From: an uncultured Bacteroidia bacterium
GTDB taxonomy: Bacteria > Bacteroidota > Bacteroidia > Bacteroidales > Prolixibacteraceae
Direction: 5' to 3'
Length of the DNA: 63,887 nt
NCBI GenBank assembly: GCA_903902325.1
Contig: CAIUUO010000019.1
Span: forward strand, 1 to 63,887
The notes under the pieces were generated by a model. It did not search any database and was not told where the DNA came from. It saw only the letters and a program-made list of their open reading frames with translations. The position numbers and the translations under genes were made by a program. Positions 1-63,887 of this stretch are shown here, one piece after another. Position 1 is the first letter of the stretch. Each line of letters opens with the position of its first letter.

Positions 1-276
1 ATCATCAACCAGGCAGACATTATCTACATGACTAGAGTTCAAAAAGAGCGCTTCATTGATCCGGTCGAGTATGAAAAGGTTAAGAACGTCTATATCCTGA
101 AAAATGAAATGCTGGCAAATACCAAACCAAACATGAGAATATTGCATCCACTACCGAGGATCAATGAAATTCATACCAACGTGGACACAAACCCAAAGGC
201 CTATTACTTTACACAGGCACGAAACGGTGTATATACCCGAATGGCAATTATCTCCCATTTGTTAAATCTCCAATAA
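1..276 (+). CDS. pyrB: Aspartate carbamoyltransferase catalytic chain, 3' part
   Basis: The window opens inside this gene, in codon phase 1, and only the last 91 residues are present. The enzyme condenses carbamoyl phosphate with aspartate in pyrimidine synthesis, in the cytoplasm. The visible part shows the typical C-terminal ATCase stretches: IIYMTRVQKERF, then RILHPLPRINEI (the HPLP loop that contacts the substrates), then YYFTQARNGVYTRMA, which forms the last helix of the fold. Ten bases after the stop codon the regulatory chain pyrI begins, so the two are co-transcribed and would form the class B catalytic/regulatory holoenzyme. The identification is secure; the N-terminal half cannot be assessed. 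Confidence 0.96.
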   Translation: MINQADIIYMTRVQKERFIDPVEYEKVKNVYILKNEMLANTKPNMRILHPLPRINEIHTNVDTNPKAYYFTQARNGVYTRMAIISHLLNLQ

Positions 277-286
277 CCAATCAGAT

Positions 287-739
287 ATGCAAAAGCAGTT
301 AAATGTAAGCGCTATCAAGGACGGAACAGTCATTGACCATATCCCGACAAAGGCTCTTTTCAAGGTTATCCAGATTCTGAGACTGGATGAATTTCAAAAT
401 ATGGTGACTTTCGGCAACAACCTCGACAGTAAGGCCATGGGGACCAAAGCCATTGTCAAGATTGCCAATCGTTTTTTTGAAGATGAGGAGGTAAATAAAA
501 TTGCACTTGTTGCTCCAAATGCCAAACTCAACACAATCAAAAATTATGAAGTCGTTGAGAAACGTGTTGTTCAGATCCCCGAACAAGTGATCGGTTATGT
601 TCGTTGTTTCAATCCGAAATGCATCACAAATGCAGAAAATGTAACCACTAAATTTCAGATAATCAATGTTAAGCCTATCGAAATGAAGTGCTTTTATTGT
701 GAAAAAATAACCTACGAAAACGAAATAAAGATCAAGTAA
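287..739 (+). CDS. pyrI: Aspartate carbamoyltransferase regulatory chain
   Basis: The protein has 150 residues, normal for PyrI. It binds nucleotide effectors in its N-terminal domain and docks to PyrB through a structural zinc. The N-terminal part begins with the allosteric-domain pattern ISAIKDGTVIDHIP-like (here VSAIKDGTVIDHIP). The C-terminal zinc domain has the four expected cysteines as C-x4-C (RCFNPKC) and C-x2-C (CFYC). It starts 10 bases after pyrB, so translation is likely coupled. No Shine-Dalgarno sequence precedes the ATG, as usual in Bacteroidota. Confidence 0.96.
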   Translation: MQKQLNVSAIKDGTVIDHIPTKALFKVIQILRLDEFQNMVTFGNNLDSKAMGTKAIVKIANRFFEDEEVNKIALVAPNAKLNTIKNYEVVEKRVVQIPEQVIGYVRCFNPKCITNAENVTTKFQIINVKPIEMKCFYCEKITYENEIKIK

Positions 740-748
740 ATCGTAACT

Positions 749-1207
749 ATGGAACAACTGTATTCATCCGTTTTTGAAAAATTCAGGGAACTTAGGGCCC
801 TTCATCCAGAATTAGCGAAATTATTATTGCGGACGTCGGAACTTTTGCGTACAAACATTCCCCATTATGATTGGGTTGGGTTTTATCTCCTCGATTCACA
901 AAACAATAGGCTAATACTGGGGCCATACGCCGGGAAACCTACAGAACATATTAGCATTCCGGTAGGCAAAGGGGTTTGTGGTCAGGTTGCAGAAAGCAGG
1001 AAGACCATGATTGTTCAGGATGTAACTCAACAGACCAATTACATAGCATGCAGCATCGATGTGCAAAGCGAAATTGTCGTTCCTATTCTTAAAAACGGAC
1101 AGTTTGTGGCGGAAATTGATATCGATTCACATGCTCATGCCCCATTTTCAATAGAAGACGAACAATTTTTGACCGCTATTGCCGACGAATTGGCAATCTG
1201 TTTTTAG
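749..1207 (+). CDS. GAF-domain protein, free methionine-(R)-sulfoxide reductase-like
   Basis: This 152-residue protein is a single GAF domain of the fRMsr (YebR/MsrC) type, which reduces free methionine-R-sulfoxide with thioredoxin. It has the family blocks YDWVGFYLLD (41-49 region), GKGVCGQVAE around C77 and NYIACSIDVQSEIVVP around C101. The spacing of 24 between the two cysteines equals that of Cys94 and Cys118 in the E. coli enzyme. The position equivalent to the third cysteine (Cys84), ten residues before C77, is His67 here, so the usual recycling cysteine is missing. The gene starts 9 bases after pyrI and may be part of that transcript. Reductase activity is therefore plausible but not certain; it could be a ligand-binding GAF protein. 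Confidence 0.8.
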   Translation: MEQLYSSVFEKFRELRALHPELAKLLLRTSELLRTNIPHYDWVGFYLLDSQNNRLILGPYAGKPTEHISIPVGKGVCGQVAESRKTMIVQDVTQQTNYIACSIDVQSEIVVPILKNGQFVAEIDIDSHAHAPFSIEDEQFLTAIADELAICF

Positions 1208-1668
1208 CGTATCCGGTCGATGGATTTGACCAGTTTCTCATCCTTTTTGATCCTTCGGATAGCCAGATAAACGAATATGGCAGCTATAAGTGGAATCGTG
1301 AAGCTTATTTTCATGGAATAGTTTCCGCCAAGCAAACTGTTGCATTCCCAGACAGAAAAATAGATCGAAGAGAACAGTCCCAGAAGAAGGACAATTGTCA
1401 ACAAGGAGAGATTTATTTGACGCTGTCTGCTCTTGTATTGAATGATTACCAGATTCACAAGTACCAGAATCAGGCAGGCTAAAAATAGAAGAGGCCAGGA
1501 TTTCTGGATAACTTCTCCCTTGTCGGTCCCTTCAGAAATAATTCCCGAAAGATAGAATAGAAATAATTTGCTGCCCTTTCCATACATTTCGGCAAAAGGC
1601 ACGAAAAAAAGGATGGCAATCAGTAAATCTGCAATCAATAAAAATAAAGTCTGAATTCTTTGAATCAT
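1204..1668 (-). CDS. DUF4293 family membrane protein
   Basis: A 154-residue integral membrane protein with about four hydrophobic segments and a basic C-terminus (RRIKKDEKLVKSIDRIR). The N-terminus MIQRIQTLFLLIADLL is characteristic of the DUF4293 family of Bacteroidota, which has no known function. The reading frame remains open 45 bases upstream, but the ATG at 1668 gives the conserved family start and was chosen for that reason. Its stop codon overlaps the end of the convergent GAF gene by four bases. Confidence 0.75.
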   Translation of the reverse strand: MIQRIQTLFLLIADLLIAILFFVPFAEMYGKGSKLFLFYLSGIISEGTDKGEVIQKSWPLLFLACLILVLVNLVIIQYKSRQRQINLSLLTIVLLLGLFSSIYFSVWECNSLLGGNYSMKISFTIPLIAAIFVYLAIRRIKKDEKLVKSIDRIR

Positions 1669-1725
1669 ATCGGGATATTTAATTAGTACAAAAATAAAAA
1701 TATTCGGGATCATCCTACTTTTTTT

Positions 1726-1733
1726 TAACTTTG
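1726..1733 (+). promoter_or_regulatory. Bacteroidota -7 box for the nucleoside phosphorylase gene
   Basis: TAACTTTG matches the TAnnTTTG consensus of the Bacteroidota primary sigma factor exactly. It lies 21 bases before the ATG at 1755. Because it covers the alternative TTG start at 1731, it argues for the ATG at 1755. No good -33 TTTG is visible at the usual distance. Confidence 0.5.
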
Positions 1734-1754
1734 AACTACATCAAAATATCCATT

Positions 1755-2624
1755 ATGAGAGTTATTGAACCTTCAGAGCTGATAATCAATCCGGATGGGA
1801 CCATTTTTCATTTACACATGAAACCGGAGCAGTTGGCCGAGAATATTATTCTGGTCGGAGATCCAGGACGTGTAAAGATGATTGCAGCGTTTTTTGATCA
1901 CATTGAATCTCAAACAGAGAATCGTGAGTTTGTTTCTGCTACTGGATTTTACGGATCCAAAAAAATTACTGTTCTTTCAACAGGGATAGGAACTGACAAC
2001 ATTGATATCGTTGTCAATGAGTTGGATGCTCTGGTCAATATTGATCTCGCAACCCGACAGGTAAAGGACAAGAAAAAATCTTTGAAAATAATCAGAATCG
2101 GAACTTCTGGAGGGTTGCAAGGTGATATTCCAGTCAATGCTTTTCTAGCATCCCAGAAGGCAATCGGATTCGATGGCCTGCTAAATTTTTACGAACGCAG
2201 GAACGAGGTTGTAGATCTGCCTTTTGAAAATGCTTTCAAATCGTACGTTCAGTGGAATGAATTGCTTCCGTCCCCTTATGTGGTAAGTGCAGATCCTGAC
2301 CTTTTCAATAAAATAGTTGATGAAGAATTTACTCCTGGCGTGACAATTTCAGCTCCCGGTTTTTACGGACCGCAGGGTCGTGAACTCAGGCTGAGAATTG
2401 TCGATCCGCACATCAACGATAAAATTGAGTTGTTCAGATTTGAGGAACAGCGAATTACTAATTATGAGATGGAGTGTTCGGCCATATATGGCTTGAGCAA
2501 ATTATTGGGTCATAAGGCACTCACTGTTTGTATCATCATCGCGAACAGGGTATCAAAAAAGGCAAACGAAGATTATAAACCTGTGATGGTTAAACTGGTA
2601 AAAAAAGTACTCGATCGAATTTGA
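1755..2624 (+). CDS. Nucleoside phosphorylase, uridine phosphorylase-like
   Basis: This 289-residue cytoplasmic enzyme belongs to the PNP/UDP phosphorylase family, which splits nucleosides with phosphate for salvage. Seen in the sequence: the phosphate-binding glycine loop ILVGDPGRVKMIA near the N-terminus, the STGIGTDNIDIVVNEL block, IRIGTSGGLQ, and the nucleoside-binding NYEMECSAIYGL motif with the conserved Met-Glu pair. The start at 1755 is preferred over an upstream TTG at 1731 because the -7 promoter box overlaps the latter. The last four bases overlap the start of the next gene (ATGA type), suggesting translational coupling. Substrate choice (uridine or another nucleoside) cannot be settled from sequence. 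Confidence 0.9.
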   Translation: MRVIEPSELIINPDGTIFHLHMKPEQLAENIILVGDPGRVKMIAAFFDHIESQTENREFVSATGFYGSKKITVLSTGIGTDNIDIVVNELDALVNIDLATRQVKDKKKSLKIIRIGTSGGLQGDIPVNAFLASQKAIGFDGLLNFYERRNEVVDLPFENAFKSYVQWNELLPSPYVVSADPDLFNKIVDEEFTPGVTISAPGFYGPQGRELRLRIVDPHINDKIELFRFEEQRITNYEMECSAIYGLSKLLGHKALTVCIIIANRVSKKANEDYKPVMVKLVKKVLDRI

Positions 2625-3502
2625 TTATGATAACAACGGACCCCACTATCGATGCATTGATTTCTCTTCTGGACGACCAGGATGAGATGGTTTTCAGGTC
2701 TGTGAAAGAAAAATTGCTTTCTCTCGGATCAGAAATATTGCCCAAACTGGAAGAAGCACTCTTTACTGCCGGATCAATTGAACATTACAAAAAATTGGAA
2801 CTAGTCATCTCCCTTTTGAAAAGGGAGATTATCTTAGAACAGATGAAGGATTGGCTGGGCAACGACAACAGAAATTTACTGGACGGTTGGCTATTGGTTT
2901 CTTCCATTCATCACCCCAACATTTCAAAGGAAAAGATCGAAGGCATTATCCACAAGTTATATAGGGATGCCTGGCTGGAGATTACAGAATCCATGACCTC
3001 CCTGGAAAAGGTTTCTGTGATTAACCACATACTTTTTAGACTCAACAATTTTGAAATTTCCAATGGGGATACGCCAAATATCAGGAATATCGTTGTAGAC
3101 AAGCTTCTATTTTCAAAAGTGGGAGATATATTTTCCCTCACCATTTTATACATCATCATCGCCCGAAATTTGCATCTTGATCTTTTGCCGATCATGCTTG
3201 CCAATAAACTGTTGTTGGTTTATGAAGATAATCTGGCTTCAACACTTGCCTTTGGAACACAATCAGAAAAATATCTATTTTATATCAATGTTGCGCACCA
3301 AGGATCAGTCATTAGTCCAAAGGAGGTACAATTTCTGTATGACAAGTCGAATAAATACGGAAAAACGGTAACCAGGGTTGAAACGGATATCAATCTGATC
3401 AGGAAGCTACTTAACCTGATGTACCTGATCTACACCGGTGAAGGAGATCAGGATAAACTGTTATTGACGGAAGATCTTTTAGCCCTTATAGAGGGACATT
3501 GA
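2621..3502 (+). CDS. SirB1/transglutaminase-like family protein (probable)
   Basis: A 293-residue, mostly alpha-helical protein. The first 90 residues look like HEAT-type helical repeats (LISLLDDQDEMVFRSVKEKL). The middle contains FSLTILYIIIARNLHLDLLPIM, which resembles the conserved helix of SirB1-like proteins (transglutaminase-like fold, usually G-x-P-x-SL-x-LY-x-x-x-A-R-x-LGL). The catalytic-type residues of true transglutaminases are not obvious, so it is unlikely to be a protease-like enzyme. It overlaps the nucleoside phosphorylase stop by four bases. The function is unknown and the family assignment is moderate. Confidence 0.55.
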   Translation: MIMITTDPTIDALISLLDDQDEMVFRSVKEKLLSLGSEILPKLEEALFTAGSIEHYKKLELVISLLKREIILEQMKDWLGNDNRNLLDGWLLVSSIHHPNISKEKIEGIIHKLYRDAWLEITESMTSLEKVSVINHILFRLNNFEISNGDTPNIRNIVVDKLLFSKVGDIFSLTILYIIIARNLHLDLLPIMLANKLLLVYEDNLASTLAFGTQSEKYLFYINVAHQGSVISPKEVQFLYDKSNKYGKTVTRVETDINLIRKLLNLMYLIYTGEGDQDKLLLTEDLLALIEGH

Positions 3503-3545
3503 AAAAGAAGAAGGACAACCTGAGAGGATGTCCTTCTTCTTTTTC
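3501..3545. terminator. Bidirectional intrinsic terminator
   Basis: A perfect 17-base-pair stem (3501-3517 with 3529-3545) with an 11-base loop. The stem carries A-rich and T-rich flanks on both sides, so it can stop transcription of the upstream plus-strand gene and of the convergent rny gene. Confidence 0.9.
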
Positions 3546-3583
3546 AAAACTAAAAATACCAAACAAAAATATTCCAGTACTGA

Positions 3584-5140
3584 TTATTTAGCATAGTTTA
3601 CTGCCCTGGTTTCACGAATCACAGTAATTTTAACCTGACCGGGATAAGTCATCTCATCCTGAATCTTCTTGGCAATATCGTAGGAGAGGCTTTCGGCCTC
3701 AGCATCCGTCATCTTATCGCTTCCAACGATAACCCTTAATTCCCTACCGGCCTGAATAGCATAGGTCTTGGTAACACCTGGGTATGAAAGCGCCATGTTT
3801 TCCAAATCATTCAATCTTTTGATGTATGATTCGACCGCCTCACGACGTGCGCCCGGACGCGCTCCTGAGATAGCATCACAGGCTTGTACCAGTGGGGCAA
3901 GAAGGGTTTCCATTTCCACCTCTTCATGGTGCGAGCCAATTGCATTGCAGATATCAGGTTTCTCTTTGTATTTCTCCGCAAGTTTCATGCCCAGCAAAGC
4001 ATGTGGCAATTCCGGTTCATCATCCGGGACTTTCCCGATGTCATGCAAAAGACCTGCACGTTTAGCCTTTTTGGGATTAAGACCAAGTTCTGCAGCCATG
4101 ATGGCACAAAGATTGGCCGTTTCGCGTGAATGCTGCAGCAGGTTTTGTCCATAGGAGGAACGGTATTTCATCTTACCAATCAGACGGATCAATTCAGGAT
4201 GCATGCCATGGATTCCCAGGTCAATAGTGGTTCGCTTTCCAGTTTCTATGATCTCTTCCTCCACCTGTTTTTTTACCTTATTCACCACCTCTTCGATTCT
4301 TGCCGGGTGAATTCGTCCGTCAGTAACCAACTGGTGAAGCGCCAGTCTTGCAATTTCGCGGCGTACAGGATCAAAGCCGGAAAGCACAATGGCTTCAGGG
4401 GTATCATCCACAATAATTTCAACTCCTGTGGCTGCTTCGAGTGCACGGATGTTCCGACCTTCACGGCCGATAATTCTGCCTTTTATCTCGTCACTTTCTA
4501 TATGGAAGACTGTAACCGCATTTTCGATGGCCGTTTCAGAAGCTACCCGTTGGATCGATTTTACAATGATTTTTTTTGCCTCCTTGTTGGCATTCATTTT
4601 TGCCTCATCCATGATTTCCTGGATGTAAGACATTGCCTCCGTCTTTGCTTCATTTTTCAAGGAATCAACCAGTTGTGTTTTCGCTTCATCCGCAGAAATT
4701 CCGGAAACAGCTTCCAGTTGGTCGATCTGTTTTTTGTGCATTCGTTCAAGTTCTTCGTTCTTCTGCTCAATCAACTCAAGCTGCACATTAAGTGTTTCTC
4801 TCAGGCTATCAGCATCCAGTTTGGCGATTTCAGATTCCTTGATTTTTCTCTGAAGTTCTTCCTTGCGTTGCAGATGAATGGCTTCCCTCTGTTTTAGTTT
4901 ATTTTCAGCACTGATGATCCGCTGGTTACGTTCATTGATATACAATTCATGATCTGCCTTCAACTGAATGAATTTTTCCTTCGCCTGGATGGCTTTTTTC
5001 TCTTTGATGATTTCAGACTGAGTCTCAGCTTCCCTGATCAAATTCTGGCTTTTGTTCATCAGCAGAAAATTCCACAAAAAATAGGATCCTGCACCTCCGG
5101 CCAAAATTGCTACCAGTCCTACTATAATTGTCGTACCCAT
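3584..5140 (-). CDS. rny: Ribonuclease Y
   Basis: At 518 residues this is normal length for RNase Y, the membrane-anchored endoribonuclease that begins mRNA decay. Order of domains: one N-terminal transmembrane helix (about 4-25), a long coiled coil (about 30-190, rich in E, K and Q), a KH domain with the GxxG loop [15 protein letters not shown], and an HD domain containing [11 protein letters not shown] and [10 protein letters not shown] (the metal-binding His-Asp pair). The C-terminus [19 protein letters not shown] is typical. It lies downstream of zapA on the same strand, separated by a hairpin terminator, so its expression may depend on read-through. Confidence 0.97.
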
Positions 5141-5159
5141 ACAGAATTAAATATTAAAT

Positions 5160-5225
5160 TAAAAAAAAACCGCATTCCCATTCTCTTATACTTGTAGTAA
5201 ACAAGTAAAAGAGAGCAAGATGCGG
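5160..5225 (-). terminator. Hairpin terminator between zapA and rny
   Basis: On the minus strand a long hairpin with outer arms at 5170-5175 and 5220-5225 (CCGCAT/ATGCGG), middle arms (TCTCTT/AAGAGA) and an inner ACTTG/CAAGT stem is followed directly by nine U residues. This is the form of a Rho-independent terminator for zapA. Since rny follows 20 bases later, it may act as an attenuating, partial terminator. Confidence 0.75.
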
Positions 5226-5243
5226 TGATATATAATGATAAAA

Positions 5244-5543
5244 CTATTGTATCTTTTCCTTCTCGATAAACTCTGCCAAAAAGTCGTTCATACGCTCCAG
5301 TTCTTCGAGGACCGGCGAATATTCAATCTGTTTCTCGCTGTCCGATTTCTGAATTACAAATTGCAAAGTGGACATCGCCAGACAATCCTGAATGTCCTTG
5401 GATGGATACCTCTGTTTGTACTGAACTACCTTATCGTTGATAATCTTCGCTGCTTTCCGGATATTTTCCTCCTCTTTCCTTTCAATTCGAAGCGGATACA
5501 ACCGATCGGCTATATTGATGTTGATCGAAAGTTTATCATCCAT
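5244..5543 (-). CDS. zapA: Cell division protein ZapA
   Basis: A 99-residue protein with the ZapA pattern: an N-terminal segment LSININIADRLYPLRIERKEEENIRKAAKIIN that forms the small alpha/beta domain, then a long C-terminal helix for the coiled-coil dimer. ZapA bundles FtsZ protofilaments at the division site. It lies 10 bases downstream of a small coiled-coil protein and upstream of rny, an order frequent in Bacteroidota. Confidence 0.9.
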   Translation of the reverse strand: MDDKLSININIADRLYPLRIERKEEENIRKAAKIINDKVVQYKQRYPSKDIQDCLAMSTLQFVIQKSDSEKQIEYSPVLEELERMNDFLAEFIEKEKIQ

Positions 5544-5553
5544 GGCAGGTGGA

Positions 5554-5853
5554 TTACTTATTTAAAAGTGAAATACATTTATCAATTTCCCGCACCAATC
5601 TATTTATCTTAATTTTGGCTTCATGTGAATCTTCATTCACACCAGCCAAAGATTTAGCGAATTTTAATCCCTCAACTTTCTTGGACAGATCCTGATTTGA
5701 AATGTTCAATAAATTGATCTGTTCCTCGAGATGTTTGATCTCTTCCAGGTGTAATTGACGCTCCGACTTCATCTTCTGATGCAAGCCGATCAACTTATCG
5801 AGTTTTTCTTTAAATTCTCGTAATAAAAGAGTTTCGCGCTCCGACATGTTCAA
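5554..5853 (-). CDS. Small coiled-coil protein upstream of zapA
   Basis: A 99-residue protein predicted to be almost entirely coiled coil (LREFKEKLDKLIGLHQKMK ... EEIKHLEEQINLLN). A second ATG six bases downstream (5847) could be the true start. Its place directly before zapA, with a shared promoter, suggests a role in division or in a ZapB-like partnership, but this is inference from position and shape only. No enzymatic motif is visible. Confidence 0.7.
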   Translation of the reverse strand: MNMSERETLLLREFKEKLDKLIGLHQKMKSERQLHLEEIKHLEEQINLLNISNQDLSKKVEGLKFAKSLAGVNEDSHEAKIKINRLVREIDKCISLLNK

Positions 5854-5865
5854 GGATTACTGCAA

Positions 5866-5895
5866 CAAAGTTAATATTTAATTCAATATACCAAA
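5866..5895 (-). promoter_or_regulatory. Bacteroidota promoter for the coiled-coil/zapA/rny operon
   Basis: Read on the minus strand, TTTG at 5895-5892 and TAACTTTG at 5873-5866 match the Bacteroidota -33 and -7 elements with an 18-base spacer. The -7 box ends about 12 bases before the ATG at 5853, or 18 bases before the ATG at 5847. Confidence 0.65.
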
Positions 5896-5972
5896 ATATT
5901 AACCCCTGCAATATCTGTGTTTAAAGCAAAGATTGCTACTTTCGTCCCATTCATCCAGATTCGCAAGGCACT

Positions 5973-7682
5973 ATGAAATCGCTTCCATTTTTGATACTTT
6001 TTCTTTTTCTAAATCCGCTTTTTGGTCAGTTAAAAAAAGAGTCAGACTATGGAGCACCATTAAAAATTCCCTTTTCATTTTCGGGAGGCTTTGGGGAACT
6101 GCGTAAAAACCATTTTCATACCGGGCTGGATTTCAGAACTGCCGGCCAGACTGGGATTCCTGTGTATGCACCCAAAGATGGTTCAGTAGCCAGAGTTTCA
6201 GTCTCCCCTTTTGGATATGGTCACGCATTGTACCTGATCCATTCCGATGGCCGTACCACTGTTTTTGGACACCTCTCCCGATTCAGTCCTAAAATTGAAG
6301 AATATGTCCTCGAGCAGCAATACCGCCTTAGACAATTTGCAGTCGATCTGACTCTTCCTCCTGGTATGATCACATTCCGGAAGGGTGAAGTTGTTGCCTG
6401 GTCTGGAAATACAGGCAGTTCAGGTGGTCCTCACCTTCATTTTGAGATCAGGGACACCCAGTCGGAAAAGCCGCAAAACCCGCTTTTTTATCTTTCCAGT
6501 ATTAAGGACAAAAGTTCTCCCAGAATAACCTCACTTTATATTTATCCGCTCAACGATGAAAGCCATGTCAACAAGAACAGGAGCAAGATGAGGGTTGAAA
6601 CGATTTCGGGTGGCCGGAATACCAAAATGAAAAAACAACAACAAATCGAAGTGTTCGGTGACATCGGTCTTGGAATTCAGACGGATGACGATTTTGACGG
6701 TTTAGGCATTAAATGCGGTATTTATTCAGCTGAGCTTTTTGTTGACCAGGAGAATGTGTTTTTATTTAAAATGGATCAACTGGCCTTTGACCAGGGACGC
6801 TATGTGAACAGCCACATCGATTATGAGGAACTGATGAAAAACAAGAGATGGATTCACAGGCTCTACCTGCAGCCCGGGAATAAAATGGAAATTTACAAAA
6901 CCAATTCCGGCGGAGGGGTTCTGAAACTGACAGACGGTAAGGTTCATACCATCAAAATTATTGTTGCAGATGCCTTTCAAAATACAAATGAATTCACTTT
7001 CAGGTTACTTTCAAAAAAGTGCCAGCTTCCCATCATAAAGACAGATTATACCAAACACTTTATGCATGACGAATCCAATACATTTGAAACAGATGAAGTC
7101 AAGATTCTGATTCCCAAAGGAGCCTTGTATGACGACTTAAATTTTGTTTATCATTTGGCCGGGAAAGGGAATTCCGCCTATTCTGCAGTTCACCAGATTC
7201 ACAATCAGTATGTTCCTATTCATGTGCCCTACTCTGTTTCTATAAAGACCACTAAAATTCCACAGAAATACCAGGCAAAGGCACTGATTGCAGGAGTAGA
7301 CGCAACTGGACGACTCTCAGCCATCGGCAGTGAGTTTAAAGACGGATGGATTATAGCACATCCACGTTCTTTCGGTGATTTTAAAGTTGTATTGGATACG
7401 GTTCCTCCAACCATCCGTCCAATCAATAGCAAGAATACCAAGAACAAGATCATTGCAGATAAACTGGAATTTAAAATTTCCGATAATTTGTCAGGTGTGG
7501 AGATGTATGAAGGCGAAATCGATGGTAACTGGGCGCTGTTTGAATACGATGCTAAAACAGAGACACTCGCATACACCATTGATAAAAAGAGACTTACATC
7601 AGAAAAAACACACACCCTTCATCTTAAAGTCGGCGACGAAAGGAAAAATTCATCAGAATATAAATCCACATTCTATTATTAA
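5973..7682 (+). CDS. M23 family peptidase (LytM-type), secreted
   Basis: The protein has 569 residues: a signal peptide (1 to about 19, ending LFLNPLFG), then a LytM/M23 zinc peptidase domain at about 28-175. The zinc ligands are visible as H49-x3-D53 (HTGLD) and the final H154-L-H156 motif (GGPHLHFEIRD). The remaining 390 residues are a C-terminal extension of predicted beta structure of unknown function, as in many Bacteroidota M23 proteins. It would cut peptide cross-bridges in peptidoglycan, in the periplasm. A near-consensus -7 box TACTTTCG lies at about 5936-5943. Confidence 0.9.
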   Translation: MKSLPFLILFLFLNPLFGQLKKESDYGAPLKIPFSFSGGFGELRKNHFHTGLDFRTAGQTGIPVYAPKDGSVARVSVSPFGYGHALYLIHSDGRTTVFGHLSRFSPKIEEYVLEQQYRLRQFAVDLTLPPGMITFRKGEVVAWSGNTGSSGGPHLHFEIRDTQSEKPQNPLFYLSSIKDKSSPRITSLYIYPLNDESHVNKNRSKMRVETISGGRNTKMKKQQQIEVFGDIGLGIQTDDDFDGLGIKCGIYSAELFVDQENVFLFKMDQLAFDQGRYVNSHIDYEELMKNKRWIHRLYLQPGNKMEIYKTNSGGGVLKLTDGKVHTIKIIVADAFQNTNEFTFRLLSKKCQLPIIKTDYTKHFMHDESNTFETDEVKILIPKGALYDDLNFVYHLAGKGNSAYSAVHQIHNQYVPIHVPYSVSIKTTKIPQKYQAKALIAGVDATGRLSAIGSEFKDGWIIAHPRSFGDFKVVLDTVPPTIRPINSKNTKNKIIADKLEFKISDNLSGVEMYEGEIDGNWALFEYDAKTETLAYTIDKKRLTSEKTHTLHLKVGDERKNSSEYKSTFYY

Positions 7683-7875
7683 ACTAAATCCTTTATCTCG
7701 TTTTTTCAATAACTCAAAAAGCGCGTACTTTAGGCGCTTTAGTTCACCTTAGGCACTTTAGGCACTTCTTAATTTATGATAAAACTCATTAAAAAATAGG
7801 CATTTGAGTATTATTCCGTCCGAAATGAATAAACTAATTTCCTATTTTTGTCAAAATCGCATTTAAAATTTCAAT
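7683..7875 (+). promoter_or_regulatory. Intergenic region with a -7 box for the C69 peptidase
   Basis: TATTTTTG at 7843-7850 matches TAnnTTTG and lies 25 bases before the ATG at 7876. The proximal part (about 7720-7770) contains short imperfect repeats of the form CTTTAGGC; I see no gene in it. Confidence 0.45.
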
Positions 7876-9552
7876 ATGAGAAAAATCAGAATAATCGTTG
7901 TATTAATCTTTGGCGTAATACTATTCAACCAGGCAGATGCCTGTACCAATTTTTTAATTACCAAGGGGGCAACGGTAGGTGGCACTCCCATGATTACCTA
8001 TGCAGCCGACTCACATACGCTTTATGGTGAGCTTTACTTTTGGCCTGCTGCCGATTACAAACCCGGAACAATGGTTGATGTAACTGAATGGGATACCGGC
8101 AAACTGATGGGGCAAATCCCCCAGGCAACCCATACCTACCAGGTAGTTGGAAACATGAACGAGCATCAGCTATCTATCGGTGAGACCACTTATGGAGGCC
8201 GCAAGGAATTAGCTACGCAGGCTGGTGCCATCGTTGATTACGGAAGCCTGATTTACCTGACTCTTCAACGTGCAAAAAATGCGAGGGAGGCGATCAGTGT
8301 CATGACAAATCTGGTCAAGGATTACGGTTATGCTTCGAGCGGTGAATCTTTTTCCATTGCAGACAGTGAAGAAGTATGGATACTTGAAATGATCAGCAAG
8401 GGTGAAGGACAGAAGGGTGCAGTTTGGGTAGCCATGAAAATCCCTGACGGATACATCTCGGGTCATGCCAATCAGGCCAGGATTACACAATTTCCTTTGG
8501 ATAAACCGAAAGAATGCCTTTATGCGCCGGATGTTATCTCATTTGCCAGGGAAAAAGGTTGGTTTACAGGTACAAACAATGAATTTAGTTTTTCAGATAC
8601 CTATGCGCCAGTTGAATTTGGCGGAGCCCGCTTTTGCGATGCACGTGTATGGGCCGGTTTCAACCAGGTAAACAAGCAAATGGGCAAGTACGAAGACTAT
8701 GTAATGGGCAAAATCACCTACGATAAAAATCATTATGCAACCAATCGCATGCCCCTCTGGATCAAGCCGGATGCACCACTAACCCTTGAGAATGTAATCT
8801 CGATGATGCGCGATCATTATGAAGGCACTGCGCTGGATATGACCAAAGATCCGGGTGCCGGCCCCTTCCAGTTGCCATACAGGTGGCGTCCGATGACCTG
8901 GAAAGTCGATTCAGTTTCCTATTGTCATGAAAGAGCTGTATCTACCCAACAAACCGGATTCTCCTTCATCGCACAGAGTCGTCCGAATCTTCCTGATCCG
9001 ATTGGCGGAGTCATTTGGTTTGGTGTGGACGATACCTATTCAACCTGTTATATGCCTGTTTATTGCGGGATCAATGAAGTTCCCAATTCCTTGAAAGTTG
9101 GCAATGGTGACTTTCTAACCTGGTCGGAAACATCCGCTTTCTGGACTTTCAACACAGTGGCCAATTTCTGCTACCTTAGATACAACGACATGATCAAGGA
9201 TGTTCAGAAGGTTCAATCCCGCAAGGAAAAGGAATTTATCGCAGGCATCGGTGCCATCGATCAGAAAGCATTGGATCTCTGGAAAAAGGGTGATAAGTCA
9301 AACGCGATTAAAACCCTTACTGCCTATTCCGTAAGTCAGGTGGAAACTACCGTGAAAGATTGGAAGGATTTATTTCATTACCTGATGATCAAATACAAGG
9401 ATGGCAACGTCATGAAGGAAAAGGACGGAAAGTTTCAATGGAATGAATTTGGCAAACAACCTGAACAGCCATTGCATCCTGCTTATCCTGACTCCTATTA
9501 CAGAATGATCATTGAGAAAAACAAGGAACATTTCAAAGCTGCTGGTGAATGA
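7876..9552 (+). CDS. C69 family dipeptidase, secreted
   Basis: This 558-residue protein has a signal peptide ending NQADA, after which the mature chain would start with Cys23 (CTNFLITKGATVGGTPMITY). An N-terminal cysteine exposed by cleavage is the catalytic nucleophile in peptidase family C69 (PepD-type N-terminal nucleophile hydrolases). The block GETTYGGRKEL and the motifs AREAISVMTNLVKDYGYASSGESFSIADSEEVWILEM are also typical of the family. It probably acts in the periplasm or outside the cell on peptides. The stop overlaps the next start codon by four bases. Confidence 0.85.
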   Translation: MRKIRIIVVLIFGVILFNQADACTNFLITKGATVGGTPMITYAADSHTLYGELYFWPAADYKPGTMVDVTEWDTGKLMGQIPQATHTYQVVGNMNEHQLSIGETTYGGRKELATQAGAIVDYGSLIYLTLQRAKNAREAISVMTNLVKDYGYASSGESFSIADSEEVWILEMISKGEGQKGAVWVAMKIPDGYISGHANQARITQFPLDKPKECLYAPDVISFAREKGWFTGTNNEFSFSDTYAPVEFGGARFCDARVWAGFNQVNKQMGKYEDYVMGKITYDKNHYATNRMPLWIKPDAPLTLENVISMMRDHYEGTALDMTKDPGAGPFQLPYRWRPMTWKVDSVSYCHERAVSTQQTGFSFIAQSRPNLPDPIGGVIWFGVDDTYSTCYMPVYCGINEVPNSLKVGNGDFLTWSETSAFWTFNTVANFCYLRYNDMIKDVQKVQSRKEKEFIAGIGAIDQKALDLWKKGDKSNAIKTLTAYSVSQVETTVKDWKDLFHYLMIKYKDGNVMKEKDGKFQWNEFGKQPEQPLHPAYPDSYYRMIIEKNKEHFKAAGE

Positions 9553-10127
9553 TAGGTATTGATTCAAAAACAAATGCAATTCCCGTTTGTATACCATTCC
9601 GGAACAATTGGAGAATTGCATTTGTCTTTTTTGTAACCCTTCTCTTTTTATGTTCATCCTCTTTCGGTAAAGAAAAGGAGTTGAATTACCTGAAAAATGG
9701 CGTATCATTTTCATTGCCAGGTGACTGGAAAACCATATCAGATGAAGGTCTGCCCGGTAAGGGTTTCTATTATTCAGCAGAACGAACAGGGAAGAATGCT
9801 ACCGGTCTTTATACGCTGGTGACCATCAACAATGAGGAAAATCCTATTAAGTCCCTGATGGTTCAAGAGAAAAATATGCAGGATGAATCCTTGTACAAGG
9901 ATTCAGGCATTCAGTTTACCGCGATAGAAAACAATCGTTTCGGGAATATGGACGCCAAATCAGTCAGGTACGAATCACTGGTAAAGGGTATAAAAGTTTC
10001 GGGAACCATTTATTGCTTCAATTGTGCTGAGAAGACCTACCTGCTTTTCTTTCAGACAGGTACAGACGATATAAAGAAAAATACGAAGGCATTCAAGCTC
10101 ATAGAACTAACTTTTGCATGCAGATAA
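9549..10127 (+). CDS. Secreted or membrane-anchored protein of unknown function
   Basis: A 192-residue protein with a hydrophobic N-terminal segment at about 22-40 (RIAFVFFVTLLFLCSSSFG), so exported. The mature part (YLKNGVSFSLPGDWKTISDE ...) resembles small PsbP/DUF1795-like domains in its opening strand pattern, but I do not recognise the family firmly. It is translationally coupled to the C69 peptidase through a four-base overlap. Its stop codon sits exactly at the left end of the insertion sequence, so the natural C-terminus may have been altered by the insertion. Confidence 0.6.
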   Translation: MIGIDSKTNAIPVCIPFRNNWRIAFVFFVTLLFLCSSSFGKEKELNYLKNGVSFSLPGDWKTISDEGLPGKGFYYSAERTGKNATGLYTLVTINNEENPIKSLMVQEKNMQDESLYKDSGIQFTAIENNRFGNMDAKSVRYESLVKGIKVSGTIYCFNCAEKTYLLFFQTGTDDIKKNTKAFKLIELTFACR

Positions 10128-10171
10128 AAAAAGAGGCCGTCTCAAAACAAATTGAGGCGGTTTCTTTTTTT
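10126..10171. repeat. Left terminal inverted repeat of the IS
   Basis: This end aligns with the reverse complement of 11896-11939 over its whole length with few mismatches and a three-base gap. It also forms a hairpin (GAGGCCGTCTCAA with TTGAGGCGGTTTC) followed by a T-run, so it can act as a terminator for the gene ending at 10127. Confidence 0.8.
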
Positions 10172-10290
10172 ATATCGATATTTCATTTTCAACCGTGTGA
10201 GTCTGGGCATTTTTTGCTATTGTGCAATAGTTTCTCATAGATTGTCAGCATGAAGCTGCCGGTAAGTGGGAAAAAAGCCAAAAAGAGGCC

Positions 10291-11127
10291 TCATTTGGCC
10301 CTTTTTGCAAGGTTATGGGCCAAAGCCAATAAACCGGTTTCAATCTCAGTCCTGTCGATCCCTTTTAGTAAAAATCGCCTGAAGCCTTTGTTGTATTTTA
10401 TGTTCCCAAAAACAGGTTCGACATCAACACCCCGTTTGCTTCTGTAATACAATCCTTTTTCGCTTTTAAGCAATTCAGTAGCTTTGGATTTATAATCTTT
10501 TAAACTGAGGTTCACACTCAATTTTCTGTTTTCCATCTGTTGGTTACATCCACCACGCAGCGGACAACCCTCACACCTGATTGCCTGGTAATTTTTATAT
10601 TTCTGAACAAAGCCGTTATCGGATTTCTTTTCACGTGTGCCGATGTACCTCATTTTCTGTCCCATTTGACAATAGTAACAGTCTTGTTCTGCGTTATAGT
10701 ATAAGTCAATGATTATCTTGCTCTTATCCTTGTGTTGCTCTTTGTCGAAATAGTTGTACTTGAGGTAAGCATCAACCCCAAATTTTTCCATCAAAGCATA
10801 ATTTTCTTCTGAACCATATCCTGCATCTGCTACTACAGCCGGTGGAAGATGATTATAAAGCTTACTGAACTGCTCCATGTGTGATGGGAAAGTGTTGTAG
10901 TCCGTAGGGTTAGGATGATGGCTGTAGTTGACTATGTATTGATTATTAGTACTTATCTGAACATTATAACCAGGTTTCAGCTGCCCGTTCTTCATATAAT
11001 CCTCCTTCATGCGCATAAAGGTGGCCCCGGGATCTGTTTTACTAAAAGAGTTACGATTACCCAGTATTTTCTCATGCTCCTGGTACCTTTTTAAGTTATC
11101 CGGCCAATTTTTCCGGGCATAATTAAG
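10291..11127 (-). CDS. IS1182-like transposase, C-terminal part (-1 frame)
   Basis: This frame is open from the slippery site at 11127 to the stop at 10291 (278 residues) and has an internal ATG at 11016. It contains the DDE catalytic part: VVADAGYGSEENY, the cysteine cluster CEGCPLRGGC typical of IS1182 transposases, and GVDVEPVFGNIKYNKGFRRF with the final catalytic Glu. It completes the N-terminal part encoded at 11091-11816 exactly if the ribosome shifts -1 at A-AAA-AAC. Otherwise it is half of a broken transposase. Confidence 0.85.
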   Translation of the reverse strand, partial: LNYARKNWPDNLKRYQEHEKILGNRNSFSKTDPGATFMRMKEDYMKNGQLKPGYNVQISTNNQYIVNYSHHPNPTDYNTFPSHMEQFSKLYNHLPPAVVADAGYGSEENYALMEKFGVDAYLKYNYFDKEQHKDKSKIIIDLYYNAEQDCYYCQMGQKMRYIGTREKKSDNGFVQKYKNYQAIRCEGCPLRGGCNQQMENRKLSVNLSLKDYKSKATELLKSEKGLYYRSKRGVDVEPVFGNIKYNKGFRRFLLKGIDRTEIETGLLALAHNLAKRAK

Positions 11128-11816
11128 TTTTTTTTTACGTCAGGATCAACATCCTTGCCTTTAAGTGCCTGATCTATTGAGTCAATAGTCTGTTTGACTT
11201 TCTCTTCCCCAATCTCTGTAAAATCGATAGTTTCTGTATCCTTAAGTTCTTCTTTGGCCACTTCTTGAGTGTACTCCCATAATGATTTGAGCTGCTGGGC
11301 AATTCTCAGCTTACTGGTCTTAATGGCATTGCCCCAAACAAAGGTGTAACGATTTGCTTTTGATTCTATTTTAGTGCCGTCAACATAAATCTCATGAAGA
11401 CTTACGTGTCCTGATTCAACCAAGAGTAAAACAACTTGTGCGAAGATCTCTTTAAGCACATCTTTCAACCTATCACTCCTAAAACGATTAAGCGTATTGT
11501 GATCAGGATAACTCATGCCACTTAACCACATAAAATGAATGTTCTCTTTTAAAGCACTTTCCATCTTACGGCTACTGAATACATTACATAAATAGCTGTA
11601 TATTAATACCTTTAATAACATTCTGGGATGATAACTGGATGTACCTCCTCCTTTATATTGGCGAAGCAAGCAGTCTGCATCTATGTTATTAATAATCCTC
11701 TCGACAACACGAACTGGGTGGTTCGCTGCTATAAGCTCTTCCAAAGAGGGAGGAAGAAGCATGGCTTGATTGGGACTGTAGTTTTTAAAAACTACTCTGT
11801 TTCTTCTGTTTTTCAT
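11091..11816 (-). CDS. IS1182-like transposase, N-terminal part (0 frame)
   Basis: A 241-residue ORF with the DUF772 N-terminal transposase domain: HPRMLLKVLIYSYLCNVFSS, then MWLSGMSYPDHNTLNRFRSDRL, and the first catalytic Asp in EIYVDGTKIESKANRYTFVWG. The last eleven codons after the A9 run (positions 11128-11136) are out of frame with the family. A -1 shift at 11127-11133 would give a 508-residue protein joined to the C-terminal part, a normal size for IS1182 transposases. Confidence 0.85.
   Translation of the reverse strand: MKNRRNRVVFKNYSPNQAMLLPPSLEELIAANHPVRVVERIINNIDADCLLRQYKGGGTSSYHPRMLLKVLIYSYLCNVFSSRKMESALKENIHFMWLSGMSYPDHNTLNRFRSDRLKDVLKEIFAQVVLLLVESGHVSLHEIYVDGTKIESKANRYTFVWGNAIKTSKLRIAQQLKSLWEYTQEVAKEELKDTETIDFTEIGEEKVKQTIDSIDQALKGKDVDPDVKKNLIMPGKIGRIT
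11127..11133 (-). promoter_or_regulatory. Candidate -1 ribosomal frameshift site (A-AAA-AAC)
   Basis: Read in the zero frame of the transposase the codons are AAA AAA AAC, which is a perfect X-XXY-YYZ slippery heptamer. After the slip the next codon is CTT and reading continues through the whole C-terminal domain. Only a weak stem (CCGG with CCGG) is seen shortly downstream. A frameshift mutation in the nine-A run would look the same. Confidence 0.55.
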
Positions 11817-11895
11817 GCTCCAATATACTAATTATGAAGCATATAAACAAATATATTACCTGAAAATTTAACGTCAAATCGAAAATTGTTACAAC

Positions 11896-11939
11896 AAAAA
11901 AAAGACTGCCTCAACCTTTTGAGACAGCCTCTTTTTTTT
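11896..11939. repeat. Right terminal inverted repeat of the IS
   Basis: It is the counterpart of the left end (10126-10171) in inverse orientation, with the same GAGGC-x-GTCTCAAAA core and poly-A/T flanks. It also folds into a hairpin with a T-run and lies just downstream of the minus-strand Gfo/Idh gene. Confidence 0.8.
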
Positions 11940-11956
11940 GAAAGATTGCTTCTGGT

Positions 11957-13297
11957 TTAGTATTTGAAAACCTTACCTCCGCAAACAACTTCCTGCAATT
12001 TTTCGTCAAAAGTTGCTTGTAAACCGGTTCTGAAAGCTGCATTGGCCATGATGGTGGCAATGGCGTGGCTGTAACCGGCTTCGACGGGTGCATGAGTCTT
12101 GGCTCTTGATCTCACACATTCCATCCAGTTCATCATGTGGGCAGAAGTGGAAGAATCTTTCGCTGTATCCGCACTGGTTGCCATGGCTACTTTTGGCAAC
12201 TCAAACGACTCGAGCAAATTGGCCTTCAAACCCATTGCCTTGGCTTCTCTCTCTGTCAAACCACCTTCGGAAGTCACTTTATTGGTATCCAGATTCAACA
12301 TTCCACCATTAGAGAAATACAATTCCTTTGTACCACCGGCACTGTTGCTGAAACGGGAGGTATATACGACCTGGAATCCTTTTTTATCATCACCGTAATC
12401 AAATACGGCTGTCAGGGTATCAGCATTGGATCTTCCGTCTTTCCACTGGTAGATTCCTCCGTTGGCCGCAACGCTGCGTGGGTGGGCCAAACCTGTGAAC
12501 CAGTGTACGGTATCGATCTGATGACTCATCCATTGTCCGGCAATTCCGGAGGAATATGGCCAGAACAAACGGAACTCAAGATATTTCCTTGGATCCCAGG
12601 CTGTTTCCGGACGATTCATCTGGAAACGCTTCCAATCTGTATCTGCTTCCCTGATTGCCTTCACTTCCTCAGGTCTTCTCCAACGACCAGGCTGGTTTAC
12701 GTTCCAGCACATCTCAACCGTAACGATATCACCAAATTTTCCGGAGTTCAAATATTCTTTGGCAGCAATGTAATTCCCTGTACTTCTTCTCTGGGAGCCA
12801 ATCTGCACAACATTGTTGTTTTTGTGGCAGGCACTCAGCGCAGCTTTGGCATCTGCCATGGTTTCGGCGAAAGGTTTCTCACAATAAGCATCCTTTTTGT
12901 GACCAGCTGCTTCAGCCAAATGCAGTGCATGTGCAAAATCCGGAGTACTAATAACCACTGCATCGAAATCCTTTCTTTCATAGAGTTCGTCGTTGTTTCT
13001 GCACAATGCAACATCCCATCCTGCATTCTTTTTGAAGAACTCCTTACCTGTTTCCCGCCTTACGCTCCACAAGTCGGACAAAGCTACTATTTCAAAGTTT
13101 TGCTCCTTGGCATGGTCCATGAAACTTGGGAACAATGCGCTTCTAAACCTGTCGGATAAACCGATCACGGCAACCCTCACCTTTTCGTTGGCTCCAATGA
13201 TCCGGCCATAACTCTTTGCACTGAATGTGAGTCCACCGGCAGTTAAAGCAGCAGCTCCCACTGACGATTTTTGAATAAATTCTCTTCTGTCAGACAT
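11957..13297 (-). CDS. Gfo/Idh/MocA family oxidoreductase, Tat-exported
   Basis: The protein has 446 residues. It begins with a twin-arginine signal (DRREFIQKSSVGAAALTAGG), then a Rossmann NAD(P) domain (KVRVAVIGLSDRF) and the family block YCEKPFAETMADAKAA, which holds the catalytic-type Lys in EKP. The C-terminal alpha/beta domain follows (FRLFWPYSSGIAGQWMSHQIDTVHWF). Such proteins oxidise sugars or sugar acids in the periplasm with a cofactor bound before export. No sugar-degradation partner is adjacent, so the substrate is unknown. A -7 box TAACTTTG is present on the minus strand at 13366-13359. Confidence 0.92.
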   Translation of the reverse strand: MSDRREFIQKSSVGAAALTAGGLTFSAKSYGRIIGANEKVRVAVIGLSDRFRSALFPSFMDHAKEQNFEIVALSDLWSVRRETGKEFFKKNAGWDVALCRNNDELYERKDFDAVVISTPDFAHALHLAEAAGHKKDAYCEKPFAETMADAKAALSACHKNNNVVQIGSQRRSTGNYIAAKEYLNSGKFGDIVTVEMCWNVNQPGRWRRPEEVKAIREADTDWKRFQMNRPETAWDPRKYLEFRLFWPYSSGIAGQWMSHQIDTVHWFTGLAHPRSVAANGGIYQWKDGRSNADTLTAVFDYGDDKKGFQVVYTSRFSNSAGGTKELYFSNGGMLNLDTNKVTSEGGLTEREAKAMGLKANLLESFELPKVAMATSADTAKDSSTSAHMMNWMECVRSRAKTHAPVEAGYSHAIATIMANAAFRTGLQATFDEKLQEVVCGGKVFKY

Positions 13298-13358
13298 CTG
13301 TTTTAAGTTTAAAATTGAATATCGATCTAGTTAAAATAATTCCGTGTGCGATAACGTT

Positions 13359-13366
13359 CAAAGTTA
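13359..13366 (-). promoter_or_regulatory. -7 box for the Gfo/Idh gene
   Basis: TAACTTTG on the minus strand matches TAnnTTTG exactly, about 60 bases before the ATG at 13297. No -33 element is clear. The rest of the 228-base divergent intergenic region (13298-13525) shows nothing else I can name. Confidence 0.4.
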
Positions 13367-13525
13367 AAAATTATCCCTTAAAAAGGAATATGTTTTATAA
13401 CACTTATCAGAAGACACATTAGGTATGTTCTGAAATTAATAACAACGAAATCACTTTTTTTAATTATTTTTCCTTCGCCAATAAATGGTCATCCAGAATA
13501 ATTATTTTCTAAAAATTGAAACATC

Positions 13526-14233
13526 ATGATAAATTTCGAATCCTTTTTTAAAATATCCTACGGACTCTACCTGGTTACCGCTAAAGACGGGGATACCAAA
13601 TCGGGATATGTGGCAAACACCGTTTTTCAGGTGACCTCACAACCACCAAAATTTGGAATCAGCTGCAACAAGGATAATTTCAGCGCTGAAATCATTCAAA
13701 AAAGTGGCGCATTTGCATTTTCGGTATTGGGGGAGAAATCATCCACAGGTTTAATCGGAGATTTCGGGTACAGGAGCGGCAGGGAAACGGATAAGTTCAA
13801 AGGGGTCAATTATTTTATCGGAGAAAGCGGTTCTCCGATCGTAACTGATTCCTGCCTGGCATGGTTTGACTGTAAACTGACAGATACTTTTGATGTCGGA
13901 ACTCACCTGATTTTCATCGGCGAAATGATTGCCTCCGATCTGATTGATAAAGATGCCAAATCCCTGACTTATGCCTACTACCGTGAAGTCATGAAAGGTT
14001 TCTCACCTAAAAATGCGCCTACTTATGTCGATAAGGCAAAAATCAAAGAGGATGCGCCAGGGAAAGCGACGGAAAATGAATTGTGGCAGTGCCAGTTGTG
14101 CCATTTTGTCTATGAAACGGAAAAAGGCGATCCCATCGCAGGAATCGAACCGGGAACCAGATTTATAGACTTGCCTGACGACTGGACTTGTCCGATTTGC
14201 GGGGCAGACAAATCGATGTTTGAGCGGGATTGA
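13526..14233 (+). CDS. Flavin reductase-rubredoxin fusion protein
   Basis: At 235 residues this has two domains. Residues 1 to about 160 form an FMN-binding split-barrel flavin reductase ([40 protein letters not shown] is its signature region, given here as its span 13-52). Residues 183-235 form a rubredoxin with the iron ligands C189, C192, C222 and C225 (CQLC and CPICG). This is the layout of high-molecular-weight rubredoxins of anaerobes, which pass electrons from NAD(P)H to oxygen- or NO-reducing flavodiiron proteins. It suggests an anaerobic or microaerobic lifestyle. It stops two bases from the convergent FKBP gene. Confidence 0.92.
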
Positions 14234-14235
14234 TT

Positions 14236-14688
14236 TTATTTTACATCAATCAGCTCAATATCAAAGATAAGCACAGAGTTAGCAGGTATTGGTCCGGTAG
14301 TTACACTCCCGTAACCTAATTCCGAAGGAATGAAAAAGGTTGCTTTGCCGCCTTTTTTCATCAAGGGTATTCCGATTTGCCATCCCTTGATTAAGGCGTT
14401 TAACGCATAGGTAAAAGTTTTGTCAGTAGCTGTCTGATCAAAAATTGTTCCATTCACGAGGGAGCCTTTGTACTTGACTTCAACTGTCGAAGAGGAAGTT
14501 GGTGAAACTCCGGTACCCGCCAGGGTAATAATGTAATAGAGCCCTGAAGGATCCTTGACAGCTGTCAAATTCTTGGTTGTAAGATAATTCTGAATGGTCT
14601 GATCATCTATTTCAGATTGACTGGTCTTCTTGCTGCATGAAGAAAACACCAAAGTCAGAACCAAAATGAAAGGAATAAATTTTATCAT
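14236..14688 (-). CDS. FKBP-type peptidyl-prolyl isomerase, lipoprotein
   Basis: With the ATG at 14688 the protein has 150 residues and a typical lipoprotein signal (MIKFIPFILVLTLVFSSC, lipid-modified Cys18). The frame is open 72 bases further upstream but that would bury the signal. The FKBP domain is at about 55-148: VEVKYKGSLVNGTIFDQT, ALIKGWQIGIPLMKKGGKA and FFIPSELGYGS, with C-terminal VLIFDIELIDV. It would speed up proline isomerisation during folding of exported proteins, anchored in the inner or outer membrane. A -7 box TATCTTTG lies at 14778-14771 on the minus strand. Confidence 0.92.
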   Translation of the reverse strand: MIKFIPFILVLTLVFSSCSKKTSQSEIDDQTIQNYLTTKNLTAVKDPSGLYYIITLAGTGVSPTSSSTVEVKYKGSLVNGTIFDQTATDKTFTYALNALIKGWQIGIPLMKKGGKATFFIPSELGYGSVTTGPIPANSVLIFDIELIDVK

Positions 14689-14770
14689 ATCAACAAATTT
14701 TAAACTTTTTAAATCAACAAAAAAAACATTCAAAACAATAATTGGAACAGAAGTCACCAAAAACAGTTGG

Positions 14771-14778
14771 CAAAGATA
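14771..14778 (-). promoter_or_regulatory. -7 box for the FKBP gene
   Basis: TATCTTTG (minus strand) matches TAnnTTTG and would give a leader of about 75 bases before the ATG at 14688. Confidence 0.4.
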
Positions 14779-14872
14779 TATTTATTGCTGACAACAGAAT
14801 GGACAAAATCAATAATTGAAACGGCCTATTTCCTTTATCAACAAAAAATTTTCATTCGAGTCTGATAAATTG

Positions 14873-14880
14873 TACTTTTG
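14873..14880 (+). promoter_or_regulatory. -7 box for the UPF0104 membrane protein gene
   Basis: TACTTTTG matches TAnnTTTG and lies 27 bases before the GTG start at 14908. Confidence 0.45.
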
Positions 14881-14907
14881 CAGCCTGTTTGAATTAACTA
14901 TATATCA

Positions 14908-15873
14908 GTGTCAGAAAAAGTAAAAAAATATATAACCAATCTGCTCAAACTAGCTGTCTCGGTGCTGGCGTTTTGGTATGTCCTATCAAAAATATCCCTC
15001 AAGGATGTTCTTTCCTTGTATTCTACTTCAAACATATTGTACCTTTTAGCAGCGCTTTTTCTTATTGTCATCTCCTACGTGCTTTCAGGATTCAGGCAAA
15101 ACCTCTCTTTTCGGGTTACAGGGGCGCATCTGTCTACCATGCTGAATCTTAAACTATTCTGGTTGGGATTATTTTACAATCTTTTTCTGCCAAGTGGTAT
15201 CGGCGGTGACGGAATTAAAGTGTACCAGGTCAATAAATACAGGCAAAACGGCGTCAAGAAAAACATCGGGGCCATGCTTGTGAACAGGGTTGCCGGACTG
15301 GAAGCCATTGGAATGATAACCATTGTACTTTATTACTTTTCCGGCGATGAGTTTAAGATTGGATGGCCGGGATGGCTAGGTATTCCTGCTCTTTATATTT
15401 TTTATTATTTCGTTCTTAAATATTTTCTGAAGAGTTTCCTCCCCATTCACGGCGGGTTGTTTGGTTGGTCCATGCTATTGCAACTGATTCAACTGGTGGC
15501 AGCATTATTTATATTGTACGCATTTCACCAGGCAACGGAGATCACCGAATACCTTTTTCTCTTTTTTCTTTCGGCAATCGCTACAGTCGTACCTATTACC
15601 ATTGGTGGGTTCGGAGCAAGGGAGGTTGTTTTTGTGACACTAACACCCATGTTACATCTTGACAATAAAATTGCGGTCGCTCTAAGCCTGATGTTTTACT
15701 TTTTATCTGCAATCTCTTCCCTTGGTGGACTTTATTGGGTATTCTTCCCTCCTTTCAGGCGGGAAACACCTCCTGCTCCAAAAGTAAAACACAAGCATAA
15801 AGCCAAGGATCCGAAATCAAATCTATCTGAAATCCAGACAGAAAACCCGGAGTTATCTGCGGAAAAGCAATAA
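14908..15873 (+). CDS. UPF0104 / lysylphosphatidylglycerol-synthase-like transmembrane protein
   Basis: A 321-residue membrane protein with about eight transmembrane helices, starting with GTG. It has the landmark of the LPG_synthase_TM family: FYNLFLPSGIGGDGIKVYQVNKY early on and PITIGGFGAREVVFVTL late. The C-terminal 40 residues are a charged cytoplasmic tail (KVKHKHKAKDPKS). It lacks the aminoacyl-transferase domain of MprF, so it is probably a flippase-like or transporter protein with unknown substrate. Confidence 0.82.
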   Translation: MSEKVKKYITNLLKLAVSVLAFWYVLSKISLKDVLSLYSTSNILYLLAALFLIVISYVLSGFRQNLSFRVTGAHLSTMLNLKLFWLGLFYNLFLPSGIGGDGIKVYQVNKYRQNGVKKNIGAMLVNRVAGLEAIGMITIVLYYFSGDEFKIGWPGWLGIPALYIFYYFVLKYFLKSFLPIHGGLFGWSMLLQLIQLVAALFILYAFHQATEITEYLFLFFLSAIATVVPITIGGFGAREVVFVTLTPMLHLDNKIAVALSLMFYFLSAISSLGGLYWVFFPPFRRETPPAPKVKHKHKAKDPKSNLSEIQTENPELSAEKQ

Positions 15874-15878
15874 TGCTG

Positions 15879-17213
15879 TTACTCCTGATCAACTAATCGT
15901 TTATCGATCAGCGCAATCATCAAATCCATAACATTGGTACAGGTAGGTCCTGTTTTGATCAATCCTCCTGTTGTCTCAAAAAAGTGGTAGGAGTCAAAAT
16001 TTTTGGTCATTTCATTCGGATCACATCCCATTCTTATAGCCTGCAGTATGGTTGTCCCATCACAGATTGCACCTGTTGCATCTGTTGGGCCGTCTGAACC
16101 GTCGGTTCCTGCAGACAGAAAGGTAATTCCCGGAATACCTGCCAATTTTTGAGCCATCAGCAGTGCAAGGTACTGGTTTCTTCCCCCTTTCCCATTACCA
16201 GAATATTGAACTGTTGGCTCACCTCCAAATAGCAATGCAATTTTACTAACCTGGTTATTCAGAAAAATAACTTTAATCTCTGACAGGATGTAATCTGCCA
16301 CCACATGAACGTCACCGGAAACATTATTTGACACAATTGTTGAATAATAACCTAAATCAACAGCCTTGATCCGGGCATGTTTGAGAGCCGTTAAATTATT
16401 GCCCAGCAGGACATTCCTGGTAAGAAGGAAACAGGGATCTTCAAATTTTGCAGTTTCAGGAAGAGATCCGGATTCCCCTTTTTGCAAGTAGTTGCTCACA
16501 GAGGAAGGTACATGTGTCTGAAGTTGGTATTTCTCAAGTACATCGAGTGCATCACGGAATGTTGATGGATCCGCTACTGTTGGACCAGATGCGATTACTT
16601 CGGGAATGTCGCCAATTACATCTGAAAGTATCAGGGTCAACATGGATGCAGGATAGGCAAGCTTTGCCAGTTGACCGCCTTTCAGTTGAGACAGATGTTT
16701 GCGCACGCAATTGATTGCCTGAATATCAGCTCCTGAGTTAACCAGGAGTCTGTTTACAGTTGCCAAATCCTCCAGACTGATTCCGTCAGGCAAATCTGTC
16801 AGGAGTGATGATCCGCCACCGGAAATCAGCACAATGATGAGATCGCCTGAGGACGCCTTTTTAATCACCTCAAGTATCTTTTTGGTACCAATCAACCCAT
16901 TCTCGTCAGGCACCGGATGACCTGCCTCCGTAATTGTAATATGTTTCAGTTGAAAGGAATGGCCATACTTGGTGATAATGTGCCCTCCTGTAATTCTGTC
17001 ACCAAGAAGTTCTTCCATGCCATGGGCCATACCGGCCGATGCTTTCCCAAATCCTATCAGATAAATATGATGATAATCTGTCAGCCTGCAATTTACATCC
17101 TGACAGGTTAAAACACTATCATTGAATGAAATGTGATTATTTATCAGATTGTCAGGCAGTACGCTGTCTACTCCTGCACTAAAAATTTCTAAAGCCTCCT
17201 TGCGCTGGTCCAT
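15879..17213 (-). CDS. Glycerate 2-kinase (GckA/TtuD type)
   Basis: At 444 residues this is normal length for the type II glycerate kinase family with a C-terminal MOFRL domain. Visible motifs: LIGFGKASAGMAHGMEE near the N-terminus, VLISGGGSSLLTDLPDGISL (the glycine-rich phosphate loop), INCVRKHLSQLKGGQLA, LILSDVIGDIPEVIASGPTV, and LSAGTDGSDGPTDATGA in the MOFRL part. It phosphorylates D-glycerate at C2, feeding serine or sugar-acid carbon into glycolysis. It converges with the previous gene and lies in its own unit. Confidence 0.93.
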   Translation of the reverse strand: MDQRKEALEIFSAGVDSVLPDNLINNHISFNDSVLTCQDVNCRLTDYHHIYLIGFGKASAGMAHGMEELLGDRITGGHIITKYGHSFQLKHITITEAGHPVPDENGLIGTKKILEVIKKASSGDLIIVLISGGGSSLLTDLPDGISLEDLATVNRLLVNSGADIQAINCVRKHLSQLKGGQLAKLAYPASMLTLILSDVIGDIPEVIASGPTVADPSTFRDALDVLEKYQLQTHVPSSVSNYLQKGESGSLPETAKFEDPCFLLTRNVLLGNNLTALKHARIKAVDLGYYSTIVSNNVSGDVHVVADYILSEIKVIFLNNQVSKIALLFGGEPTVQYSGNGKGGRNQYLALLMAQKLAGIPGITFLSAGTDGSDGPTDATGAICDGTTILQAIRMGCDPNEMTKNFDSYHFFETTGGLIKTGPTCTNVMDLMIALIDKRLVDQE

Positions 17214-17284
17214 GAGTTTTGATACCGATATGGAACAAAATTAACAGATTCTCTAATCATTCTGTATGATTCGCCAAAATCCAT

Positions 17285-17292
17285 TATTTTTG
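17285..17292 (+). promoter_or_regulatory. -7 box for the CDF exporter gene
   Basis: TATTTTTG matches TAnnTTTG and lies 20 bases before the ATG at 17313. Confidence 0.45.
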
Positions 17293-17312
17293 ACTTCCTC
17301 AATCCAACCAAT

Positions 17313-18233
17313 ATGTCGGGAAACAAGGGTTCAGTAAAAGCAGTAGTATTTGCTCTTGGAAGCAACCTACTCATAACAATCATCAAATTTGTAGTATCAA
17401 TCTTCACCCACAGTGCCGGGATGATGGCTGAAGCAATCCATTCCGTTGCTGATTGCGGAAACCAGATTTTCCTTTTAATAGGGAACAAACGTTCTGCAAA
17501 AAAAGCAAGTGAGATGCATCCGTTTGGGTACGGTAAAGAGGAATATTTCTGGGGGTTTCTGGTTGCTGTACTGTTATTTTTTGTTGGTGCAGTCTTTTCT
17601 ATTTACGAAGGGATTCACAAACTATTCCAACCTTCTGAACTTCAAAACATAAGCTGGTCATTTATCGTTCTGATCGTGTCTATTCTATTGGAAGGCAAAT
17701 CATACCATGTAGCATATTCCTCCTTTTCAAAAACCAGGAAGGGTGCAGGAATGTACAAATCCCTGAAAGATGCGACTGATACCAATTTGTTTGTGATTTT
17801 AATGGAAGACTCCGCCGCACTCGCCGGTTTGACCATTGTTCTGATATCCACCACACTCGCATGGTTCGTACATCCTGTATTCGATGCCATCGGATCGATC
17901 CTTGTTGGTTTACTGCTCGTCTCCGTTTCAATCTTTATGATCAATGAACTCAGGAAACTGATTATTGGAGAAAATATTTCCAAAGAATTAAGGGAAGAAT
18001 TTATGCAGATTGTCCAGTCAAACCCTGCAATTCACAAAGTCAATTCAATTTTTGCCGTGATGATGGGACAAGGAAAATTTGTGCTTATGATTGGAATCGA
18101 TCTGAAGGATGAAATAGATGCCGCATTTGTGGAAGATCAGTTGAAAGTGATCAGGAAAGAACTGAATCAAAGGAACGGGGATATTCACTCAGTGTTTTTT
18201 GATGTTCGGGACTTGAAGAGGGAGACGATCTGA
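17313..18233 (+). CDS. Cation diffusion facilitator (CDF) family metal exporter
   Basis: This 306-residue protein has six predicted transmembrane segments and a short cytoplasmic C-terminal domain. The metal site of helix II is seen as H43-S-V-A-D47 (AEAIHSVADCGNQ) and that of helix V in LMEDSAALAGLTIVL. The H-x3-D pair in helix II is the pattern of zinc-transporting members. It would export divalent ions by proton exchange across the inner membrane. Confidence 0.9.
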   Translation: MSGNKGSVKAVVFALGSNLLITIIKFVVSIFTHSAGMMAEAIHSVADCGNQIFLLIGNKRSAKKASEMHPFGYGKEEYFWGFLVAVLLFFVGAVFSIYEGIHKLFQPSELQNISWSFIVLIVSILLEGKSYHVAYSSFSKTRKGAGMYKSLKDATDTNLFVILMEDSAALAGLTIVLISTTLAWFVHPVFDAIGSILVGLLLVSVSIFMINELRKLIIGENISKELREEFMQIVQSNPAIHKVNSIFAVMMGQGKFVLMIGIDLKDEIDAAFVEDQLKVIRKELNQRNGDIHSVFFDVRDLKRETI

Positions 18234-18546
18234 TGTGCTGATTAGTTGATTAGCTAATGTGCTGATTCGACGATTCGACGATTCGACAATTCGACAATGT
18301 GAAAATTGGGAAATGTGAAAATGTGAAAATTGGCAGTCGTATTAATCCGTAGTTTTTGACTCCGATACCGCATCCCATCAAATCCAGCCACGTAGTGGCG
18401 ACATGTTGGTAGCCCGGGGTTTAGCAGAGCGGAACCTTGGGGAAATGTTGATTGCGAGAAAACCCTCTGCTCACAAATGTTGAAAAGGGAATGTATTTAT
18501 AGATCGGACGGAATAGCACAAATAATGATTGAAGCGACAAGGAGAC
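18234..18546. repeat. Repeat-rich intergenic region
   Basis: This 313-base stretch has no gene. It holds tandem copies of an 8-base unit GATTCGAC with variants at about 18264-18295, then a 36-base stretch at 18296-18331 that recurs identically at 37114-37149, then an element at about 18383-18460 with a CCAC-GTA-GTGG palindrome (18387-18397). The last resembles dispersed repeats that I know from Bacteroidota genomes, but copy number cannot be judged from this window. Confidence 0.6.
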
Positions 18547-19656
18547 CTAATTTCCAGGTAGCCGGATCGGCAAATCGATCCAGGCCAGCCCAACATCGCG
18601 GTTCATATGGCTTTTGACCCCTTTTGGCATCTCCTGTTCATCATTTCCATCGTAGAAAACAGCCAGTCGGTTCCCCAATTTGACCACCGAAGGAAGTCCG
18701 ATGATGTGATGTGACCATTTTGAATTGGAAGCATCCAAAACAATTGCCTTATTCGCAGGATTCCAGTGGTTAAGGTCTTTGGACCAGTATACCCAGACGG
18801 CATCCGTATATTCAAGTTTATCCTTTAAACCAACGTGATTTGTAAAAAGGAACCATGTTCTGGAGAATTCTTCAAAATAGAGCGAAGTATTCTCTATTTG
18901 CTCATCCGGAGGTAACATAGGTTTTGTATCGATAGTCCAGGATCCATCCAGGTTGTTTGTTCGTGCCAAACTGATGGTCCTCATAATTTTGGGAGAACCC
19001 GTTGATGCAGAAAAGAACATCAGGTATTCCTTTTCAGTTTTTATGATCTGTCCGGGACTCGCAGTGGCATCATAATAGGTGTTTTTTTTCGGTTCAAAGG
19101 GTGTAATGTCATAGCGCTTGGTCCAGGGACCGGTTGGTGAATTGCCTTCGGCTTTCATGGTAAGGTACGGGAATGCCGGGATGTAATCAGGCTTCCTCGT
19201 CACATTCGGGGTACCCAGGTAAAAGAGATGCCATTTGGTTCCGTCAAAATAGGTGGTTCCATAGGATGCAGAAGCGCAATCTTTCTGAGGACTTACACCA
19301 AAATCTATGGCTGGCCCACTGGTCTCCCATTTCACCAGGTCTTTGCTGACGGCCAGACAGGCAAGCCAGCCTTTCAGTCCGGCGCCGTCGTAATGCATGT
19401 AGTAGGCACCCATGTCTTCCCATACCCAGACATCACGAGCGCCCAGATAATCGCAACTGTCGGGACCGGATCCATGTTTTAGTACGACGCCGCAATCCCA
19501 AGCATCCAGCCTGAATTTGGCAGCTGGCCTGTTATCCGGATATATGTTTATGTTGCTTATGGGCCTGATTTTGGTTCCTTTTTTTGGGGCAGGATTTTTA
19601 GCTGCTACAAATACAAAGGGAGTCATTATTATAAGCAACAACAAGGCTTTTTTCAT
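18547..19656 (-). CDS. Secreted five-bladed beta-propeller glycosidase-like protein
   Basis: With the ATG at 19656 it has 369 residues and a signal peptide (MKKALLLLIIMTPFVFVAA). The mature part shows the short motifs of the GH43/GH32/GH117-like propeller fold: RDVWVWEDMGAYYMHYDG, FDGTKWHLFYLGTPN, GPWTKRYDITPFEPK, WVYWSKDLNHWNPAN and RLAVFYDGND. Blade-wise phrases such as SKDLVKWE are typical. The catalytic acids cannot be assigned safely, so it may be a glycoside hydrolase or a non-catalytic relative acting in the periplasm. No SusC/SusD genes are next to it. Confidence 0.65.
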   Translation of the reverse strand: MKKALLLLIIMTPFVFVAAKNPAPKKGTKIRPISNINIYPDNRPAAKFRLDAWDCGVVLKHGSGPDSCDYLGARDVWVWEDMGAYYMHYDGAGLKGWLACLAVSKDLVKWETSGPAIDFGVSPQKDCASASYGTTYFDGTKWHLFYLGTPNVTRKPDYIPAFPYLTMKAEGNSPTGPWTKRYDITPFEPKKNTYYDATASPGQIIKTEKEYLMFFSASTGSPKIMRTISLARTNNLDGSWTIDTKPMLPPDEQIENTSLYFEEFSRTWFLFTNHVGLKDKLEYTDAVWVYWSKDLNHWNPANKAIVLDASNSKWSHHIIGLPSVVKLGNRLAVFYDGNDEQEMPKGVKSHMNRDVGLAWIDLPIRLPGN

Positions 19657-19811
19657 GATGATCATTTTAATCCCATTTTTATATTTACCCAATGTCTCAG
19701 CTCTTAAACATTTTGGCCAGTAGTAAATTCAAATTTATAGGTTCCGACAAAATGCTTTTTACTAAACTCTTGTAAAGCCCTACCAATCCTAGGCTTTAAA
19801 AAACATGGCAT

Positions 19812-20432
19812 TTATCCATAAAATTCATCATTTTTATCCTTCATGGCAATTGCCCAAAATACCCACATTAAAAATGTCAAAACAATTGCAATTTTGGAAA
19901 AATAAAATGCTAAACCAGTAATTATGGTATAGGACGCAATACCGATAACCTGCCCTTTAATCATTCCTTTAATCCAAGGAACACTTTTTTCCTGATCGAT
20001 TAAAAGTCGTTTATTTTTTAGAACGTATAGATTGAGTATAAGCATTGATACACTGATACTACCTGTGAATGCTGCATAAAAAGCTACTGCTGTATTTTCG
20101 GCATTTGTGCCAATAAAAGTACCAACTGTTTTTGTAGGATATGGAAAGAGTACAACCAACAGTAGTACCAATCCATTAATTAGTATAATCCAATGATTGG
20201 CGGAGCGAAGTTGTTTGAATATTTTATTATGTCCCATCCAAATTAGCAGGACTGTCGCAAATGAATTGAAGTATGAAAAATATTCGGGCCAACGTTCTAA
20301 AATTTTCTCCCAAAGGTTAACATTGTTCGCTCCATCATATCCCTTTATACCTATTTCAATGGCTAACAAAGTAATAGCTACACCAAATATCCCGTCACTC
20401 AATGCCTCTAACCGGGCTGATTGCTTTTCCAT
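19812..20432 (-). CDS. TMEM175 family (DUF1211) membrane protein, potassium channel-like
   Basis: A 206-residue protein with about six transmembrane helices. The N-terminus RLEALSDGIFGVAITLLAIEI is the family hallmark (R-x3-FSDG-x-F), though the first position of FSDG is Leu here. Bacterial TMEM175 proteins form tetrameric potassium-conducting channels. The gene stands alone between the glycosidase-like gene and galM. Confidence 0.8.
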   Translation of the reverse strand: MEKQSARLEALSDGIFGVAITLLAIEIGIKGYDGANNVNLWEKILERWPEYFSYFNSFATVLLIWMGHNKIFKQLRSANHWIILINGLVLLLVVLFPYPTKTVGTFIGTNAENTAVAFYAAFTGSISVSMLILNLYVLKNKRLLIDQEKSVPWIKGMIKGQVIGIASYTIITGLAFYFSKIAIVLTFLMWVFWAIAMKDKNDEFYG

Positions 20433-20531
20433 TTTTTTTAATTTATAGAATTATCGTTGGGTTGGTGTTAACAATTCCATTCATGCAATTATAAAATCGC
20501 GTGTAACGAGAAACTGGTATCATTTCTGGTT

Positions 20532-21656
20532 CTACCTCACCGAAAACTTATAAATACAGGTGTGGCTGTAAACCTGATCAGGATCCAATTCGACAGTCGG
20601 GAACTTGGGTTGATTGGGCGTATTGGGATAGTGCTGGGTTTCAAGGCAGAATCCGGTTCTATAACCATATGTTTTGCCTTTCTTTCCGGCACGTTTTCCA
20701 TCCAGGAAGTTTCCAGTATAAAACTGGATGCCGGGCTGATCTGTGAATACCTCAAGCTGCCTTCCGCTTTGCGGTTCATACACGGTAGCAGCCAGTGTAC
20801 GGGTCTGATCTTCCCCCTTTACCAGCACATAATTGATGTCATATCCAAGTCCGTATTTGATTTGCTGATGTTCGCTGTTGATCCGTTCTCCGATTAAAGT
20901 AGGTTTCCGGAAATCAAACGGGGTGTTTTCGACAGGAGCCAACTCACCGGTAGGGATCAATGTAGAATCAATCGGTGTGAAAAAATCGGCATTGAGGGTA
21001 AGCTGGTGATCCAGGATGGTGCCGTTGCCTGCACCGTGCAGGTTAAAGAAACTGTGGTTGGTCAGGTTGATAACAGTTGGTTTGTCGCATCTGGCTTCAT
21101 ATTGAATGATTAATTCATTTTCATTTGTCAGTTTGTAACTCATTGCAACGCTCAGTTCTCCGGGAAAACCTTCATCCATATCCGGAGAGACCAGTTTGAA
21201 ATCCAGCTCATTGTCGCCTTTTTGAGTTGCATCCCACACCTTGCGGCAAAAACCATTGATGCCACCGTGAAGGTTGTTGACCCCATTGTTTTGGGCAAGC
21301 TTGTATTTGAGATCACCAAGTTGGAATTCCCCCCTGGCAATTCTGTTTCCATATCGTCCGATTGCAGCGCCATAGTAGGTTTCGCTGCCTGTGATATATC
21401 CATCTATGCTGTCAAATCCCAAAACAACATCCTCCATGAGTCCTTTTTTATCCGGGACCATCCATGAAACGATGCGGGCGCCATAATTGGTAACCGTGAC
21501 TTCCATCCCCTTCTGGTTCTTAAGAACAAAAAGTTTAACCTGTTTCCCATCAACCATCTTGTTGAATGCCTGAGGATTGATTGTTGGAGGTACCGGTTTT
21601 GGGGTACAGGAAAATAGAAAGACCAGGAAAATAAGTGACAAAAAAATTGTTCTCAT
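20532..21656 (-). CDS. galM: Aldose 1-epimerase (galactose mutarotase), lipoprotein
   Basis: Using the ATG at 21656 the protein has 374 residues and a lipoprotein signal (MRTIFLSLIFLVFLFSC). The GalM features are seen: NNLHGGINGFCRKVWD (substrate His), VINLTNHSFFNLHG (catalytic His), FTDQPGIQFYTGNFLDG and GFCLETQHYPNTPNQPKFP with the catalytic Glu. It interconverts alpha and beta anomers of aldoses, here probably in the periplasm because of the lipid anchor. A -7 box TATTTTTG is at 21716-21709 on the minus strand. Confidence 0.93.
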   Translation of the reverse strand: MRTIFLSLIFLVFLFSCTPKPVPPTINPQAFNKMVDGKQVKLFVLKNQKGMEVTVTNYGARIVSWMVPDKKGLMEDVVLGFDSIDGYITGSETYYGAAIGRYGNRIARGEFQLGDLKYKLAQNNGVNNLHGGINGFCRKVWDATQKGDNELDFKLVSPDMDEGFPGELSVAMSYKLTNENELIIQYEARCDKPTVINLTNHSFFNLHGAGNGTILDHQLTLNADFFTPIDSTLIPTGELAPVENTPFDFRKPTLIGERINSEHQQIKYGLGYDINYVLVKGEDQTRTLAATVYEPQSGRQLEVFTDQPGIQFYTGNFLDGKRAGKKGKTYGYRTGFCLETQHYPNTPNQPKFPTVELDPDQVYSHTCIYKFSVR

Positions 21657-21708
21657 ACTGATATGGATGAATTGTGTGAATATGAACGGGCAGGATATTC
21701 TGAACATT

Positions 21709-21716
21709 CAAAAATA
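21709..21716 (-). promoter_or_regulatory. -7 box for galM
   Basis: TATTTTTG on the minus strand matches TAnnTTTG, about 53 bases before the ATG at 21656. Confidence 0.4.
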
Positions 21717-21797
21717 TAAATTTATCCATCAACTGATTTACTGAAACAGATATTTTTAAACACCGCAAAAATCATCACTTTCTAAAGACATTTTTGG

Positions 21798-21805
21798 TAT
21801 GTTTG
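21798..21805 (+). promoter_or_regulatory. -7 box for the M3 peptidase gene
   Basis: TATGTTTG matches TAnnTTTG; the leader to the ATG at 21892 would be about 80 bases. Confidence 0.4.
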
Positions 21806-21891
21806 CGCTTCGTGATTTTGGCTACAAACGCTGATCACCTGGAATTAGGTCATACAATACATTTTCAACGAGATAAACCAATAACTGGAAG

Positions 21892-24006
21892 ATGAAAAAC
21901 CTGATAGTAATGATGGTGTTTGCGGTGGTAATTGCCTCCTGTGCAAACGAAAAAAAAACAGTCAAAGAGATGAACCCATTTTTTGAAACCTACAGTGCAC
22001 CATACGGTGTTCCCCCATTTGATAAAATTCAAAACAAGCACTACCTGCCGGCATTTCAGGAAGGTATCATTCAGCACAATAAGGATATTGATCAAATTGT
22101 TAACAATACAGCTGCCCCTGATTTTGCCAATACCATCGAAGCCATGGACCGGAGCGGAGATCTGATGGGCAGGGTATCCTATGTCTTTTTCAATGTCAAG
22201 GAAGCCAATACCAACGACTCTATCGATAAAATTGCCGATGAGGTTGCTCCACTCCTCTCGCAGCATGGGGATGCGGTCAACATGAATGAAAAACTGTTTG
22301 CGAGGGTACAGGCTATTGAAAAGCAGAAAGATCAGTTGAATCTGAACAGGGAGCAAAGCAGATTGCTTGAAGAGACTTACAAGCGATTCGTTCGCGGTGG
22401 CGCCAACCTGGCCGCTGACAAAAAGGAAGAATTCAAGAAAATAAATACTGACCTTTCCCTCCTGGAACTTAAATTCGGCAACAACATGCTGGCCGAAACC
22501 AACAACTTTAAACTGGTTGTGGATAAAAAGGAAGATTTAGCAGGTCTTCCGGAATCAGTAATAGCAGCCGCAGCCGATGAGGCCAAAGCCAACAAAATGG
22601 ATGGGAAATGGGTATTTACGCTTCAAAAACCCAGCTGGATTCCTTTCCTAACCTATTCCGAAAAACGCGATTTGCGCGAAAAATTGTACAAGGCCATGTA
22701 CAACCGCAGCAACAACAACAATGAATTGGATAACAAGGTTGTTATCAATAAAATAGTCAACCTGCGCCTGCAAAAAGCCAATCTTCTTGGTTTTGAAAGC
22801 TGGGCTGCCTATGTGCTGGATGACTGCATGGCCAAAACATCGAAAAATGTCTATGATCTGATCCAAAAAGTATGGGAACCCGGACTCAAGCGTGCCAAGG
22901 AGGAAGCAAATGATATTCAGGCAATGATTGTAAAAGAAGGCGGCAAATTCAAAATGGCTAGCTGGGACTGGTTTTACTATTCCGAAAAAGTGAGAAAAGC
23001 AAAATATGACCTCGATGAAGAACAGGTACGTCCCTATTTCGAACTGAAAAATGTGAGGGATGGCGCTTTCGCGGTAGCCAATAAACTATATGGATTAACA
23101 TTCAAGCAATTACAAAATATGCCATTGTACCATCCCGAATGTCAGGTATTCGAGGTGAAGGATCGTGATAGCTCCTATGTTGGCATTTTGTACATGGATT
23201 TCTTCCCACGGGCATCCAAGAAAGGTGGTGCCTGGATGAATAACTACAGGGATCAGTACCAGTTTACCGGAGAAGCAGATGTTCGGCCCGTCGTTTCCAC
23301 TACATTTAACTTTTCCAAACCTACCGGTGATAAACCCGCCCTGTTGAATTTTGATGAAGTGGAGACCCTCTTTCATGAGTTTGGCCACAGCCTGCACGGA
23401 TTGCTTTCAAGGTGTCATTACAAAACCCTGTCAGGTACTGCTGTTTCCCGCGATTTCGTTGAATTGCCTTCACAGGTGATGGAACACTGGGCCGTTGAGC
23501 CTGAAGTGCTGAAAATGTTTGCCAAACATTATAAAACAGGTGAAGTAATTCCTCAGGCACTTGTCGACAAGATTATCAAAGCCGGAAAGTTCAATCAGGG
23601 ATTCATTACGACTGAATTTTTGGCAGCAGCCATCCTCGATATGGATTATCACACCATCACCAAAACCGGAGATATTGATGTCGAGAAATTTGAAAAAACA
23701 TCCATGGAGAAGGCCGGCTTGATTCCGGAGATCATTCCCCGCTATCGTTCTACCTATTTCAACCATGCTTTCCCGGGCGGATATTCAAGCGGATATTACA
23801 GTTACATCTGGGCTGCCGTACTGGATGCGGATGCTTTCGAAGCGTTCCTGGAAAAGGGAAATATCTTCGATCAGGGAGTAGCCACCGCTTTCCGCAAAAA
23901 TGTCCTGGAAAGAGGAGGAACGGAAGAAGCCATGAAACTCTATGTGAATTTCCGTGGCAAAACGCCCGGAATTGAACCATTGTTAAGGAAGCGGGGTTTG
24001 AATTAA
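21892..24006 (+). CDS. dcp: M3 family metallopeptidase (peptidyl-dipeptidase Dcp), lipoprotein
   Basis: This 704-residue enzyme begins with a lipoprotein signal (LIVMMVFAVVIASC). The zinc site is H495-E-F-G-H499 (ETLFHEFGHSLHGLLS), followed by the third-ligand region SRDFVELPSQVMEHW. The C-terminal block FNHAFPGGYSSGYYSYIWAAVLDADAF is characteristic of Dcp/oligopeptidase A. It removes dipeptides from C-termini of peptides, and the lipid anchor places it in the periplasm or on the outer membrane. Confidence 0.94.
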   Translation: MKNLIVMMVFAVVIASCANEKKTVKEMNPFFETYSAPYGVPPFDKIQNKHYLPAFQEGIIQHNKDIDQIVNNTAAPDFANTIEAMDRSGDLMGRVSYVFFNVKEANTNDSIDKIADEVAPLLSQHGDAVNMNEKLFARVQAIEKQKDQLNLNREQSRLLEETYKRFVRGGANLAADKKEEFKKINTDLSLLELKFGNNMLAETNNFKLVVDKKEDLAGLPESVIAAAADEAKANKMDGKWVFTLQKPSWIPFLTYSEKRDLREKLYKAMYNRSNNNNELDNKVVINKIVNLRLQKANLLGFESWAAYVLDDCMAKTSKNVYDLIQKVWEPGLKRAKEEANDIQAMIVKEGGKFKMASWDWFYYSEKVRKAKYDLDEEQVRPYFELKNVRDGAFAVANKLYGLTFKQLQNMPLYHPECQVFEVKDRDSSYVGILYMDFFPRASKKGGAWMNNYRDQYQFTGEADVRPVVSTTFNFSKPTGDKPALLNFDEVETLFHEFGHSLHGLLSRCHYKTLSGTAVSRDFVELPSQVMEHWAVEPEVLKMFAKHYKTGEVIPQALVDKIIKAGKFNQGFITTEFLAAAILDMDYHTITKTGDIDVEKFEKTSMEKAGLIPEIIPRYRSTYFNHAFPGGYSSGYYSYIWAAVLDADAFEAFLEKGNIFDQGVATAFRKNVLERGGTEEAMKLYVNFRGKTPGIEPLLRKRGLN

Positions 24007-24012
24007 CAGCTG

Positions 24013-24141
24013 ATCTTTAAATATTGGTCATTTTCGACTTCAACGACTCCTGAATATAAGGATGCGGCCGAAGACAAATCTCTGTAACATACGTTGGGAA
24101 TGGAACCTTGCGGACCAATATTTCGTTACACATTTAAAGAT
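24013..24141 (+). other. Interrupted inverted repeat upstream of the metal-efflux operon
   Basis: The arm at 24013-24029 (ATCTTTAAATATTGGTC) is matched in two blocks by 24113-24121 (GACCAATAT) and 24133-24141 (TTTAAAGAT). It lies between the M3 peptidase and the His-rich gene. It could be an RNA leader structure, an operator or a degenerate insertion remnant; no known riboswitch class is recognised. Confidence 0.35.
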
Positions 24142-24164
24142 AGTTGCTTTTCTAAATTATTGCC

Positions 24165-24527
24165 TTGAAGAAGAGAATTAAAATATCAGTTGTATATCTG
24201 TTGCTGGTCTCATTTGTCTGGCTTTTTGCCAACCAAGCCATGTACACCCATTCCCATCTTCTGAATGGAGGTCAGGTTGTTACGCATTCACATCCCTATA
24301 CTCCGGATAAAAACTCCCATTCGCCTTTTCAATCACACAAACATTTACCTTCCGTTGCTTTTTTCCTGGACCTCATCAGCAGTCTGAATGTTGATTCATT
24401 CGGATCACTACCTGTTATTCTTGTTCTATTGGGTATTCTGGCAATTGTTCCGGTAATACGGACGACTATCTCTTACCAGGAAAGTTATTCCTTTGCATCA
24501 GGCCGCGCTCCACCTTTGACGTTCTGA
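24165..24527 (+). CDS. Histidine-rich membrane-anchored protein, metal-efflux leader gene
   Basis: A 120-residue protein starting with TTG (no usable ATG nearby). It has an N-terminal signal-anchor helix (VVYLLLVSFVWLFANQAM), a periplasmic stretch very rich in His (THSH, THSHPY, NSHS, QSHKH; eleven His within 46 residues) and a second transmembrane helix at about 83-100. Its position directly before the TolC/adaptor/RND genes suggests a metal-binding accessory role in the periplasm. The family is not named with certainty; similar small His-rich proteins precede CusCBA-type operons in Bacteroidota. Confidence 0.65.
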   Translation: MKKRIKISVVYLLLVSFVWLFANQAMYTHSHLLNGGQVVTHSHPYTPDKNSHSPFQSHKHLPSVAFFLDLISSLNVDSFGSLPVILVLLGILAIVPVIRTTISYQESYSFASGRAPPLTF

Positions 24528-24691
24528 TTAGGAGCGGGTTTTTCATAATTAATTGAGGTTTAGCAGATTTAGAAATAACCCCAAGATTTGGTGTCACATT
24601 GTGTGTGCCTGAACAATCACCTCATTTTCAATAATTTTACTTAACTTGGATGGTTCATATCCCGGAAAGTATTTAATCAATCCTTTTTGAC

Positions 24692-25927
24692 ATGAGATTT
24701 CTATTTTTGTTGGCAATCGTGCTGGCCAGTAGTTTATCGCAGGCTCAGGTTGCCTTGAGTTTACAGGATGCTCTTTCGCTTGCAGTAACAAACAACCCCT
24801 TATACAAGGCTGAAAAGTACAACATTGAGATTGCCAAAACAGCTATAACAACAGCGGGTTTGCATTTGAACCCGTCAGCAAGTGTTTCTTCACTGGTGGT
24901 TCCCTCCTCCAAATATTATGCTCCGGGAACGGGCTTTTTCGCGCCTGAGAACCGACAGATGACGTATCAGATTTCCAAAGTCTTTCAGGTTCGTGGACAA
25001 TTGAAATACAAGGTGGAGGCAGCCAAGTCAGATCTGACCATTGCCAGTTCAAATCTGAGTGAGTATGAATGGAACCTGCTCAGTGATGTGGCGGCAAAAT
25101 GGCTGGATGTATGGTATGCGGATGAAAAACTGAAACTGATTAACCTGGCAAGGTTAAATTCAGATACCTTACTGAAAGTTAATCAGATACGGTTGAAAGA
25201 CCAGGTGATTACCTCGACCGAGTTTTCAAGGACCCAAATCAACGATGAACAGTATAAACTGATGCAGTTCACTTCAAAGCAGATTCTAAAAAGTGAAAAA
25301 AATAATCTCTGCCTGATGCTGGGAATAAAAGATTCACTTTCAATTGATAAAAATGAGGATTGGTTTCCAGCATTTTTACCGCAAAATTACGATTCACTTT
25401 TACACATTGCACTTGAAAACAGAAAGGAACTCCTGGTAAGCAAGAGTATTTACGACAAGGCAAAAATTGATGTTTCGCTTCAAAAAGCCCTGGCAAAACC
25501 CCAACCTGAAATAGGGGTGAATTACAGTCCTCAGAACAAGGTACCCTACATGGGGGTTTTTGTTGCCATTCCTTTGCCCTTTTCCGACCGGAACCAGGGT
25601 GAAATTGCAAGAGCTAAAATCGCTGTGGACCAGGCAGCTGCTCTAACAGATGCCTACTTACTTCAGGTAACGAAAGAAGTGAGGAATGCCTGGGATGAAT
25701 ACAAAACCAACAAAAACAGCTGGGAAAAATATAGGGAATTGAATGTGAAATCCGAATCTGTCCTGAAAAATGTCAAGATGAGTTACCTGAAGGGTGGAAC
25801 AACCATTTTGGATTACCTCGAAGCCGAAAAAACCTGGTTTGAAATGCAAAGTCAATATTACGATGCCATGTTTAATTATCGGAAAAGCTATTTGCAACTT
25901 TTATTTACCTGTAATTATACACATTAA
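24692..25927 (+). CDS. TolC-family outer-membrane efflux protein
   Basis: The protein has 411 residues with a signal peptide (MRFLFLLAIVLASSLSQA). The mature part carries the OEP repeat pattern: ALSLQDALSLAVTNNPLYKAEKYNIEIAK in the first half and ELLVSKSIYDKAKIDVSLQKA in the second, ending in the helix LKGGTTILDYLEAEKTWFE. It forms the trimeric outer-membrane channel of the following RND pump. The next gene starts 22 bases later. Confidence 0.9.
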   Translation: MRFLFLLAIVLASSLSQAQVALSLQDALSLAVTNNPLYKAEKYNIEIAKTAITTAGLHLNPSASVSSLVVPSSKYYAPGTGFFAPENRQMTYQISKVFQVRGQLKYKVEAAKSDLTIASSNLSEYEWNLLSDVAAKWLDVWYADEKLKLINLARLNSDTLLKVNQIRLKDQVITSTEFSRTQINDEQYKLMQFTSKQILKSEKNNLCLMLGIKDSLSIDKNEDWFPAFLPQNYDSLLHIALENRKELLVSKSIYDKAKIDVSLQKALAKPQPEIGVNYSPQNKVPYMGVFVAIPLPFSDRNQGEIARAKIAVDQAAALTDAYLLQVTKEVRNAWDEYKTNKNSWEKYRELNVKSESVLKNVKMSYLKGGTTILDYLEAEKTWFEMQSQYYDAMFNYRKSYLQLLFTCNYTH

Positions 25928-25949
25928 CCTAATTTGTTTCCCAAATATC

Positions 25950-26924
25950 ATGAAAAATAGATTAATAACCAGCCTCATAATGATCATTTTGCTACCTGGT
26001 TGCGGCAATAACAAAGACAATAAGCCAATCTCTCAGCAAACCACAGAAGCTGAGCCATTGGTGAAGGACGATGGCAAATACATTGAATTTGCTTTAAACT
26101 CGAAAAGAGCAGAAATCTTCAAGTATCAAATTGCGGAAAACAAAAAGTTAACGCTTAATTTTTCGGCGCCAGCCAATGTGATTGGCCGTGTTCATTCTTC
26201 TGGCGGAGCCGTTCAAAATAAGATTATCCTGTTTGATTCGCCGGATCTGACAAATGTCTATTCAACCTTTCTCCAAAACATCACCCTCCTGAAAACTGCA
26301 AAAATCAATTTCGACAGGGTATCAGATCTCTATAAAAACGGGGCGGCTACAGGAAAAGACTTCAATGATGCCTCTACCGAGATGCTGAATATTGAAACTG
26401 CACTGGCTTCAAGTGAGGCGCAACTCAGGGAATCGGGGCTCAATCCTGAAAATCTGAACAATGCACCTTTAGGCACAGTTTGGTTGATCTGCGATTTACC
26501 TGAATCTGAATTAAATACCATCAAGAAGGGACAAAAATACAATTTACTATTCCCAAGTTTTCCTAATGAAATATTTGTAGCAAACATTGATGTAATTGCA
26601 GATGTGATGAACAGCCAAACGAGGAAGATCAGGGTTCGCCTTTCAATGTCAGATACCCAGGCAAAAATCAGGCCCGGCATGTATGCCCAGGTCAACTTCG
26701 AAGCACCTCATGAAGGTCTCATGGTGCCAAAAAAATCCGTGATCAGTGCAAATGCCCGCTATTACGTTTTTGTCAAAAAGAGCCCGAATATCTTTGAGCG
26801 CAGAGAAGTAGCCATCTCATCAGAAGCGGGTGATTACATTGAAATTGCAGAAGGAGTGAATGCAGGCGAGGCAGTAGTTTCTGAAAATGTCTATTTGTTG
26901 AAGGGTATTGACATGGGTATTTAA
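25950..26924 (+). CDS. RND efflux periplasmic adaptor (membrane fusion protein)
   Basis: From the ATG at 25950 it has 324 residues, with a lipoprotein signal ending LIMIILLPGC. The HlyD-like parts are visible: the hairpin region (LYKNGAATGKDFNDASTEML), LGTVWLICDLPESELNTIKKGQKYNL, the beta-barrel block RPGMYAQVNFEAP and the C-terminal ISSEAGDYIEIAEGVNAGEAVVSENVYLLKG. It joins the outer-membrane channel to the inner-membrane pump. The reading frame extends 156 bases upstream into the TolC gene, but the lipoprotein signal fixes the start. Confidence 0.92.
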   Translation: MKNRLITSLIMIILLPGCGNNKDNKPISQQTTEAEPLVKDDGKYIEFALNSKRAEIFKYQIAENKKLTLNFSAPANVIGRVHSSGGAVQNKIILFDSPDLTNVYSTFLQNITLLKTAKINFDRVSDLYKNGAATGKDFNDASTEMLNIETALASSEAQLRESGLNPENLNNAPLGTVWLICDLPESELNTIKKGQKYNLLFPSFPNEIFVANIDVIADVMNSQTRKIRVRLSMSDTQAKIRPGMYAQVNFEAPHEGLMVPKKSVISANARYYVFVKKSPNIFERREVAISSEAGDYIEIAEGVNAGEAVVSENVYLLKGIDMGI

Positions 26925-26934
26925 TTATTTAACA

Positions 26935-29900
26935 ATGAGTAAGTTAATTACGTTTATCATCAAACATAGAGCCATCGTTCTGATTCTGGCTTTGTTTCTG
27001 TCCGGCATTGGTGCCTGGACATGGTCGCAACTGGATATTGAAGCTTACCCGGATATCAGCGATACGGAGGTCGGTGTCATTTCCCAGCTCAACGGACTGC
27101 CAGCCGAAGAGATGGAGCAGCAGGTGACTATTCCCATCGAAAGAGCACTGAATACTGTGCCTGGCGTTATTTCCAAACGTTCCAAAACCATCTTTGGACT
27201 ATCCATCGTCACGCTCACCTTCAACGATAAAACTAATATTTATCTGGCCCGGCAACTGGTTCTGGAGAAATTGAAGGATGCCGATATCCCGGCAGGGGTT
27301 TCTCCCGTGCTGACGCCAATGACCATGGCCATGGGTGAAATTTTCAGGTATGTCATCGAAGCGCCCGATTCATGCACCATTACCTATCTGCGGGAGTTGC
27401 AGGACTACGTGATTGTTCCGAAGTTGCTTCAGGCGGAAGGAGTCGTTGACGTGGCAAATTTTGGCGGATTGGTCAGGCAATTTCAGGTGATAATTAATCC
27501 GTTAACCCTCGAAAAATACAATCTGAAAGTTCAGGATGTTGCGGATGCCATCGCTGCAAATAACAAAAGTACAGGTGGAAACTATATCCGGATTGGCTCA
27601 TCTCAAATGAATATCAGGGGTATTGGAAGGATTAAAAAGGTTGAAGACATTGAGAATATCGTAGTTGACAATCGAAATGGTGTGCCCATTCTGATCAGGG
27701 ATATCGCCACCATTGAAATTGGGAACCTCCCTCCTACCGGGATTCTTGGTTATGTGAACAAAACAAACGGAACCTCCAAAAGTATGGGTATCGAAGGGAT
27801 TGTCCTGCTTAAAAAATTTGAAAACCCGTCCAAGACCATGCTGAACGTCTACGAAAAGGTGGATGAACTTAACAATGTGATTTTGCCCAAGGGAATAAGA
27901 ATTGAGACGTTCTACGATCGGACCGAGCTGGTTTCACTTACTGTCCATACTGTAGCAAAGACCTTGCTGGAAGGAATCCTTGTCGTGCTGATTATCCTGA
28001 CACTCTTGCTTGGCAACTGGAAAGCTGCAGTAATCTCAGCGCTGGCTATACCCTTTTCATTGCTGTTTGCCTTTATCTGCATGTATTTATACGGAATACC
28101 TGCCAATCTTTTGTCATTGGGAGCCATCGACTTCGGTATTATCGTCGATGCTTCCGTGGTGATGGTTGAAGCCATTTTCCGTAACATCGCCTTTGCGACA
28201 GATGCAGACCGAAAAAATGGTATTGATGGCATTGTGATACATTCTGCACGGGAAGTCCAAAAGCAGATTCTTTATACTGTATTGATCATCACGGTAGCCC
28301 TGTTGCCCATGTTTACACTTCAACGTGTGGAAGGAAGGCTCTTTTCCCCAATGGCATGGACATTATCCTTTGCTATCCTGGGATCCATGATATACTCACT
28401 CACATTGGTTCCGGTGCTTGGATCCTTTCTTTTTAAGACAACATCATCTGAAGGTAAAAACTATCTCTGGGAGTTCATTGAGAAGTCGTACAGTAAAATT
28501 CTTATCTGGGTATTAAAAGTTCCCAAAACGGTTTTGACAGGTGCTGCATTTGTTGTAGCATTGGGTCTGTATACGGGCTCAAAACTTGGAACCGAGTTCC
28601 TCCCTGAACTGGACGAAGGCTGCATTTGGGTCAGGGTATTTTTGCCTGCAGGAATTTCACTGGATGCAGCCAACCAGTATCCTGCAATTCTGCGGAAAGA
28701 ACTGTCAAAATACGATGAAGTAAAGGGTGTGTTGACACAATTGGGAAGAAACGATGACGGTACTGACCCATTTGGACCAAACCGTATTGAAGCAATGATA
28801 CAGCTGAAGCAGCCATACTCTTCCTGGGAAAGTAAACTCACTAAAAAGGAGCTGGTTCTGAATATCAAGAAGAACTTTGAAAATCTGATTCCCGGAGCTA
28901 CCTTTACCATTACCCAGCCCATTATTGACATGGTCACCGAAAATGCAACGGGTTCCTCATCCGATCTGGCCATTTTTGTGACAGGAAGAAACCTGGATAC
29001 ACTCAGGGTTTACGCCGAAAGAATTTTAAAAATAACCAAAACAGTTGGGGGTGCCTCGGAAACTTCCATTGAACAAGAGAAAAAGCAAACCCAGTTGGAC
29101 ATTGAAATTGACAGAACCAAGGCAGCACGCTACGGGGTCAATGTAGAAGATGTCAATGCCGTACTTGAAATGGCAGTTGGTGGATTACCTGTCAGTTCAC
29201 TTTGGGAAGAAGAACGCAAGTTTGACATTATTCTCCGTTTCTCCAAAGAGAGCAGGAAAACCCCTGAACAGATCGGCAAGATCATCATTCCTACAAAGAC
29301 CGGCCTGAGAATACCACTTTCACAGGTTGCAAATATAAAATTATCAGAGGGTCAAACCATTATTGCCCGGGATGACGAACAACGTCAGATTACCGTGAAA
29401 ACGAACATAAGGGGAAGGGATCAGGGTAGCTTCGCCGCTGAGATTAACAATAAAATTAAGGAACAAATTAAGTTGCCATCAAATTATTATTACAGCCTTG
29501 GCGGACAATTCGAAAATCTGCAACGGGCACAGGACAGGCTGCTGTTAATTATTCCGGTTACGTTGCTGCTCATATTCTCCATTCTTCTGATCTTATTCAG
29601 TTATGAAACCAGGTATGTTTTGATTGTGATGGCAAACATTCCTTTTGCAATCGTCGGAGGAATTGTGGCGCTTATGCTCAGAAATATCAACATCAGCATA
29701 TCAGCAGGTGTTGGATTTGTTTCGTTGTCAGGAGTTTGTGTGATGGCAGGAGTACTTTGGGTAAGCTACCTGAATAAACTCTATGCAAGACATAATATGC
29801 CGGTTAAGGAGCTGGTATACAATGGTTCGATTGTGCAGTTCAGACCGATATTCCTCGTGATGCTGATTGCCATTATCGGACTAATTCCTGCAGCTCTCAA

Positions 29901-30054
29901 TACAGGCGTGGGATCTGATGTACAGAGACCTCTCGCGACTGTCATTGTTGGCGGATTGACCTCTTCCCTCCTGCTTACTGCTTTTGTGACTCCTGCTCTT
30001 TATTACCTGCTTCACAGAAACAAAAAAATGGAAGATGGTGATCAGGAGGTCTGA
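26935..30054 (+). CDS. Heavy-metal RND efflux pump, CzcA-like
   Basis: This 1039-residue inner-membrane pump has the twelve-helix RND layout and two large periplasmic loops. Opening: IIKHRAIVLILALFLSGIGAWTW, then EAYPDISDTEVGVISQLNGLPAEEMEQQVTIPIERAL as in the HME subfamily. The fourth helix holds D399-FGIIV-D405 and E412 (AIDFGIIVDASVVMVEA), the same spacing as the proton-relay residues of CzcA. This points to divalent ions such as Zn, Co or Cd rather than Cu/Ag (CusA differs here). It starts 10 bases after the adaptor gene, so the three genes form one operon. Confidence 0.94.
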   Translation: MSKLITFIIKHRAIVLILALFLSGIGAWTWSQLDIEAYPDISDTEVGVISQLNGLPAEEMEQQVTIPIERALNTVPGVISKRSKTIFGLSIVTLTFNDKTNIYLARQLVLEKLKDADIPAGVSPVLTPMTMAMGEIFRYVIEAPDSCTITYLRELQDYVIVPKLLQAEGVVDVANFGGLVRQFQVIINPLTLEKYNLKVQDVADAIAANNKSTGGNYIRIGSSQMNIRGIGRIKKVEDIENIVVDNRNGVPILIRDIATIEIGNLPPTGILGYVNKTNGTSKSMGIEGIVLLKKFENPSKTMLNVYEKVDELNNVILPKGIRIETFYDRTELVSLTVHTVAKTLLEGILVVLIILTLLLGNWKAAVISALAIPFSLLFAFICMYLYGIPANLLSLGAIDFGIIVDASVVMVEAIFRNIAFATDADRKNGIDGIVIHSAREVQKQILYTVLIITVALLPMFTLQRVEGRLFSPMAWTLSFAILGSMIYSLTLVPVLGSFLFKTTSSEGKNYLWEFIEKSYSKILIWVLKVPKTVLTGAAFVVALGLYTGSKLGTEFLPELDEGCIWVRVFLPAGISLDAANQYPAILRKELSKYDEVKGVLTQLGRNDDGTDPFGPNRIEAMIQLKQPYSSWESKLTKKELVLNIKKNFENLIPGATFTITQPIIDMVTENATGSSSDLAIFVTGRNLDTLRVYAERILKITKTVGGASETSIEQEKKQTQLDIEIDRTKAARYGVNVEDVNAVLEMAVGGLPVSSLWEEERKFDIILRFSKESRKTPEQIGKIIIPTKTGLRIPLSQVANIKLSEGQTIIARDDEQRQITVKTNIRGRDQGSFAAEINNKIKEQIKLPSNYYYSLGGQFENLQRAQDRLLLIIPVTLLLIFSILLILFSYETRYVLIVMANIPFAIVGGIVALMLRNINISISAGVGFVSLSGVCVMAGVLWVSYLNKLYARHNMPVKELVYNGSIVQFRPIFLVMLIAIIGLIPAALNTGVGSDVQRPLATVIVGGLTSSLLLTAFVTPALYYLLHRNKKMEDGDQEV

Positions 30055-30092
30055 TTGCTCTTTTATTTGCCAACGAATCAGAACAACAAAAT

Positions 30093-30165
30093 TTCTCGCA
30101 AAGAACGCTAAGAACGAAATAATTTATACCAGTTTTCTTTGCGTACTTTGTGTGACATTTTATTC
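30093..30165. repeat. Inverted repeat between the RND pump and the lipocalin gene
   Basis: The stretch CTCGCAAAGAACGCTAAG at about 30093-30111 is answered by CTTTGCGTACTTTG at about 30139-30152 in inverse orientation. This form (CGCAAAG ... CTTTGCG) is a commonly scattered bacterial intergenic palindrome. No gene lies here. Confidence 0.45.
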
Positions 30166-30190
30166 CGAAACGCAACCAGAAAAATAGCCG

Positions 30191-30730
30191 ATGAAAAATT
30201 CAGTGACCAGCTTGTTCATTCTGAGTATCCTGATGCTTACTTTCACGGATTGCAAAACACAAAACAACAAGCAGATGATAGATAAAAGTACGGTTCAGAA
30301 TCTGGATTTAGGGAAATTTCTCGGAACCTGGTATGAAATTGGCAGGATTCAAAACTCATTTGAAAAGGATCTTGTTGGAGTGACAGCTACCTATTCGAAA
30401 AAAGAGAATGGAAAGGTAGAAGTCCTGAATAAGGGATATTACAAGACCCTTGATGGAAAATTGAAATCCGCCAAAGGGAAGGCCAAAACAACAGATCAAT
30501 CCGGCAAGTTAAAAGTTGCCTTTTTTCTTTTTTTCTATGCAGATTACAATGTTTTGGAACTTGATCAGGAAGGTTACAAATGGGCTCTTATTGGTAGTTC
30601 AACGCCGGGATATTTGTGGATTCTTGCAAGAGAATCATCCATATCCGATGAATTATACCAGGAAATTCTGAAGAAAGCCATGAAAAGGGGCTATGACACG
30701 ACAAAAATTTACAAGGTTCCGCAGAAGTAA
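30191..30730 (+). CDS. blc: Lipocalin (Blc-type) lipoprotein
   Basis: At 179 residues it has a lipoprotein-like signal (SLFILSILMLTFTDC) and the bacterial lipocalin signature LGKFLGTWYEIGRIQNSFEKD at 39-59 (structural GTWYEI motif). Also typical are YADYNVLELDQEGYKWALIGSS and YLWILARESSISDELYQEI. It binds lipids at the outer membrane and is usually a stress-response gene. The last residues form the expected helix. Confidence 0.94.
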   Translation: MKNSVTSLFILSILMLTFTDCKTQNNKQMIDKSTVQNLDLGKFLGTWYEIGRIQNSFEKDLVGVTATYSKKENGKVEVLNKGYYKTLDGKLKSAKGKAKTTDQSGKLKVAFFLFFYADYNVLELDQEGYKWALIGSSTPGYLWILARESSISDELYQEILKKAMKRGYDTTKIYKVPQK

Positions 30731-30784
30731 TTTTTATGTGCAATAGTCAGACTGTTTAATGGCTGGTGGACTACCTACTTCCTA

Positions 30785-32074
30785 TCACCGGAACATTGCC
30801 GCAATTTGATTCTTTATCTCAGAGGGATCTGCGTTAAGCGGAAAGATCTTCTCTGGTTTCAGGTAATTGATGGAATGTTCCCTCTTGAATTTTTCAATTC
30901 CGCCACCTGTAATATTCAGCATGACAATTGACTTCCTGTCAATAAGATTCTCATTGACAGCCTGTATCAGCGAGGCAACAGCCACTGCGGCTGCAGGTTC
31001 AAGATCATTGCCCTCCAGTTGTGAAAACAGTTCCGAGGCCTTTTCTGCGTCCTCATTGGCAATACCAATAATTGTACCGTCTGAATCCGATAAGGCATCG
31101 TACAGACCACCCTTGATGGCATAGGGAGGTTTTCTGTTTGACAGTACCTTGGCATTAATCACTTCAACCTGTTTCCTCGCAGTTTCATCATCCATGGGCA
31201 GCATTACAGGAGACCGTTGGTCCCATGCCTCTTTTATGGGTAAAAAGGGTGAATTCTGGGAAAGCATCAACTTCATTTTGTTGGTACCAAATCGGCCATC
31301 TTCCAAAAATCTCATGTTGGCTTCCCAGGCAGCAATTGCGCCGGTTCCGCTGCCTATGGCCTGAAAATAGTAATCAGGTATTTTCCCAATAGTGGTCACG
31401 GCAGATAATACCGTGGTACCCATGCCATCGCGGCGTGCTACATTCTTGGCTCCGCCTTCCGGATAAAAACCGTCCAGCTCGACAGCCAAATTGGAAAGGT
31501 GGATGGCATCAAAATAGTCACCGCCACTTTCGCAAGCTATTATCCTCACACACGGATCAAGTTGATCATCAAACCAAAGAGCGCGGATATTGTCCAGTGG
31601 GATAGTCAATAAAAGCGGAATCTTATTTTGGGAACAAACCCTGGCAAATGCTCTAGCGGTGTTTCCTGCAGAAGCAACAACCATGATTCCATTTGAGTTA
31701 TTTTTCCTGGCACAAACAGAAAATGCTTCACACTCCTTGAAAGTACCGGACTTCATCAATGCTCCCTTTTCAGGCCAATATCCATTGAAAGTAATGTACA
31801 ACTGCTCCAGACCCAATAACTCTGCAATTCCCACACTCTTATAGGTTACAGGAGCTCCAGAACCTTGCAGCATCTTTTCTATTGGCAGCCAGTCTGCAAA
31901 CCCGTATAGCCCTGAATATTCCTCATGAATCCTGATTTGCTTAATGTCGTAAACTGCCCTGATCAAACTTGGCTGATGAGGAGATGGGCACTGAAGCTCC
32001 CAATTATTATCAGGAAATTCTGATCCACAACAAAGCGACTCGAGGTGGTACTGGGTAGGCTTGAAGACTGTCAT
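30785..32074 (-). CDS. Cysteate synthase-like PLP enzyme (threonine synthase relative)
   Basis: From the ATG at 32074 it has 429 residues. It is a fold-type II PLP enzyme related to threonine synthase. Special features are YITFNGYWPEKGALMKSGTFKECEAF (the Lys in TFKEC is the likely PLP lysine), VVASAGNTARAFARVCSQ (phosphate-binding ASAGNTA), AIGSGTGAIAAWEANMRF and the late LNITGGGIEKF. The FNGYWPE-x-GA block fits cysteate synthase, which makes L-cysteate from phosphoserine and sulfite, better than threonine synthase. In Bacteroidota cysteate is a precursor of sulfonolipids. A TTG 81 bases upstream also keeps the frame open but lies at the end of a terminator; a -7 box supports 32074. Confidence 0.7.
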   Translation of the reverse strand: MTVFKPTQYHLESLCCGSEFPDNNWELQCPSPHQPSLIRAVYDIKQIRIHEEYSGLYGFADWLPIEKMLQGSGAPVTYKSVGIAELLGLEQLYITFNGYWPEKGALMKSGTFKECEAFSVCARKNNSNGIMVVASAGNTARAFARVCSQNKIPLLLTIPLDNIRALWFDDQLDPCVRIIACESGGDYFDAIHLSNLAVELDGFYPEGGAKNVARRDGMGTTVLSAVTTIGKIPDYYFQAIGSGTGAIAAWEANMRFLEDGRFGTNKMKLMLSQNSPFLPIKEAWDQRSPVMLPMDDETARKQVEVINAKVLSNRKPPYAIKGGLYDALSDSDGTIIGIANEDAEKASELFSQLEGNDLEPAAAVAVASLIQAVNENLIDRKSIVMLNITGGGIEKFKREHSINYLKPEKIFPLNADPSEIKNQIAAMFR

Positions 32075-32094
32075 TAGAAATGTATTTGAAATCC

Positions 32095-32125
32095 CAAATT
32101 TAATTGATTTGAGATGGTCGGCAAT
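32095..32125 (-). promoter_or_regulatory. Promoter for the cysteate synthase-like gene
   Basis: On the minus strand TAAATTTG at 32102-32095 matches the -7 consensus, and ATTG at 32125-32122 sits 19 bases upstream in place of TTTG. The ATG at 32074 follows 20 bases after the -7 box. Confidence 0.5.
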
Positions 32126-32155
32126 ATGATAAACCAAAAATTCGGGATAATCCAA

Positions 32156-32192
32156 AGAAAAAAGCAGGGAGTATGAAAACCTCCCTGCTTTA
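32156..32192 (-). terminator. Intrinsic terminator downstream of yebC
   Basis: A hairpin with an 11-base-pair stem (AAAGCAGGGAG with CTCCCTGCTTT) and a U-run on the minus strand. It separates yebC from the next minus-strand gene. Just upstream, at 32192-32220, lies a small tandem array of CCTAAC/CCTAAAC units without obvious role. Confidence 0.8.
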
Positions 32193-32343
32193 CCTAACCT
32201 AAACCTAACCTAAATAACCTTTCAAAGTGTGAAAGGGTACGTTAAATATTTTTTGTAATAATAACACAACAATTATAAGCAATTTTTAAAGCTTTTCCAA
32301 ATTATTCAGCTCTTTTTTTTGATAAAAATGTCAAAAATGCATC

Positions 32344-33057
32344 TTACTCTTTCATATTGTGATAGACATTGGTAACATCTTCATCCTCATCAAATTTGGA
32401 TAATAATTTTTCGATGGCAGCCATCTGTTCCTCATTCAGTTCTTTGGTTTCCGAAGGGATCCTTTCAAAATCAGCGCTTACAATTTCAAAATTATTTTCT
32501 TCCAGATATTTTTGAATCGGACCAAAAGCTTCAAAATCACCATAGATGATAATGTATTCATCCTCGGCAAAAATCTCTTGCACACCAAAATCAATCATCT
32601 CAAGTTCAAGTTCCTCGATATCCAGATCTGGTTTACCCGTTATTTTGAACTGACACTTGCGTTCAAACATGTAATCCACACAGCCTGTCGTTCCAAGGGC
32701 TCCGTTCAATTTGGTAAAATAACTACGAACGTTGGCCACCGTACGTGTAGGATTATCTGTGGCAGTTTCAATCAGCATGGCTATTCCATAAGGACCATAA
32801 CCCTCATACACAACTTCCTTGTAGTCTGCCTGATCTTTGGATGTGGCTTTTTTAATGGCCCTTTCAACATTTTCCTTGGGCATGCTTGCTGCTTTGGCAT
32901 TCTGCATCAAAACTCTCAATCTTGAATTGGAGGTGGGATCCGGTCCGCCGGTTTTAATACAAATTGCTATTTCCTTTCCAATTCTGGTAAAAGTTTTGGC
33001 CATTGCACCCCAACGTTTCATCTTTCTGGCCTTACGGTATTCAAATGCGCGTCCCAT
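32344..33057 (-). CDS. yebC: YebC/PmpR family transcriptional regulator
   Basis: At 237 residues this is normal YebC length. It starts with the family signature MGRAFEYRKARKMKRWGAMAK and continues with RLRVLMQNAKAASMPKENVERAIKKA and YEGYGPYGIAMLIETATDNPTRT. YebC proteins bind DNA or act on ribosomes at proline-rich stretches. The C-terminus is extended and acidic (LSKFDEDEDVTNVYHNMKE). A -7 box TAAATTTG lies at 33092-33085 on the minus strand. Confidence 0.96.
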   Translation of the reverse strand: MGRAFEYRKARKMKRWGAMAKTFTRIGKEIAICIKTGGPDPTSNSRLRVLMQNAKAASMPKENVERAIKKATSKDQADYKEVVYEGYGPYGIAMLIETATDNPTRTVANVRSYFTKLNGALGTTGCVDYMFERKCQFKITGKPDLDIEELELEMIDFGVQEIFAEDEYIIIYGDFEAFGPIQKYLEENNFEIVSADFERIPSETKELNEEQMAAIEKLLSKFDEDEDVTNVYHNMKE

Positions 33058-33084
33058 AGTTTAAAACAAATTAATTTTGGTCTG

Positions 33085-33092
33085 CAAATTTA
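33085..33092 (-). promoter_or_regulatory. -7 box for yebC
   Basis: TAAATTTG on the minus strand matches TAnnTTTG, 27 bases before the ATG at 33057. Confidence 0.4.
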
Positions 33093-33147
33093 ATTGATTT
33101 TGACAAAAACAGACCTGACTTATCAGGAATGTTTGACAAGAGTTGGA

Positions 33148-33912
33148 TTATTGTTTGAAATTCTCTCCTAAAGAACTCAACTGCCTGATATTATATCTGA
33201 TAACATCCTGTAAAGTAACCGTATGGTGTAATCCGGGAAAATTAAGCAGTTGCCTGTAAACAACCCCTGTTTTTATACCGGCTAGCGGAAGCCCCACAGG
33301 GTTATGTTCATTGTCAATGACTATTTGTGAGCCTGCTTTTGCCATTTTTTCAATATCACCAGCTTCCAATGCTGCCGGACCAAATATTCCAGCCAATCCA
33401 AAACCCATCTCTTTCACAATAGACTGCTGAAATAAATTAACAAGAACAGGTGTACCATTCAATCCGGTTTGATCAAACTGAGCTTTTCCCGTCGACAATA
33501 AATGCCGGATTGAATCAAGATTTTGCAGTGCAATTTTTTCGGTCCCCAGTCTCTGGGCAATATCCATTACCGATTTTTCAATCGAGGCCATATTGTAATC
33601 AGTTTCTATTTTCAGGAGTACGTCAGGATTCAGGTTCATACCCGTTTGTAAACGATTCACCATGGTTTCATATCCTGCAAAGATGATCACTCTGGCACGG
33701 ACAATCACAGGTATATCGGAAGGCCTCAACTCATATTCAGCAGGATGAGCCATTTCGAATGATGCGAGCACGACCACATTTTTCGCTCCTGCAGCCTTTG
33801 CATAAGCGGCAGTCCAGGAGTTCGTAGCCACTACCACTGTATCGTTTTTAGCAGGCTCTATACATCCGTTCAAAAACATCGCTAACAAAATAACCTGAAG
33901 ACATATTCTCAT
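33148..33912 (-). CDS. Zinc-type ABC transporter substrate-binding lipoprotein
   Basis: From the ATG at 33912 it has 254 residues with a lipoprotein signal (MRICLQVILLAMFLNGC). The chain resembles ZnuA/TroA cluster A-I metal-binding proteins: DTVVVATNSWTAAYAKAAGAKNVVVL, then AHPAEYELRPSDIPVIVRARVIIFAGYE (the first metal-ligand His is in AHPAEYE), and a late IVIDNEHNPVGLPLAG with a second His. It lacks the long His-rich loop of many ZnuA proteins. It overlaps the permease gene by four bases (ATGA), confirming the start and the operon. Confidence 0.85.
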   Translation of the reverse strand: MRICLQVILLAMFLNGCIEPAKNDTVVVATNSWTAAYAKAAGAKNVVVLASFEMAHPAEYELRPSDIPVIVRARVIIFAGYETMVNRLQTGMNLNPDVLLKIETDYNMASIEKSVMDIAQRLGTEKIALQNLDSIRHLLSTGKAQFDQTGLNGTPVLVNLFQQSIVKEMGFGLAGIFGPAALEAGDIEKMAKAGSQIVIDNEHNPVGLPLAGIKTGVVYRQLLNFPGLHHTVTLQDVIRYNIRQLSSLGENFKQ

Positions 33913-34706
33913 TTTTTCCTGGATAAGATTAAAATTAAAAAAACAACTGATGCAAATGCGGCAATGGTCGAACTGGCAGGCAGTTCCAACGCAAGAGAAA
34001 GTAAAAACCCAACTGTGGCAAACAGGCCACCCCAAAAAGAGGACCAGAGAATCATCCCCCGATAGCTTTTTGCATGATATGAAGCAATCAGTGCCGGTAA
34101 AAGCAACAGCGCATCGAGTAAAAGTGCTCCGATTAGTTTCATGGCTGCTGCCACAGTCACCGCTGTGATAAGGATGATTGCGTAATAGAAGGCCGGTTCA
34201 TTGACTCCTGATGTTTTGGCTATGTCTGAATCAAAGAAAACTGCCCTCAACTGGTGGCGATAAACTCCCTGAAAAACGATTAACAACAGCGAGAAAACAA
34301 GTATGCCTGCAAATTCAAAATTGTTCAAAGTGTACAGGCTGCCCCACATCAGACTCAGGGTATCCTTGGCAGGAACCTGGAACCGGTATATGAAAATGAA
34401 TGCGAGAGATATGGACACAACCATAAAGAAGGCGCTTAACTGGCCTGGATCCGTTTTCAGCGAACGTGACATCCTGGTCATCAAAAGCACAAGCAATAAG
34501 TTAATAGCCATGGTTCCGACAAAAGGGTTAACCTGCATAGCCAGTGACAGTGCTCCGCCGAGAATGGCTCCGTGCATTAACATGAACCGCAGAGGCAACA
34601 GATTCATCCGCAGCAAGTAGACTCCCGTGATCGGAAAAGCAAAACCGGTCAGGATCAGAACGATGAAACCCTTTAAAATAGGAGGGTATGTAAATAATTC
34701 TACCAT
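33909..34706 (-). CDS. Zinc/manganese-type ABC transporter permease (ABC-3 family)
   Basis: A 265-residue membrane protein with about eight helices of the ABC-3 family (ZnuB/MntB/TroC). Features: FPITGVYLLRMNLLPLRFMLMHGAILGGALSLAM near the N-terminus, the loop MKLIGALLLDALLLLPALIAS characteristic of the family, and a hydrophobic C-terminal helix. It overlaps the ATPase gene by seven bases and the binding protein by four, in order ATPase-permease-binding protein. Confidence 0.9.
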   Translation of the reverse strand: MVELFTYPPILKGFIVLILTGFAFPITGVYLLRMNLLPLRFMLMHGAILGGALSLAMQVNPFVGTMAINLLLVLLMTRMSRSLKTDPGQLSAFFMVVSISLAFIFIYRFQVPAKDTLSLMWGSLYTLNNFEFAGILVFSLLLIVFQGVYRHQLRAVFFDSDIAKTSGVNEPAFYYAIILITAVTVAAAMKLIGALLLDALLLLPALIASYHAKSYRGMILWSSFWGGLFATVGFLLSLALELPASSTIAAFASVVFLILILSRKK

Positions 34707-35719
34707 AATTTGCCCGCCTTAAGGGTTTTCCTGTGCCAGTTCAATTTTTCGGTCCAGAATGCATCATGCGAGACCAACAGCATGGTAGGAGCTTCATTTC
34801 TGCTTAGATCGTATAGAAGTTCACCAAGTTCATCTTTCCCTTTCTCATCCAGATAAGAGGTCGGTTCATCCAGCAAAAGCAACCTCGCGTTCTGACATAG
34901 ACATCGTGCCAATGAAACACGCTGCTTTTCACCTCCTGAAAGCTGGTGAAACATTTGATGCTGCAAATGAAAACATCCGGTCTTCCGCATCGATAACTCC
35001 ACATGGTAATCACGCTCACTGTCAGATATTTTTATTCCGCTTACGCCAATCGCAACCACTTCTGATGCCGTTATCGGAAAATTGTTCCGGATGGATTCCT
35101 GGTTGAGATATCCGGTCTGCACACGATTCCTCAGCCATTCCGAACTGCCGACAAACTCCTCTCCTATTTTTATTGATCCTTTCAATGCCTTGTCCAAACC
35201 AAGGATCGACCTGAGCAGTGTGGTCTTACCGCTACCGTTTTCCCCCTGGATAATCAGTTGTTCACCCCTACCTATTTCCAGACAAAGATCCGCAAGAATT
35301 CGCTTTCCAGAAATTTCAACTGTCAATGAATCAATAGTTAGTGTCGTACCCTGGACTTTTCCTGCTCTTTTCCTGAGAAAAAGATAGGTATCCTCCATGC
35401 TCATTTTATCTGTAATCAGATCCTCCGTTCTGCACTGTATGTGATCCACAAGCTGATCGTAACCATATTGAACTCCATACTGTTCAAATATAGGAATCGC
35501 CCTTTCACTCAGCAATTCGATGTGGCAGCTACGGATTCCAAGCCTTGCAATCAATGCTGCAGCTGCTTTGCCGGCAATCTTGTCTCTCAGGAAAAGCTCA
35601 CCTACCGGGATTACAGAAGAATTCAGATATGCTTCCAGTTCGAAAAGTGGATACAGCCAGTGCTCATCGCTGGTAAAAATCTGCCTGTTGTCGTGAAATA
35701 ATATGAGTGAGTGTTCCAA
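34700..35719 (-). CDS. ABC transporter ATPase with N-terminal DUF1893-like domain
   Basis: This 339-residue protein has two parts. Residues about 1-110 match the DUF1893 pattern (FLRDKIAGKAAAALIARLGIRSCHIELLSERAIPIFEQYGVQYGYDQLV, positions 43-91). Residues about 127-339 form an ABC ATPase: Walker A GENGSGKTT, signature LSGGEKQRVSLA, Walker B LLLLDEPTSYLDE, and the switch His in LLVSHD. It energises the adjoining ABC-3 permease. DUF1893 is of unknown function; the fusion ties it to metal uptake or its sensing. Confidence 0.88.
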   Translation of the reverse strand: MEHSLILFHDNRQIFTSDEHWLYPLFELEAYLNSSVIPVGELFLRDKIAGKAAAALIARLGIRSCHIELLSERAIPIFEQYGVQYGYDQLVDHIQCRTEDLITDKMSMEDTYLFLRKRAGKVQGTTLTIDSLTVEISGKRILADLCLEIGRGEQLIIQGENGSGKTTLLRSILGLDKALKGSIKIGEEFVGSSEWLRNRVQTGYLNQESIRNNFPITASEVVAIGVSGIKISDSERDYHVELSMRKTGCFHLQHQMFHQLSGGEKQRVSLARCLCQNARLLLLDEPTSYLDEKGKDELGELLYDLSRNEAPTMLLVSHDAFWTEKLNWHRKTLKAGKLW

Positions 35720-35729
35720 ATGTCAAATT

Positions 35730-37104
35730 TTAATCAAAAATATCTATTTTTTTGGAAACGCTGATCCAATGCCCGCCGGGAAACAACAATACCGCATTCA
35801 GGCAAAAGGCACTGAAAATGATCAGATTGCCAATCATTGCATCGCCATGTATCACTGTGATCCTACCTGCAAGAGCAACCAATCCACCCATTATCATGGC
35901 ACTGTTGCTGCGGATTCTGTTGTTTCTAAAACCAAGCAGACCCGCCAGTACGGGTAAAATGAAGGCCCCTGAAAAAAAGGAAAGCGCAATCAGCAAGGAT
36001 TGGATGATGGAGGTAATCTCAAGTGCCAGCCAAAATGCTCAAAAGCCCCAGGCCAATCATGATCATCCTTGTTTGCCTGATGGATATTTTTGAATCAAGA
36101 TCCTCGTTGATGGTATTGGTCACAATAACGGAGGATGTCATCAAGGTGGTGGATGCTGCAGACATGATTCCCGAAAGGATGGCAGCAACCAGCAAGCCTA
36201 TCCCCCATTCCGGCAATATCGTGGTAAGCACGGAAATCAGTGAAGATCCTTTGTGGAAGTCAAAATCGGGAAAAAGATGAGATGCATATATTCCAAGATA
36301 AGTAATCATAAAAGCAAAGGGAATCAGAATCATGGCTGTAAGCAGAACACTCCTGCGCGCCACCTGCTCATTTTTTGCACAAAATAATCTTGTGTAGATA
36401 TCAGGACCAACCAGAAAGGTGGTTGAATGGGTCAGGAAAAGAACGAACAGGTCCATGGGATGAAAACTTTCATTGAATGGAAAACCATGCCGGGTGAGTT
36501 CTCCCTGGTTTACAGGTACCCTGAAAAACAGATATACTGCAACAGCAGCCACTCCAAGGATAATGATGAATGATTGTGTCATATCCGTTTTAATGACAGA
36601 AATTTGTCCGCCAATGACGGTATAAAAAATGAACAACAGTCCAATACCGCAAACGGACCAGGCATAGGAAAATCCGAAAAAGCTGTTCATCACCTTGGCT
36701 CCTCCGATGATCTGGGCGGCAATGATGCCAATCCAGGCGATGGGAATGACGAAGGATGCGATGATTTTTGCCTCTTTACCGTATTGATCACCAATCAATT
36801 GAGGCAATGTATATTTCCCATGCCTCTTGACAAGCGGTGCCACAAATACCAAAAGCAACAGTCCAACAGATCCTGTCAGTATCCACCACGAGGCGGCCCA
36901 TCCCTGCGAAAATGCCAGGTCACTGCTGCCCAGAATTGCTGAACTGCCCAAAATGGTCGCAAGCAAAGATCCAGTAATCTGCCAGACATTTCCCCTGTTT
37001 CCTGCCACAAGATAATCACCTGAAGTTCGGATTTTCCGGGATGAATGTATCCCGATTCCAATGATCAGAAGAATGTAGGAGATAAGGATCAGGTACTTGG
37101 ACAT
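35730..37104 (-). pseudogene. Sodium:solute symporter, interrupted by a frameshift
   Basis: Two adjacent frames together make a complete SSS (SLC5) family symporter of about 455 residues. The first (37104 to stop 36019, 361 residues) covers helices 1-10: LVAGNRGNVWQITGSLLATILGSSAILG and the gene core AAILSGIMSAASTTLMTSSVIV (sodium-site helix). The second (about 36026 to 35730, 98 residues) resumes with LEITSIIQSLLIALSFFSGAFILPVLAG. Skipping one base near 36024 restores the frame. It is either a recent pseudogene or a sequencing error; there is no slippery run at the junction. The solute is unknown. Confidence 0.75.
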
Positions 37105-37113
37105 AAGGGGTTA

Positions 37114-37149
37114 AATGTGAAAATTGGGAAATGTGAAAATGTGAAAATT
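37114..37149. repeat. 36-base repeat, second copy
   Basis: The same 36 bases occur at 18296-18331, 19 kb away in another intergenic region. The unit consists of AATGTGAAAATT-like subrepeats. Its last two bases reach the stop codon of the phosphoesterase gene. Confidence 0.7.
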
Positions 37150-38011
37150 AATTGACAGTAAGATTTTGGGAGACAGCGTTGCCAAAACCCCTGATAAGGA
37201 TTTTTTCTTTCGTCAGGGTCACTATAGCAAAACTGTTGGAAGCCGGGAAATCGCCTTCAATCATCCCTTTGAGGGTATAGTAATGGATACCGTTGATCAG
37301 TTCGTAACCGCCTTTGTGCTCATGTCCCTGAAAAACACATTTGACTCTTTTACATTTTTCAAGTATTGCTCTAACTTTTTCGGCATTGCTGACTGAAACT
37401 TTGGTATTTCCGCTCAGTGGCTGGTGTACGAAAACAACAACAGGCAATTTCGATTTGTTGAGTTCTTTTTCAAGCCAGGTCAACTCAACAGAAGGAATAT
37501 TTGTATCGCTCCAAATAAAATTACCTTTATCATAAGCCCTGCCTGTAGAATCAAAGCAGGCATCCAGAACAATGAAATGATAACCTCCTTTTTGAAAGGA
37601 ATACCAGGTTTTGTTTTTACTGATATTACTGTTTTGGGCAATGGAATAAAATTGTTCTTTCGAAATGCAATCCTCATCATGGTTGCCAAGTACATGGTAA
37701 CGGTCTCCGTGGAAACGGGAAAAAGCCGTTTCAATCACCTTCAGGTAACCAAGGGCTGCCTGGCTGTCAGGAGGAACCGGCATATCCTTAAAATCGCCCA
37801 ATTCGATCAGAAAGCCAGCTTTTTTCCGAATCATGGTATCGATGCATTGGTTAACCTTATCCAGCGACTGATTATATTTCCTGGTCCCATTATCCGCAAT
37901 GGCCGCATAATGAACATCCGTGAACATGCCGAAAGACAATGTCTGGGCAGAAACACTACTTGCAAAAATAAGTGTGCAGATCAAAAGGAAAGCAAATCGT
38001 ATATTTTTCAT
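37148..38011 (-). CDS. Secreted calcineurin-like metallophosphoesterase
   Basis: At 287 residues it has a signal peptide (MKNIRFAFLLICTLIFASSVSA) and the metal-binding motifs of the family in order: FTDVHY (D-x-H), IELGDFKD (GD), YHVLGNHDED (GNHD), VVFVHQPL and CVFQGHEHKGG (GHxH). It would hydrolyse phosphoesters in the periplasm. The substrate cannot be told from sequence. Confidence 0.9.
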   Translation of the reverse strand: MKNIRFAFLLICTLIFASSVSAQTLSFGMFTDVHYAAIADNGTRKYNQSLDKVNQCIDTMIRKKAGFLIELGDFKDMPVPPDSQAALGYLKVIETAFSRFHGDRYHVLGNHDEDCISKEQFYSIAQNSNISKNKTWYSFQKGGYHFIVLDACFDSTGRAYDKGNFIWSDTNIPSVELTWLEKELNKSKLPVVVFVHQPLSGNTKVSVSNAEKVRAILEKCKRVKCVFQGHEHKGGYELINGIHYYTLKGMIEGDFPASNSFAIVTLTKEKILIRGFGNAVSQNLTVN

Positions 38012-38150
38012 TCTGTCCTATCTTTAACTTTTATCTGATAAAAGTAATCAACTACAGTGGAATTTGATCCAAATGGTGATTTATATTAGGATTTGAAGTG
38101 TTTGAAATTGCTTACTTTGTATTGCTGTCCTCCTGAAATGAAAAAATACT

Positions 38151-38184
38151 AAAAGCTAACTGCAATTAGCTAACAGCTTTTTTC
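38151..38184 (+). terminator. Terminator-like hairpin in front of tdh
   Basis: AAAAGCT at 38151-38157 pairs with AGCTTTT at 38175-38181 and is followed by T residues; an alternative inner stem GCTAA/TTAGC (38155-38159 with 38166-38170) excludes it partly. It lies 25 bases before the tdh start, and a possible promoter (TTTG 38092-38095, TTACTTTG 38112-38119) lies upstream, so it could act as a leader attenuator. It may equally be an unrelated palindrome. Confidence 0.35.
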
Positions 38185-38209
38185 ATAATAAAATAAATAT
38201 GTTACTGTT

Positions 38210-39241
38210 ATGAAAGCAATCAGAAAAATGCTGCCTCAAAAGGGATTGTGGATGGAAGATGTCCCTATTCCTGAGCCAGGTGTCAATGACGTACTGATAA
38301 AAATAAGCAAATCAGCTGTTTGCGGTACCGATCTGCACATTTACAAATGGGATGCATGGTCGCAGAAAACCATCAAAACACCCATGACCATCGGGCACGA
38401 ATACGTTGGCAAGGTCGTAAAGATTGGTGCAGAAGTGACGAAAGTGAGTATTGGCGAACGTGTTACTGTCGAGGGCCATATCGCATGCGGTTTCTGCCGG
38501 AATTGCCGGAGAGGGCGCAGGCACATCTGCGACCATACGGTTGGCATTGGTGTCAACCGCGATGGAGGCTTTGCGGAATATGTGTCGGTTCCTGCCGAAA
38601 ATGTGCTGCATATTGATTCGAGAATTCCGGATGAAATCGTTTCGATCATGGATCCGCTTGGAAATGCAACACATACGGCACTTTCCTTCCCTTTAATCGG
38701 AGAAGATGTTCTGGTAACAGGCGCCGGTGGGCCGATCGGGTGTATGGCCATTGCCATCTGCAGATTCGTCGGGGCGCGCAACGTAGTTGGTTCCGAAGTA
38801 AGCGAATACCGTCGTGAATTAGCACGCAAAATGGGGGCTACTCTGGTCATCGACCCCATGAAAGAGGATATTTCAGCAGCAATGAAACAAGTCGGAATGG
38901 TAGGTGGATTCGATATAGGACTGGAAGTATCCGGCTCACCCATTGCATTTGACAGCATGATCAAATCAATGTACAATGGTGGAAAGATCTCCTTGCTGGG
39001 AATTCTGCCGGATACCACCCAGATTGAATGGGACAAGGTAATCTTCAAGGGACTAACCCTGAAAGGGATTTATGGTCGCGAGATGTATGAAACCTGGTAC
39101 AAAATGGAAAAGATGTTGCTGTCAGGCCTGAATATTGCACCTGTCATCACCCACCGCTTCCATTACACCGAATTCCAGAAGGCCTTTGATATCATGGAAG
39201 AAGGAAACTGCGGCAAAATTATATTGGACTGGGAGAATTAA
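38210..39241 (+). CDS. tdh: L-threonine 3-dehydrogenase
   Basis: A 343-residue zinc-dependent medium-chain dehydrogenase that oxidises threonine to 2-amino-3-ketobutyrate. Catalytic zinc ligands C38, H63 and E64 (CGTDLHIYKWD, GHEYVGKVV) and the structural zinc cysteines C93, C96, C99 and C107 (CGFCRNCRRGRRHIC) agree with E. coli Tdh in position. The NAD-binding block VTGAGGPIGCMAIAI follows, and ITHRFHYTEFQKAFDIMEEGNCGKIIL ends it as in the family. The usual partner kbl is not in the window. Confidence 0.95.
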   Translation: MKAIRKMLPQKGLWMEDVPIPEPGVNDVLIKISKSAVCGTDLHIYKWDAWSQKTIKTPMTIGHEYVGKVVKIGAEVTKVSIGERVTVEGHIACGFCRNCRRGRRHICDHTVGIGVNRDGGFAEYVSVPAENVLHIDSRIPDEIVSIMDPLGNATHTALSFPLIGEDVLVTGAGGPIGCMAIAICRFVGARNVVGSEVSEYRRELARKMGATLVIDPMKEDISAAMKQVGMVGGFDIGLEVSGSPIAFDSMIKSMYNGGKISLLGILPDTTQIEWDKVIFKGLTLKGIYGREMYETWYKMEKMLLSGLNIAPVITHRFHYTEFQKAFDIMEEGNCGKIILDWEN

Positions 39242-39289
39242 CTTTAAAAAATTAACAAGTGACAGTTGACAATTGTCAATTATTTATAG

Positions 39290-39319
39290 TTTCGGTTCTG
39301 CAACATTTTTATACTTTTG
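39290..39319 (+). promoter_or_regulatory. Promoter of tRNA-Thr
   Basis: TACTTTTG at 39312-39319 matches the -7 box; TTTC at 39290-39293 lies at the -33 distance (18-base spacer). The mature tRNA starts 11 bases after the -7 box. Confidence 0.5.
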
Positions 39320-39329
39320 CAGATCATTG

Positions 39330-39402
39330 GCCACTTTAGCTCAGTTGGTAGAGCAGCTCATTCGTAATGAGCAGGTCGCCGGTTCGAGTCCGGCAAATGG
39401 CT
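39330..39402 (+). tRNA. tRNA-Thr (anticodon CGT)
   Basis: A 73-base cloverleaf: acceptor arm GCCACTT with AAATGGC (one C-A mismatch at the fifth pair), D-loop AGCTCAGTTGGTAGAGC, anticodon stem GCTCA/TGAGC with loop TTCGTAA (anticodon CGT, reading ACG), and T-arm GCCGG-TTCGAGT-CCGGC. CCA is not encoded. Confidence 0.97.
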
Positions 39403-39426
39403 CAAAGTTCAAACAATGAAAATCAG

Positions 39427-39469
39427 AGAGACTTAAATGACTTTACCGTCATTGGGGTCTCTTTTTTTT
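39427..39469 (+). terminator. Intrinsic terminator of tRNA-Thr
   Basis: AGAGAC (39427-39432) pairs with GTCTCT (39457-39462); an inner AATGAC/GTCATT stem extends it, followed by a run of eight T. Confidence 0.85.
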
Positions 39470-39792
39470 ATATTTTTTTGTAAAAAAAATGGTAAAAGCA
39501 AATTAATAGTTGTCTATAAAATTGAATAATTAAAAAATATATTAACTTTACGTTCAAATATTCAAATTTTCGGGCAATTTATTCATTTCCCAAAATCTCT
39601 AGCTTTTTCCTAAGTTTAGCGCATTGGCTCCCTTAGCCATTCCACTATATTTTTTTATAATCATTTGCTGATCAACATTTTATTTGTTGAAATAATATTT
39701 CGCGCGAAAATTTTTAACCTGATTGAGACGAAAAATACCTTCTGAACCATTACCAATATCCAAAACAAAACAACCGAATTAAACCTGCAGAG
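39470..39792 (+). other. AT-rich upstream region of the giant secreted protein
   Basis: A 323-base region without an ORF of note, very rich in A and T. I see no convincing -33/-7 pair and no repeat. It must carry the promoter of the 8.9 kb gene that follows, and a long leader is possible. Confidence 0.4.
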
Positions 39793-42700
39793 ATGAAACA
39801 TCAAAGTTTTAAAAATTGGAAATACATGATTGCCCTATGCGGGATAATGTTTTTGTCCTTATCCGCATATTCCGTTAACAACCTTGTTGTATCAGGTACT
39901 GCTACAGCAACAGGATCGCCAGATTTTAGTGGAGTGATCGGAACCTATACCTACGCTGGCATCCATAACGGCCACAATTACTGGAGTCATACAAGTGGTA
40001 GCTATACCTACTATATATACTTTAATACCTACAATTCCTACAACGAATTTGAAATTTGCACTGTGATGGATACGGATGAATATCTTTTCTTTACACTACC
40101 AGCAACACCCGATCCTCCAACAGGAGCTAGTTGGACTAAAAATGATGCGCATTATAGTTCTGCCATTATTAATGTCAGCGATGCAGGCGCTTCGGGACCT
40201 GAGATTGATATTACTGGGAATGGTGTCACTATAACCGACGGCAGCACCTCACCAAATTTTGGCAATTTCACAAAATTCGTCTCCACAAATATATCAACAG
40301 GCTCACCTACAAGAACTTACATAATTAATAATATTGGGACATCGGCATTGACTATATCCGGAGTATCTATCACCGGTTCGAATGCAGCAGACTTTTCTGT
40401 GACCGCCTCACCGGCTGCAAGCGTTGCAGCAAGCAGTTCAACTAACTTAACCGTAACATTCAATCCTTCAACCACAGGTACCAAAACCGCTACCATTACT
40501 GTAACGAACAACGACAGCAATGAAGGTAGTTATGATTTCAGTATCGAAGGATATGGATTTGCCCCGGAGGATCTAACTGTGACTGGAATTACTACCCCCG
40601 CTGCCGCCAATACGACCTATGTCCACCAGGGAATACTGAACAATTATGAATATTGGAAAAGTGCAAACGGATATTATTTGTACACGGATGGTAGCAATTG
40701 GCTTATTGACAACAATACAGATCCCTCAATAGCAGATGGAGTTGAATTCTGGGCAAATAGTGCCCTGGTGCCTTCTATTTTAGACGCAACCGTTTGGACT
40801 GGATCTCCTAGCTCCGGTACAAGGGGAACAGGTACACCGGTTATTTCTCCACCTGCACCCATCCCTAACATCAATGTAAAAGGAAACGACGTGACCATTG
40901 CAATCAATGATATCACACCATCATTCTCCGATTTCACTAAATTTGGATCCATAGATGTTTCATTCGGATCGCGTTCAAGAACCTACAAGATAGAAAATAC
41001 AGGAAATGCTATTTTAAACATATCGGGAGTTACGCCTGGAGGTACCGATGCAGCCGATTTTAGTGTGACCACACCACCGGCTGCCACAGTTGCGGCTTAC
41101 GGTTCAACAACTTTTGCAGTCACTTTCAACCCATCCACAGAGGGCACAAAAACAGCAACCCTATCCATTGCCAGCAATGACCCGGATGAGAACCCATATC
41201 CTTTTGACATTTCAGGCGATGCTTTTTCACCACATGATCTGGTTGTCACCGGAATTACAAATCCTCTTGACGCCAATGGAACCTATCTTTATATTGGAAT
41301 TCTGAATGAGTTCCAATACTGGAAACATTCGACGTTAGGCTATTACATCTACAATAAAATATATTCCTCATCTCCGTATTGGAATATTGATGATAATCTT
41401 GATGATGATGCGAGCCTTTTATTTTATTCAAATAATAATTCAGATAATGTTTCTCCGGTTTATGTAACATCCTGGGCAGCATCAGGAAGTGCACCTTGTA
41501 CAGGAAATGGTACACCACTGATCATTTACAGTGGACCCGAAATAAATGTTCAGGGAAACGGCATCAGCATTGCGGATGGCGATGCAACGCCATCTTTAAC
41601 CGATGATACCGATTTTGGTTCAGTTACTGCAGCCAGTGGCACTATCGTGCGAACTTTTACCATTCAGAATACAGGAAGCTTTTCACTTAATTTTAGTGGT
41701 ACGCCTAAAGTACTCGTTTCAGGTCCAAATTCCGCAGATTTTACTGTTTCAGTACAGCCTACAAGCCCCGTAGCAGCAGGTGGTTCTACGACTTTTGAAG
41801 TCACCTTTGATCCATCAGCCGTTGGAGTCCGCTCTGCATCACTTTCCATGGCCAATGATGACAGTAATGAAAATCCCTACAATTTTGATATTCAGGGAAC
41901 AGGAACCAACAGCGCTCCAACCGACCTGGCATTATCAGCTTATGCAATTGACGAAAATGTGGCTGCCAATTCAACCGTTGGTACTTTAAGTTCCACCGAT
42001 CCTGATGCCGGCAATACATTTACATACACTTTGGTTGCAGGAGCCGGCAGTACAGACAATGCTTCCTTCAACATCAGCGGTAGTAGTTTGCGCATTAATA
42101 CCAGTCCTGACTTTGAAGCAAAAAGCAGCTATACTGTGCGCGTTCGGACCATGGATCAGGGAAGTCTGTTTTTTGAAAAAGCGATTACCATTACCATCAA
42201 CGATTTACCTGAAGCACCTATAGCAACCACCAATGCAGCAAGTAGTGTTGCAACAACCAGTGTAACACTTAACGGCAACATCAATGCCAATAATATCAGT
42301 ACAACAGCCACTTTCGAATATGGTACAACAATCAGTTATGGAACAATTGTTACGGCAGATCAAAGTCCTGTAACAGGCATTTCTGCTACTCCAGTCAACA
42401 AATCAATTTCAGGATTGGCAGAAGGTACTACCTACCATTATCGGGTAGTTGGGGAAAATTCAGTTGCTCCCACCAATGGTGGTGATATGAGTTTTACTAC
42501 ACAAAATACAATAATTTCTGTTGATCGTGCATTACCTTCACCAACCAATACGAATTCAGTTCAATGGACAGTAACTTTTGCAGCATCAATGACCGGCCTT
42601 AATCCAGGCATCTTTAGTTTGGCAGACACAGGGTTAACCGCTCCATTCATTTACCGCATAACAGGTTCAGGAACAACATGGACAGTTACTTCAGACAGTG

Positions 42701-45700
42701 GCTTTGGGAATGGAACACTGGGACTAAATTTAGTAAACAGTACCGGATTATCTTCAATATTATCGAACACACCCTTCACCGGTGAGGTTTACACCATTGA
42801 TAGAACAACGCCATGGGTCACAATCAACCAGGCAGTGGGCCAACCTGATCCTACAAACGCCGGTCCTATCCATTTTTCAGTGATTTTTAACAAGGCAGTC
42901 ACGGGTTTTGGCGCAAGCGATGTTGATTTTACCGGAAGCACCAATCCCGCAGGACTCTCTTGCACAATCACAGGCAGCGGAACAACTTATGATGTAGCAG
43001 TTAGCGGAATGACCAGCGGTGACATCATCGTTGCCTCAGTCCCTGCAGGAGGGGCTCAGGACGCAGCTGGGAACTACAACAATACCTCAACCAGCACCGA
43101 TAACAGTGTGTCATACGATACAACGCCACCAACCGTCACAATCAATCAGGCAATCGGGCAGTCCGACCCGACCAACAGTAGTCCGATCAATTTTACAGTG
43201 GTCTTCAGTAAGCCGGTCACAGGTTTTGCAACAGGCGACGTCAACCTGAGCACCAGTACAACTCCGGGAACACTCATTTGCACCGTCACTCTGAGCAACA
43301 GCACTACTTACAACGTGGCCGTTAGCGGCATGACCGGCGACGGGAACGTTATTGCTACAATTGCAACGAATATAGCTCTGGACGCAGCTGGCAACGGAAA
43401 TGCCACCTCGACAAGCACAGATAACAGTGTGTTATATTATATTCCACCTACGGTTACTGGTATTTCCCCAACAAGCGGTCCTACATATGGATCAACAACT
43501 GTTACGATTTCCGGAACCAATCTTTCAGGTGTTACATCGGTTATGTTTGGCAGTAGCGCCGCCACAGGTTTTACCGTCAATTCAGCAACACAAGTCACAG
43601 CTACCTCGCCTGCCGGCAGTGCCGGAATTGTGGATGTTACAGTAATATCCTTAGGAGGTACGAGTTCTACCAGCAGTTCTGATCAATTTAATTATGTAGC
43701 TCCACCGACAATTTCGAGTGCTTCTTACGATGTTTCAACCGGAGTTTTGGTGGTATCTGGAGCCGATTTACTGGCAAAAGCCGGCGCTGCCAATGATATT
43801 GATGTTTCCAAACTCTCCATCACCGGTGAAGGAGGTGCGACCTATACCCTTACCTCCGCCAGTGTGGAGATTACTTCGGGAACTTCATTTACTGTAACCT
43901 TCAATGCAACTGATCTGGCTGCTGTCAACCAAATAATCAACAAAAATGGAACATCCTCTACTAGTGGGACTACCTATAACCTGGCAGCAGCCGAAGACTG
44001 GGCTGCAGGTGCCGATGCTGCAGTAGTGGTTGCAGACCTGACAGGTAATGGCATCACCATAAGCAATGTGGCTGTGCCAACCGTTACAAGCGCTACCTAC
44101 GATGCATCCACGGGTGCCCTCGTCGTTACAGGATCCGGTTTGCTTAAACTCAACGGTGCCACCAATGACATTGCAGCCAACAAGTTTACCATTACCGGCG
44201 AGGGAGGAGCAACCTATACCTTTACTGATACACCAAATGTCGACATCACTTCCGGAACTTCATTTACCATTACTTTAAGCGCAACCGACAGGACAGCAAT
44301 CAACCTGTTAATAAACAAGAACGGGACAAGTTCTACCAGCGGGACAACCTACAACCTGGCTGCCGCCGAAGATTGGGCAGCAGGTGCGGATGCAGCAGTG
44401 GTCGTTGCGGATTTAGTTGGAAACGGTATCACGGCAAGCAATGTGGCGGCACCTGCTGTCACAAGTGCAACCTACAATGCTGCAACTGGTGCCCTGGTAG
44501 TTACAGGAACAGGATTCTTGCCAAAATCCGGGGCTACCAATGATATAGTTGCCAACAAGTTTACCCTAACAGGCGAAGGAGGAGCGACTTATACATTGAC
44601 AGACACACCAAATGTTGATATCACTTCAGGCACTTCGTTTACCCTTACTTTAAGTGCAACCGACAGGGCTGCAGTCAATCAGATTGTCAACAAAAACGGT
44701 ACTAGTTCAACAAGCGGAACAACCTATAACCTGACCGCTGCCGAAGACTGGGCTGCCGGCGCCGATCCGGCCGTAGTTGTTGCAGACCTGACAGGGAACG
44801 GCATCACAGTCAGCAATGTGGCGGTTCCCACCCTCACAAGCGCTACCTACAATGCTGCAACTGGAGCCCTGGTTGGCACCGGAACCGGTTTCCTTGCAAA
44901 AGCAGGTGCAGCCAACGATATTGATGTTTCCAAACTTACCATTACCGGTGAAGGTGGGACAACCTATACCCTCACCTCCGCCAGTGTGGAGATTTCTTCA
45001 GGAACTTCATTTACTGTAACTTTAAATGTTACCGATCTGGCAGCTGTAAACCAAATTATCAATAAAAACGGAACTAGTTCTACAGGCGCCACAACTTATA
45101 ACCTTGCTGCCGCCGAAGACTGGAATACCGGTGCAGATCCGGCTGTAGTCATAGCCGATCTGACGGGTAATGGTATCACAGCTAGTAATGTGGCTGTACC
45201 AACTATAACAAGTGCAACGTATAATGGAGCAACAGGCGCTTTGGTTGTTACCGGAACCGGATTCCTAAAAAAAGCCGGTGCGGCAAACGATATTGATGTT
45301 TCCAAACTTTCTATTAAAGGCGAAGGAGGAGCAACTTATACATTTACTTCCTCCAGTGTAGAGATTACTTCCGCTACATCTTTTACTGTTACATTAAACT
45401 CCCCTGATAAGACCGCTGCCAATCTCCTGATAAACAAAGCAGGCACAAGTTCTATTGACGCAACAACCTATAATTTGGCTGCTGCTGAAGATTGGGCTGC
45501 CGGTGCTGATCCGGCTGTAGTTGTTGCTGATCTGAATGGTAATGGCATCACCTGTCTAATCATAACCATCTCAGCAACTTCCATTTCCGGTGTCACACCT
45601 CCTGTTGCCCAAGCTACTCCGGTTCCAATTGTAACACCAGGTACAGGGTATACTGGTACAGTTACCTGGTCGCCACCTTCGACAACATTCGGTTATGCGA

Positions 45701-48700
45701 CAGTTTACACAGCAACCATTACGCTGATCCCAACAGCCGGTTATACCCTGACCGGAGTTACTGCCAACCAGTTTACAGTTGCCGGTGCTATCGCAACCAA
45801 CGCTGCCAATTCGGGAGTTATCACTGCAGTCTTCCCGGTGACGGCGCCACCTCCGGTTATTGCCGTCTTAACCAGCAGTGATACCGACAATGAGATCTGT
45901 GCCGGAGAAACGGTCATCTTTACTGGTACTGGAGCAGAAGGAGGTACTTATGAGTTCTTTGTTGACGGAATAAGCATGGGTGCGCCAAGTACTAAAAATA
46001 CTTTTGCAACAAGTTCATTGTCAAACAACCAAATTGTTAACGTCAGGGCCACAAATCCAGGAGGTTACTCAGCTTTCAGCAATGCTATCATTACTACTGT
46101 AAAAGTGATACCGATTGTCAATTCCATTACCGGAAACCCTGTCAACTGTATAGGTTCTATCAATACACTGGCCTGCACCACAACCGGAGGAACATGGTAC
46201 AGTTCCTCTCCATCCGTTGCCGCGGTTAGCCCAACAGGTGTAGTTTCAGGTCTCGCAGACGGCATATCAGTGATCAGCTATACCATTAGCGGAACCAATG
46301 GCTGCTCTGCAGGCTCCAATTTAACGGTTACAGTCAGTTCTCCTCCAGTTGTGAATGCCATCACCGGTACAACCATTGTATGTGTGGGAGCCACCACCAA
46401 ACTCTCCTGTGCTTCAGGCGGCGGCGTTTGGTTCAGTGCCACTCCTGCTAAGGCTACAGTCGATGCGGTCTCCGGTATAGTTACTGGTAAAGAGGCAGGA
46501 AGTACGATTATTACCTATACCGTTACCAATAACGCAGGATGCAGTACTACCGTCACCACAAGCGTTACCATCAATCCGCTTCCAACCATCCTTACATCCA
46601 TAGCGGCAGCAAGGTGCGATGCAGGTATGGTCACACTGGGAGCCACTGTTTCCTCAGGTACAATCAACTGGTATGCAACAGCAAACGGCGGAAATACCCT
46701 GGGTAGTGGGACTTCATTCACAACTCCCGCCATTTCTTCCTCTACAACCTTTTATGCAGAAGCTATTAGCTCAGGTTGTATATCATTGACAAGGAAACCT
46801 GTCATGGCGACCGTGAATATAACTCCGTCTGCACCTGTGATAGCTGCATTAATACAACCGACCTGTTCAACAAGCAAGGCAACAATATACCTTAACGGAT
46901 TGCCGCCGATCGAAAACTGGACATTGACAAGATCTCCCGGAAGCTCTATCTTGTCTTCCAGTGGTCCGGGTATTCTGATCAATGATTTGCCTGCCGGAAC
47001 CTGGACCTATACCGTAACCAGTGCGGCCGGATGCACCTCTCCTGCATCGGCGATTGTTGCAGTCAATGCACAGCCGGCGGTGCCGGTTGCACCGGTATCC
47101 AAAGCGGCCACAAATGTTTTACAGACCGGATTTACTGCGAACTGGGATCTTGCACCCGACGCAACGGGAATCAGGCTTGATGTTGCCACAGACAATAGTT
47201 TTGTCAACCTTGTACCGGGCTACTCGGGCATGGAAACCGGCAATGCCTCAAACTGGAATGTGATTGGACTCAGTGCCAATACTTCTTATTATTTCCGCGT
47301 AAAGGCTTACAATTCATGCGGTACAGGGAGTGTTTCGGGTACAATCCTGGTCAGAACACCTGTCGAAGTGCCTTCTGCTCCTGTAGCTTTGGCCGCCACA
47401 AATATTCTGCAGACAACCTTTACAGCCAACTGGAATACCTCGTCCAATGCAACGGGTTATCGCCTTGATGTCTCCGCAGATCCTGGCTTTGTCTCCTTTA
47501 TTCCCGGTTACAATGATAAAGATTTAGGCAATCTCACCTCACAAACTGTGACTGGCCTGAATTCAAACAACATCTATTACTACCGTCTAAGGGCTTATAA
47601 TGCAGGGGGAACCAGCGTTAATTCAGGTAGTATGATCACCTATACATTGCCGGATTTACCGGCTCTACCGGTGGCAAAATCTGCTGAAAATCTGCTTCAA
47701 AACAGCTTCACAGCCACCTGGAACACCGCAGCAAGGGCCACCGGCTATAGGCTGGATATCTCTTCGGATCCAGGGTTTACAGTCTTCCTGAGTGGATACA
47801 ACAACAGGGATGTTGGTAATGTAAGCCTCTTTAGCATCAGCGGACTCAGTACCAGGTCAACCTATTACTACAGGGTACGGGCTTACAACACCAGCGGTGC
47901 AAGTGGTAATTCGAATACGATTACTCTCAGGACGTTAACCTTCCCTCCTGATGCTCCCGGTAACCTGACATCATCCTCCTGCAACTTCCTGGTAAACCTG
48001 AAATGGAGGAAAGTCACTGACCCGTACTTCCTGCGCTATAGAATTTACGGCGGGAGCGGTGTGAACCCAACGACAAGGATAGATTCCACCGGTACTTCCG
48101 TTGCCGATACTTCCAGGACCATCTCCGGACTGACCAGTGGCTTGACCTACTATTTCAGGGTCACTACGGTCAATGATGACGGATCAGAAAGCGCATTCAG
48201 TAACCAAACATCAACTGTAACCAAGGCTGGACTCGTGCCTGTCATCAGTCTGAAATGGAATGATGTGCTTATCTGTTCCAATGTCAGGGATTCAATTTCA
48301 TCTTACCAGTGGTATGCCGATAATTCATCCATCCCCGGTGCAACGGGTCAATACTATCCAACAAATAAAACTTCCGGAACCTTCAAGGTAATCACCGTTG
48401 ACAAGACCGGATGCCAGAACTCTTCAGCTTCTATCAAGGTTGTTTCCACCAAATCCCTGACTCTTTATCCGAATCCTGCATCTGTAAGCTTTACCCTGAA
48501 ACTTAGCGGAGCTGTCAGCGGCCGGGCCGTCATTGGCATATACAGCGCACTTGGAACCAAAGTCCTCGAAATGCAGACTGAAAACGTCAGTGAGGAACTT
48601 ATCCGCGAAATTGCAGTCAGCAATCTGGATGAAGGAGTTTATCTGGTGCAGGTTGTGGTGAATAATGTTGAGGTGTATGATGCGAAAATGGTCCTCAAAA

Positions 48701-48705
48701 AGTAA
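39793..48705 (+). CDS. Giant multidomain T9SS-secreted adhesin-like protein
   Basis: This 2970-residue protein has a signal peptide (1 to about 28). Order: three copies of a VTGI-x-TY-x-G-IL-N-x-YWK module alternating with three ASH-like beta domains (about 136-253, 360-476, 582-704), a cadherin-like domain (706-805), an Fn3-like domain (807-905), Ig-like repeats with TINQAVGQPDPTNAGPIHFSV (to about 1216), an IPT/TIG domain (1217-1303), five tandem repeats of 124-125 residues (about 1304-1920), further Ig-like domains (to about 2430), four Fn3 domains (about 2430-2810) and a type A T9SS sorting domain (SLTLYPNPASVSFTLKL ... GVYLVQVV) at the end. It is probably exported through the outer membrane and displayed for adhesion or gliding-related contact. 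No catalytic domain is seen. A beta-barrel gene follows 27 bases after the stop. Confidence 0.9.
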   Translation: MKHQSFKNWKYMIALCGIMFLSLSAYSVNNLVVSGTATATGSPDFSGVIGTYTYAGIHNGHNYWSHTSGSYTYYIYFNTYNSYNEFEICTVMDTDEYLFFTLPATPDPPTGASWTKNDAHYSSAIINVSDAGASGPEIDITGNGVTITDGSTSPNFGNFTKFVSTNISTGSPTRTYIINNIGTSALTISGVSITGSNAADFSVTASPAASVAASSSTNLTVTFNPSTTGTKTATITVTNNDSNEGSYDFSIEGYGFAPEDLTVTGITTPAAANTTYVHQGILNNYEYWKSANGYYLYTDGSNWLIDNNTDPSIADGVEFWANSALVPSILDATVWTGSPSSGTRGTGTPVISPPAPIPNINVKGNDVTIAINDITPSFSDFTKFGSIDVSFGSRSRTYKIENTGNAILNISGVTPGGTDAADFSVTTPPAATVAAYGSTTFAVTFNPSTEGTKTATLSIASNDPDENPYPFDISGDAFSPHDLVVTGITNPLDANGTYLYIGILNEFQYWKHSTLGYYIYNKIYSSSPYWNIDDNLDDDASLLFYSNNNSDNVSPVYVTSWAASGSAPCTGNGTPLIIYSGPEINVQGNGISIADGDATPSLTDDTDFGSVTAASGTIVRTFTIQNTGSFSLNFSGTPKVLVSGPNSADFTVSVQPTSPVAAGGSTTFEVTFDPSAVGVRSASLSMANDDSNENPYNFDIQGTGTNSAPTDLALSAYAIDENVAANSTVGTLSSTDPDAGNTFTYTLVAGAGSTDNASFNISGSSLRINTSPDFEAKSSYTVRVRTMDQGSLFFEKAITITINDLPEAPIATTNAASSVATTSVTLNGNINANNISTTATFEYGTTISYGTIVTADQSPVTGISATPVNKSISGLAEGTTYHYRVVGENSVAPTNGGDMSFTTQNTIISVDRALPSPTNTNSVQWTVTFAASMTGLNPGIFSLADTGLTAPFIYRITGSGTTWTVTSDSGFGNGTLGLNLVNSTGLSSILSNTPFTGEVYTIDRTTPWVTINQAVGQPDPTNAGPIHFSVIFNKAVTGFGASDVDFTGSTNPAGLSCTITGSGTTYDVAVSGMTSGDIIVASVPAGGAQDAAGNYNNTSTSTDNSVSYDTTPPTVTINQAIGQSDPTNSSPINFTVVFSKPVTGFATGDVNLSTSTTPGTLICTVTLSNSTTYNVAVSGMTGDGNVIATIATNIALDAAGNGNATSTSTDNSVLYYIPPTVTGISPTSGPTYGSTTVTISGTNLSGVTSVMFGSSAATGFTVNSATQVTATSPAGSAGIVDVTVISLGGTSSTSSSDQFNYVAPPTISSASYDVSTGVLVVSGADLLAKAGAANDIDVSKLSITGEGGATYTLTSASVEITSGTSFTVTFNATDLAAVNQIINKNGTSSTSGTTYNLAAAEDWAAGADAAVVVADLTGNGITISNVAVPTVTSATYDASTGALVVTGSGLLKLNGATNDIAANKFTITGEGGATYTFTDTPNVDITSGTSFTITLSATDRTAINLLINKNGTSSTSGTTYNLAAAEDWAAGADAAVVVADLVGNGITASNVAAPAVTSATYNAATGALVVTGTGFLPKSGATNDIVANKFTLTGEGGATYTLTDTPNVDITSGTSFTLTLSATDRAAVNQIVNKNGTSSTSGTTYNLTAAEDWAAGADPAVVVADLTGNGITVSNVAVPTLTSATYNAATGALVGTGTGFLAKAGAANDIDVSKLTITGEGGTTYTLTSASVEISSGTSFTVTLNVTDLAAVNQIINKNGTSSTGATTYNLAAAEDWNTGADPAVVIADLTGNGITASNVAVPTITSATYNGATGALVVTGTGFLKKAGAANDIDVSKLSIKGEGGATYTFTSSSVEITSATSFTVTLNSPDKTAANLLINKAGTSSIDATTYNLAAAEDWAAGADPAVVVADLNGNGITCLIITISATSISGVTPPVAQATPVPIVTPGTGYTGTVTWSPPSTTFGYATVYTATITLIPTAGYTLTGVTANQFTVAGAIATNAANSGVITAVFPVTAPPPVIAVLTSSDTDNEICAGETVIFTGTGAEGGTYEFFVDGISMGAPSTKNTFATSSLSNNQIVNVRATNPGGYSAFSNAIITTVKVIPIVNSITGNPVNCIGSINTLACTTTGGTWYSSSPSVAAVSPTGVVSGLADGISVISYTISGTNGCSAGSNLTVTVSSPPVVNAITGTTIVCVGATTKLSCASGGGVWFSATPAKATVDAVSGIVTGKEAGSTIITYTVTNNAGCSTTVTTSVTINPLPTILTSIAAARCDAGMVTLGATVSSGTINWYATANGGNTLGSGTSFTTPAISSSTTFYAEAISSGCISLTRKPVMATVNITPSAPVIAALIQPTCSTSKATIYLNGLPPIENWTLTRSPGSSILSSSGPGILINDLPAGTWTYTVTSAAGCTSPASAIVAVNAQPAVPVAPVSKAATNVLQTGFTANWDLAPDATGIRLDVATDNSFVNLVPGYSGMETGNASNWNVIGLSANTSYYFRVKAYNSCGTGSVSGTILVRTPVEVPSAPVALAATNILQTTFTANWNTSSNATGYRLDVSADPGFVSFIPGYNDKDLGNLTSQTVTGLNSNNIYYYRLRAYNAGGTSVNSGSMITYTLPDLPALPVAKSAENLLQNSFTATWNTAARATGYRLDISSDPGFTVFLSGYNNRDVGNVSLFSISGLSTRSTYYYRVRAYNTSGASGNSNTITLRTLTFPPDAPGNLTSSSCNFLVNLKWRKVTDPYFLRYRIYGGSGVNPTTRIDSTGTSVADTSRTISGLTSGLTYYFRVTTVNDDGSESAFSNQTSTVTKAGLVPVISLKWNDVLICSNVRDSISSYQWYADNSSIPGATGQYYPTNKTSGTFKVITVDKTGCQNSSASIKVVSTKSLTLYPNPASVSFTLKLSGAVSGRAVIGIYSALGTKVLEMQTENVSEELIREIAVSNLDEGVYLVQVVVNNVEVYDAKMVLKK
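43690..45555 (+). repeat. Five tandem repeats inside the giant secreted protein
   Basis: Five copies of a 372-375 base unit; the marker GTGGC-x-GT/GC-x-CCA lies near 44068, 44443, 44818 and 45190. Each protein copy contains SATY-[DN]-x-[AS]-TGAL, a GEGG-[AT]-TYT block and NLAAAEDWAAGAD-like ends. Protein conservation is high but codons differ between copies, so the expansion is not very recent. Confidence 0.85.
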
Positions 48706-48732
48706 CAGGAAAATAAAATAATTGTCAATTGT

Positions 48733-49617
48733 ATGCAAAATAAAATTAAATCAATTCAAAAAATCCTCTTCACGCTGCTGCTAATCACATTTTTGCACTA
48801 TGGGCTATTTGCCCAGGGTGGAGATAGCATTAGCTCAAGGGGCAAGGAACTTTTCTTCGGGCTTAGCCTGGGCCCAACGCGATCCTTGATTAAAAATAAT
48901 GGTACATCATCCATTGAGTCAATTACATCGGATAAGGTGAATGCTTTTGACGGGGCTGCCGAGGTTGGGTATTTTTTCTCCAGATACATAGGCTTATCCT
49001 CCGGAATCGGTTTCAGTTCCTATGGCTCCCTGGTTAAACTGGATACCTACCAGAACAAACTGAATGCCATCGATTCAGAAAATGAAGCATACGAACTGAG
49101 AGTAACAGGAACCAATATCAAGGAAACTCAGAGCATAAAATATTTGTATGTCCCTGTTTATCTGAATCTACGATTGCCCCTTACAGGAAAAATCGGGGTA
49201 TTCCTGCAATCAGGGGTCAACCTGGCCTTTGCCGTTAACAACAAATACACCACTGAAGGAACCTTTACCTACAAAGGATATTACAGCAAGTACAATGTTC
49301 TTCTTGAGAACCTGCCAATCTACGGATTTCCAACAAACAAGGCAGCCAACTCGTCAGGCAGCCCCGAAGTGAAGCCCTTTACTGCTTTCGTAGTGGCCGC
49401 AGGCGGATTTGATTACTTCATTAATGATAAACTCCAACTTGCCATCATGGCCACCTGGAACAAATCCTTGTCTGAAGTTTCAGCGTACTCAGCCAACACC
49501 CAATTCCAGCTAACGCCTGCCGTGGATCAGATCAACAGCTTCATGGGAGGAAGTTCTTCCGTGACCGCAGAGTCAATTGGATTATCCGTCAGAATCAGGT
49601 ATTTCTTGAAATTATGA
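48733..49617 (+). CDS. Outer-membrane beta-barrel protein (PorT/OmpW-like size)
   Basis: A 294-residue protein with a signal peptide (FTLLLITFLHYGLFAQ) and alternating hydrophobic strands ending in an aromatic or hydrophobic residue; the last is SIGLSVRIRYFLKL, a typical C-terminal barrel strand. Strand-like segments include KELFFGLSLGPTRS, GYFFSRYIGLSSGIGFSSYG, IKYLYVPVYLNLRLPL and KIGVFLQSGVNLAFAV. It fits the outer-membrane beta-barrel (PF13568-like) group. It follows the giant T9SS substrate closely, so it may help anchor or display it. Confidence 0.75.
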   Translation: MQNKIKSIQKILFTLLLITFLHYGLFAQGGDSISSRGKELFFGLSLGPTRSLIKNNGTSSIESITSDKVNAFDGAAEVGYFFSRYIGLSSGIGFSSYGSLVKLDTYQNKLNAIDSENEAYELRVTGTNIKETQSIKYLYVPVYLNLRLPLTGKIGVFLQSGVNLAFAVNNKYTTEGTFTYKGYYSKYNVLLENLPIYGFPTNKAANSSGSPEVKPFTAFVVAAGGFDYFINDKLQLAIMATWNKSLSEVSAYSANTQFQLTPAVDQINSFMGGSSSVTAESIGLSVRIRYFLKL

Positions 49618-49634
49618 TCGAATCAGAACACCAT

Positions 49635-51956
49635 TTATGTATTGCAATGACTTCGTATTATCTTCTCCAGATGTTTGAAATCGATCGGTTTAGAAATATA
49701 ATCATTGCATCCTTCATCCATAGCTAACTTTTTGTCGTTCGAAAGTGCCTGGGCCGTTTGAGCAATGATGATTACCTCTTTGTTGAATCGACGGATTTCC
49801 CTCGTGGCATCTTGCCCCGACATCATCGGCAATCTTTGATCCATTAATACCAGATCAATGTCAGGATGAATGTGGCAAAGATGGACAGCATCAGGACCCG
49901 TTACTGCATGTATGATCTCACTGCTGAATTTCCGAATATTCTTATCTAAAACGGAACATGATATTTCATCATCTTCCACAATCAACACCTTGAGCTTTTT
50001 CAATGGTTCCAAACAATGTCCGGACGATAAGGTATTTTCACTAGTTGCCTTGTCGGTTGTTTCGCTTTTGCAGGGAATGGTAAAACTAAATGTTGAGCCA
50101 TTGTTCTCTTCACTCTCTACCCAAATTCGTCCTCCATGCATTTCAATAAGGTCTTTGCAGATAATCAGGCCAAGCCCTGTGCTAATTTCTCCATCAATCC
50201 CCCTTCGACTTGTGTTTATGGTGAGGTCAAACAAGTCCTGGACTAAATCTTTGTTCATTCCTATGCCTGAGTCTCTGACACTGATTTCAACCATTTTCCC
50301 GGAAACTTGTTTGGCCGTGATTGTAATATTTCCATTTTTATGTGTGAATTTTAATGCATTTGAAATCAGATTCCGAACGATACTAGAGATCATATTCACA
50401 TCAGCGAATAGTGTCAGATCGCTGGGAATATCGCAATTGAAAGTAATCTCCTTTCTCTCAGCGACATCCGATATTTGAACAAGGTTCTCATCCAGGATAG
50501 ATTTAAATGTAATTGAATCCAGTGATAAAGTTGTTAATCCCCTTTGCAAACTCGCCCACTGCAAAAGATTTCCAAGTAAGGAGAAAAGGGATGCTGCTGA
50601 ATTACTGATTTTAGCAGAAATGTCCTGAATCTGGTCCATTGTTAAAGAATATAATTCATTGGCCAATATTTGAGACAGACCCAGGAATCCAACGAACGGG
50701 CTTCGCAGGTCGTGGGCAATGATGGAAAAGAATTTATCCTTCACAGAGAGAGCTTCCGCAAGCTCCTGATTTTTGGACTTCAGGGCAATCTCAGCTTTCT
50801 TGCGTCTCGAAATATCAATGAATGAACACACTACTTGATACAAAGTGCCATTGTTGTCATACTGAAGTTCTGCATCCACCCTTAACCAGATACGGTCGTT
50901 CAAAGCGGGTCGATGAACGCCCATTACGATATCATGTACTGAGTGTCCATAGGCAATCGCCTGAGGAACAGGATGTTTATCTCCAGGGAAAGGAGTGCCA
51001 TCCTCATGGATGACATTCCAATCCGGATCGAACGATGTTTTTCCCATAAGCTGGTCTTCGCTGAGACCCAATAATTCAAGCGCTTTGGGATTGCTCATCA
51101 CTATTTTTGCATGTGGATCCTGAAGAATTACGCCTACCTGCATATCTCGTACCAGGTTCTTATACTTCTCTTCACTATTCAGGAGCGCCTGTTCCATCTG
51201 TCTCCTTTCCGTAATGTCAAAAAAGGTCGTAGCAAACATTCCTTTTCCGGGAGAATAGACCGAAATACGAAAATATTTTTCCATTGGAGCAAAATACTGT
51301 TCAAATGAAGTTGCTACACCTGTTTCGGCCACTTCGGCATAAATGTCTAAAAATGGCACTTCATTTGTTTCGAATAGATCACTGGCAAGTTTTCCAACGG
51401 CATCTTCAATCTTGATATTCAGGTGCTTCTCAGAAGCAGGATTAGCTTCCACTATTCGATAATCAATTGCCTTCCCGAATTGGTCATAAACCATCTCGTG
51501 TACATAAACACCCTCCTGCATGGCAGAAAGCAGGGAGCGTGCTTTCGACAAAGCTGTTTCCAATTCTCTTTTGACCTTAAAGTTCCGGGCTGCAGCATCA
51601 ATCCTGGCCAGAAACTCATTTTTGTTGTGAAGCCCTGTAATATATCCGTTCACCAAATCCTTAATTTCTTTGGTATTGTTTTGATTCGTTGTTGGATCGA
51701 AGGATTCCTTGATGAGCAGGATTTCAGGGTGAATTGTATCACTCATAATTATTTTAGCAAGTCTTTTCCCCTCTGCGTCTTCCAACTGGGCATTGAGAAG
51801 CACGATGTCTGGTTTTTCTCTTTCCAGAACCTGTAAACATTCTTCAACGGTCAAGGCAGAAAAGGCATTGTAACCGGCTTCTTTTAGTGTACCTGCCATA
51901 TTATCCAGTATCTCCGGATTATTGTCAGCTATAAGAATGCTAAAGTCTTTTTTCAT
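49635..51956 (-). CDS. Hybrid histidine kinase with an N-terminal pseudo-receiver
   Basis: A 773-residue cytoplasmic protein. Order: receiver-like domain (1 to about 120), two PAS domains (about 146-255 and 258-385), HisKA (FFSIIAHDLRSPFVGFLGLSQIL, phospho-acceptor His), HATPase_c (RNLISNALKFTHKN, RDSGIGMNKDL, TGLGLIICKDLIEMHGG) and a C-terminal receiver (KVLIVEDDEISC, LVLMDQRLPMMSGQD, phospho-acceptor Asp). The first receiver has Asn in place of the phospho-Asp (IVLLNAQLED), so it cannot be phosphorylated normally. No transmembrane segment is seen. It ends the minus-strand block that begins with the gas-vesicle genes. Confidence 0.9.
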   Translation of the reverse strand: MKKDFSILIADNNPEILDNMAGTLKEAGYNAFSALTVEECLQVLEREKPDIVLLNAQLEDAEGKRLAKIIMSDTIHPEILLIKESFDPTTNQNNTKEIKDLVNGYITGLHNKNEFLARIDAAARNFKVKRELETALSKARSLLSAMQEGVYVHEMVYDQFGKAIDYRIVEANPASEKHLNIKIEDAVGKLASDLFETNEVPFLDIYAEVAETGVATSFEQYFAPMEKYFRISVYSPGKGMFATTFFDITERRQMEQALLNSEEKYKNLVRDMQVGVILQDPHAKIVMSNPKALELLGLSEDQLMGKTSFDPDWNVIHEDGTPFPGDKHPVPQAIAYGHSVHDIVMGVHRPALNDRIWLRVDAELQYDNNGTLYQVVCSFIDISRRKKAEIALKSKNQELAEALSVKDKFFSIIAHDLRSPFVGFLGLSQILANELYSLTMDQIQDISAKISNSAASLFSLLGNLLQWASLQRGLTTLSLDSITFKSILDENLVQISDVAERKEITFNCDIPSDLTLFADVNMISSIVRNLISNALKFTHKNGNITITAKQVSGKMVEISVRDSGIGMNKDLVQDLFDLTINTSRRGIDGEISTGLGLIICKDLIEMHGGRIWVESEENNGSTFSFTIPCKSETTDKATSENTLSSGHCLEPLKKLKVLIVEDDEISCSVLDKNIRKFSSEIIHAVTGPDAVHLCHIHPDIDLVLMDQRLPMMSGQDATREIRRFNKEVIIIAQTAQALSNDKKLAMDEGCNDYISKPIDFKHLEKIIRSHCNT

Positions 51957-52001
51957 AATCGAACTATTTTAGCCATATTACTGACCATTGTTATGTTAAA
52001 T

Positions 52002-52394
52002 TTATCCCATCAATTTCCCATATCTTACTATTTTCTCACTTAAAATCTCTTTGCCCACTGGCTTTGGAATAAAATCGCTGAAACCCGCCTCCAAAATTTT
52101 CACTCTTTCGTCGTCCATACAGAATGCAGTGACAGCAATGATTGGGAGTTCATTCCTAAATTGTTTAATTATCCTTGTTGCTTCAATGCCATCCATAATG
52201 GGCATTCTTATATCCATCAATACAAGCCCCAGTTCGGGATGTTCGCGGCAGATTTCCACGGCTTCTTTCCCGTTGTTAGCCTGAAGGGTCGAATAGTTAT
52301 AATTACGTATTAGCATTTTCATATATAACAAGTTACACACATCATCATCAACACAAAGGATGACAAATTGATCAGCTTTTAGAGGATCTTTCAT
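52002..52394 (-). CDS. Single-domain response regulator
   Basis: A 130-residue stand-alone receiver (CheY-like). Acidic pocket FVILCVDDDVCN, phospho-acceptor D61 in LVLMDIRMPIMDG, Thr in PIIAVTAF and the conserved Lys in FIPKPVGK. No output domain, so it acts by protein contact, as phosphate relay or as target for the two neighbouring hybrid kinases. Confidence 0.9.
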   Translation of the reverse strand: MKDPLKADQFVILCVDDDVCNLLYMKMLIRNYNYSTLQANNGKEAVEICREHPELGLVLMDIRMPIMDGIEATRIIKQFRNELPIIAVTAFCMDDERVKILEAGFSDFIPKPVGKEILSEKIVRYGKLMG

Positions 52395-52486
52395 AGTACA
52401 ATTTTAGCCTTATTATCTTCCCGACTTTTCTCAAGCTTTGTATTGCCAGTTGCTTGATTTTTATCACTTAGTTATCTGACAATAAA

Positions 52487-53854
52487 TTATTTCCTGAAAT
52501 ATTTATCAATTAACACCAGTAAATCATGTATCTTAATTGGTTTCGAAATATAATCGTTGCAACCTGCTTCGATAGCTTCTTCCCTGTCGCCGCTTAGTCC
52601 ACAAGCAGTTAGCGCAATGATTATCACCTCTGAGTTAAATTCCCTTATTTTTTTGGTGGCTTTATATCCGGACATTACAGGCATTTGAATATCCATCAGA
52701 ATTAAATCAATGTCGGGATTGTTGCGACAAACTTCAACAGCTTCCAAACCGTTTCTTGCCATTAATATTTCTTTGCCATACTGCTCAATACCAATTGCAA
52801 CGAGTAATTCCGATGATTCATCATCTTCGGCAATTAGTATTTTCAGACCCAAAGCTTCAGAATTTGAGTCATTGTAGGCTATGCCTAGAGTCACATCTTC
52901 ATCAGTTGCCCATTTATTCTGAACAGTTTTGTACGGCAGTGTGAAATAAAATGTTGAGCCAATTTCTTCTTTACTTTCCACCCATATTTTTCCACCAAGC
53001 ATTTCCACATAAGACTTGGAAATGGCCAACCCCAATCCTGCTCCCTGAAAGGCGTTCCTATTCGCTAGATCTGCCTGGATAAACCTTTCAAATATAGCTT
53101 GCTGCCTCTCCCTGGGAATTCCTATACCCTGGTCTCTTACAAAAAATTCAAGCTCGTACGGCTTGTTAATGTATCCAAACTCGATATCGCCTTTAAGACT
53201 GTACTTAATGGCATTTTTTATCAGGTTGGTCAGGATGGCATAAACTTTCTCCTGATCCGTTTGAATGACGGATTGAATGGTTGGAAGAGAATTTTTCATA
53301 CTTAGACAAATTCCTTTCGATTCACATTCAGGTTTGAAAAACAGATAGAGATCTTCAATTTGTTTGTTAATATTTGACTGCACTATTTCAACTGTCATCA
53401 GTCCTGATTCGATTTTTGAAATATCAACGATATCATTGATGATATTTAGCATCCGAACACCACTTTTTTCAATTATGCGTAAATACTTCTGTTGTTGATC
53501 CCCAGAGAGTTCCTGGTTTTTCAACAATTCTGCGAAACCCAAAATGCCATTCATCGGAGTTCTGATTTCGTGACTCATGTTTGCCAGAAATGCAGATTTC
53601 AATCGATCACTCTCCTCCGCTTTTCTTTGCGATTCAAGGAGTTTTTTGTTTAAAAGTTTGATTTTAATATTCTCTTGTCCTATTTCAAAATTATATCGAA
53701 GCTCATCTATCATCATATTTATTCCCATTGCGAGAGCGTCAATAGGGTTGTGTTCCGGCGAGAGTTCCAATTGAACTGAATATTCTCCTCTTGACACACT
53801 CATGATTGCCTGATTAATCAATTCAATTCGTTGCTCTAATTGTTCTTCGTCCAT
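52487..53854 (-). CDS. Hybrid histidine kinase (HAMP-like, HisKA, HATPase, receiver)
   Basis: A 455-residue soluble kinase. An N-terminal HAMP/linker helix pair (VSRGEYSVQLELSPEHNPIDAL) is followed by HisKA (FLANMSHEIRTPMNGILGFAELL, H95), HATPase_c (TNLIKNAIKYSLKG, VRDQGIGIPRERQQ, GAGLGLAISKSYVEMLGG) and a receiver (LKILIAEDDESSE, LILMDIQMPVMSGYKA, Lys in YISKPIK). There is no transmembrane helix, so it needs an input from another protein, for which the STAS-like product 37 bases upstream is a candidate. Confidence 0.9.
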   Translation of the reverse strand: MDEEQLEQRIELINQAIMSVSRGEYSVQLELSPEHNPIDALAMGINMMIDELRYNFEIGQENIKIKLLNKKLLESQRKAEESDRLKSAFLANMSHEIRTPMNGILGFAELLKNQELSGDQQQKYLRIIEKSGVRMLNIINDIVDISKIESGLMTVEIVQSNINKQIEDLYLFFKPECESKGICLSMKNSLPTIQSVIQTDQEKVYAILTNLIKNAIKYSLKGDIEFGYINKPYELEFFVRDQGIGIPRERQQAIFERFIQADLANRNAFQGAGLGLAISKSYVEMLGGKIWVESKEEIGSTFYFTLPYKTVQNKWATDEDVTLGIAYNDSNSEALGLKILIAEDDESSELLVAIGIEQYGKEILMARNGLEAVEVCRNNPDIDLILMDIQMPVMSGYKATKKIREFNSEVIIIALTACGLSGDREEAIEAGCNDYISKPIKIHDLLVLIDKYFRK

Positions 53855-53891
53855 AAGATTTTTAATAATTCGATCTGGTACATATCTTCTT

Positions 53892-54290
53892 TTAATCAGC
53901 TATCCACGCCCTTGCTTCCTTCTCTGTCATAAAGAATCGTTGGTTTTTTTCACTGGAGAACCCAATCACAAATGACGCAATCAGTCGGGCAACAGGATTT
54001 AGTCCAAAAATTGCAACCTTGTTACATTTTCCATTTTCACTTAATTCATTCCAGGCTAATCTGGCTCTCCGTGAATTTTTGCCACATCTGTTTAAATCTA
54101 TAAGAAAATTTATTTTCCCATCAACCAATTTAAATAACCTAAGACACAAATCTTTTGTGACCATTGCAATTTCATCCGTTTGGTCGCCATCTACGGTAAC
54201 ATGAATAATAGTATTATCACAGAGAATTATTCTAGTCTTTCCGATACAATATTCACTTTTGCTTATTTCTTCTATGTCAATTTTTTTCAT
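53892..54290 (-). CDS. STAS-like small protein
   Basis: A 132-residue protein of alpha/beta pattern with strands IGKTRIILCDNTIIHVTVDG, KINFLIDLNRCGKNSRRARLAW and NKVAIFGLNPVARLIASFVIG. The layout (strand, short helix with residues for phosphorylation or ligand, strand) resembles STAS/SpoIIAA-like proteins that occur beside hybrid kinases in Bacteroidota. The family match is weak. Its place between the gvp genes and the kinases suggests a link of sensing with gas-vesicle expression or assembly, but this is only positional. Confidence 0.5.
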   Translation of the reverse strand: MKKIDIEEISKSEYCIGKTRIILCDNTIIHVTVDGDQTDEIAMVTKDLCLRLFKLVDGKINFLIDLNRCGKNSRRARLAWNELSENGKCNKVAIFGLNPVARLIASFVIGFSSEKNQRFFMTEKEARAWIAD

Positions 54291-54364
54291 CTGATGTATC
54301 GTTATAATAGTTCGAGAAAATGACGCGATTTTTTGGCTAAGCCAGTGGAATTATTAGTCACTTA

Positions 54365-54874
54365 TTATTCCCTTTTGATCGAAACAAAATCATATGGTGG
54401 CCAGGGACAAGTAGTCTCAATGTAAAAGCCGGAATCTTCGTTCATTTCATTCAGTTTATTGACTGCATTTATAAAGGCAACAATATTTATTTTTTTAACA
54501 AAGACTGTGGCATCTAGAATCATTGTATCCTCCCTTCCAATATATTCTCTTGGGAGAAGGTTATTGATGATGACTGACTCGCCAAATTTTTTGAATTCAA
54601 CATAATATTGTTGTCTGTATTTTTTGCAAAGCCGATCAATTACCTTGACGATCAGTTCGGTTTTTTTTCTGCTTAGCAAAAAAGCTTTGCCCGGTGAACT
54701 TGCCAGAATTTGCTTTTCCAGGAGTGCAGTTTCCTCGCTTAATTCATCAATTTTTTTGGTTACCAATTTTCGATCGCAATATACTTTAAACGACCACTCT
54801 TCCATTCCTGACATAGGATGAAAATTTTCAATCAATGAATCTGAAATACAATTAACATAGATCAGATCATTCAT
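54365..54874 (-). CDS. Short GvpF/L-related gas-vesicle protein
   Basis: 169 residues, against about 260 for normal GvpF/L. It contains the GvpF/L middle and end: EEWSFKVYCDRKLVTKKIDEL (typically EWGVKVY), SSPGKAFLLSRKKTEL, a helical stretch, and FYIETTCPWPPYDFVSIKRE (typically GPWPPY-x-F). The N-terminal nucleotide-like domain with YIYGI is missing; the first 20 residues are unlike the family. It is therefore a natural C-terminal half or a shortened gene. Confidence 0.8.
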   Translation of the reverse strand: MNDLIYVNCISDSLIENFHPMSGMEEWSFKVYCDRKLVTKKIDELSEETALLEKQILASSPGKAFLLSRKKTELIVKVIDRLCKKYRQQYYVEFKKFGESVIINNLLPREYIGREDTMILDATVFVKKINIVAFINAVNKLNEMNEDSGFYIETTCPWPPYDFVSIKRE

Positions 54875-54898
54875 TCTAAGTTGGATTAATAATTAAAA

Positions 54899-55171
54899 TT
54901 ACTGGTCGTCGCTATCCATTCCTGCGAATGAACTTAGACGTTCGAAGGATGAAATTTCCAGATTATCATCCAACTTGACCGAATAAAAGAGTCGCACCTG
55001 TTTTGGAGGCATATTCAATGACTTTAGAAACGAATCATCTTCGAATACTTCTGCCACAGCATTCCATGATTCGTTAACTTTTTGAATTTTAATGACTGTC
55101 ACATCATAACAATTAATATTCTCTTTCAGAAAATTAACTACCGTTTTTTTTACATCAATTATATTTCTCAT
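54899..55171 (-). CDS. gvpO: GvpO-like gas-vesicle protein
   Basis: A 90-residue protein with the layout of GvpO: helix with lysines first, then strands WNAVAEVFEDDSFLKSLNMPPKQVRLFYSVKLDDNLEISSFERL. The closing part (YSVKLDDNLEISSFERL) fits the GvpO ending Y-x-V-x-LD-x-G-x-L-x-x-Y-x-R. An unusually strong Shine-Dalgarno AAGGAGG sits at 55179-55185, seven bases before the ATG. In other gas-vesicle clusters GvpO is needed in small amounts for assembly. Confidence 0.75.
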   Translation of the reverse strand: MRNIIDVKKTVVNFLKENINCYDVTVIKIQKVNESWNAVAEVFEDDSFLKSLNMPPKQVRLFYSVKLDDNLEISSFERLSSFAGMDSDDQ

Positions 55172-55178
55172 TTTTTGT

Positions 55179-55185
55179 CCTCCTT
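55179..55185 (-). promoter_or_regulatory. Strong Shine-Dalgarno site of gvpO
   Basis: AAGGAGG seven bases before the ATG at 55171 on the minus strand. Such a site is exceptional in Bacteroidota and is not seen before most other genes in the window. Confidence 0.7.
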
Positions 55186-55222
55186 GTTCGTTAAATGTTA
55201 GGATGGTTGCAAGGAATGTTTC

Positions 55223-55423
55223 CTACTCCCCTTTTCCCTTACTCTTTATGCCTTCTTTTTTCATCTGGTGTCCGCAGACCGGACAAAATTTATATTCAAA
55301 CATGAATCGCCAGCCATGACCACAATCGGGGCAGATCACATCGAATGGCAGACCACAATCGATGCAAAATTTTTCATTTCCACCTGTCGTTTTTCCACAT
55401 TTCGGACATTTAAAAGCGCTCAT
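55223..55423 (-). CDS. Double zinc-ribbon protein of the gvp cluster
   Basis: 66 residues from the ATG at 55423. Two zinc ribbons with four CxxC units: CPKCGKTTGGNEKFCIDCG and CPDCGHGWRFMFEYKFCPVCG. The upstream extension of the frame into gvpG is not used: an AAAAGGAGG site directly precedes the ATG at 55423. It lies between gvpG and gvpO. Such proteins often act as small partners that hold other proteins; its role here is unknown. Confidence 0.85.
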   Translation of the reverse strand: MSAFKCPKCGKTTGGNEKFCIDCGLPFDVICPDCGHGWRFMFEYKFCPVCGHQMKKEGIKSKGKGE

Positions 55424-55427
55424 TTTT

Positions 55428-55436
55428 CCTCCTTTT
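55428..55436 (-). promoter_or_regulatory. Strong Shine-Dalgarno site of the zinc-ribbon gene
   Basis: AAAAGGAGG lies four bases before the ATG at 55423 and directly after the gvpG stop codon, and fixes the start. Confidence 0.7.
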
Positions 55437-55673
55437 CTATTTGTTTTGTTTTTCTTCCCTGATATTTGACAAAAGCTTAAGCAATTCATCTTCTCTTCTG
55501 TCGTATTCTTCCTCATCGATTTCATCCATCTCAAATTTCAATTGAAGCGCCATCAGCCTTTCTTTTATGGTGCCTTCATCTGAAGTTTCCTTTTCAATCA
55601 CCTCATTGATTTTCTCAGCGAGAAAAAGTACTCCCTTGAAGGGCGCCATCAGCAGGTCATCGATTAAAAACAT
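55437..55673 (-). CDS. gvpG: Gas-vesicle protein GvpG
   Basis: A 78-residue protein. The N-terminus MFLIDDLLMAPFKGVLFLAEKINE matches the GvpG start (L-x3-P-x-KG-x-x-x-x-A-E-x-I), and the C-terminal half is the charged helix pair KERLMALQLKFEMDEIDEEEYDRREDELLKLL. It is an accessory protein binding other assembly proteins. It follows a GvpF/L gene by one base and has a moderate AAGGA site seven bases upstream. Confidence 0.9.
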   Translation of the reverse strand: MFLIDDLLMAPFKGVLFLAEKINEVIEKETSDEGTIKERLMALQLKFEMDEIDEEEYDRREDELLKLLSNIREEKQNK

Positions 55674-55674
55674 C

Positions 55675-56457
55675 TTAAATTCCTTTCGTATTAATAACCA
55701 GATTTACAAAATTATAGGGCGGCAATGTACCTACATATTTGAATACCATATATTTGCCGTATTTTTCATCCAAATCGTTCACGGCTGCGTCAAATTCAGG
55801 TTCAGACGTTTGTTTGATTAAAAAGGCCACATTAATAATCATCATTTCTCCATAGTTATCGTTAATTTTAACATCATCCGCCAATGGATTAAGCGCGTTC
55901 ATTAGTATGCTTTTATAATTTTCTGTCTCCTTTTTGAGCGCCTCAGCAACCATTTCGCCGATTTTCATTCGCTGATAGTGGGTTTTGTCGGCCGGAAGGT
56001 TCATCAATTTAGCGCGCATTGACTTAATTTCCTCGTATTTTTCGATGATACTTTCATAAATAGGTGCTTCATGCGCTAATACCTTAAGTCCGAGTTCTTT
56101 CTTCCCTTCCATCTTATTCAGCATTTCATCAAATTTAGTATAATCCTTTTCAAGGATTCGCAGGATGCCGGCGTTGTCATTGTGTTCTGAAATAGTTGAA
56201 AACCGAACCGGCAAAACAGTAAACTGCTTCATCACTTCCTCCAGAACTTTTTCATGTGTGATCATGTTAACCCTCCGCGCTTCATAGATGATAACCGGTG
56301 AATTGCTGACGATAGCCGTAATCCCTTTAAAACTAATTCCATACACCAAGTCGGCTCTTGTCCCCATGCCAATCGGACCATACTCTATCGGAGCATCATG
56401 CCTGATAATTCCATAAATGTATTTTCCTTCTTTGGATGTTTCCGTTTCATTGATCAT
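55675..56457 (-). CDS. gvpL: Gas-vesicle protein GvpF/L family, copy nearest gvpG
   Basis: 260 residues, normal size. N-terminal domain: EGKYIYGIIRHDAPIEYGPIGM and VYGISFKGITAIVSNSPVIIYEARRVNMITHEKVLEEVMKQFTVLPVRFSTI (the beta-alpha-beta unit with the H-x-x-V motif). C-terminal domain ends KYVGTLPPYNFVNLVINTKG (family: GPLPPY-x-F). Compared with its neighbour at 56541-57314 it shares the order and spacing, so they are duplicates. GvpF/L contact GvpA and act in nucleating the vesicle. Confidence 0.9.
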   Translation of the reverse strand: MINETETSKEGKYIYGIIRHDAPIEYGPIGMGTRADLVYGISFKGITAIVSNSPVIIYEARRVNMITHEKVLEEVMKQFTVLPVRFSTISEHNDNAGILRILEKDYTKFDEMLNKMEGKKELGLKVLAHEAPIYESIIEKYEEIKSMRAKLMNLPADKTHYQRMKIGEMVAEALKKETENYKSILMNALNPLADDVKINDNYGEMMIINVAFLIKQTSEPEFDAAVNDLDEKYGKYMVFKYVGTLPPYNFVNLVINTKGI

Positions 56458-56540
56458 ACTAATTTCATATTTACTATTTTATTGAAAGTGTTCCCTATTC
56501 GTTCCAGCAATTAATGACCCATCATTACAGTATTTGATCT

Positions 56541-57314
56541 TCACAATTCCCATTTTTCGGGAAAAATTTTCAGGTCAATGAAGTTGAATATTGGCAAAGG
56601 AGTAGCATAGATAAAATTGCAACGTCCCTCGTATTTGGTTCCCAGATCGGTCATCATATTGTCGAATTCAACTTCCCTTCCACTGTTTACCAAAAATGCG
56701 GTATTCATAAACATGGCATCCCTGTTCGTATTGTTCTGTTTAAAATCAAACACTGATCTGCGGAATGTGTCAAGCACATTACCTGCTTCTGCGCTTTTCT
56801 TTTCGGTCAACGCATTTGAAACAAGATTGCCGGCTTCAGCTATTTTTGCATTTCTTTGTTCACTATCCGGCAACAGTTCAATTTGGGCTCGGATTTCATG
56901 CAACTCGGCATATTCTTTGTCAATCTCATTGTAAATGACAGCCATGTTATTCCAGGTACCCCTGACATTCATTTCCACTTTGTTTTCGAATTGTCTGAGT
57001 AACTCCATAAATTCGCTGTATCTCCGGTTTAGCAGGTTTCTTATTTCATCTGGTGTGGCAGCAATAATACCAAACCTGATGGGCAGAACGCTTCTGAATT
57101 CCTTCATTACCACCTCAATAACTTTTTGATGTGCCATCATGTTTTCGGGGTTAACATCGAACCTGCTGAGCGGATGGTCGCTTACGACCATGCACAAACC
57201 CTCGATTCCAATGGATGAGACCAGGTCGCCCCGGCCACCTATCCCAATCGGTCCCAGATTAATATCGTAATCCGATTCTATAATGCAATAAATATATTTA
57301 CCGTCTCGTTGCAT
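56541..57314 (-). CDS. gvpL: Gas-vesicle protein GvpF/L family, second copy
   Basis: 257 residues. N-terminal DGKYIYCIIESDYDINLGPIGIGG, MVVSDHPLSRFDVNPENMMAHQKVIEVVMKEFRSVLPIRFGII, and C-terminal FIYATPLPIFNFIDLKI, all of the GvpF/L pattern. Starts one base after the J-domain fusion gene and is followed by an 83-base gap, the largest inside the gvp part. Confidence 0.9.
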   Translation of the reverse strand: MQRDGKYIYCIIESDYDINLGPIGIGGRGDLVSSIGIEGLCMVVSDHPLSRFDVNPENMMAHQKVIEVVMKEFRSVLPIRFGIIAATPDEIRNLLNRRYSEFMELLRQFENKVEMNVRGTWNNMAVIYNEIDKEYAELHEIRAQIELLPDSEQRNAKIAEAGNLVSNALTEKKSAEAGNVLDTFRRSVFDFKQNNTNRDAMFMNTAFLVNSGREVEFDNMMTDLGTKYEGRCNFIYATPLPIFNFIDLKIFPEKWEL

Positions 57315-57315
57315 A

Positions 57316-58350
57316 TTATTCTCTGATTTTTACCAGGATGAGGTTCCCGGAGCCCTTGTTCATAGAAGTCGATTTATCTTCCAATAAATGCTTAGTTGCA
57401 GTCGCATATTCGATCATGAGATGGTATGCCTTGCTGATTTTATTAAATTCTTCTTCATTTCCAGTTCCTGATTGTGTGTCCGGGTGAAAAATTTTTGATT
57501 TTATCAGATAGGCCTTCTTAATTTCATCTTGTGAGAATTCCACATCCAGTCCAAGCACTCTTTGGGCCTGTTCAATCCCATTTTTATGAATTTCCTTAGC
57601 TTCAATGGTAAAAAAACTGTAACACGGTAGCGGACCCACCAATTTAAATTTCAGATTTCCGCTAAATTCCTCATCGAGCAGATCAATCATTTGTTCAAGT
57701 ACAAGATCCTTATTTTTGCGAATTAGAATTGCTGAATTTGTAACCATTTGATCATTCATGGTTTCATGCTTTTTGATCTCTTCACTGAAATTGGACAAGG
57801 CATCCAGAATTCTCAATTCAACCTGTTTGTTTTTTTCCCTCAACTTCTCCTGAACCAACATTCCGATCATAACCTGATTTGCTGCTGAAGGAGATTCTGG
57901 GTTATTCAGGATTTCATTCTTCATGGCGATAATTTCAGGATGACCGGCTATCTCACCAATTACCGATGAAAAATCGGCCCAGGTTACTGCGATATCAATT
58001 TCTGTAAGGTCTTCAACCTTTTTCAGGATATCCAGCATCAAATCATATCCATTGGAAAGTATTTGAATGACCTCCTCCGTTGAGCCTACAACGGTACCGA
58101 TCCGCATTGGAACAATCGTACTTACTCCATTCTCAACCAGATATTCGATTGTTTTCTGATGATGAACCAGCAAATGACCCAGCAACTCGCTATTAGTGAA
58201 ATCTATATCCAGATTATCCTGATCGGATACGATAGCGGAAAGGGATTGAAAGGAAATGGCGTAAATCGCTCTATTTCCCAATGATTTCAACCTTTCGGTA
58301 ATGAATTGATTTGGTACAATTCCGTAAATATATTTGGCTTTTGTTGGCAT
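57316..58350 (-). CDS. gvpL: GvpF/L protein fused to a C-terminal J-domain
   Basis: The protein has 344 residues. Residues 1 to about 252 are GvpF/L: KAKYIYGIVPNQFITERL, LLVHHQKTIEYLVENGVSTIVPMRIGTV and FKLVGPLPCYSFFTIEAKEI. Residues about 262-325 are a J-domain (RVLGLDVEFSQDEIKKAYLIKSKIFHPDTQ with the HPD tripeptide intact, then EEEFNKISKAYHLMIEYA). J-domains stimulate Hsp70 ATPase, so this copy could bring DnaK to the forming vesicle. A short tail (SGNLILVKIRE) ends it. It follows the CDC48-like gene after 49 bases. Confidence 0.92.
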   Translation of the reverse strand: MPTKAKYIYGIVPNQFITERLKSLGNRAIYAISFQSLSAIVSDQDNLDIDFTNSELLGHLLVHHQKTIEYLVENGVSTIVPMRIGTVVGSTEEVIQILSNGYDLMLDILKKVEDLTEIDIAVTWADFSSVIGEIAGHPEIIAMKNEILNNPESPSAANQVMIGMLVQEKLREKNKQVELRILDALSNFSEEIKKHETMNDQMVTNSAILIRKNKDLVLEQMIDLLDEEFSGNLKFKLVGPLPCYSFFTIEAKEIHKNGIEQAQRVLGLDVEFSQDEIKKAYLIKSKIFHPDTQSGTGNEEEFNKISKAYHLMIEYATATKHLLEDKSTSMNKGSGNLILVKIRE

Positions 58351-58399
58351 ATTATTGTTATAAGTGATTAATATCTAAAGTTTTTAAATTTTCTGGCGC

Positions 58400-60556
58400 T
58401 TACTGTTTCGATGCATTTTGTTTGATTACTAGTTCAATCGCTTGTTCAAAGTGGGAAGCCAGAATGGAAATTTCTCCTGTTTCATCCACCGATTTTGCAT
58501 ATGAATTTTCAATTAATGTTCGAATAGCGAGCATCGCAGCTTTACGGCAAATGAATCCAATGTCAGATCCGGTAAGGTTTTCTGTTTTCTGGGCCAGATC
58601 CTTCAGATTCACCTTTATACAAAGAGGTTTGTCACGGGTATGGATTTCAAATATCTTTTCCCTTGTTTGAACATCGGGTAGTGGTAATTCGAAAATCAGG
58701 TCAAAACGGCCGCTTCTTAACAATGCAGGATCGATTAAATCGATTCGGTTGGTTGCTGCCAAAACGATGACTCCTTTCAGGTCTTCGATTCCATCCATCT
58801 CTGTAAGAAATTGGCCAATAACCCGTTCGATCACACCGGAGCCTGAACCGTCATTGCTTCGTCGTGGGGTGAGGCTGTCTATTTCATCCAAGAACAGGAT
58901 GCAAGGCGAAGCTTGTTTAGCCATCCGGAAGAGTTCACGAACGCCCTTCTCAGATTCCCCTATAAACCGACTCAAAATCTGTGGCCCTTTTACGGATATG
59001 AAATTTACTCCGCTTTCACTTGCAAGTGCTTTCGCGAGATAGGTTTTGCCTGTTCCCGGTTTTCCATGAAGGATAATTCCCTTTGGTGGTTTGGTATCTG
59101 CCTTTGTAAAAAGATCGGCATATTTCAATGGCCATTCCACCGTCTCCTTCAAAGCTTCCTTGATCTCATCCAACCCTCCGACATCCTCCCATTTCACATC
59201 AGGGACTTCCACGAAAACCTCCCGTATGGCGGAAGGTTCGACTTCTTTCATGGCATCCATAAAATGATCCATGGTTACTTCAAGTGACATCAGCAATTCG
59301 TAAGGGATTTCTGCCATTTCGAAATCAATTTTCGGCAAAATCTTTCTTAATGCCGTCATGGCTGCTTCCCTTGCCAATGCTTCAAGATCTGCACCTACAA
59401 AACCATGGGTTATTTCGGCCAGTTTTTCCATGTCGACATTCATGGAAAGGGGAATTCCCCTTGTATGAATGTGAAGAATTTCCAGCCTGCCCTTTTTATC
59501 GGGAATGGAAATGGAAATTTCCCGATCAAAACGACCTGGCCTTCTCAATGCAGGATCGATTGAGTTTGGAATATTGGTTGCCCCAATTACGATAACTTTC
59601 CCTCTGGACTCCAAGCCGTCCATCAGAGATAAAAGCTGGGCAACCACACGTTTTTCAACCTGTTTCTCCCCGCCCATATCTTCCCGCTTTGGAGCAATTG
59701 CGTCTATTTCATCAATAAATATAATGGAAGGGGCGTGTGCCTGGGCTTCTTCAAAAAGTTTACGGATTCGTCCTTCGCTCTCTCCATAAAATTTCCCCAT
59801 GATCTCAGGTCCGGAAATATTAATGAAATAGGCATCCGTTTCATGTGCAACTGCCCTGACAATAAGCGTTTTGCCTGTTCCTGGAGGGCCATATAAAAAG
59901 ACTCCTTTTGGAGGTTGTACGCCAAGGCGTTCAAAGATTTCAGGATACTTCAACGGAAGCTCAATCATTTCCCGGATACGTTGAACCTGGTTTCCCAATC
60001 CACCAATATCTTCATAGGTTACCCTGCTCTTGCGCTCGCCTTCCTGCTTAACAAGTTCAAGTTGGAAAGAGGTATTTGGATGTATCAGCACAATGCCTTC
60101 CGGATTCGTACCGGTTATGGTATAATCCACTGAACGTGACCCAAATAAATTGGCTCTAACTTTGTCCCCTTTCGACACGGGTATCCCATTAATCAACGAA
60201 CCTATGTATTTCGCATCATCAGCCTTAAACAGGGATCCGGATTGTGTATCAGGCTTAAGTTTGATTTTTGCAGCCTGTCTGCAGGTAGTTTTACTGATCT
60301 TAACTTTCTCATCAATTCCAGTCTGCGAATTTTCCCTGGTCATACCATCCATCTGAATAATTCCTTTTTCCCTGTCTTCCGGATAGCAAGGCATAACTTT
60401 GACCGGAGTTGCTCGTTTGCCCTCAACCACAATTATATCGCCACTCTCCAGACCGAGTTCCTTCATGTCTTTGGGATCAATTCTGGCGATTGATCGGCCC
60501 ACGTCTTTGACAAGGGCTTCTTTTGCACGGAGTACTATCTGTTCCTGGATATTCAT
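58400..60556 (-). CDS. CDC48/p97-like double AAA+ ATPase
   Basis: 718 residues: CDC48 N-domain (about 1-180; DVGRSIARIDPKDMKELGLESGD, VMPCYPEDREKGIIQMDGM), AAA1 with Walker A 223-230 (GPPGTGKT) and Walker B IIFIDEIDAIAPKR (DE at 282-283), and AAA2 with Walker A 498-505 (GKPGTGKT) and Walker B LFLDEID (554-560). Sensor and Arg-finger motifs (GATNIPNSIDPALRRPGRFDRE and AATNRIDLIDPALLRSGRFD) are present in both, so both rings should be active. It is an unfoldase or segregase. Its start overlaps the ArsA-like gene by four bases, tying it firmly to the gvp cluster. Confidence 0.95.
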   Translation of the reverse strand: MNIQEQIVLRAKEALVKDVGRSIARIDPKDMKELGLESGDIIVVEGKRATPVKVMPCYPEDREKGIIQMDGMTRENSQTGIDEKVKISKTTCRQAAKIKLKPDTQSGSLFKADDAKYIGSLINGIPVSKGDKVRANLFGSRSVDYTITGTNPEGIVLIHPNTSFQLELVKQEGERKSRVTYEDIGGLGNQVQRIREMIELPLKYPEIFERLGVQPPKGVFLYGPPGTGKTLIVRAVAHETDAYFINISGPEIMGKFYGESEGRIRKLFEEAQAHAPSIIFIDEIDAIAPKREDMGGEKQVEKRVVAQLLSLMDGLESRGKVIVIGATNIPNSIDPALRRPGRFDREISISIPDKKGRLEILHIHTRGIPLSMNVDMEKLAEITHGFVGADLEALAREAAMTALRKILPKIDFEMAEIPYELLMSLEVTMDHFMDAMKEVEPSAIREVFVEVPDVKWEDVGGLDEIKEALKETVEWPLKYADLFTKADTKPPKGIILHGKPGTGKTYLAKALASESGVNFISVKGPQILSRFIGESEKGVRELFRMAKQASPCILFLDEIDSLTPRRSNDGSGSGVIERVIGQFLTEMDGIEDLKGVIVLAATNRIDLIDPALLRSGRFDLIFELPLPDVQTREKIFEIHTRDKPLCIKVNLKDLAQKTENLTGSDIGFICRKAAMLAIRTLIENSYAKSVDETGEISILASHFEQAIELVIKQNASKQ

Positions 60557-61506
60557 TTTTTATCTTTAAATAGTTGTTTGCGAAGTTGGTTCAGGGAGTC
60601 TAGTCCTTTAATTTCTTCCGGAAATACCGGAATCTCGACCCTGTTTAAATAGCTGAAATTTTTGTTGATTTCTTGTAAGTATTTTAATTGACCTGCTTTT
60701 CTGCGTTCGCAAAAATCACATCCATCCGAAGTCATTACATTGTTTATGATGATTTGCCGTGCAACTATTTCGGATTTACCTAAATCGGCCAATAACCGGC
60801 TAGTCTCTGAAATAGCCATCGATTCCGGAATGCAGACCGGAATAAACTCACATCTGGTTTGATCTCTCAGTATATTTTCGATCCTTTTGACCGTTTTCTT
60901 CAGATTAAGCAAAAAAGTATCAACCTCATCCACCTTGTAAGAACCTGCAAAACTAGTAACCATGTAGCGGTATTTCCATCTCATTTTTGCCGCTACCTTT
61001 ATCCATGCATCCAATAATTTAGGAGATGAAATAAGTCGCAAAACGTGACCAGTAGGTGCTGTATCTACCACATATTTTTCAAATTGACCTTCTTCAATAA
61101 AATCAATGATTGTCTTGAAACTCATAATTTCATCAATACCCGGGATTGACAAGGTCAACATATCGTCTATATCTTCATTGTCAAAGCTTGTAGAAGTTAC
61201 CAGGAGTTTTTTAAGTTCACTGTGATGTTCCGACTTGAATTTTGACAGCGCTTCTTCTGCAACTACTTCAATGGCCGACAGTTTGCTTATTCCAGAAACT
61301 TCAACCACTTTAAAACCAATCTGTTGTTCAAGACAATCGGATAATGAATGTGCCGGATCCGTGGAAATCAGCAGTGTTCTGAAATCCTCTGACAACTCAA
61401 GGGAAGTGGCAATGGCGGAGCTGGTTTTTCCCACACCTCCTTTCCCACCAAATATGATGAGTTGAAGATCTCTTTCCCCCAAACCATTGAGTGTCATTTT
61501 ATTCAT
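60553..61506 (-). CDS. Get3/ArsA family ATPase of the gvp cluster
   Basis: 317 residues, size of Get3. Deviant Walker A with signature Lys: IIFGGKGGVGKTSSAIATSLEL (K22 and K27), then LISTDPAHSLSDCLEQQIG (switch I), VVDTAPTGHVLRLISSP (switch II) and the late CDFCERRKAGQ, whose CxxC pair equals the zinc clamp of the eukaryotic Get3 dimer. No arsenite metal-site Cys triad is evident, so a targeting/chaperone role for hydrophobic proteins is more likely than arsenite export. It lies one base from the Hsp20 gene. Confidence 0.92.
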   Translation of the reverse strand: MNKMTLNGLGERDLQLIIFGGKGGVGKTSSAIATSLELSEDFRTLLISTDPAHSLSDCLEQQIGFKVVEVSGISKLSAIEVVAEEALSKFKSEHHSELKKLLVTSTSFDNEDIDDMLTLSIPGIDEIMSFKTIIDFIEEGQFEKYVVDTAPTGHVLRLISSPKLLDAWIKVAAKMRWKYRYMVTSFAGSYKVDEVDTFLLNLKKTVKRIENILRDQTRCEFIPVCIPESMAISETSRLLADLGKSEIVARQIIINNVMTSDGCDFCERRKAGQLKYLQEINKNFSYLNRVEIPVFPEEIKGLDSLNQLRKQLFKDKK

Positions 61507-61507
61507 A

Positions 61508-62029
61508 TTATTTGCCTATCCTGATCTCAAGTATCCCATTGGTAAATTTGTGCTGCAGATTTGAATTGTTCAATTGAAGCGGAAGCAGTAACTCTTTCCG
61601 GTAAATTCTGCTCTTACCGAAGGCAGATATTTCAAGGATGTCATCCTTCAGATCAATCTGTATGTCACTGTCTTCAACACCAGGCATCTCAGCAAGAATA
61701 ACGATCTCATTCTCTTCATCAAAAACATCGGTAATTGGTTCCCGCTCTGCCTCCACTTTTGGCCCTTCCGGGGTTTTTTTGATATTACCGAATGTCTCAA
61801 CTTTGGGTGGGCCGCCACCTGCCGTATTGATCGTAAAGCCATATACACCTTTCATACCTTTTTTCAGGTGATCAAAATTGATCTCACCTTCTTTGCATAT
61901 TGTCCTATTTTCCTCCAATTTTCCTGCAATATCCACCAATTTTCCAACTCCTTTGAATAAATTTCCAAGGCCGAAAAGGTCAAAAATGGCTTCTTCATTT
62001 TTCTCTTTGTCGTTATCTTTTTGCGTCAT
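61508..62029 (-). CDS. gvpH: GvpH-type small heat-shock protein (Hsp20)
   Basis: From the ATG at 62029 it has 173 residues; the frame extends upstream into gvpJ but that part is not conserved. The N-terminal half (IFDLFGLGNLFKGVGKLVDIAGKLEE, MKGVYGFTINTAGGGPP) is typical of gas-vesicle Hsp20 proteins; the C-terminal half is the alpha-crystallin domain (EREPITDVFDEENEIVILAEMPGVEDSDIQIDLKDDILEI, ending in HKFTNGILEIRI). In halophilic archaea the gvp-linked GvpH has this fold. It probably prevents aggregation of the hydrophobic shell protein. Confidence 0.88.
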   Translation of the reverse strand: MTQKDNDKEKNEEAIFDLFGLGNLFKGVGKLVDIAGKLEENRTICKEGEINFDHLKKGMKGVYGFTINTAGGGPPKVETFGNIKKTPEGPKVEAEREPITDVFDEENEIVILAEMPGVEDSDIQIDLKDDILEISAFGKSRIYRKELLLPLQLNNSNLQHKFTNGILEIRIGK

Positions 62030-62054
62030 AGCTTTTGATTTTAAGAAAATAAAA

Positions 62055-62357
62055 TTATTTTGATTTGTTAAGTGATTCCAATTTCGCGAGTCGTGCTTCG
62101 ACCAATTTCTGCTGATATTGTTCCTCTTCCCTTGCTTTTGACGAGAGATAGGGATCGTCCTGCCACCAATTGATACCCATTTCCAGAGCTTTGTCAACGC
62201 CACACACCAAAAGCCGTATCTTGATGGTCAATAAATCCACATCTGCGATTTTGATCTGGATATCACCAACGATAACAATCCCTTTGTCTAGCACGAGTTC
62301 CAAAACATCCCGAAGTGATGAATTTCCTGTTGAGGTATTTAGTTTTGCTTCTGTCAT
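62055..62357 (-). CDS. gvpJ: Gas-vesicle protein GvpJ
   Basis: 100 residues. GvpA-family core LRDVLELVLDKGIVIVGDIQIKIADVDLLTIKIRLLVCGVDKA (18-60), followed by EMGINWWQDDPYL, which is the GvpJ-specific continuation rather than the end of a major shell GvpA, and a charged C-terminal helix. GvpJ is a minor shell protein thought to sit at the conical tips. No GvpA is seen in the window. Confidence 0.92.
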   Translation of the reverse strand: MTEAKLNTSTGNSSLRDVLELVLDKGIVIVGDIQIKIADVDLLTIKIRLLVCGVDKALEMGINWWQDDPYLSSKAREEEQYQQKLVEARLAKLESLNKSK

Positions 62358-62384
62358 AATATAAATTTTTGTACCGTATAAGAG

Positions 62385-62918
62385 CTATCTCAGTGTTCCA
62401 AGAGAGCCCAGATTAAGATTAAGATCATCCTCTTTCAGACCAAAAACCAATCTAAGTTCTTCTATTTTAGTTTCAATTGCTTCAAGGTTCAATCCAAGCT
62501 TCTGTGTTTCTATCTGAGTTAATTCGTTCCTTTCCACCCTTCTCATAGCTTCTTTTTCCACTAGATCAACAATGAGTTTGATTAATGTCAAAACCAATTG
62601 CGCCAAACCACCCTCTATTTGCTCCGAATTTTCAGCGTTGATCATCTGATTGATATGTTCCTGAGCTTTCCAAATCTGGCTTTCCAATTTCTGCATGTAA
62701 ATCTCATCACCTAATTCGTTTACATGAACTTCATCCACTCTTTTCCCCTGCTGTATCGAAAGTCTTGACAAGGAGACAATGATGACCCGAAGGGAAATTG
62801 CAAGCATATCCATATCGGCAATTCGAATAATGATATCACCATGAACTACAGCCCCTTTGTCTATAATGACATCGAGCGCATCAACCAACGTTGCTTTTTT
62901 ATTTTCTGAATCAGTCAT
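62385..62918 (-). CDS. GvpA/J-domain and GvpK fusion protein
   Basis: 177 residues with two domains. Residues about 9-53 form a GvpA/GvpJ-type shell domain (LVDALDVIIDKGAVVHGDIIIRIADMDMLAISLRVIIVSLSRL). After a helical linker, residues 96-177 are GvpK: SEQIEGGLAQLVLTLIKLIVDLVEKEAMRRVE, then LGLNLEAIETKIEELRLVFGLKEDDLNLNLGSLGTL. Both parts have conserved cores, so it is a real fusion and not a sequencing join. GvpK is a required assembly protein of unknown mechanism; the fusion would fix it next to a shell-like subunit. Confidence 0.92.
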   Translation of the reverse strand: MTDSENKKATLVDALDVIIDKGAVVHGDIIIRIADMDMLAISLRVIIVSLSRLSIQQGKRVDEVHVNELGDEIYMQKLESQIWKAQEHINQMINAENSEQIEGGLAQLVLTLIKLIVDLVEKEAMRRVERNELTQIETQKLGLNLEAIETKIEELRLVFGLKEDDLNLNLGSLGTLR

Positions 62919-62930
62919 AATTCACAAATG

Positions 62931-63734
62931 TCAGGCAAAATGATACGAAGGCCAGGGGCCAGAAATTTCAAGTTCAATTCCAAATGGGCTGAATCTCTTT
63001 TTAAATTCTTCCGTTTTACTTTTGAATTCTTTTAATCGCTTTTCTTCCAATAAAAAAAAACCATTTAAAATCATCTCATTGGGAGACATGGTAAAATCTT
63101 TATCGAGTATTTTCGCCTTGATTTGAGTGACAGCAGTGCCCGCCAGACCTTCGCTTATTTCGGAGGTGATTTTAGCCAATTCCTGCTCTTTTATCTCTTC
63201 GGCCTTATAATCTATTTTCTTCTTTGCAAAAAACGCCAACCCTTTAGGTAGTGCTTCTGCTTCTCTTTTTTGGATTAAGAGCTCCTCATTTTCTGATCCC
63301 AGAAATTCATCAAAAACCTTCTCATCCAGATAGACCTTCACTCCCCATTCCTCTCTTCCAATTAGATTTTTCAGACTTTCCCTGAATTTTTCAAGATTCT
63401 CATAGAGGGTTTCCATCAATTTTTTACGGGTTCTGAAAATTACTCCGAATTGCATGGGTATTACAGGGATTAAAGAAGAATGATCAGGTCTCATGGCCCG
63501 TTCAATGACCTTTTCGTGTATCTGAGCCTTTCCTTTAATCCACCCCAGATCCTCATTGGCTTTTTTCTGAATCTCTGCCGAACTGAATTCTTCTATGGAT
63601 ACCTCACTGGTTACGGCCTCCAATTCCAGGAAAGGAATAATCAGAATCTTTTCCTCTTCCGACATGGTCCTTTGAACTTCGAGTGCTTCATCGCGCCGAA
63701 GCCTGATACAATAAAGATATAGCCCGGTTTCCAT
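62931..63734 (-). CDS. gvpL: Gas-vesicle protein GvpF/L family, first copy
   Basis: 267 residues. N-terminal GLYLYCIRLRRDEALEVQ, then ILIIPFLELEAVTSEVSIEEFSSAEIQ, IHEKVIERAM, SLIPVIPMQFGVIFRTRKKLMETL (family: P-x-RFGT), REEWGVKVYLDEKVFDE, and the ending LEISGPWPSYHFA. This is the most typical GvpF/L of the five. It starts 22 bases after an unidentified upstream gene. Confidence 0.93.
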   Translation of the reverse strand: METGLYLYCIRLRRDEALEVQRTMSEEEKILIIPFLELEAVTSEVSIEEFSSAEIQKKANEDLGWIKGKAQIHEKVIERAMRPDHSSLIPVIPMQFGVIFRTRKKLMETLYENLEKFRESLKNLIGREEWGVKVYLDEKVFDEFLGSENEELLIQKREAEALPKGLAFFAKKKIDYKAEEIKEQELAKITSEISEGLAGTAVTQIKAKILDKDFTMSPNEMILNGFFLLEEKRLKEFKSKTEEFKKRFSPFGIELEISGPWPSYHFA

Positions 63735-63756
63735 ACAATTTGAGTGCTAATTGGGA

Positions 63757-63887
63757 TTAATAGTCGATCGACATAGTTTTGAATTCCGGTTTTATCACCT
63801 CTTTCTTCTTCGGTTTGGTTGTATCCGTATCCCGAGAGTGCATTTGTCCGGCCTTCGCGTCATTGTATTGCTGGATTTCCTTCAGCC
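63757..63887 (-). CDS. C-terminal end of an unidentified gene
   Basis: Only 42 residues before the stop codon lie in the window (LKEIQQYNDAKAGQ ... KPEFKTMSIDY). The tail is hydrophilic and basic (TTKPKKKEVIKP). It is not recognisable; being 22 bases before GvpF/L it probably belongs to the same transcript and may be another gas-vesicle gene. Confidence 0.55.
   Translation of the reverse strand, partial: LKEIQQYNDAKAGQMHSRDTDTTKPKKKEVIKPEFKTMSIDY

Follow-up and report, generated by a model that had tools for sequence, protein, structure and literature searches.

A recurrent gas-vesicle gene cluster with candidate chaperone genes in a Bacteroidota bacterium

In the available part of PMC9501494, the gene lists given for the model gas-vesicle clusters hold gvp genes only, with neither CDC48 nor a J-domain fusion. 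GvpF binds GvpA and has been proposed as its chaperone, and elongation of the vesicles requires GvpN, according to the accessible portions of PMC9501494 and PMC11445434. Castillo and Saier (2010; PMC2963123, available in part) described Polaribacter irgensii and Pelodictyon luteolum gvp clusters that include an ArsA-family ATPase and Hsp20, and also reported an ArsA homologue in the Anabaena/Nostoc clusters; this last finding places the cyanobacteria nearer to the layout described here than the gvp gene lists suggest. A term search of the accessible text of the same paper found neither CDC48 nor DnaJ, and a literature search found no paper naming CDC48 or a J-domain in gvp clusters.

The window, that is, the whole stretch of 63,887 nucleotides that was analysed, is a complete contig (C19), and the cluster extends past its end. 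Genes were called by Pfam/NCBIfam profile searches against curated cut-offs. Thirteen ORFs formed a minus-strand array between 54365 and 63734 (Table 1), in which, when the preferred starts were used, neighbours overlapped by at most 4 bp or lay at most 83 bp apart. Overlap with adjoining ORFs was greater if the zinc ribbon and Hsp20 genes were taken as their longer ORFs; for Hsp20, whose longest ORF begins at 62203, a start at 62029 was more plausible. The GvpL_GvpF profile (PF06386) matched five ORFs of the array with 73, 209, 177, 152 and 164 bits (cut-off 23.6), and the accessory set of GvpF/L, G, J and K was complete by Pfam. The five GvpF/L relatives, GvpJ, GvpA/J-GvpK fusion, Hsp20, GvpG, Get3, CDC48, J-domain and zinc ribbon named in the original prediction all matched above cut-off, and the GvpO call alone fell below it. 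Five counterparts of the GvpO-like protein were tested, of which four scored 16.6-18.2 bits and one gave no match. As judged from these profile matches, the gas-vesicle gene cluster is genuine.

Table 1. Features of the gas-vesicle cluster on contig C19 (the window) and on contig C94 of the same genome.
Feature	Position	Strand	Evidence
GvpF/L, 169 aa, internally shortened	54365..54874	-	PF06386 73 bits, profile 99-244 of 245
GvpO-like protein, 90 aa, weak call	54899..55171	-	PF05800 20.6 bits, under cut-off 25
Double zinc ribbon protein, small, 66 aa	55223..55423	-	PF12773 33.3 bits
GvpG	55437..55673	-	PF05120 70.6 bits
GvpF/L protein, 260 aa	55675..56457	-	PF06386 209 bits
GvpF/L protein, 257 aa	56541..57314	-	PF06386 177.4 bits
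GvpF/L with C-terminal J-domain (GvpF-J), HPD present	57316..58350	-	PF06386 152 bits, PF00226 40.9 bits
CDC48/VAT-type AAA+ ATPase, 718 aa: N domain, D1, D2	58400..60556	-	TIGR01243 923 bits (cut-off 802.65)
Get3/TRC40-type ATPase, single-domain, 317 aa	60553..61506	-	TIGR00345 247 bits (cut-off 135)
Hsp20/alpha-crystallin, GvpH-like by position	61508..62029	-	PF00011 26.3 bits, cut-off 20.8
GvpA/J-family minor shell protein, 100 aa	62055..62357	-	PF00741 54 bits
GvpA/J-GvpK fusion, 177 aa	62385..62918	-	PF00741 42.1 bits at 10-47; PF05121 80.4 bits at 96-176
GvpF/L protein, 267 aa	62931..63734	-	PF06386 164 bits
Small ORF, C-terminal 42 codons	63757..63885	-	GvpV-like from position alone; cut by contig end
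GvpA shell protein	C94:1785-1991		PF00741 59.1 bits
GvpN AAA+ ATPase	C94:4723-5640		TIGR02640 348.6 bits (cut-off 266.8)

A second contig of the same genome, C94 (L005), supplied gvpA, gvpN and the upstream genes: it carries a sigma-54 regulator, gvpA, two coiled-coil genes, a DnaJ-type zinc-finger gene and gvpN, and ends in the N-terminal 61 codons of the small ORF that is cut at the end of the window. When the two pieces were aligned as separate rows against the intact ORFs of L013, L022 and L025, they abutted, with one Arg codon between them. Since both contig ends carry parts of one split small gene, C94 abuts C19. Judged from these sequences, the C19 array is the second part of a Bacteroidota gas-vesicle operon that appears intact. 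It had been suggested that gvpA and gvpN be sought beyond position 63887, and hinted that other ATPases replace GvpN; both genes were found on C94 and, since gvpN is present there in full, GvpN stands beside the other ATPases and is not replaced by them. The absence of GvpN was therefore rejected. The "missing" gene sat on the next contig, a caution on single-contig reading.

The shortened GvpF/L protein at the downstream end of the array raised the prospect that the cluster is decaying in this genome and that the organism may have stopped making vesicles. Alignment with L037, L044 and L052 placed an in-frame internal gap of about 100 residues in this protein, its counterparts measured 263-297 aa from stop to stop in 34 of 36 cases (the other two reach the locus edge), and a full GvpF-J protein was present in only three of the eight genomes of the genus (G000 counted). 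However, the remaining ORFs of the array were open across their family models, the sole one below cut-off being GvpO-like, GvpA and GvpN were open on C94, and four full-length GvpF/L paralogues were left; decay was therefore considered improbable.

Conservation of the arrangement was determined in 71 loci gathered by similarity to this GvpN, 54 of them from Bacteroidota. The 29 loci that ended within 7.5 kb of gvpN were excluded, which left 42 usable loci, each extending 7.5 kb or more beyond gvpN. Hsp20 was found in all 42, GvpF-J in 41, and Get3 and CDC48 in 40 each. The exact order Hsp20-Get3-CDC48-GvpF-J was kept in 36 of the 42 (29/32 in Bacteroidota and 7/10 of the others, these seven coming from five further phyla, six phyla in total), a proportion that, given the choice of loci by similarity to this GvpN and the predominance of Bacteroidota, is true of its relatives and not of all gvp clusters. 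Get3 was missing from L037, CDC48 from L056, and Get3, CDC48 and the GvpF-J fusion from L071. The GvpA/J-GvpK fusion was also present in L013, L022, L025, L037 and L044, and the zinc ribbon model matched ORFs in 20 of 73 sources (window counted). Of 25 plasmid matches, 7 were inspected. No CDC48, Get3 or J-domain fusion was found in the Halobacterium pNRC100, Natronorubrum and Spartinivicinus stretches; since some clusters lack these parts, they are helpers, not essentials.

On this sequence comparison the arrangement is shared with other bacteria, including distant relatives, and is not a one-genome curiosity; the idea of a chaperone set unique to this genome was rejected. The composition had been called unusual, a description that does not hold for this order of genes, for the ArsA-family ATPase and Hsp20 published in 2010 (PMC2963123, available in part), or for CDC48, which a plasmid record already annotates in a gvp cluster. 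The suggested comparison of layouts did find CDC48, Get3 and GvpF-J in the gvp clusters of other genomes.

A -24/-12 sigma-54 type site was found upstream of gvpA in 12 of 55 loci (strict pattern, at least 150 bases upstream; shuffled expectation 0.17) and, with a relaxed pattern and 220 bases upstream, in 17 of 49 (expectation 0.31). No such site was found upstream of gvpA in the window's own genome, and it is therefore not claimed there.

The Get3-type protein contained a KGGVGKT P-loop, CDFC and RWKYR. The RWKYR motif was present in all 64 single-domain Get3 ORFs of gvp loci and in none of seven other Get3 paralogue loci inspected, which came from three of the same genomes; as far as these sequences go, it is a gvp-specific Get3 motif. 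CxxC binds zinc in Get3 dimers. It was found in 47 of the 64 ORFs, short ones counted, so that this motif is not strict in the gvp group. Get3-family genes, often in many copies, occurred in 30 of the 31 GvpK-positive genomes described below, a tally made among GvpK-positive genomes only and not read as enrichment.

The protein might instead be an ArsA-type transport ATPase that couples the cluster to ion or metalloid export. Its Pfam family is named ArsA_ATPase (256.5 bits), its top PDB sequence match is the two-domain "ATPase ARSA1" (5zme), and two-domain ArsA homologues were reported in gvp clusters (PMC2963123, available in part). However, the window protein has a single domain, its nearest single-domain solved chains, 3ug6 and 3zq6, are Get3/TRC40 proteins (fold match to 3zq6, E 4.2e-25), as were all 50 of the fold matches listed, some with bound transmembrane segments, and Pfam assigned none of the 13 array proteins to a transporter family or to ArsR. 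ArsA proper was rejected on the single domain and these structural matches, and a role in export is very unlikely.

The CDC48 protein comprised a CDC48_N domain (PF02359, 94 bits) and two AAA domains, and its best solved chain was a "VCP-like ATPase" (5g4f, 714.6 bits). Among 52 long ORFs, pore-loop motifs were retained in D1 of 51 and D2 of 47, and a C-terminal HbYX motif was seen in none, three of them running off the locus so that their end is not visible. Docking to the 20S proteasome via HbYX was rejected, since the motif is absent from the visible ends. In one draft genome (L112) a shortened CDC48 was fused to GvpF/L in a single ORF; this may be a deletion or an assembly fault and was not counted as evidence.

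Two candidates per genome were scored for CDC48 in 395 genomes of the phylum. A full CDC48 was present in 25 of 31 GvpK-positive genomes compared to 2 of 364 GvpK-negative genomes (Fisher p 1e-31, which ignores kinship; 16 of the 31 belong to one genus, g60). By genus, a hand count gave 9 of 12 and 1 of 159, respectively. Seven genomes, all from a single family (f30), had CDC48 at a distance from gvpK, and G064 and G309 had gvp genes without a full CDC48. In Thermodesulfobacteriota, 11 of 16 genomes had CDC48, a count that is descriptive only and includes the seed genome (G398) among the 16. In a tree built by a quick method from 38 of 77 ORFs, the gvp-linked copies clustered (5 changes compared to 8.2 when shuffled; 6 of 500 shuffles were as low). 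They did not form one clade, long branches were flagged and the tree had no archaeal outgroup; a single origin of gvp-linked CDC48 is therefore not claimed.

CDC48-family enzymes are unfoldases or segregases. Together with the retained pore loops, this would suit a function in quality control and recycling, not assembly, in which CDC48, Hsp20, GvpF-J and DnaK dismantle collapsed or aggregated shells and GvpA is reused or degraded. The absence of CDC48 from L056 and G309 is compatible with such a function. In most usable loci, however, Get3 and Hsp20 lie between gvpJ and cdc48, in the same array as the assembly genes, and GvpF, to which the J-domain is fused, is an assembly factor; recycling in place of assembly is thus rather unlikely.

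The predicted model of GvpF-J (pLDDT 86.4) matched the GvpF structures 6l5d and 4qsg, and its helices 274-288 and 299-320 flank HPD as J-domain helices II and III. HPD was found in all 48 J-domain fusions, window counted (alignment columns 100%), and in three further fusions (L091, L107 and L108). DnaK is encoded in the same genome (865.9 bits). Hsp20, J-domain and CDC48 proteins belong to general chaperone families, and they could be stress genes that lie beside gvp genes by chance, with no role in vesicles. Given the order kept in 36 of the 42 loci across six phyla, the strong co-occurrence of CDC48 with GvpK, the J-domain-GvpF fusion and the lack of the Get3 motif in the seven paralogue loci, this explanation is hardly credible.

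Gene identities, motif conservation, the kept order and the co-occurrence of CDC48 with GvpK argue for a chaperone line for shell proteins that works alongside GvpN, a full mechanism to which we assign a probability of about 0.6 and of which we infer every physical interaction and step. GvpF/L paralogues would bind the hydrophobic helices of nascent GvpA and GvpA-like minor proteins, and GvpF-J would bring the cell's DnaK to them via HPD. Hsp20 would act as a holdase, and the zinc-finger protein with CXXCXGXG, encoded by a gene of its own, may substitute for the absent DnaJ zinc region. The gvp-specific Get3 would shield a hydrophobic helix in its ATP-dependent groove and deliver the subunit to the rib as it grows, CDC48 would pull apart misassembled or aggregated subunits, and GvpN would drive elongation as in other clusters. 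The original prediction of a folding and targeting set for the shell protein thus remains plausible in its components, which may act on GvpA: a GvpF whose J-domain is intact, an ATPase of the Get3 and not the ArsA type, and a complete CDC48. It fails as a substitute for GvpN.

More tentatively, the shell of many gas-vacuolate bacteria could possibly be built by a dedicated client-handling chain like the eukaryotic tail-anchor pathway, in which GvpF-J recruits DnaK to newborn GvpA, the subunit is carried by the gvp-specific Get3, whose helical part bears the invariant RWKYR, and is then remodelled or extracted where the rib grows by a dedicated CDC48 that works next to GvpN. If true, this would be a Get3 system that delivers to a protein shell instead of a membrane. 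How the very hydrophobic GvpA stays soluble and enters the growing shell is the question that these candidate helpers address. The layout, which persists in Bacteroidota and turns up in individual loci from several further phyla, offers HPD, RWKYR and CDC48 as separable candidates, and the chaperone genes might aid heterologous gas-vesicle expression.

The model clusters of Halobacterium, Anabaena and Priestia (Bacillus) megaterium have the core gvpA, F/L, G, J, K and N in common with this cluster. Shared with the Polaribacter irgensii and Pelodictyon luteolum clusters (Bacteroidetes/Chlorobi) are gvpN, multiple L/F genes, gvpG, gvpJ, gvpK, hsp20 and an ArsA-family gene; the gvp-linked ArsA described in the available part of PMC2963123 has two domains and about 600 aa, whereas the protein found here has one domain and Get3 features. 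A named cultured relative, Polaribacter filamentus ATCC 700397 (L052), has the same genes in the same order, including CDC48 and GvpF-J, but its gvpK is separate and terminal, and that assembly breaks its get3 into two overlapping ORFs. Plasmid pMSC49b of Methylosinus sp. C49 (L093) likewise carries gvpA, N, F/L, G, an A-K type fusion, H and an annotated "CDC48 family AAA ATPase", but no Get3 or J-domain fusion within the fetched stretch, which ends at the record start. The cluster is a variant of a known system that recurs yet is under-described, and its ArsA and Hsp20 parts have already been published.

The window spans contig C19 in full, 63,887 bases of a 4.79-Mb source genome assembled in 304 contigs, and carries a close-packed array of thirteen ORFs. 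Pfam and NCBIfam identified in it five GvpF/L proteins, the second of which in transcript order bears a C-terminal J-domain (GvpF-J), together with GvpG, a GvpA/J protein, a GvpA/J-GvpK fusion, Hsp20, a Get3/ArsA-family ATPase, a complete CDC48 and a double zinc ribbon. The originally predicted gene names were thereby upheld, with the exception of GvpO, which scored 20.6 bits against a Pfam cut-off of 25; four of five counterparts tested scored 16.6-18.2 and one gave no match. Beyond the cluster, the kinase-like ORFs, response regulator and SpoIIAA-like protein are possible regulators, and a tandem array perhaps encodes a repeat protein.

Coordinates of the cluster and of associated features
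Record	Position	Strand	Feature	Remark
Window	54365-63734	minus	Array of thirteen ORFs	Close-packed
Window	54365-54874	minus	GvpF/L, shortened	About 100-residue internal in-frame stretch absent relative to counterparts 3' of the gvpO-like gene
Window	49635-54290	minus	Two hybrid histidine-kinase-like ORFs, lone response regulator, SpoIIAA-like protein	On the cluster's strand
Window	49635-51956	minus	One ORF of the preceding row	Assigned by reading only
Window	43759-45551		375-bp unit in tandem	4.8 copies, 73% matches
L005 (C94, same genome)	2200-4108		Two coiled-coil-like proteins	gvpA on one side, gvpN on the other
L052 (Polaribacter filamentus ATCC 700397)	12234-13153		get3	Divided between two overlapping ORFs in this assembly
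L112 (draft genome, Thermodesulfobacteriota)	5063-7750		CDC48, shortened C-terminally, and GvpF/L	One open frame

The whole source genome was searched for GvpA and GvpN. Both genes, which the original prediction had proposed seeking beyond position 63887, were located on C94, a second contig of 5,913 bases; GvpN scored 348.6 bits (cut-off 266.8), contradicting the hint that other ATPases take its place. Also on C94 are two coiled-coil-like ORFs and the genes for a sigma-54 response regulator and for a protein that bears DnaJ CXXCXGXG zinc fingers. A small ORF is cut by the end of C94, the reverse complement of the window likewise starts within a small ORF, and alignment with intact ORFs of relatives showed that the pieces abut with one Arg codon between them. 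The two contigs therefore most likely share a single operon order: regulator, gvpA, two coiled-coil ORFs, DnaJ-type zinc-finger gene, gvpN, small ORF, gvpF/L, gvpJ-K, gvpJ, hsp20, get3, cdc48, gvpF-J, gvpF/L, gvpF/L, gvpG, zinc ribbon, gvpO-like and short gvpF/L. Coiled-coil-like ORFs lay upstream of gvpN in all 43 usable loci, and those tested matched no Pfam family over cut-off; the gvpA-gvpN interval is where gvpC lies in other clusters.

GTDB species genomes were scanned with this GvpN, giving 71 loci: by NCBI phylum, 54 belong to Bacteroidota and 16 to eleven other named phyla, and one has no assignment. Models built up from the proteins of the window and of C94 served to annotate them. 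Among the 42 loci extending at least 7.5 kb past gvpN, Hsp20 was present in 42, Get3 in 40, CDC48 in 40 and GvpF-J in 41, and the exact order Hsp20-Get3-CDC48-GvpF-J occurred in 36 (29/32 in Bacteroidota, 7/10 in others: Ignavibacteriota, 2; Planctomycetota, 2; Spirochaetota, Nitrospirota and Fidelibacterota, 1 each). The cluster itself is confirmed, but its predicted unusual composition is not supported: it is a recurrent, under-described gvp variant. The Fidelibacterota locus (L036), with a GvpN 93% identical to that of the source genome, may be a mis-binned contig. The usual layout closes with gvpA-like, F/L and gvpK genes; in the window-type variant, found in 5/71 loci (L013, L022, L025, L037 and L044), gvpN and the small ORF are followed directly by F/L and the A/J-K fusion. 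The divided get3 of Polaribacter filamentus, a species with gas vacuoles, reflects sequencing error or decay.

Two CDC48 candidates were scored in each of 395 Bacteroidota genomes. GvpK was present in 31 and full CDC48 over cut-off in 27, with both in 25; full CDC48 thus occurred in 25/31 GvpK-positive versus 2/364 GvpK-negative genomes (Fisher p = 1e-31, uncorrected for kinship, with one genus supplying 16 of the 31). By a hand count of genera, the figures were 9/12 for GvpK-positive versus 1/159. Six GvpK-positive genomes were without full CDC48: two had fragments only (G362, G272), one a piece at a contig edge (G280), one a gvpK contig cut short (G189), and two none near gvp genes (G064, G309). 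CDC48 and gvpK shared a contig, no more than 15 kb apart, in 17 double-positive genomes; in another (G028) the contig end falls within the cluster, and in the remaining seven, all of family f30, CDC48 was elsewhere than gvpK. In f30 locus L079, gvpA, gvpN, Hsp20, Get3 and CDC48 are in one place and gvpK is on a separate contig; L079, L077 and L088 have gas-vesicle genes at two or more places, with CDC48 apart from gvpK. Of the two GvpK-negative genomes with full CDC48, G231 has no nearby gvp gene and G237 belongs to f30. Among the GvpK-positive genomes, 30/31 had Get3-family genes over cut-off.

In Thermodesulfobacteriota (the phylum of genome G398), GvpK exceeded the cut-off in 16/247 genomes, 11 of which had full CDC48 and two more a fragment. 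The four clusters examined in this phylum (L109-L112) have a two-domain ArsA-type gene in place of the single-domain one. Seven of 25 plasmid records with GvpN were examined: a CDC48-like gene was found in Methylosinus, Methylocella (three ORF pieces) and Nostoc (plus a two-domain ArsA gene), and GvpF-J in Octadecabacter; the Spartinivicinus, Halobacterium and Natronorubrum stretches had no CDC48-like gene, two-domain ArsA gene or GvpF-J.

The HPD motif was conserved in 48/48 GvpF-J fusions, including that of the window, and in three from other groups. The DnaJ match was clear at sequence level; the best fold matches of the predicted model (pLDDT 86.4) were GvpF crystal structures, with J-domain matches ranking lower (E = 0.02 and weaker). 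Among 52 long CDC48 ORFs, 50 had two Walker A and 45 two Walker B motifs (by our own pattern), and pore motifs were present in 51 (D1) and 47 (D2); the nearest solved chain was 5g4f, 'VCP-like ATPase'. The top PDB sequence match of Get3 was the two-domain ATPase ARSA1 (5zme), followed by single-domain archaeal 3ug6 and 3zq6, listed as Get3 and TRC40 in the fold search; the best fold match of its predicted model (pLDDT 86.3) was 3zq6 (E = 4.2e-25). RWKYR, on the helix following the DTAPTGH loop, occurred in 64/64 single-domain ORFs with a length of 250 aa or more, in 0/7 two-domain ORFs and in 0/7 other Get3 paralogue loci examined in three of the same genomes. Going by Get3-client structures, this helix would form part of the client groove.

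According to published work, GvpF binds GvpA, probably as a chaperone, and is displaced by GvpG, and elongation requires GvpN. A J-domain on GvpF would therefore most simply bring DnaK to GvpA; the source genome encodes a DnaK. Judging from family functions, Hsp20 would hold the client, Get3 would shield it and CDC48 would remodel. A single part was lost in each of loci L037 and L056 and three in L071, which suggests that the added parts improve assembly rather than enable it. The predicted folding machine is plausible, and now sharper. No description of CDC48, DnaJ/J-domain or Get3 in gvp clusters was found in the literature covered, mostly outside subscription journals; in PMC6107691, a Cdc48 is described as a nonspecific column contaminant. 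Castillo and Saier (2010, PMC2963123) describe ArsA homologues encoded within gvp clusters from four phyla, several of these clusters also having Hsp20, and propose that the gvp-linked ATPase energises a biogenic step.
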